Source of the DNA: a virus
DNA length: 24,500 bases
Strand: one strand, 5' to 3'
IMG/VR virus record: IMGVR_UViG_3300042565_002290
Coordinates: 1-24,500 of that record
In this document: piece after piece, positions 1 to 24,500 of the stretch
Numbering within the stretch: the first letter of the stretch is position 1
Layout of the letters: the number at the start of each line of letters is the position of its first letter
Position numbers and translations under genes: made by a program
The notes under the pieces: model-generated
Told to the model about the DNA's origin: nothing
The model's input: the letters and a program-made list of their open reading frames with translations, nothing else
The model's database searches: none

Positions 1-1320
1 GATTGGCAGAGTTGGGCTTTTCCTATGATATACGCCATCATGGATGATATTACAGTTATAGAAAAACTAAAACTAGCAGATATGGCAGCGTTGGACGGAG
101 CAATATCTAATATTCGTATTTTTAAACTAGGTAGCTTAGAACATAAGATAGCTCCAACCAAAGCCGCGACAGCAAAGCTAGCTCAGATATTGGGTAATAA
201 CGTTGGAGGCGGGACAATGGATCTTGTGTGGGGGCCTGATATAGAGCTAATAGAAAGCAATACTAATGTTCATCAATTTTTAGGTGAAGGTAAATACGTA
301 CCTCATATGAATAGTATTTATGCTGGCTTAGGTATACCTCCGACACTAACAGGAACATTCGGGGCTGCTGGAACAACAAATAATTTTATTAGCTTAAAAA
401 CTCTCACACAAAGACTACAATATGGTAGAGATATACTTGTTTCTTTCTGGGAAAAAGAAATAGAATTAGTACAAAAAGCAATGGGATTTAAATATCCAGC
501 TAAAATTGAATTTGATAGAATGGATCTTAGTAATGAAGATACTGAAAAATCACTACTAATACAATTAGCAGATAGAAACATTATCAGTGACGAACTAATA
601 CAAACTCGATTTGGGTTTGACCCAGATATGGAAAAGAGCAGGCTTAATAGAGAAAATAGAGAAAGAGACTCTTCTAGAATGGTTAATAAAGCCGGTCCAT
701 GGTTTGATCCAGATCCTGATGCAGCCTTAAAGAAGATAGCATTACAAACCGGTGTTGTTGCTCCTAGTCAGGTCGGATTGGAACTCGAAAAGAAAAAAAG
801 TAGTGAAAAATCGGCTTTGGACATGAAAACTCCATCTTTGTCTGCACCTTCAACGAAGTTGGCAAATGATTCGCCAGAATCATTGCCAGGAGTACCAGGA
901 CAAGGTCGCCCCAAAAATTCCAAGGATTCACAACAACGTAAAACAAAAGTTTTTAAACCACAGACTGGCGCTAAGCTTCTTTTATGGGCAAGTGATACCC
1001 AAGACAAGATTAGTCAAATAGTAAACCCGGTATTGTTACAGTTCTTTAATAAGAAAAACTTAAGAAGCTTATCTAATGAGGAAGTTAAAGAACTAGACTC
1101 TATCAAAACCAAACTACTATTTAATCTACAACCATTCACAACTATTAGCACAGATATTATTTTACAGTCTCTTAACGATATAGATAGTTCGCCCGAAATA
1201 ATTCAAGCTTACAGTAGCTGGTTAAAAGAACTAAAATTAGATCTTAATAAAGATTTAACAGTAGACGAGCTAAAACAAGCAAAAGCTTCATTCTATTGTA
1301 TGGTGTACTCCTTGGTATAA
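1..1320 (+). CDS. Portal protein, C-terminal part (5' end outside window)
   Basis: The frame is open from base 1 (first residues DWQSWAFP, before the first ATG at 25), so this is the 3' part of a longer gene; 439 codons are visible. Portal proteins form the dodecameric ring at the capsid vertex through which DNA is packaged. Support: a helix-rich region with portal-like phrases such as NFISLKTLTQRLQYGRD, a stretch on residue selection by acidic/amide positions (IEFDRMDLSNEDTEKS) followed by a short 'iSdElIqtrfGfDpd' segment, and a low-complexity tail containing GVPGQGRPKNSKDSQQRK, a Gly-Arg-Pro/Lys-rich linker common at portal C-termini. It lies directly before the protease/scaffold, decoration and capsid genes, the normal order in HK97-like head modules. 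The last 110 residues after the linker are helical and of unknown role. Family assignment rests on motif memory and context. Confidence 0.72.
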   Translation, partial: DWQSWAFPMIYAIMDDITVIEKLKLADMAALDGAISNIRIFKLGSLEHKIAPTKAATAKLAQILGNNVGGGTMDLVWGPDIELIESNTNVHQFLGEGKYVPHMNSIYAGLGIPPTLTGTFGAAGTTNNFISLKTLTQRLQYGRDILVSFWEKEIELVQKAMGFKYPAKIEFDRMDLSNEDTEKSLLIQLADRNIISDELIQTRFGFDPDMEKSRLNRENRERDSSRMVNKAGPWFDPDPDAALKKIALQTGVVAPSQVGLELEKKKSSEKSALDMKTPSLSAPSTKLANDSPESLPGVPGQGRPKNSKDSQQRKTKVFKPQTGAKLLLWASDTQDKISQIVNPVLLQFFNKKNLRSLSNEEVKELDSIKTKLLFNLQPFTTISTDIILQSLNDIDSSPEIIQAYSSWLKELKLDLNKDLTVDELKQAKASFYCMVYSLV

Positions 1321-1338
1321 CAAAAAGAGGTATAAATT

Positions 1339-2907
1339 ATGCAAATATTTAAACAAGAAATTGAAGACGGTCTAGAACACCAGATATCATCTTCTGCATC
1401 ATTTTCTTATGCTTCTATTGCAGAACCCTGCCTATTAAATAAACCTAATCTTACTAACATCAAAAGCCTTGCTTCTTTTAATGATTCTGACTTATATTAT
1501 GTTCAGTCTATTTTAGTAAGTTCGTCATGGAATAAAAATGACGATATTTTTGAAAAGGGTGAAGTCTGGATGGCTAGAAAAACACCAGAAGACAAACCTA
1601 CTAATCTTGAACATGATGAAGGAACAATTATAGGACATATTACTAGTAATTGGCCAATCACAGAAGATGGTAATATTATACCAGAAAATATAGATATTAA
1701 TAAGTTGCCAGAAAAATACCATATTTTAACAGGGTCTGTTATCTATAGAGCATTTACCAATCCTGAACTCAAAGATCGTGCAGAAAAATTAATATCTAGT
1801 ATAGAGTCCGGTAATATGTTTGTTAGTATGGAATGCTTTTTTAAGGGATTTGATTACGGCATAACAGATAAAACTACAGGAAAATATAAAGTTTTAGCCC
1901 GTAATGAAAATACAGCATACTTAACAAAATATCTTAGATCATATGGTGGTGCTGGAGAACATGACAATTATAAGATAGGTAGAGTATTAAGAAATATAAC
2001 ATTTTCTGGTAAAGGCTTTGTTGAAAAACCTGCTAATCCAGATAGTGTAATTTTTACAAAAGACATTATTGATAGATTATTAGATAAAAAAAATGATAAT
2101 TTGTCAAATTCAGGTGTATTTAACAATCAGTCAACCTCTAATGTGGAGAATAGCAATATGAGTGATAATACAGAAGCATCCGTACAAGCTACCGAAACAG
2201 CTCCTGAATTTAATGTTCAGGGTCTACAAGATCAAATTACAGAATTACAAACACAGGTAGCTGCTCAGGCAGAAACAATTAGAACTCTAGAAACAGAGAA
2301 GCAAGAAGCAGCAAAAAAAATTAAGGATGAAGAAGAGAAAATGAAAGAAGAAGCTGCTAAGAAAACTGCTGAAGACGAAGAAGAAAAGGCTGTAAAAGAA
2401 GAAGCAGCTAAAAAATTAGCTGAAGAAATGACCAATAAAGAAGAAGAAATGAAAAAGGTCAAATCTGAATTAAACACAGCTCTTGAAACTATTGCTGTAT
2501 ATAAAATGAAAGAAGAAGAAATGGCGAAGAAAGCAAAGAAGATGTCAAGAAAAGCTTCTTTACTCTCTTACGGTTTTGACGACAATTCTGCTGAAGCTAC
2601 AGTGGAAAAGTTTGACAATCTTTCTGATGAAGCTTTTGATGCTATGACATCATTATTTGCTGGCAAAATGCCACCATGGCTCAACAAAGACAAGAAAGAC
2701 GAAGAAGAAACCGAAACCAAGAAGGAGTCAAAAAAGGCTTCTGTTGAGGATACGGTAGACGCTGCTGTTCTTGATAGTGTCGAAGTTGAACCAACTGTAA
2801 ATCTTAGCGTTGGTAGCGATGAGGTTTCCTCAATCGATTCCACTCGCGCAGAATTAGTTGAATTTGTTTGTGCTAGACTAGGTAAAAAACTTAATAAGGG
2901 AGAATAA
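1339..2907 (+). CDS. Prohead protease fused to scaffold-like coiled coil
   Basis: 522 residues. The N-terminal ~240 residues look like a capsid-maturation serine protease: a 'NKNDDIFEKGEVWMARKT' strand, a candidate catalytic His92 in NLEHDEGTIIGH, a candidate Ser163 in GNMFVSMECFF, and FVEKPANPDSVI (227-238), the PANP signature that closes this fold in prohead proteases. Residues 290-405 are a Glu/Lys/Ala-rich heptad region expected to form a long coiled coil, as in scaffold proteins, and the C-terminal end (about 405-522) has acidic and Ser-rich blocks. The protease would cleave scaffold and capsid proteins inside the procapsid. ATG 1339 follows AAAGAGG (1324-1330). An internal in-frame start at 2158 probably yields the scaffold alone. 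The His-Ser spacing of 71 is longer than in T4 gp21 or HK97 gp4, so the catalytic assignment is tentative. Confidence 0.75.
   Translation: MQIFKQEIEDGLEHQISSSASFSYASIAEPCLLNKPNLTNIKSLASFNDSDLYYVQSILVSSSWNKNDDIFEKGEVWMARKTPEDKPTNLEHDEGTIIGHITSNWPITEDGNIIPENIDINKLPEKYHILTGSVIYRAFTNPELKDRAEKLISSIESGNMFVSMECFFKGFDYGITDKTTGKYKVLARNENTAYLTKYLRSYGGAGEHDNYKIGRVLRNITFSGKGFVEKPANPDSVIFTKDIIDRLLDKKNDNLSNSGVFNNQSTSNVENSNMSDNTEASVQATETAPEFNVQGLQDQITELQTQVAAQAETIRTLETEKQEAAKKIKDEEEKMKEEAAKKTAEDEEEKAVKEEAAKKLAEEMTNKEEEMKKVKSELNTALETIAVYKMKEEEMAKKAKKMSRKASLLSYGFDDNSAEATVEKFDNLSDEAFDAMTSLFAGKMPPWLNKDKKDEEETETKKESKKASVEDTVDAAVLDSVEVEPTVNLSVGSDEVSSIDSTRAELVEFVCARLGKKLNKGE
2158..2907 (+). CDS. Probable separate scaffold protein from internal start
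   Basis: In-frame internal ATG at codon 274 of the protease gene, preceded by GGAG (2145-2148) with 9 bases of spacing. The product would be 249 residues, starting MSDNTEASVQATETAPEF. It would hold only the coiled-coil and acidic C-terminal parts, without the protease domain. The start falls just after a Ser/Asn-rich linker (about 255-273), a sensible domain boundary. Nested protease/scaffold genes of this design are known in lambda (C/Nu3) and in the herpesvirus assemblin/assembly-protein pair. The site and linker are seen in the sequence; translation from here is inference. A plain fusion processed by proteolysis is the alternative. Confidence 0.5.
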   Translation: MSDNTEASVQATETAPEFNVQGLQDQITELQTQVAAQAETIRTLETEKQEAAKKIKDEEEKMKEEAAKKTAEDEEEKAVKEEAAKKLAEEMTNKEEEMKKVKSELNTALETIAVYKMKEEEMAKKAKKMSRKASLLSYGFDDNSAEATVEKFDNLSDEAFDAMTSLFAGKMPPWLNKDKKDEEETETKKESKKASVEDTVDAAVLDSVEVEPTVNLSVGSDEVSSIDSTRAELVEFVCARLGKKLNKGE

Positions 2908-2908
2908 C

Positions 2909-3364
2909 ATGGCTCTTAAAGCAGATCGTATTGAACTACTCACAGATATTTCCTTTTTCATGAACACAACTGCCGAACGAGGCGGCGTGGTATCTGCTGT
3001 AACAAGCGGTTCAGGCGTAGCTATGGACGACGCTAACAGCGTAGTTGCATATGCAGCCACCGTCAGCGGAGCCAAGCCTCTAGGCGTTTTGCTAAATGAT
3101 GTTGTAAACTATGACCTAACCAGACAGCACATTAACTGGCACAGAGACGAAGTGCAAGTTGGTGGCAAGGTTGTCCTATTGCGTCAGGGACAAGTAACAA
3201 CAAACATGCTTGTTGGTGGAACTACTCCAGCAGCTGGTGTTGATGCTTATGTTGGCGTTAGTGGTCTAGTTGGTACTTCCAGCACCAACAGTGTTAAGAT
3301 CGGCCAGTTCCTTGGTAGCAAAGATGCTGATGGTTATGTTAAACTATCTGTAAACATTACTTGA
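2909..3364 (+). CDS. Small head decoration/cement-type protein
   Basis: 151 residues, Gly/Val/Thr-rich and predicted all-beta, with no signal peptide or membrane segment. It starts one base after the protease stop, and the strong Shine-Dalgarno AAGGGAGAA (2896-2904) lies in the end of the protease gene. It sits between protease/scaffold and major capsid genes, the place where lambda gpD-type or DUF2190-like capsid-stabilising proteins are found. The region around VQVGGKVVLLRQGQVTTNML followed by a second Gly/Ala-rich strand set is like small beta-barrel or beta-tulip decoration proteins. Its codon use is more GC-rich and uniform than the flanking AT-rich genes, as in the capsid gene that follows, consistent with high expression. 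I do not recognise a specific family; the function is inferred from position, size and composition. Confidence 0.55.
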   Translation: MALKADRIELLTDISFFMNTTAERGGVVSAVTSGSGVAMDDANSVVAYAATVSGAKPLGVLLNDVVNYDLTRQHINWHRDEVQVGGKVVLLRQGQVTTNMLVGGTTPAAGVDAYVGVSGLVGTSSTNSVKIGQFLGSKDADGYVKLSVNIT

Positions 3365-3390
3365 TTAAAGCTTTAATAAGGGAGAAAAAA

Positions 3391-4401
3391 ATGTCAGCTA
3401 ATACTAAAACTTTTACACCTACACCAGAACTAACTGATCTTTTGGTTCGCTCTGGCTCACCTAATAGGGAAGTAGCCCTAGCTGCTAACTCTGAGTTTGC
3501 TAAAGCTCTAGAGTTACCACTAAGGCAGGCTCTATTAAGTGGCGACATTCTAGATGGTATTTTTGAGCCAATTCAATTAGCTCAAAGTGCTACTCCAGAG
3601 TTTCCACTAGATTTCCTTGCTCCTGGCACCGAAAAAGACTTCGTTGCTTATACTATCCCTAATCACGGACAGATTCCAGAGCGTCATGTTGAAGGCGATT
3701 ACGTCATGGTTCCCACCTACGACATCGGTGCTTCAATCGACTATCTCCTAAAGTATGCTCGTGATGCTCGTTGGGACGTAGTTGGTCGTGCTATGGAAGT
3801 TCTTGAGTCTTCATTCGTAAAGAAGATGAATGACGACGGTTGGCACACACTAATGGCTGCTGGCGTAGATCGTAACATTGTTGTATACGACGCTGACGCT
3901 TCTAGCGGACTGTTTACAAAGAGACTAGTAAGTCTTATGAAAACAGTTATGCGTAGAAACGGCGGTGGTAACTCCGCTAGTAATAACCGTGGTTTGCTAA
4001 CCGATCTTTATGTTTCTCCAGAAAGCATGGAAGATATTCGTAACTGGGGTATCGATCAGGTTGATGAGACAACACGTAGAGAAATCTACACTGCTGCTGA
4101 TGGTACACTAAACCGTGTATTCGGCATCAATCTCCACGACCTTGACGAACTCGGTGAAGGCCAAGAGTATCAGCTATTCTATAGCGATATCCTAAGCGGC
4201 TCACTACCAAGTGGCAAGAACGAGGTTGTTGTTGGGCTCGATCTCCGCAAGAGAGACAGCTTCATAATGCCAGTTCGTGAACAGGTTCAGATCTTCGAGG
4301 ATGATACACTTCATCGTCAGAAGAGAGCCGGTTTCTACGGCTGGGCTGAGCAAGGCTTCGCTGTACTAGATAATCGTCGAGTATTGCTCGGCGCCCTATA
4401 A
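3391..4401 (+). CDS. Major capsid protein (HK97-like fold)
   Basis: 336 residues from ATG 3391. This start is chosen over an upstream in-frame TTG at 3361 because AAGGGAG (3378-3384) lies six bases before it. The protein should form the icosahedral shell. Visible HK97-type features: a basic/helical N-terminal segment (about 1-50) able to act as a delta domain, an extended E-loop-like stretch, a long spine-helix region (DARWDVVGRAMEVLESSFVK), a P-domain with RGLLTDLYVSPESMEDIRNW, and a C-terminal beta region ending FAVLDNRRVLLGAL. Length is normal for the family. It follows the decoration gene by 26 bases and ends before a strong terminator. GC content is near 50% in sampled lines, against about 30% in many neighbouring genes, suggesting codon selection for high expression. 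Confidence 0.88.
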   Translation: MSANTKTFTPTPELTDLLVRSGSPNREVALAANSEFAKALELPLRQALLSGDILDGIFEPIQLAQSATPEFPLDFLAPGTEKDFVAYTIPNHGQIPERHVEGDYVMVPTYDIGASIDYLLKYARDARWDVVGRAMEVLESSFVKKMNDDGWHTLMAAGVDRNIVVYDADASSGLFTKRLVSLMKTVMRRNGGGNSASNNRGLLTDLYVSPESMEDIRNWGIDQVDETTRREIYTAADGTLNRVFGINLHDLDELGEGQEYQLFYSDILSGSLPSGKNEVVVGLDLRKRDSFIMPVREQVQIFEDDTLHRQKRAGFYGWAEQGFAVLDNRRVLLGAL

Positions 4402-4428
4402 TCTGCAGCCAAAAGTATCTTTTGAAAT

Positions 4429-4458
4429 AAGGGCTGAGAATTTCTCGGCCCTTTTTCT
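4429..4458 (+). terminator. Rho-independent terminator after the capsid gene
   Basis: AGGGCTGAGAA pairs with TTCTCGGCCCT across a very short AT loop (one G-T wobble), followed directly by a run of T. It lies 28 bases past the capsid stop and closes the head-gene transcript before the endonuclease gene. Confidence 0.85.
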
Positions 4459-4481
4459 TATACTTAACTAGATTTTATGCC

Positions 4482-4509
4482 TTGACTAAACAAGGTATTG
4501 CTATACAAT
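4482..4509 (+). promoter_or_regulatory. Sigma70-like promoter for the homing endonuclease
   Basis: TTGACT (4482-4487) and TACAAT (4504-4509) are separated by 16 bases. They stand 20 bases before the AAAGGAG ribosome site (4518-4524) and ATG 4530, and directly after the capsid terminator. Each hexamer differs from consensus by one base. This is the clearest host-type promoter in the window and suggests the endonuclease is transcribed on its own. Confidence 0.6.
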
Positions 4510-4529
4510 AAGTAAACAAAGGAGCTTTT

Positions 4530-6233
4530 ATGATAAATGAAGAAAAAACTTTTGCAAAATACGGATACAAATCTAGTGATCTATCTGTAGGATCATCTAA
4601 AAAGATTATTGTTATTTGTGATTATTGTCAGGAATGTCTTGAAAAGCCATATAAAATGAGGCTAAATCAAAATAAAGAACTAAGCAAAGACTGCTGTCTA
4701 AAGTGCAAATTTAAAAAACGAGAAGAACTTAGTTTGTTAAAATACGGAGTTAAAAACTCATCTCAAAGAAAAGACGTTAAAGATAAATTATGCAACTATA
4801 ACATAGAAGACCATAAAGACGAGATACTTACTTTATTAGATACAAATTTTAGTATATCGAATATTAGTGAAAAAATTGGTATACCCATTACCTCATTAAA
4901 TAGATACCTTAAATCTATCGGCGTTGATACCAAAGGAGATTTACAAGAAAAAAAGAACAAAACTCTGGAGGAAAAATATGGAAAAGACCATCAGCAAAAA
5001 ATACTAGCTAAGCGTATAGAAACCAACAATCAAAAGTTTGGATGCTCCAATCCTTTTGCTAATGAAGACATTAAAATTAAAATTACCGAAACTATGAAAG
5101 TAAAATATGGAACAGAGCACCATATGCAAAATCCAGAAAAAATTCAGCAAGTTAAGGAAACTAATTTAGATAAATACGGAGTAACTAATGTTAGTCAGGT
5201 TCCAGAGTTTAAAGATAAAATAAAAAATACCAACCGTAGCAAATACGGCTACGAACATGCTACACAAAATCCTGACATAAAAAATAAGATAGTTAATACT
5301 ATGGTTCTTAATGGTAATGCTAGATTGTTTGAAGGTAATAATGCGTATTTTTGGGCAGAAAAAACAGGCTATTGTCTAAGTAGATTTAATCAGCTGATTA
5401 GAGAATATGGTTTTGAAAATGCTAAAAATATGTATCGCACAGACAGTTATACTAGCTTAGAGATAAGATTTAAAAGTTTTCTTGATGAACACCAAATAAC
5501 CTACACTAATCATCAAAGATTAACTTTAAACCAAAAAGATAAATATTATATTCCAGATTTTACTATTGGTAATTTATTAATAGAAGTAGATGGATTATAC
5601 TGGCATAGCGATCAGTGCAGAATAGATAATTATCATATCGATAAAAAAAATTCGTATGAACAAGCAGGATATGATAGTCTTTTTTTTAGAGAAGATGAGA
5701 TACGCGATAAATTTGATATTGTAAAGTCTATTGTTTTGAATAAATTAGGTAAATCTAAAAGAGTATATGCTAGAACTTGTGAGTTAGGTACTATCGAAGA
5801 TAAGGCATCTGACATCTTTTTTGAAGCCAATCATTTAATGGGTAAGGGTCGTGGAACAACTTATATTTTAAAAGATAATGACCATATTATTGCAGCGATG
5901 AGAATTAAAAGACTAAAAAATAATGATTATGAAATCAGTAGATTTTGTAATAAAACTGAACATAACGTCGTTGGAGGATTTAGCAGACTATTAAATTATG
6001 CTCTTAAGGATAAGAAACCTTCCACATTGATAACTTTTATTGACAAGAGATATGGCCGAGGAGAGTATCTTGAAAATCTTGATTTTAAATATGCTCATAT
6101 TTATCCAAGCTTTAGATGGACCGATGGGTTCGTTACTTTTCATCGTCTCAAATTTCCCGGCAATACCGGTTACGACAACAATCTTTTTAAGATATGGGAC
6201 TGTGGACAGGCTAAATGGATATTAACTCCGTAG
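4530..6233 (+). CDS. Free-standing homing endonuclease, EDxHD/Vsr-like
   Basis: 567 residues. Residues 30-59 hold CxxC pairs (C30/C33/C36 and C55/C56/C59), a likely zinc ribbon; 97-134 look like a helix-turn-helix. From 149 to 260 a ~23-residue repeat begins K[YF]G (149, 169, 192, 215, 238), with NP and Lys-rich positions, like the DNA-binding repeats of phage-borne endonucleases. The nuclease core matches the very-short-patch-repair/EDxHD fold of I-Bth0305I type: E311 (LEIRF), D343 (IPDF), E352/D354 (IEVDG), H359 and D361 (YWHSD). Residues 411-535 form a second domain (RVYARTCEL...NHLMGKG...VVGGFSRLLNY...DKRYGRGEYL...LDF) found at the C-terminus of many phage homing endonucleases, GNAT-like in pattern. 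Such enzymes cut an endonuclease-free homologue so that the gene is copied in. It has its own promoter and sits between capsid and fibre genes, typical of a mobile insertion. No intron is evident. Confidence 0.85.
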   Translation: MINEEKTFAKYGYKSSDLSVGSSKKIIVICDYCQECLEKPYKMRLNQNKELSKDCCLKCKFKKREELSLLKYGVKNSSQRKDVKDKLCNYNIEDHKDEILTLLDTNFSISNISEKIGIPITSLNRYLKSIGVDTKGDLQEKKNKTLEEKYGKDHQQKILAKRIETNNQKFGCSNPFANEDIKIKITETMKVKYGTEHHMQNPEKIQQVKETNLDKYGVTNVSQVPEFKDKIKNTNRSKYGYEHATQNPDIKNKIVNTMVLNGNARLFEGNNAYFWAEKTGYCLSRFNQLIREYGFENAKNMYRTDSYTSLEIRFKSFLDEHQITYTNHQRLTLNQKDKYYIPDFTIGNLLIEVDGLYWHSDQCRIDNYHIDKKNSYEQAGYDSLFFREDEIRDKFDIVKSIVLNKLGKSKRVYARTCELGTIEDKASDIFFEANHLMGKGRGTTYILKDNDHIIAAMRIKRLKNNDYEISRFCNKTEHNVVGGFSRLLNYALKDKKPSTLITFIDKRYGRGEYLENLDFKYAHIYPSFRWTDGFVTFHRLKFPGNTGYDNNLFKIWDCGQAKWILTP

Positions 6234-6234
6234 A

Positions 6235-6260
6235 GGTGTAATAATAAATATTAATATCCA
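6235..6260 (+). promoter_or_regulatory. GGTGTA intergenic element, copy 1
   Basis: GGTGTAATAATAAATATTAA begins at 6235, overlapping the bases just after the endonuclease stop. ATG 6281 is 46 bases downstream and has AAGAGGG (6267-6273) as its ribosome site. The same GGTGTA plus AT-rich pattern precedes three other gene blocks. A phage-specific late promoter or operator is possible. Confidence 0.4.
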
Positions 6261-6280
6261 TATTTTAAGAGGGCTCATGC

Positions 6281-6679
6281 ATGGCAGCCAGCAAGTACGA
6301 TTTTTCTATCGAGCAAGGCACCTCGTTTAAGTTGTCATTAATATATAAAGATTCTGAGAGAAACCCAATTAATCTAACCAATTGGTGTGCCAGACTAGTA
6401 TGGAAAACCAATACCAATACTACTCAAGTATTTAGTTCTGAAAATACAGATCACAGTGTATATAAATTCGATGTTGATGATATTGCTGGCAAATTAACAT
6501 TAATGTTTCCAGCTCACACCACCAATAACTTTAATTTTACCACTGCTAAGTATGACTTAGAACTAAAGTCTCCAGATGATTTATATAATGGAGGAGGTAA
6601 ATATACTACAAGAATACTTTTTGGAACAGTCAATATTGTTAAACGATTTAGTCAGAATAATAGCAATTTGGAGTGCTAA
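6281..6679 (+). CDS. Small fibre-base/baseplate-associated protein (copy A)
   Basis: 132 residues, predicted all-beta. The N-terminal half (YDFSIEQGTSFKLSLIYKDS, then NPINLTNWCARLVWK) has the pattern 'beta strand - low-polarity strand - P-I-N/D-L/I-T-N-W-C-A-R' found in small tail or fibre proteins and resembling the N-terminal domain of baseplate upper proteins (BppU type). The protein at 18104 is a clear paralogue over its whole length (TNWCAR, then Y-D-x-E-L and DLY-GGGK). The C-terminus ends NSNLEC with a terminal cysteine. It is the first gene of a block of fibre genes and abuts the next gene (TAA then ATG). A structural role at the fibre or baseplate base is inferred; no enzyme motif is visible. 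Confidence 0.55.
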   Translation: MAASKYDFSIEQGTSFKLSLIYKDSERNPINLTNWCARLVWKTNTNTTQVFSSENTDHSVYKFDVDDIAGKLTLMFPAHTTNNFNFTTAKYDLELKSPDDLYNGGGKYTTRILFGTVNIVKRFSQNNSNLEC

Positions 6680-6931
6680 ATGAGCGATTTTATTATTGAA
6701 ATTACTGATCCTACCACGAACTTATTGGAAATTGAAACCACATATGTTGATGTTGTTAATAATATAGAAATTGAGAGATCTGATTCTTTTAATATAGAAA
6801 TAGTGAATACTGAAAAGGTTCTTGTTGGAGATTTACCAGATAATATTCCTTTAACAAAAATCAAAAAAGCCGGAATAGATGGTTTAGACTATTACTTAGA
6901 TCATTATGAATTTGATTGCGGAACACCATAA
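6680..6931 (+). CDS. Small acidic fibre-associated protein
   Basis: 83 residues, acidic (Asp/Glu-rich, few basic residues), predicted beta. It abuts the previous stop. The middle, with NIEIVNTEKVLVGDLPDNIP, is arranged like the N-terminus of the giant fibre at 18544 (RINLVSIEKGLQGDIG), which also directly follows the paralogue of gene 6281. It may therefore be a reduced or ancestral version of that fibre N-terminus, for example a connector segment without a shaft. It ends in FDCGTP, one of several related C-terminal motifs in this region. I do not recognise a named family. Confidence 0.5.
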   Translation: MSDFIIEITDPTTNLLEIETTYVDVVNNIEIERSDSFNIEIVNTEKVLVGDLPDNIPLTKIKKAGIDGLDYYLDHYEFDCGTP

Positions 6932-6947
6932 CTTATAAGAGGGTATC

Positions 6948-8615
6948 ATGCCAGCACAAACAAAAATTCAGTTTCGTAGAGGCTCTAGTTCAGAGTGGGC
7001 AGCCGGTCTTGACCCATTATCCCAAGGTGAGGTTGGTTATGATTTGACGCTAAAAAAGATAAAGATCGGTGATGGTTCTACCCTATGGGATAGTTTACCT
7101 TGGGCTACAATCATAGGAACTGATCTTGTAGGAACAAGCGGAGTCAATATTTCTTATGCTTCAAGTAGTGGAATAGCAACAGTATCCGTAACAGGACTAA
7201 ATTCTTCTTATATTAGCGATTTTGCTGGCGCTGTCAGCGGACTTCTACCTGTTAAAAATATCGTAGCTGGTACAAATATTGCTGTTAGTGGTAATGATGG
7301 TACTTTTACTATTTCTACTAATGGTTTAGATACTAATACTGTTAAAGATGTTATTGGTTCTAGCATCAGTGGAGTTAGTGGAGTTGCAGTTTCTTACGAC
7401 AATTCATCTAAGATTACTACTATAAGCTTAAGCGATCCTACAATACAAGTATCAGATATTATAGACTTTTCAGAAGGTGTTGACGACAGAGTAGCTAGTT
7501 TACTTACTGCTGGTACAGGTATTGGCTTAAATTATAATGATAATGCTAATAGTCTTCAGGTTTCAGTAACTGGCATTCCAACTTCTTTAATTACTAATTT
7601 TGCTAGTGGCGTTAATACTCTTATAGAAAATGCTGTTAGTGCTAGTATAGTTGGTGGCAGCGGTATTGATATTGTTTACAATAGTGGAACAAATACTCTT
7701 AGTATTAGTAGTGCTTTAACAGCAGGTAGTGGCATATCATTAACTCACAATAGCGGTAATTATACCGTTAGTTTGAGTGATCCTACTGTTCAGCTTGCTG
7801 ATGTTACAGATTTATCCGCCGACGCTAGAACTTTCTTACTAACCCCTAGTAGTAGTAATTTAAACTCATTAGTTACTGATGAAACAGGAAGCGGTGCTCT
7901 GGTATTTGCTAATAATCCTACATTAAGTGGGATTACAGTTAACGGAACTTTAACAGCTGCTGGTGATTTGACTGTTGGTGGCAATCTAACCGTTCAGGGC
8001 ACTACCACAACGGTTAACAGTACTACTGTTGAGATTGGTGACAATATTATTAGAGTTAACACAAGCGGACTAAGTACGGGTGGTCTAGAAGTTGTTGATG
8101 GTGCTAGTACTCGTTCTCTTGTTTGGAACTCAGTTAATAATAGATGGGAATTTACTGGTGGTAATGTTTATACTAGTGGTGATTTTATTGCTAATAATTT
8201 GCAAGTATCTTCATCCGGACTTGTTTCAAATTTAAATTCTGATTTACTTGATGGTGAACATGGTTCTTATTATAGAAATTTCAATAACTTATCTGGTGTT
8301 CCTAGTCCAGTTATTAGCGGATCTCTTACTGGAGACGTTACTGGTTCAGCTAGCGTGACCTTAAATAGTTTAGGCAATGGCTTACTTAGTATAAGTACCG
8401 ATATAGCTCCTAATACCATAGTCGATGCCGATATAAGTTCTAGCGCGGCAATTTCTGTTACCAAATTAGCCAGCAGTGGTATTTCATTAGGATCAACCAC
8501 AATTAATTTAGGTGGTTCGTCCAATATTATAGCTGGATTAAGCGCTATTAGTGGAACAGGCGCAAATAGTCCAACAACACTGTATTACTGCGTCATAGAC
8601 GGAGGTACTCCATAA
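6948..8615 (+). CDS. Tail fibre with Mtd-like N-terminus and beta repeats
   Basis: 555 residues, Gly/Ser/Thr/Asn-rich. Residues 1-52 (IQFRRGSSSEWAAG, then SQGEVGYDLTLKKIKIGDGS) match the Mtd-like N-terminal attachment domain of phage fibres, shared with genes 12648 and 16690. Residues ~60-300 hold about six imperfect repeats of the form 'aGsGI-x-Y-n-x-T-x-S-v-s ... vxDitdfs', expected to make a trimeric beta shaft. Further on come LTVQGTTTTVNSTTVEIGDN and LNSDLLDGEHGSYY, motifs frequent in tail fibres. The protein ends CVIDGGTP. ATG 6948 follows AAGAGGG and the next gene starts two bases after the stop. It is probably a virion adhesin or shaft protein on the tail tip. No chaperone, peptidase or enzyme motif is seen. 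Confidence 0.8.
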   Translation: MPAQTKIQFRRGSSSEWAAGLDPLSQGEVGYDLTLKKIKIGDGSTLWDSLPWATIIGTDLVGTSGVNISYASSSGIATVSVTGLNSSYISDFAGAVSGLLPVKNIVAGTNIAVSGNDGTFTISTNGLDTNTVKDVIGSSISGVSGVAVSYDNSSKITTISLSDPTIQVSDIIDFSEGVDDRVASLLTAGTGIGLNYNDNANSLQVSVTGIPTSLITNFASGVNTLIENAVSASIVGGSGIDIVYNSGTNTLSISSALTAGSGISLTHNSGNYTVSLSDPTVQLADVTDLSADARTFLLTPSSSNLNSLVTDETGSGALVFANNPTLSGITVNGTLTAAGDLTVGGNLTVQGTTTTVNSTTVEIGDNIIRVNTSGLSTGGLEVVDGASTRSLVWNSVNNRWEFTGGNVYTSGDFIANNLQVSSSGLVSNLNSDLLDGEHGSYYRNFNNLSGVPSPVISGSLTGDVTGSASVTLNSLGNGLLSISTDIAPNTIVDADISSSAAISVTKLASSGISLGSTTINLGGSSNIIAGLSAISGTGANSPTTLYYCVIDGGTP

Positions 8616-8616
8616 T

Positions 8617-11406
8617 ATGAGAAACGGCAAAATATTTCTAGTCAATGGTGTTCCACGCACTCGACCTCCTGGACCAGCACCTACTCCATTAACTACTTTA
8701 CCGTCTATGACAGTTGGAGGATGGGGTGATCCTCATATGTATATTAGTGTTAGTTCAATGGACTCAAAAAATAGAACAACAACTAAAAATATAGCAACTT
8801 GGGGAGATAATAAGCAAGGTTCGACTGGCAATAATGAATTAAGATTATTGGATTTAGAAACATCTACTCATACTATTAAAGTTTTTTATACTAATAAAAC
8901 ATGGGGCAATGGTGCTAAAGTTATTGATAACGTTCGAGTAGAACTTAATGGTGTTTCAACAACGTACACAAATACCGCTAAAGTTACTGCTGGACCAGTT
9001 AGCTTAAATATACTTAAAAAGGGCTCTGGAGCTAATACATTTTTAGCTTTTGAAATGAGTTGGAACACTATCAATAATGTTGTTAAACTAAGAGGAGCAT
9101 TAACAGTTATTCTTAAAAGAGTAGCAGCTAATAATGGAGTGCCGTGGAACGGAGGAGATGGTAGATTTTGGGATGGTTTTGGAAGAGCCTCATCTGTTTA
9201 CGGCTTAAGTAGAAGTGATTTTGAAACTGGAATAGGTATTCAAAACATTGAAGATGAATTAGAACTATCATCAAATGAAGCAGGATTTTTATCAACTATT
9301 GGAGAAAATTTTATTCGGAATACCAGTATTTTTGATGATATAAATGATCTAGGAGAAAATGGTGAAGGAGATGGCGCTCCAGTACATGTGTGGGATGATA
9401 CCACAGCAGAAGTATTGCAGGTTTTAGGGGATCCTGTTGGATTAGAGGGTGTTGTGGATCAAATAGTTGCATCGGGTACAACAACAACCACCACAACAAC
9501 CACCACAACAACAACGACAACAACAACTAGTACTACAACAACAACCACAACTCCGGCTCCTCCACCTTCGGGCGATCCCTATTTTTACAATGTTGAATTG
9601 TTACTACATTTTGATCATTATCTTGATGTTCAACAAGGCTCTGGAATGATCATTAATAGCGCCAATAGTGATATTGTGTCGTGGTCTCCGGCTGCTTTCA
9701 CAACTATTTCTATGGATCCCGCTGATCTTAGTCCCATTAGCTCTAGTGGAGGAGTTCTCAAAGGAGGAACAGCCAACGATAATAGTCCAAGTATCTTGGC
9801 TTTAGGTTATAATCTTAATACGTCAGGAGATTACACATTAGAGTGGCATTGGAAGAATCCAGCAAATAGCTGGTTTTTGACGGACGGATACGGATTCAAA
9901 CAAGATAAATATCATTTATTTGTCGGCAATTTGGATAGCGGAGGTAAGCACTTATCTTCTTTATATCTTCATCCAGATTTTGGTTATTATAATTTATGGT
10001 CAGTTGATATTACCTCACACACAGGGGTTTGGTCTCATATGGCCATAAGCGTAAATGATGGAGAGACTAGGGTATTTATCAATGGTCAGCAACAAGTACT
10101 AGGTCTTAATTCTCCAGGAATAGGTGGCTATGGTATTAATTATGCTGACGGTTCTGCTTTTGCTGTAACTGGTAATGTTTACAGTGGAGTTATGCCGCTA
10201 GTATTTAGTAATTATCTTCTAGCTGGAGAGTTTAATACTAGAAAAAGTATGGCTTTCCAACATATTAGTAGTATAGATGAAATCAGGTACACTATTGGCG
10301 TTGGTAGATACCTCTCAAACTTTACGCCGCCAACAGGTAAATATCCAGATAGTGGTCCAATTATTGGCCCAGACGCTCCTAAAAATCTTAATGTTTTAAC
10401 AGGAAACAATCAACTAGGTCTTAGTTGGACAGCTCCTCTCAGAAATGGAGGATCAAATATTACAGACTATGTATTACAATACTCCTCTAATAGTGGAACT
10501 ACCTGGACAACATTTAATGATGGGATAAGCACATCAACATCTGGAACAATTACTGGATTAACAAATGGCTCCACTTATATTGCAAGAGTGGCAGCTATTA
10601 ATAGTCAAGCTACTGGTAAGTATGTAACATCAAGTGGTTTTATTCCTAATCCTCCAATAGTTATTACTTCTCAACCATTAAATGATTACGCAACTACGAG
10701 TTCAGAAAACATAACATTTAGCACCACAGCAACCGGAGGAGGAGGTAGTCTAGCATATCAGTGGCAATATTATGGACAAGATTATGCTAATAGTGACTAT
10801 ACCAATGCTTGGAGAGATTTGTCTGGAGCAACTTCTGCTTCTTTCGCTACCAGTGTTGATAATTTAGTTAATACATACGGATTATACGATTTTGATTCTA
10901 ATGGCATCTTACAATTAAGATGCTCAATATCTGCTCCTGGAGGAACTCCAGCAACTACTAATGTTGTTAGATTTCTAAAAATATATTCACTACATTATCC
11001 ATCAGCATACTGGTATGGTAGTAATGGAAGTTCTTCTAACGGAGGTTCTCCGCAAACCATATCTTTACAAAGTGGTGAAAATTTAGTACTAGACCTTTAT
11101 AATTTTAATAATTTTGTTGATACTTCATGGTATAGCGGAAATGATACTACAGTAAAGATTCAGGTAGCTACTACCGGCCCAACAGATAGCGCGGACTGGA
11201 CAGACCTATCCTCACAAGATTCTAGGGGCGGTTTTCAGATTAATGCATATAATATAACTCCATCTACTGGTACTAAATATTATAGAGCTATTGCTCTTAA
11301 TAAATGGCCTTATACAGCAAACAATGGATCAGGTTTCGCTAGTAAAAATTCTCAATATAGATACTATCACGCTGTTTCAGAAGTTATGCAGGTTACATGG
11401 CCATAA
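8617..11406 (+). CDS. Multidomain adhesin: VWD-like, poly-Thr, LamG, Fn3, Ig
   Basis: 929 residues. In order: 1-285 a region opening with GGWGDPHMYISV (34-45), resembling the GDPH start of von Willebrand D domains, followed by strands and a SDFETGIG segment; 288-312 almost pure threonine with one serine, then PAPPPS; about 326-580 a LamG/concanavalin-like domain (VELLLHFD, then TLEWHWKN, VWSHMAISV, INGQQQ and SSIDEIRYT); 586-678 a fibronectin type III domain (PDAPKNLNV, LSWTAP, TDYVLQYSSNSGTTW, ARVAAIN); 679-790 an Ig-like domain (ITSQP, YQWQYYG); then an unassigned beta domain. LamG and Fn3 are carbohydrate- or surface-binding modules in phage fibres. Start ATG 8617 lies two bases after the previous stop. 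The mucin-like Thr stretch lies upstream of a glycosyltransferase gene (11690). The VWD assignment is weak, and cysteines typical of animal VWD are missing. Likely a receptor-binding fibre. Confidence 0.78.
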   Translation: MRNGKIFLVNGVPRTRPPGPAPTPLTTLPSMTVGGWGDPHMYISVSSMDSKNRTTTKNIATWGDNKQGSTGNNELRLLDLETSTHTIKVFYTNKTWGNGAKVIDNVRVELNGVSTTYTNTAKVTAGPVSLNILKKGSGANTFLAFEMSWNTINNVVKLRGALTVILKRVAANNGVPWNGGDGRFWDGFGRASSVYGLSRSDFETGIGIQNIEDELELSSNEAGFLSTIGENFIRNTSIFDDINDLGENGEGDGAPVHVWDDTTAEVLQVLGDPVGLEGVVDQIVASGTTTTTTTTTTTTTTTTTSTTTTTTTPAPPPSGDPYFYNVELLLHFDHYLDVQQGSGMIINSANSDIVSWSPAAFTTISMDPADLSPISSSGGVLKGGTANDNSPSILALGYNLNTSGDYTLEWHWKNPANSWFLTDGYGFKQDKYHLFVGNLDSGGKHLSSLYLHPDFGYYNLWSVDITSHTGVWSHMAISVNDGETRVFINGQQQVLGLNSPGIGGYGINYADGSAFAVTGNVYSGVMPLVFSNYLLAGEFNTRKSMAFQHISSIDEIRYTIGVGRYLSNFTPPTGKYPDSGPIIGPDAPKNLNVLTGNNQLGLSWTAPLRNGGSNITDYVLQYSSNSGTTWTTFNDGISTSTSGTITGLTNGSTYIARVAAINSQATGKYVTSSGFIPNPPIVITSQPLNDYATTSSENITFSTTATGGGGSLAYQWQYYGQDYANSDYTNAWRDLSGATSASFATSVDNLVNTYGLYDFDSNGILQLRCSISAPGGTPATTNVVRFLKIYSLHYPSAYWYGSNGSSSNGGSPQTISLQSGENLVLDLYNFNNFVDTSWYSGNDTTVKIQVATTGPTDSADWTDLSSQDSRGGFQINAYNITPSTGTKYYRAIALNKWPYTANNGSGFASKNSQYRYYHAVSEVMQVTWP
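9478..9552 (+). repeat. ACN trinucleotide tract coding poly-threonine
   Basis: About 25 codons, nearly all ACA or ACC with a few ACG/ACT and one AGT (Ser). It encodes 17 Thr, Ser, then 7 Thr at residues 288-312 of the adhesin. Triplet repeats can lengthen or shorten without breaking the frame, so linker length could vary. The residues resemble an O-glycosylated mucin stalk. Confidence 0.9.
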
Positions 11407-11420
11407 AAAAGGATTAAATT

Positions 11421-11681
11421 ATGATATTAAATTATTCGGTTACTTTAAATACACACAATGAATCATCCATTGTATCCAGTTTAGAACCTGTAATTATAGA
11501 TGATATATCGAAAAAACTTGTTTTAGTTAGGCTCCTCCCATATTTGTCTCCTCTTGTATTATGGAGAGGTGATGATTATGATAATGCTGGAGATTACACA
11601 CAAGCTCAGGTTGAAGAGAAAATTTTAGAGCTAATAGGAAGCAATCCACAAGAGAAGTTACAATCATTAGTTTTATACTAA
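11421..11681 (+). CDS. Small conserved-looking phage protein, unknown function
   Basis: 86 residues. ATG 11421 follows AAGGA by ten bases and begins 14 bases after the adhesin stop; the glycosyltransferase ATG is 8 bases further on. The N-terminal half is beta-like (MILNYSVTLNTHNESS). The C-terminal half has SPLVLWRGDDYDNAGDYTQA and a final helix, which I recall only as a pattern in small tail-gene neighbours. No membrane segment, signal or enzyme motif is seen. It could be a fibre assembly chaperone or a small structural protein. Function unknown. Confidence 0.55.
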   Translation: MILNYSVTLNTHNESSIVSSLEPVIIDDISKKLVLVRLLPYLSPLVLWRGDDYDNAGDYTQAQVEEKILELIGSNPQEKLQSLVLY

Positions 11682-11689
11682 TTTAGTTC

Positions 11690-12541
11690 ATGAGCGAAAA
11701 AATACTGACTATTGGTATGAGTACATACGATGATTTTGATGGTGTGTATTTTACTATACAGTCATTAAGAATGTATCATAAGCTTGATAATATTGAAATT
11801 ATTGTACTAGATAATCATCCAGATGGATCCCACTCAGAGTCATTAAAGGGTTTTTTGAATTCATGGTGTTCTGGAGTAGCTAAATATATTCCAATTAAAG
11901 ATAAGCCATGTTCATTTAATAAATATAAGATTGTGGATTATGCTAATGGGCAGTATATCTTGATCTTAGATTGTCATGTTTTATTAGTAGAAAATTCTTT
12001 AAAAAAATTATTAGAATATTACTCAACTCGCCCAGATTGCAAGGATTTAATTCAGGGGCCTTTACTATATGATGATTTAATTAGCTACGCTACAGAGTTC
12101 AAGGATGAATGGAGAGGAGATATGTATGGTACATGGTATACCAACAAAGAATCCTATGATAAAGGAGAGCCTTTTGAAATCAAAATGCAAGGAATGGGAT
12201 TATGTTCCTTTGAGAAAAAAAACTGGCCCGGTATTTGTCCATCTTTTAAAGGATTTGGGGGAGAAGAAGGATATATAGCCGAAAAATTTAGAAGAAACGG
12301 AGGTAAAAATATTTGTATTCCTCAATTAAAGTGGGTTCATCGATTTGGCCGACCCAACGGAGTTAAATATCCACTAATCTTAGAAGATAGAATATGGAAT
12401 TATTTTGTGGGATGGTTAGAAATTACTAGGGATCCAGACCATCAAATGATAGTTGATACTTATAATCATTTTAAAGGAAGAATTCCTCAAGATAGTTTGG
12501 ATAATATCCTAGAAAGAGCTAAGAATAAGATTCTATCTTAA
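11690..12541 (+). CDS. Family 2 glycosyltransferase, GalNAc-transferase-like DxH
   Basis: 283 residues. GT-A fold features: an N-terminal strand-helix pair (ILTIGMSTYDDFDGV), IEIIVLDNHPDG at 35-46, then LILDCHVLLVE, where D94-C95-H96 takes the place of the usual DxD metal site. DxH is characteristic of polypeptide GalNAc-transferases. GFGGEEGYIAEKFRRNGG (188-205) matches the acceptor/catalytic 'GGE...E..fR..ggG' loop of the same group, and WVHRFG follows. The reaction would be transfer of an activated sugar to an acceptor in the cytoplasm. It directly follows the poly-Thr adhesin and the 86-residue gene, so fibre glycosylation is a reasonable inference, but host surface glycans or another virion protein are alternatives. 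ATG 11690 has only a weak upstream ribosome site. Confidence 0.8.
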   Translation: MSEKILTIGMSTYDDFDGVYFTIQSLRMYHKLDNIEIIVLDNHPDGSHSESLKGFLNSWCSGVAKYIPIKDKPCSFNKYKIVDYANGQYILILDCHVLLVENSLKKLLEYYSTRPDCKDLIQGPLLYDDLISYATEFKDEWRGDMYGTWYTNKESYDKGEPFEIKMQGMGLCSFEKKNWPGICPSFKGFGGEEGYIAEKFRRNGGKNICIPQLKWVHRFGRPNGVKYPLILEDRIWNYFVGWLEITRDPDHQMIVDTYNHFKGRIPQDSLDNILERAKNKILS

Positions 12542-12545
12542 CTAT

Positions 12546-12600
12546 AAAATTAGCCATATTATAACTATTCATTTATCTTGCGGCCGGGTGTATTAATTAT
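12546..12600 (+). promoter_or_regulatory. GGTGTA intergenic element, copy 2 (long form)
   Basis: AAAATTAGCCA (12546-12556), then TTTATC (12572-12577), then GGTGTATTAA (12587-12596), 61 bases before ATG 12648. The 11-mer and GGTGTATTAA recur at 16592 and 16634 with almost the same spacing (41 and 42 bases). A 7-base inverted repeat, ATTATTA/TAATAAT (12599-12616), follows. May be a promoter/operator or a recombination tract. Confidence 0.45.
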
Positions 12601-12647
12601 TATTATAGCTAATAATCGATAACATAGTAATAGGATTATATTTTAAG

Positions 12648-14465
12648 ATGGCCGTAAATGATTTGATCACATTTCGCAAAGGGACAGCTTCAGCATGGAC
12701 TTCGGCCAATCCCGTTTTAGCTAGCGGTGAACCAGGATATGATTTAACGAATGGTGTTCTTAAGATAGGTGATGGTGTTTCTAATTGGGTGGCTCTTAGT
12801 GGAATAGGATCGACTAGTGTTGGTGGGTCATCGTCCTCCTATGTTGGAGTTAGAGGAATAATAAGCACAACAGGAACATTGACCAGTTTTGCAGTATCGG
12901 GAGGCTATCCAGTCGGATATCTGGACCTGTTCCAAGATGGAGTTAAGTTAGTATCAACTTTAGATTTTTCTGCAACAGACGGATCTAATGTTACTCTCAA
13001 TAACAGTGTCCCATCAGGAACAGTTTTAGAATACTTGACAATGGCTTCTGGAGTTTCTTCTGGCGGCGGAGCTTTATCTGGTAGTGTGACGATACCGCAG
13101 CTTGGCGACTATGCATTTTCTTCCGTGTCACTACTACTTCATATGAACGGAAGCGGCAATACATTTACAGATTCTAGTGCTACACCCAAGGCAATCATGG
13201 CGTTTGGTAACGTCACGCAAAGCACGGAGCAGAGTAAATTCGGTGGCAAGGCGGCTTATTTTGATGGTACTGGCGACTACATTCAACTATCGACTCAGAA
13301 CCAGTCTTCACTCCAGTTCAGCACACAACAGCACACAGTCGAATTTTGGTTCAAAACAGCTATCATGCAGCAATACACATGTCTCTTTTATCGAGGCCAA
13401 CAGAGCGAGGCCGCGTACGACTACGTTCTGAACATAAACAACGCTTCTGCGAGCGCTGGCGACTTGGCCTTGTATTCGCTTGGCTTCGGCGGCGCGATGA
13501 CTACAACGTCTGGTGGCTGGAACGATAATGTTTGGCATCATGTTGCAATTGTTCGCGATGCTGGAAACGTGTTTCGTATGTATGTTGACGGCGTTCAGCA
13601 GGCGACTCGCACATACGACATGACTCAGTCTTACAGCAATAGCAGTGACTCCATTATCCGCATTGGCAAGGATGGAGCGTTGTCTGGGCGAGACTACTCG
13701 GGATATATCGATGAGTTACGAATCAGCACGGTATGTCGATATCCAAGTGGTACGTCGTTCGTGCCATCCGCCATTGCGTTCTCAGATGCAGCCGAAGCCA
13801 CGTTCCCCGTCACCATCACTGGCTCGGGAGGTGGAAGTTCTAGTTATGACTCTCGCTGGGACTTGTTTCTGCCACCAGCACCGACCGGACTGACGGCAGC
13901 CGTTGGCAACGCTCAAGCCACTCTCTCGTGGACTGCGCCGACCGTGTTGGCTCAGACGCCGATCACGGACTATGTCGTGCAGCATTCATCGAACAGCGGC
14001 TCGACATGGACGACGTTTAGCGACGGCACCTCGACCTCGACTTCAGCGACGGTCACTGGCCTGACCAACGGCACGGCGTATGTTTTCCGTGTGGCGGCAA
14101 CGAATGACATCGGAACAGGAAGCTATTCGGCGGCATCGAGTGCCGTGACGCCGAATTCGGCGAGCGTTCCTGATGCTCCGACTTCACTGCGAAATGCTGA
14201 CAACTACTGGGGATGTTCGTCTAACGACACTATGTGGAACGCACCAGTGTCTAACGGCGGCTCGGCAATTACGGGATATGTTTGGCGAATCGGTAGCGGA
14301 GCGACGACCAGTGTGGCTCCGTCCAGCGGAACCCGGCCCGCAGGGTCTTATACGGGCGGTTTTATCGACAATCACGCGCCCACCGGCTCGTTCCAAGTTG
14401 CTGCCGTCAATGCCGTTGGGACGGGGCCGTTTGCGTCAATCACTCTTCAACAGGACTGCAACTAA
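12648..14465 (+). CDS. Chimeric tail fibre: Mtd-like N-terminus, LamG, two Fn3
   Basis: 605 residues. Residues 1-50 (ITFRKGTASAWTSA, SGEPGYDLTNGVLKIGDGVS) are the Mtd-like docking domain. Residues ~60-130 (SFAVSGGYPVGYLDLFQDGV, LDFSATDGSNVTLN) are a small beta domain common in phage fibres. 156-385 form a LamG domain (SLLLHMNG, AAYFDGTGDYIQL, VWHHVAIVRD, MYVDGVQQ, YIDELRIS). 409-505 an Fn3 domain (PPAPTGLTA, LSWTAP, TDYVVQHSSNSGSTWTTF). 506-605 a second Fn3-like domain. The first ~145 codons are AT-rich like the rest of the phage. From about base 13085 to the end GC rises above 60% in sampled lines. The composition break within one frame suggests the tip was imported onto a resident base. The stop overlaps the next ATG by one base (TAATG), so the oxygenase is translationally linked. 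Confidence 0.8.
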   Translation: MAVNDLITFRKGTASAWTSANPVLASGEPGYDLTNGVLKIGDGVSNWVALSGIGSTSVGGSSSSYVGVRGIISTTGTLTSFAVSGGYPVGYLDLFQDGVKLVSTLDFSATDGSNVTLNNSVPSGTVLEYLTMASGVSSGGGALSGSVTIPQLGDYAFSSVSLLLHMNGSGNTFTDSSATPKAIMAFGNVTQSTEQSKFGGKAAYFDGTGDYIQLSTQNQSSLQFSTQQHTVEFWFKTAIMQQYTCLFYRGQQSEAAYDYVLNINNASASAGDLALYSLGFGGAMTTTSGGWNDNVWHHVAIVRDAGNVFRMYVDGVQQATRTYDMTQSYSNSSDSIIRIGKDGALSGRDYSGYIDELRISTVCRYPSGTSFVPSAIAFSDAAEATFPVTITGSGGGSSSYDSRWDLFLPPAPTGLTAAVGNAQATLSWTAPTVLAQTPITDYVVQHSSNSGSTWTTFSDGTSTSTSATVTGLTNGTAYVFRVAATNDIGTGSYSAASSAVTPNSASVPDAPTSLRNADNYWGCSSNDTMWNAPVSNGGSAITGYVWRIGSGATTSVAPSSGTRPAGSYTGGFIDNHAPTGSFQVAAVNAVGTGPFASITLQQDCN

Positions 14466-15028
14466 TGAGCGTTATTCTTCTAAGCAATTTTGTTAGCGAG
14501 AGCGAACGAGCCTCACTGCTGGCGTGGTGCGACACCAATGAGGAGTGCCTTGGAAACGCAAGAACTGCGGACGGCGAGTCGTATTTGTTGCGTAAAATCT
14601 CAAACAGCAACGCGGTGGTGGAGGCTGGCGGATTCCCCGAAGTCGCCTATCAGGTGCATGGCCGTATCAGGGAGCGGTTCCCGATGCTGGGGGGCTCGCT
14701 TCAGCGATTCCTAGACGGTATGACGGTTGGTGTTCTCCTTCCCGGCGGAGAGTTTCCAGAACACGTTGACCATCATTTCCGGCAGGACGGTCTGGTGTGT
14801 GTCGGCGTGAACGCATTGCTTTCAGCTCCAGCGTCAGGCGGCGTAGTGAGCGTTGACGGCGTGGAGCGAGAGCAGCAGGAAGGAGACGCGCTGGTCTATC
14901 TTCTGTCGGAACAGATTCATGGAGTCTCTCAGGTTGTTGGCAATGTAAAGAGAGTTGTTTGGTCGTGGCGATTTATGGTCGATCTTGCTACCTGGAACGC
15001 GATGCTAAGTACCTCCTCGAATTCCTGA
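13085..15028. other. GC-rich imported segment 1 (fibre tip plus oxygenase)
   Basis: Counted lines show 38/60 GC at 13441 and 41/60 at 14281, against 15/60 at 15121 just past the right edge. The left edge is inside the fibre gene between about 13080 and 13200; the right edge coincides with the oxygenase stop. Compositional shift and frame continuity are direct observations; acquisition by recombination is inference. Confidence 0.75.
14465..15028 (+). CDS. 2-oxoglutarate/Fe(II)-dependent oxygenase
   Basis: 187 residues, predicted double-stranded beta-helix. The iron triad is visible as H100-x-D102 in EHVDHHF and distal H152 in QIHGVSQV, with R163 (VKRVVWSWRF) in the place that binds the 2-oxoglutarate carboxylate. 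The pattern 'HxD ... Gx2VSVDG...EGDALVYL...HGVS...KRVVWSWRF' is like prolyl-4-hydroxylase-type phage oxygenases. These enzymes hydroxylate amino acids, nucleotides or small molecules using oxygen and 2-oxoglutarate. The gene begins at the last base of the fibre stop (TAATG) and shares its GC-rich composition, so it probably arrived with the fibre tip. It may modify that fibre or another virion protein, such as the collagen-like shaft of gene 18544. The substrate is unknown, and nucleotide or metabolite substrates cannot be excluded. Confidence 0.75.
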   Translation: MSVILLSNFVSESERASLLAWCDTNEECLGNARTADGESYLLRKISNSNAVVEAGGFPEVAYQVHGRIRERFPMLGGSLQRFLDGMTVGVLLPGGEFPEHVDHHFRQDGLVCVGVNALLSAPASGGVVSVDGVEREQQEGDALVYLLSEQIHGVSQVVGNVKRVVWSWRFMVDLATWNAMLSTSSNS

Positions 15029-15060
15029 AGAATTTTATACTTTAACAATCAACACATAAA

Positions 15061-16104
15061 ATGACAAAAGCATACGATAATTCAATACTAGCCCGAAACA
15101 TAAACGTTAGTGGAGTTAATACTAATGTTAGTGGAGTTTTACAACTTAATAATATTAATGTCAGTATTAGTGGACATAATCATACATCATCTGATATTAC
15201 TGATTTTAATAGCTCTGTTAGTGGACTATTACCCACTATAGCTAATAGTGGAGATAATAGAATTCTTACCAGCACAGGATCAGCAGTTGGCATTAATGCC
15301 GAGTCCAATTTAACTTTTGATGGAACTAATTTAACAGCACCATATTTAGTGGCTAGTAATTCTTCTGGCGATGAAGGAGGAGAGATACAATTAGCTAAAC
15401 CTCCAAATGGAACATTATCTGGTGGAATAACCATTGATGCTTATCAGAATAGATTAAGATTTTTTGAACAAGGAGGTAGTGCTCGTGGATTTTATTTAGA
15501 TCTTTCATCTGCTGGTGCTGGTGCTTCTACAAACTTAGCTGTTGACAGGACCATTCATTCTACAAACACCGCTATTGATTGGCTTCCGAGAGGTCACGGT
15601 AGTATCGGTAATGCTGGCGCTACTAGTGGAGGTCTAATGCTAGTATTTTTTACAGCCCCGTACTCGTTCACTGCTACTACTCTGACGTTTGCGGCGGGCA
15701 ACGCTGCCACATCTGGCCTGTCGTTGTGTCGCTTTGGGTTGTTTACTGTTTCCGAGACCATCACCGATAACATTACATTCACGACGCCTACAGTGACACT
15801 GGTTGCACGAACAGCGAGCGACATGACAATCGGAAATTCCACAAATACCTTCTACTCTCGAACCTTTAACACTACCGGTGGCTATCCTGCCTCGTATAAT
15901 ATTGTCGCCGGGACACGCTACGCGGCTGGACTAATACTTGTCGGCACAACGGCTGGCAATTGGCATGCTGCTACGCTTGGCATGGGCTCGATCATGCGAC
16001 TACCTCCTATGGTTGCTGGTTTGGTCACGTCTCTTAGTGATCTTCCAACATCGCCGACAAGCGTGTCTAATGGATCTTTCGTTCTATATGGGAGAATTTC
16101 ATGA
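15061..16104 (+). CDS. Chimeric tail fibre, AT-rich shaft and GC-rich tip
   Basis: 347 residues. The N-terminus lacks the Mtd-like domain and has repeats of NVSG (NINVSGVNTNVSG, then NINVSISGHNH), with DNA copies of GTTAGTGGAGTT at 15106 and 15127. HTSSDITDFNSSVSGLL is shared in pattern with the fibres at 6948 and 16690. Residues ~75-190 (ILTSTGSAVGINAESNLTFD, IQLAKPPNGTLSGGITID, RLRFFEQGG) are typical of fibre shafts. From about base 15650 (residue ~197) composition turns GC-rich and the sequence becomes a different domain with alternating Thr/Ser/Ala strands, probably the receptor-binding tip. No clear Shine-Dalgarno precedes ATG 15061. The stop overlaps the next start as ATGA. Confidence 0.72.
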   Translation: MTKAYDNSILARNINVSGVNTNVSGVLQLNNINVSISGHNHTSSDITDFNSSVSGLLPTIANSGDNRILTSTGSAVGINAESNLTFDGTNLTAPYLVASNSSGDEGGEIQLAKPPNGTLSGGITIDAYQNRLRFFEQGGSARGFYLDLSSAGAGASTNLAVDRTIHSTNTAIDWLPRGHGSIGNAGATSGGLMLVFFTAPYSFTATTLTFAAGNAATSGLSLCRFGLFTVSETITDNITFTTPTVTLVARTASDMTIGNSTNTFYSRTFNTTGGYPASYNIVAGTRYAAGLILVGTTAGNWHAATLGMGSIMRLPPMVAGLVTSLSDLPTSPTSVSNGSFVLYGRIS

Positions 16105-16560
16105 TCACCAATTATCTCGGCATTATCGATGGAATTCGCACTTGGGAAGTGCGTGACGAGAATGGCAATATCGTAGGCATGAATCAACAGGCCGTGGACG
16201 AATCTGTCCCTACGAGCGTCTCCGCTCGCCAGATACGTCTCTGGCTCGTGCGGCATGGCATAAGCCTCGTGCAAGTTGAGACGGCCATAAACGCAATCCC
16301 CGATCAAATGCAGCGAGATCTTGTCAGAGTTGAGTGGGAATACGCTCCCTATGTTGAGCGCACTCATCCCATGTTAATTCCTTTAGCCACGGTGTTGGGT
16401 TTAACTGAAGCCCAAGTCGATCAAGCATTTCGTGAAGCGGCTTGGATTTAGGAGTATTTATGACACTTAAGAGCTTGTTAAAAACTATTACCTATTACAT
16501 TCCTCTTGGCTTTCTCCAGAAAGGAGTTTTTGTTCCCGTCTTCCCGGTGATGAATATGTT
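15650..16560. other. GC-rich imported segment 2 (fibre tip plus companion)
   Basis: Counted lines give 35/60 GC at 15901 and 37/60 at 16201, while the same gene has 15/60 at 15121. The left edge is inside the fibre gene at about 15650; the right edge is near 16560, in the broken micro-gene. Same layout as segment 1: fibre C-terminus plus downstream small gene. Recombination is inferred. Confidence 0.7.
16101..16451 (+). CDS. Small fibre-companion protein (chaperone-like position)
   Basis: 116 residues, mostly helical after a short beta start (MITNYLGIIDGIRTWEVRDE). The core SARQIRLWLVRHGISL, then AINAIPD, RVEWEYAPYVERTHP and LGLTEAQVDQAF is a pattern I recall from small proteins placed after phage tail fibres. 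It overlaps the fibre stop by ATGA and shares its GC-rich composition, so the two are probably translated and inherited together. A role in fibre folding or attachment is the simplest reading, but the family function is unknown to me. There is no membrane segment or catalytic motif. Confidence 0.6.
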   Translation: MITNYLGIIDGIRTWEVRDENGNIVGMNQQAVDESVPTSVSARQIRLWLVRHGISLVQVETAINAIPDQMQRDLVRVEWEYAPYVERTHPMLIPLATVLGLTEAQVDQAFREAAWI

Positions 16561-16599
16561 TTAGATGAGACTACTGGATTATGGATTATACAAAATTAG
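16460..16599 (+). pseudogene. Frameshifted micro-gene after the fibre companion
   Basis: AGGAG lies just before ATG 16460, which opens a 34-residue frame (MTLKSLLKTITYYIPLGFLQ, then KGVFVPVF...). It stops at 16562-16564. In the -1 frame, starting at 16543, the sequence reads PGDEYVLDETTGLWIIQN and ends at 16599. Joining KGVFVPVF to PGDEYVLDE by restoring one base near the CCCGG at 16543-16547 would give an uninterrupted ~46-residue protein that reads naturally. So a one-base loss, or a sequencing error, is likely. No standard X-XXY-YYZ slippery site fits the zero frame. The 34-residue product could still be made. Function unknown. Confidence 0.45.
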
Positions 16600-16644
16600 C
16601 CACTTAATTTAAAATTTATCCCCTTCACTATAAGGTGTATTAAA
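16592..16644 (+). promoter_or_regulatory. GGTGTA intergenic element, copy 3 (long form)
   Basis: AAAATTAGCCA (16592-16602), TTTATC (16615-16620) and GGTGTATTAA (16634-16643), 56 bases before ATG 16690. It matches copy 2 in order and spacing and, with it, flanks the block that contains both GC-rich segments. The 11-mer overlaps the end of the micro-gene. Confidence 0.45.
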
Positions 16645-16689
16645 GACTACTAAGGGCGATATTTATATTAAACCAGTAAAGATTAATCG

Positions 16690-17316
16690 ATGACTTTAAT
16701 AACCGTACGTAAAGGAAATTCTGGTCAATGGCTAGAATCTAACCGTATTCTACAAACTGGTGAACCAGGATACGATCTCTCAAATAGTATACTCAAAATA
16801 GGAGACGGAACATCGTCTTGGACTCAATTACCCCATTATGGCAGTGGACTATTTGCATCAGTTAATCATGTTCATAATACATCTGATATAATAAATTTTA
16901 ATCTATCCATCTCTGGATATTTACAACCTGGATCAGGAATATTATTTAATTTTGTTAATGACAGATTAGTTATTAATGCTGTTAGCACAGGACAAGACTC
17001 TTCTTTAAGAGAACTATTTTTACCACCCGCTCCCACACTATTATATTCTAATATTCAAAGTAATGAAGTTAGCTTAGGTTGGATAGCTCCATCAGCCACA
17101 TGGATACCACCAGTAAATGATTATGCTATACAGTATAGAAGTGGTCAAAGTTTATCATGGGTTAACTATACGGATTATGTCAGTCCTCTAACCAATGTTA
17201 GTATTAGTGGTTTAAGCTATAATATAGAATATCAATTCAGAGTAGCTGCTATAAATGGTGTCGGTCAAGGAACGTGGTCGAGTGGTTTGCCAATTACTCT
17301 AACAGAGCCAATTTAA
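16690..17316 (+). CDS. Short tail fibre: Mtd-like N-terminus plus Fn3
   Basis: 208 residues, AT-rich throughout. Residues 1-50 (LITVRKGNSGQWLESN, TGEPGYDLSNSILKIGDGTS) form the third Mtd-like docking domain in the window. Residues 57-100 (HVHNTSDIINFNLSISGYL) match the short shaft motif of the fibre at 15061. Residues 113-208 are an Fn3 domain (LPPAPTLLYSN, LGWIAP, NDYAIQYRSG, FRVAAINGVGQG). No LamG or other tip is present, so this looks like the base of a fibre whose tip has been lost, or a compact decoy or adaptor fibre. No clear ribosome site precedes ATG 16690. It is followed by a 55-residue protein. Confidence 0.72.
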   Translation: MTLITVRKGNSGQWLESNRILQTGEPGYDLSNSILKIGDGTSSWTQLPHYGSGLFASVNHVHNTSDIINFNLSISGYLQPGSGILFNFVNDRLVINAVSTGQDSSLRELFLPPAPTLLYSNIQSNEVSLGWIAPSATWIPPVNDYAIQYRSGQSLSWVNYTDYVSPLTNVSISGLSYNIEYQFRVAAINGVGQGTWSSGLPITLTEPI

Positions 17317-17351
17317 GTATAGTATTTTTTCTTCTAATATCTAGAGTTTTT

Positions 17352-17519
17352 ATGTCTAAAATTACACAATTACCATTATCTAGTGGACTTAAAAATGATA
17401 CTATTTTTGTAGTAGTACATAATAGTGGAGGAAATCTTGAAACTCAGCAAGTTTCAGCTTCTGGATTGTTACAATTTATATCTCAATATGTACCAGAAAT
17501 ACACGGTGGCGAACCTTAA
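17352..17519 (+). CDS. Small tail-associated protein, 55 residues
   Basis: Start taken at ATG 17352 (MSKITQLPLSSGLKNDTIFV), six bases after AGAG and past the end of the fibre gene, rather than an upstream in-frame ATG at 17274 that would overlap that gene with unlike sequence. Residues 1-20 resemble the 'kItqLp...d.i.vvv' opening of small phage tail proteins, and ETQQVSASGLLQFI gives a helix. It ends EIHGGEP, similar to the C-termini DGGTP and DCGTP of neighbours. It may be a fibre connector. Function unknown. Confidence 0.55.
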   Translation: MSKITQLPLSSGLKNDTIFVVVHNSGGNLETQQVSASGLLQFISQYVPEIHGGEP

Positions 17520-17524
17520 AATGA

Positions 17525-17550
17525 GGTGTATATATTAATTAGTATACTAT
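17525..17550 (+). promoter_or_regulatory. GGTGTA intergenic element, copy 4
   Basis: GAGGTGTATATATTAATTAG lies from 17523, 47 bases before ATG 17572, immediately after the previous stop. Same GGTGTA plus AT-rich pattern as copies 1-3. It opens the connector-giant fibre block. Confidence 0.4.
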
Positions 17551-17571
17551 CTCTAACAAAAGGACCGTATA

Positions 17572-18087
17572 ATGTCTTGGCAAACAGAAATTCCTATTAT
17601 TGTACGTACTCTTGTGAATGATTGGTCAGATCAGCCGGTTTATAGTGACGACCGATTAATTCAAGTTATAAGTGTTGCAGCAAAATACGTTCAATTTGAT
17701 GTGGTTTTAGATCATCAATATTTGGTGGATGTTGTTAGTCCAAATATTACTCCCGATCCTACTGATGATAGGGATGAAATTTTTATTAGTTTAGTTTCAT
17801 TAAAGGCAGCTTGTTTAGTAGATCAAAGTACCTATCGAACAAAGGCCGCTACTGAAGGTATACGAGCGGCACTCGGTCCGGCTAGTTTAGCTGTTAACGG
17901 ACAAAGTGGAGCCTGGAAAACAATACTAGAACAAGGACCTTGTGCATTATATGAAGAGTTAACTTCTCACTGGGATGTTAAAGATGCCAGTGCTATTGCT
18001 GCTGTTCTTAGTCCTTTCGTTGGCAATAAGTTTAACCCTCGATATTTACAAAATCACGACTATCGATCAAGATATTTTTACTCATAA
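17572..18087 (+). CDS. Probable neck/head-tail connector protein
   Basis: 171 residues, mainly helical. WQTEIPIIVRTLVNDWSD, YSDDRLIQVISVAAKYVQFD and LVSLKAACLVDQST give a helix-turn-helix-rich N-terminal half of the sort seen in HK97 gp6/SPP1 gp15-like connector proteins ('sDdrL...i..Aa.yv'). The second half has SHWDVKDASAIAAVLSPFVG and a basic, Tyr/Arg-rich end. It lies before a small fibre-base protein, far (13 kb) from the portal-capsid genes that usually precede connectors, the gap being filled by fibre genes. It starts a new block after element copy 4. The connector role is inferred from pattern and gene type. A minor tail protein is the alternative. Confidence 0.5.
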   Translation: MSWQTEIPIIVRTLVNDWSDQPVYSDDRLIQVISVAAKYVQFDVVLDHQYLVDVVSPNITPDPTDDRDEIFISLVSLKAACLVDQSTYRTKAATEGIRAALGPASLAVNGQSGAWKTILEQGPCALYEELTSHWDVKDASAIAAVLSPFVGNKFNPRYLQNHDYRSRYFYS

Positions 18088-18103
18088 GTAAAGGATACTC
18101 ACA

Positions 18104-18547
18104 ATGCCAGCGGCTGAATATAATTTTAGCATAGAAAAAGGTACAGCTTTCGTCATCGCTTTTGAATATAGGGATGATCTTCAAATTCCTATCGATATTA
18201 CTAATTGGTGTGCCAGAATACGCTGGATAGAAGACCAGAATACAAATCCAACTATTAGAACATTCATAACGAATACTCAAACCAATGATTACTCTTTTGT
18301 TATAGATCCTAAGCTTGGTAAAATAATACTAAAAATACCAGCATCAGCTACAGCCGCTTATAATTTTAATAGTGCTCTTTATGACTTTGAACTTCAAGAA
18401 CCAAATGATCTTTATAGTGGAGGAGGAAAAAAGATTTTTAGAATCTTACAAGGAACCGTGTCATTGGTAGCCAGGAACGTACCTGGAAGCGATGCTTTTG
18501 CTTGCGATACCAATGTTCAGAATGATTGTGGAACATGTAGCCCATGA
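18104..18547 (+). CDS. Small fibre-base/baseplate-associated protein (copy B)
   Basis: 147 residues, a full-length paralogue of gene 6281: YNFSIEKGTAFVIAFEYRDD, PIDITNWCARIRWI, YDFELQEPNDLYSGGGKKIF align directly with that protein. Copy B is 15 residues longer, ending in a cysteine-rich tail (ACDTNVQNDCGTCSP). ATG 18104 follows AAAGGA by eight bases. The stop overlaps the giant fibre start as ATGA, so the two are likely translated together, and this protein may sit at that fibre's base. The duplication, with each copy before a different fibre system, suggests one attachment protein per fibre type. Cysteines may be for disulfides or metal. Confidence 0.6.
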   Translation: MPAAEYNFSIEKGTAFVIAFEYRDDLQIPIDITNWCARIRWIEDQNTNPTIRTFITNTQTNDYSFVIDPKLGKIILKIPASATAAYNFNSALYDFELQEPNDLYSGGGKKIFRILQGTVSLVARNVPGSDAFACDTNVQNDCGTCSP

Positions 18548-21500
18548 GTATTGTACGAGTAGAAGAAGATATACAGCCACTAAAATATTTAGTAGTTACA
18601 CAACAAAGAGATCCAGAGAGTGTTATCACTACTAATGTAGTTATATCCGATACTCGTAATAATAGAATTAATCTTGTTTCCATTGAAAAAGGTCTCCAAG
18701 GAGATATTGGTCTCGTCGGCCCCAAAGGAGACCCTGGAAAAGATGGTGTTATTTTTGATGTATTACCAATTAACAGCGGTGGTACAAATAATACTATATT
18801 TAGTAGTGGACACGTCATTTATTATGATGGGTCTAAATTATCTAGCAGTAATTATACCATACAAGACATATTAAATAATGCTGGTAACAGTAGTAATCTC
18901 ACAGGTATTATTGCAGAGTCGGGTTTATATGTAAATTTAGTTAATAATAATGCTAGATTAGGAGTAAAAACTGGAGGAGGATTAACAATAAATGAACAGA
19001 ATACTATTGTTGTTGATGATACAATAGTTAGAAAAGTTGAACTTAATTTAGGAAGCATCGAAGGAGTGGTTCCTATTGAAAAAGGAGGAACAAATAATCA
19101 ACTATTCAATAGTAACAGATTGTTATATTATGATGGATTTAAGATAGCCTCGTTCCCCCTTGCAACAGGACGCATACTATTAAGTGGAACAACTATAGAT
19201 ATAGTAGCGGGATCTGGACTAGTTGGAGGAGGATTAACATCTTTGCCGTCAGGTTCTGTTGTTTTAAATATTGGTGGATCTTCCGATATTCTGGTAGAGA
19301 CTAATTCCATATCTTTGAGCAATACCGGGATTGCAGGAACATATAATAAAATAACTACTGATGAGAAAGGACGTGTCGTATCTGGTTCTAATTTATCTGC
19401 TTCTGACATTATTAGTATTCTAAATTATACTCCTTGGCATATTGGTAATGATGGCGAAAACTCTGGTCTTGATGCTGATTTATTGGACGGTCAACAAGGA
19501 TCATATTATTTAGATTTATCAAATAGTACTGGTATTCTTAGTGCTGATAGTTTACCAGTACAATCAGCTCCGGGTCTATATACTAAAGTACAGGTAAACA
19601 ATAAAGGAATTGTGATAAATGGACAAGATATTAATTATGGAGACATAGTTAATGCTCTAGGGTATAGGCCAGTATCAGCTACAGGAGATATTATATACGG
19701 CCCACTAACTATTAATGGAAATACTACTCTTGATGGTAATGACCTAGTTGTTAAAGATAATTTACCATTACTGGGCACAAATTCCCCGTTTATACTACCT
19801 AATGAGCCTAGAGGCTTCAGTTTTATGTATGGGGGACTTACTCCTCAAACTGGTATATTGGCTTACTATCCCGGTGAAAGAGAATTGAGATTAATAACCA
19901 ACATAGGAGCTACTGGTATAGTAGATGCTGGAAGTGGGGATAATTTTAATAATGAAGTAGATGGAGGAGACGCTAATTCTGTTTATGTGATTGGAAATAT
20001 TACTGGTGACATGAATATAGTACTACTTCGTTCAGTAGCAGATAGCTTATATGTTAGTCGATTTGCTGATCAAACCATTAGCGGTAATAAAACTTTTGCA
20101 GACCCTCTTGCTGTAAGAGGTCAAATTTCTGTAATTCCTAATATTAATCAATCAACTCCTCCATTTAATGTTGGAGCAAATACAAGAATGGTGGAGAATC
20201 TTAATGTCGATCTTCTCCATGGCAAAAATTTAGATTATTATAATGATGCTTCTAACATGACTGGGCTTTTTAATTATGAAAAAGTTCAGTTTAATAGTCT
20301 CGAAGGAACCATTGGTTTTATACCTCGTTTTGATAATAGAACTAATAATCCCAGTAGAACTATTAGCGATTCTGTGATTCAGCAAACCGGACAAATTGTA
20401 AGAGTAAATAATAATTTTAATTTTTCTGTTGGAACTTCTAACACTGGATCATTTGATGCAAATCGTTCCGCTCTCATTGGACAAAACAACAGAATTATAG
20501 GAGATAACTCGCTTGCTGTCGGTTCAAATAATTTAGTTAATGCTAATAACAGCATAGCCCTAAATTCAAAATCACAAGCTCTCACTGATAATTCTATAGC
20601 TGCCGGGAATCATGGTTACACTTGGTCTGAAAATCAAGTAAGTTTTGGGTCTTTCAGAGAGCTTAATAATATATCTACAGCTCAAGGTCAACACTCTACT
20701 ATTACTCTGGGTCTTAGCGGAGTACAAACTGATGGAGCTTGGGTAAATATGAGCCCGTCCATCAATATTCCAAAAAATAAAACACTATCATATACATTAG
20801 AAGTATTGATGAACAAAGCTGCTGGCACGGGAGCTGCTTTATTTACATACGAAAGTGGTATTATTAAAAATTCAACATTCCGTAATCCAAACAACCCGTC
20901 TTTTCTAACTAATATTACTTCGATATTAAAAGATGCTACAAAAAGAGAAATATATAACGACTCACAAAGAAGAAGATATTATTATCATTTTAATTTAGAC
21001 AATAATAATTTTATACAGAACTTAGATGTTACAGCTCCAGACATTAAAACATTAGATATTAAACCATATAACACAGAATCTTTATACAAATATATTCCAC
21101 AGTATATTGAATCCTATGGAACATACGAAAAAACTAACGATGGAGAACTGGTCTTAAATATTCCTAAGCCAATAACATATGGTTGGTTCTATCAAAATTC
21201 AGGAAGTCCAGACATAATAGTTAAATCATACTTTCATGGTATGACTACGGGGTCTGTCTCACGCCTCAATTTCACTTCCGCAACAAAACACACCCCGTTT
21301 TCAAAGCAGTATCAAGTATCAAGCATTATCAGTGATACCCTCTTTTCTGTTAAAGAAACATCTTGGTCTGGAAGATTAACTAACGACGAACTAATACTAG
21401 ATCCACAAGTCGTATCTGATATAGATTCTAAAAATAGTATAATAACAAATGCTGGATTTTTATATACTAATTCTCCGGATATCTATAATGTTCCAACAAA

Positions 21501-24500
21501 CATTACTAATGTTTTACATACTGGTATGTATGTCAGATATTATCCACACGGATCAGGCTATTCATATGTAGTTCCTCAAACTGGTAAAATTATAGCAAAA
21601 ACTAGTAGTTCGATTACTTTTGATACTCCGTTTACAGGGCTTACAATATTTAATCAGTCTATTAACACTCAAGCAGTATTAGAATTTACACAATATACTA
21701 GACATGTTTTTGATTCGTCTAAAACAGTACATCTTAATATTTCTGGCTATGGACAGCAATCATTAACTAGCTTATCCGGAGCGTATGCGGCATCATACTG
21801 TGGACAACCAACATACTCTATTAAATTATCTGGAATACCTAATAATATATTTACTGATACTATAGCCACAATAAGGCCAGCCACAACTAATAGTGGAACA
21901 GTTTCTTTGGTTTCTCATAGAAATATTAGCGGAACATATACTAGAGATGCAACTCAATACAAAAAATATGAAGGTATTTATATAAGACAACCTTCTATTA
22001 GTGGAAATAGCAGAATTTCTATTTATAACCAAAATTTAGAACCGATAGAGCTACCCTCTGTTCCATTCAACTATAGCTTTGTCTGTGGATACGGAGATGA
22101 TGATAACGGATCTTTTGAAATATATAAATCTGGACTATATAGCTATCTAAAATTTAAATCAGTATCAGGCATAGACATTTCTTTATCTTGCGGTCAAGAT
22201 TTTGATTATGTTTATAAAGTAGCTAATTTAATGGATGTTTCATATATTAAAAATTATTTATATGGAATAGATTATGATTTACAACAAAGTGGATGCTATT
22301 TCTATAGTCAATATCCAGTAAATAGTGGTGCAGGATATGTGTTTTACCCAGATACTTTAGAAACTTCGGACCTTACAGCTCTGCCACTGGGTTTGCTTCC
22401 AGATAAAACATATTTTCCAGTTAATATAAAATTAGTTAATAGTTCATATATATTTGATTTAAGTAAATCGTCTGGTGGACAACCAATTACTATTATTAAT
22501 GACAATAATAGAAAGTCCTCATATAAAATTTTTCCAAGAATACGAGACGCTTATAATAAAGATATATACAATATACGTATTAAAGTTTTTGATATGTCTG
22601 GCAGAAATTATGAAAAACCATTCTCTATACACATAGATCCTGTTAACGTCAGAACTCACATCAGGAATTCTATACCAGACCAATCGGCAATAATAAATGA
22701 ACTTTTTACTTATACTATACCTAATAATACTTTCCCTAATAAAACAAAAATTTCATCAGTTAGACTTTCTGATGGTAGAGTTTTACCTCAATGGCTTGCC
22801 TTTGATCAATCCAAACAAGCATTTAGCGGTACTCCTTTAGCTGCAAATTCTGGAACAATAGAATTATTAGTTAAGGCTACGGGGGTTGATCTGATTGTAT
22901 CTGATGTGTTTAAGTTGTCTGTCACAGATAGTTCTCCATCGATTTCAAACTACATTGTTGATCCAGTATTATCATTTGATATAAAAAACATCTTTCTGTC
23001 TAGCATATCTGTTCCTCAAAATGCTTCTTATGATACACACGTTGGTAAATTATCTGCCGACGGAGGATATAATCCTTATTTAATTTTTAAAACCTCATCT
23101 AATAGTTTTAATGGATATTCTCATTTTGGAGGAAATGTTTTGACGGAATGTTCGGCATCTATTAGTCAGTTTTCCACCGTTACATTATCTGGTATTATTC
23201 CTTATCTATCTGGGCATAACATACTAGTTAGTGGTACGAATAATCAGTCTCAGCAAATAGTAAGTAAGATTGTACCGTCTTCTATTTTTAATATTACTGT
23301 GTCTTCTGGTTCTAACTTTTTATTATTTAATAATCCAAATAGTAATTATACTGGTATAATTTTTAGTGGTAATAAAATTTTTAGCAATATTCAAAATTGG
23401 GACAATAATTACTATGCTACAAATGTTACAACTACTGGTATTTATCTTAATAGAAATTTTACTAATCTTAATAGCGAATCAACAGGACTAACCTGTTTTA
23501 CTAGTGGTTATAATATACTGTTAAATTCTAATGTTAATTTTACAGATAATATTATTGGAATTTTTAGTACCCCAATTAATGAATCTGGTTTTTATTATAT
23601 TGATCAGCTCAAAAACTTTACTACAAATTATCAATCAGCTACAAGGTGTCCAGTTACATTATCTAATAATGATAATATTAAGGGTTTTGATACCGAAACA
23701 AACGAATATATTATAGAAAAAGGATATTATTCTACTGGTTTAATTTCATTTTATACAGACGTTGGCTATAGTGATATTTCTATTAGCAGTCCAGAGCATT
23801 TAAATTTCGAAAATGATGAAAGTAGCGTTTATTTAAGATTCTTATCAAGAAATACTGGGGTTTTACCCACAAGTCAGGGATATTCTAAGATAAGCGGAAT
23901 AGCTCATTCATCTTTTAATGTAAATAATGGATACTTCTTTCCCAACTCTCAACCCTATGCAACAGGATCTGTGCTAATTAATGTTGACAAAAATCACGGA
24001 TACAAACTTGCAAACAATAATGTTGTTAATCAGATACCTGTACAATTTTTAGATACTCAGGAAAATAATAGCAATCGTAAACCAAAGAATAATCTTTTTG
24101 ACATAGATGATATTCAAGGAAATACTATATATGTTAAAGATAAAAATAATTATCTATTAAAAGAAATTGGTAAACCAGATTATTTTGAACAAGCGATATC
24201 TGGCACCTATACTACTAACGGTTTTGGCTTTAGTGCTGCTTTTGTACACAACGACTACAAAATTTATGACTTAGATTACGGAGGTTCTCCAATATGGCCT
24301 CAAGATAAAATAATAGATGTTAATTCTTCTCTTGGGTCATCTAGTTCGAGCTTGGTTTCTAATTCTAGATTACTAGATTTTACTCAGGGATTCTTTTTTA
24401 ATGGAACAGTAGTTAGAAGCGGTTCTCACATAGTATACAATGGAACTTTTCCATCCTTAGTATATTCTGGATATGCTATGTCTGTATTTAGTACTGATCC
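18544..24500 (+). CDS. Giant tail fibre, at least 1985 residues (3' end outside window)
   Basis: The frame from ATG 18544 (MSIVRVEEDIQPLKYLVVTQ) has no stop to the window end; I read every codon. The start overlaps the previous stop (ATGA). Domains: 50-68 a collagen-like run of six Gly-X-Y triplets (GLQGDIGLVGPKGDPGKDG); 75-99 and 177-201 two copies of P-I-x-x-GGTNN ... YYDGxK; ~309-322 LDADLLDGQQGSYY and 555-566 VDLLHGKNLDYY, tail-fibre repeat motifs; ~365-400 YGDIVNALGYRPVSATGDII; 508-518 ADQTISGNKTF; 643-691 YadA/Hia-head-like repeats (GDNSLAVGSNN, NNSIALNSKSQ, DNSIAAGNHG), an adhesin fold; 700-1370 unassigned beta-rich sequence; 1378-1468 a cadherin-like He_PIG/CADG domain (DQSAIINELFTYTIP, LPQWLAFDQSKQAFSGTP, DVFKLSVTD); 1470-1985 unassigned, Asn/Ser/Gly-rich. 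Very long fibres reach or bind the host surface. It is uniformly AT-rich, unlike the chimeric fibres. Confidence 0.85.
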   Translation, partial: MSIVRVEEDIQPLKYLVVTQQRDPESVITTNVVISDTRNNRINLVSIEKGLQGDIGLVGPKGDPGKDGVIFDVLPINSGGTNNTIFSSGHVIYYDGSKLSSSNYTIQDILNNAGNSSNLTGIIAESGLYVNLVNNNARLGVKTGGGLTINEQNTIVVDDTIVRKVELNLGSIEGVVPIEKGGTNNQLFNSNRLLYYDGFKIASFPLATGRILLSGTTIDIVAGSGLVGGGLTSLPSGSVVLNIGGSSDILVETNSISLSNTGIAGTYNKITTDEKGRVVSGSNLSASDIISILNYTPWHIGNDGENSGLDADLLDGQQGSYYLDLSNSTGILSADSLPVQSAPGLYTKVQVNNKGIVINGQDINYGDIVNALGYRPVSATGDIIYGPLTINGNTTLDGNDLVVKDNLPLLGTNSPFILPNEPRGFSFMYGGLTPQTGILAYYPGERELRLITNIGATGIVDAGSGDNFNNEVDGGDANSVYVIGNITGDMNIVLLRSVADSLYVSRFADQTISGNKTFADPLAVRGQISVIPNINQSTPPFNVGANTRMVENLNVDLLHGKNLDYYNDASNMTGLFNYEKVQFNSLEGTIGFIPRFDNRTNNPSRTISDSVIQQTGQIVRVNNNFNFSVGTSNTGSFDANRSALIGQNNRIIGDNSLAVGSNNLVNANNSIALNSKSQALTDNSIAAGNHGYTWSENQVSFGSFRELNNISTAQGQHSTITLGLSGVQTDGAWVNMSPSINIPKNKTLSYTLEVLMNKAAGTGAALFTYESGIIKNSTFRNPNNPSFLTNITSILKDATKREIYNDSQRRRYYYHFNLDNNNFIQNLDVTAPDIKTLDIKPYNTESLYKYIPQYIESYGTYEKTNDGELVLNIPKPITYGWFYQNSGSPDIIVKSYFHGMTTGSVSRLNFTSATKHTPFSKQYQVSSIISDTLFSVKETSWSGRLTNDELILDPQVVSDIDSKNSIITNAGFLYTNSPDIYNVPTNITNVLHTGMYVRYYPHGSGYSYVVPQTGKIIAKTSSSITFDTPFTGLTIFNQSINTQAVLEFTQYTRHVFDSSKTVHLNISGYGQQSLTSLSGAYAASYCGQPTYSIKLSGIPNNIFTDTIATIRPATTNSGTVSLVSHRNISGTYTRDATQYKKYEGIYIRQPSISGNSRISIYNQNLEPIELPSVPFNYSFVCGYGDDDNGSFEIYKSGLYSYLKFKSVSGIDISLSCGQDFDYVYKVANLMDVSYIKNYLYGIDYDLQQSGCYFYSQYPVNSGAGYVFYPDTLETSDLTALPLGLLPDKTYFPVNIKLVNSSYIFDLSKSSGGQPITIINDNNRKSSYKIFPRIRDAYNKDIYNIRIKVFDMSGRNYEKPFSIHIDPVNVRTHIRNSIPDQSAIINELFTYTIPNNTFPNKTKISSVRLSDGRVLPQWLAFDQSKQAFSGTPLAANSGTIELLVKATGVDLIVSDVFKLSVTDSSPSISNYIVDPVLSFDIKNIFLSSISVPQNASYDTHVGKLSADGGYNPYLIFKTSSNSFNGYSHFGGNVLTECSASISQFSTVTLSGIIPYLSGHNILVSGTNNQSQQIVSKIVPSSIFNITVSSGSNFLLFNNPNSNYTGIIFSGNKIFSNIQNWDNNYYATNVTTTGIYLNRNFTNLNSESTGLTCFTSGYNILLNSNVNFTDNIIGIFSTPINESGFYYIDQLKNFTTNYQSATRCPVTLSNNDNIKGFDTETNEYIIEKGYYSTGLISFYTDVGYSDISISSPEHLNFENDESSVYLRFLSRNTGVLPTSQGYSKISGIAHSSFNVNNGYFFPNSQPYATGSVLINVDKNHGYKLANNNVVNQIPVQFLDTQENNSNRKPKNNLFDIDDIQGNTIYVKDKNNYLLKEIGKPDYFEQAISGTYTTNGFGFSAAFVHNDYKIYDLDYGGSPIWPQDKIIDVNSSLGSSSSSLVSNSRLLDFTQGFFFNGTVVRSGSHIVYNGTFPSLVYSGYAMSVFSTD

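Follow-up and report, generated by a model that had tools for sequence, protein, structure and literature searches.

A giant gene of uncultured large tailed phages, with YadA-like, cadherin-like and CADG modules, most likely encodes an adhesive fibre

What kind of protein is encoded by a gene so long that it runs off the end of a viral genome fragment? The window analysed here, a 24,500-base IMG/VR fragment, ends within such a gene (18544..24500, + strand, as are all features of this gene given below). The frame 18544-24498 (+) was open from its ATG to the window end without a stop (1,985 codons), in agreement with the initial annotation, which had described an open frame of at least that length; at 32% GC, a random frame this long has a probability of about 1e-68. 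A 99%-identical contig (L002) completes the gene at 10001-22570, with no stop codon in the sequence past base 24500 before the C-terminus is reached at 4,189 aa, and the window thus contains the 5' 1,985 of ~4,189 codons. Residue numbers follow the L002 protein, whose numbering is that of the window up to residue 1985. Where both cover the gene, the window and L002 differed at 26 bases. Most of these differences (22 of 26) fell within the last 600 bases (window 23906-24498), a clustering near the assembly break that suggests recombination or strain mixing.

Complete copies were recovered in 12 distinct homologues including L002 (4,009-4,690 aa), the eleven others lying on divergent phage contigs and sharing 33-69% identity with the L002 protein. 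All but one were of similar length (4,009-4,221 aa), the remaining homologue reaching 4,690 aa, and dN/dS values of 0.12-0.17 in all five pairs tested indicated purifying selection. The twelve intact homologues and these ratios rule out a chance reading frame or an assembly artefact; the giant frame is a real gene.

The protein has the fibre-type repeats of phage tail or side fibres, as well as an N-terminal domain in common with another fibre. This domain (residues 1-49; 18544..18690), a putative virion anchor, was conserved in relatives and has a paralogue at the start of the fibre encoded next downstream (in blastp, residues 14-69 matched this 383-aa protein with E 2.5e-7 and 41.5% over 65 aa). 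It is followed by a collagen-like segment (residues 50-68; 18691..18747) that the initial annotation had also named; its Gly-X-Y pattern was kept in 9/9 aligned relatives, with the qualification that it consists of only six triplets, too short for Pfam, and the window protein had no Pfam Collagen match. Stalk motifs (LPINSGGTNN, VPIEKGGTNN, DADLLDG and NVDLLHG) extend over residues 74-566 (18763..20241). In tblastn searches, the stalk region (residues 70-600) gave short matches to tail fibres of the Sinorhizobium phages phiM12 and phiN3 and to a virion structural protein of cyanophage S-TIM66, and the giant protein also matched the tail fibre family phrog_8443 (E 0.004). The GGTNN and DADLLDG motifs and these tail-fibre matches confirmed the phage fibre repeats seen earlier, and together with the complete frames in relatives they uphold the description of the locus as a giant fibre gene.

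Beyond the stalk, YadA-head-like beta-roll repeats were located at residues ~625-705 (20416..20658). Their pattern was conserved in nine relatives; the Pfam YadA_head match (E 0.0015, 19.3 bits) fell under the curated cut-off of 25 bits and is suggestive only, with weak matches in 3/9 relatives. A YadA-like beta-roll is a plausible identity for this region. The roll might be taken to indicate a trimeric autotransporter adhesin that the phage encodes and the infected cell displays on its surface. However, Pfam searches of the complete homologues detected no YadA_anchor, the C-terminus being instead a copy of an Ig-like repeat (see below), and a YadA-type autotransporter was rejected on this ground. 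In addition, the N-terminus is of fibre type and without an evident signal peptide, and the gene is located within a structural cluster, making this reading extremely improbable.

The central region was examined by hhalign self-comparison of the giant protein, in which the best score of the reversed-profile null was 33. A small beta-barrel repeat was detected with scores of 39-44 near residues 966-1033 (copy 1; 21439..21642), 1515-1642 (copy 2; 23086..23469) and 1889-1991 in L002 (copy 3, of which the window holds the start; 24208..24498). AlphaFold2 (AF2) runs on residues 745-1930 and 3085-4189 were mostly of low confidence (mean pLDDT 37 and 50), with two barrel copies moderately confident within an otherwise poor model. 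Copy 1 in the AF2 model resembled small beta-barrels of a phage tail tube (9n71; 74 residues aligned at rmsd 2.1, Z 8.3) and of the LKA1 tailspike (Z 7.2). Unrelated barrels such as UPF1 were matched too, so that these similarities would speak to the kind of fold rather than to its role, and, given the poor models, can be considered leads only; matches in BFVD had very low TM-scores and were set aside. The previous statement that over a thousand residues resist assignment was thus correct with respect to Pfam, and in need of revision for the part now accounted for by the repeated small beta-barrel and by a cadherin-like repeat.

This cadherin-like repeat occupies the first half of a variable slot (residues 1180-1480), where the alignment of relatives has more gaps than anywhere else. 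In the window, the repeat (residues ~1180-1366; 22081..22641), recognized by alignment to relatives, is split by a ~130-aa insertion and had no Pfam match on its own; Pfam Cadherin matched in 4/9 members (best E 2.4e-4). The second half of the slot contains a CADG/He_PIG domain (residues 1374-1460; 22663..22923), for which the Pfam match (E 5.9e-10, 39.9 bits) exceeded the cut-off of 24, and the profile of the same residues matched alpha-dystroglycan (9c3c; E 7.7e-10). The cadherin-like CADG domain of the initial annotation was hence confirmed by two libraries, with the match above the curated cut-off at 1374-1460 lying inside the stretch 1370-1475 singled out there. He_PIG was matched in 4/9 members, and the slot of five relatives holds the cadherin-like segment alone. 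Because a CADG-like stretch could also be aligned in L054, at 33% identity the homologue furthest removed, loss of the domain in the L014-L019 group appears more likely than a recent gain. Within the slot, dN/dS was highest in the pair L018/L019 (0.57) and was raised in two other pairs.

Past residue 1460, no sequence match in Pfam or the PDB was obtained with the complete homologues, the C-terminal quarter or the whole-protein profile. Self-comparison of the L002 protein by hhalign nevertheless detected, beyond the window end, four copies of a ~90-residue repeat (2565-2655, 2892-2980, 3136-3223 and 4097-4188), with scores up to 56.7 against a reversed-profile null of 33, the last copy forming the C-terminus of the protein. 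An AF2 model of residues 3120-3242, of moderate confidence, aligned with Ig domains at Z 8-9 (for titin M3, 6hci: Z 8.0, rmsd 2.8, 91 aligned), while none of the four copies matched the Pfam Ig families. The model points to an unannotated Ig-like domain. A C-terminal intramolecular chaperone, also sought following the initial annotation, was not found by sequence in the complete homologues; their C-termini had no Pfam match to Peptidase S74, a search that a divergent type could escape. About ten cysteines in residues 3169-3679 of the L002 protein were invariant across nine relatives, an apparently atypical trait among phage fibres that might reflect disulphides or metal binding.

The neighbourhood of the gene bears on where such a protein might sit in the virion. 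In the near-identical contig, the order is terminase, portal, capsid protein, fibre island, 171-aa gene, phrog_1084 gene and giant gene; then come the 383-aa fibre, further fibre genes, small genes that are probably for the tail and, last, the tape measure, such that the giant gene lies between the capsid and tape-measure genes. After the giant gene, L002 and the other homologous contigs encode a collagen-tipped fibre of ~384 aa with the common N-terminal anchor. Immediately upstream, a 147-aa phrog_1084 protein (18104..18547, +) overlaps the giant gene start in an ATGA, an arrangement kept in 10 of the 11 homologues listed. This protein matched phrog_1084 (E 3e-13) and, with E 5e-4, phrog_3304, whose annotation reads 'L-shaped tail fiber protein assembly'; it is a candidate fibre-assembly or adaptor protein. 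Its paralogue, a second phrog_1084 protein (6281..6679, +; 43% identity, E 4e-38), is encoded close to where the other fibre island begins. The 171-aa conserved core gene (17572..18087, +), beside the giant gene's operon and in the same order in L054, had no family match; a head-tail connector would be a guess.

The fibre island between the capsid protein and the 171-aa gene spans ~13 kb (window 4530-17571) and comprises Mtd_N, fn3 and LamG fibres, a homing endonuclease and a glycosyltransferase. A 187-aa gene at window 14465-15028 had no family matches, its near-identical start also occurring in L055; its pattern recalls, as an impression only, 2-oxoglutarate oxygenases. The tape measure of a relative (L057:3810 to L058:849, contiguous in record G010) is 5,679 aa long, which at ~1.5 Angstrom of tail length per tape-measure residue would make the tail about 850 nm long. 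The phage group also encodes, 3' of the tape measure, a second beta-roll protein of YadA/antifreeze type with 1,456 aa (L058:849-5219; Pfam LbR_Ice_bind, E 1e-6).

The island is missing in L054, where the capsid protein, 171-aa, phrog_1084 and giant genes follow each other directly. This placement of the operon directly after the capsid protein would be consistent with a fibre attached to the head or neck, as whiskers and capsid fibres are, and providing weak, broad surface adhesion like Hoc-type Ig domains, with receptor binding left to proteins encoded after the tape measure. The tape measure does come later, followed by proteins of 1,456, 533, 1,828 and 2,612 aa, some of them large and fibre-like, that could be tail-tip parts, and the domains of the cluster are predominantly Ig-like, fn3 and LamG. 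Gene order is, however, a mere hint to virion position, and the weak phrog_3304 similarity of the neighbouring protein points instead to L-shaped tail fibre assembly; we regard head or neck attachment as a possible, tentative alternative. Its fuller form, in which a single 4,000-4,700-aa chain with an undescribed Ig-like family at its end and an exchangeable mid-chain cadherin/CADG slot would tether the phage to its host over a long range, independently of the receptor-binding apparatus of the tail tip, seems rather unlikely. Since the tail genes lie downstream of the giant gene and further very large proteins are encoded after the tape measure, the giant protein need not be a tail fibre, and on present gene order tail, neck and head positions would all be compatible.

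Divergence has been much quicker in the fibre than in the capsid protein: capsid proteins were 94-95% identical where the giant fibres were only 46-53% identical, and in L054 the corresponding values were 87% and 33%. This fast divergence, along with the 4,690-aa homologue and the turnover of the CADG slot, suggests adhesion and argues against a structural decoration or spacer of the tail shaft with little binding role. The similar length of 11/12 homologues and the strong purifying selection throughout would fit such a decoration, which we nonetheless consider improbable. The C-terminus was not the most variable part of the protein, unlike many receptor-binding tips, and this weighs against an adhesive fibre. 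No close relatives were found among 50,697 cultured phage records beyond the short stalk stretch, and a search of prokaryote genomes for a host link returned none; in Bacillus phage G, whose capsid protein is distantly related, no such giant gene lies beside the capsid gene. The phages of this group are large, tailed and uncultured, and the collections searched contained no cultured member.

Overall, the gene most likely encodes a giant virion-attached adhesive fibre of these phages, with host adhesion as its probable role. The complete frames and purifying selection in the homologues, the fibre motifs and tail-fibre matches, the anchor common to the adjacent fibre, the Mtd_N, fn3, LamG and collagen fibre neighbours, the CADG domain, the variable slot, the repeats above the null, and the fast divergence relative to the capsid protein all support this reading. 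In such a fibre, the N-terminal ~50 residues would plug into the virion at a site common to the next fibre gene, and a thin, probably trimeric stalk would be built from the collagen-like clip together with the fibre repeats, which reach to ~600. From there, the YadA-like beta-roll, small beta-barrels, cadherin/CADG modules and Ig-like domains would extend the binding surface away from the virion as far as the C-terminus, keeping the phage attached to glycans or proteins of the host surface. Gain, loss and remodelling of the slot at 1180-1480 between phages could vary this binding; if true, mid-chain cadherin/CADG swapping instead of tip variation would be an unusual way to vary phage adhesion. 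The availability of complete homologues across a whole uncultured phage group makes the architecture, the module turnover and the Ig-like repeat comparable and testable.

Several known systems share parts of this architecture. The initial annotation considered YadA-type repeats uncommon in phage fibres; this was not supported, as they are annotated in ~2,230-aa structural proteins of cultured cyanophages and are also reported in pelagimyophages (PMC6224464, PMC9146016, PMC7029224). The YadA-domain structural protein ORF108 of S-TIM4 (2,235 aa) acquires mutations in the course of host adaptation (PMC6224464), its counterpart in S-SZBM1 was identified in the structural proteome by mass spectrometry (PMC9146016), and mixed YadA, collagen, Mtd and concanavalin sets were reported in pelagimyophages (PMC7029224). 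Like the giant fibre, a predicted structural protein with a suggestive YadA-like roll, S-TIM4 ORF108 and the annotated YadA-domain structural protein SShM2_102 of cultured cyanophage S-ShM2 are very long structural proteins with YadA-like content, but they are about half its length, and the N-terminus of the S-ShM2 protein is of the Mtd_N type, as in another fibre of this window and not the giant fibre. The YadA region of the giant fibre had no sequence match in cultured phages. A stretch of its stalk (residues 264-348) is 40-61% identical to the tail fibres of Sinorhizobium phages phiM12 and phiN3, although these match only 2-4% of the window protein and are without adhesin modules. Residues 1374-1460 belong, by Pfam and the alpha-dystroglycan profile, with dystroglycan-type CADG/He_PIG domains, here placed within a phage fibre; our limited literature search found no description on point of CADG in phages or of giant phage fibres. 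Ig-fold domains on phage virions, as in T4 Hoc and gut phage adhesins, are probable weak adhesins (PMC13370021, citing Fraser et al. 2006); the giant protein, a predicted structural protein, similarly has putative Ig-like domains, whereas its four C-terminal copies are outside all Pfam Ig families. The giant fibre would thus belong to a known class of modular phage fibres, in which large YadA-domain structural proteins had already been recognized, and would extend it by its length, its CADG/cadherin slot and its unannotated Ig-like repeat.
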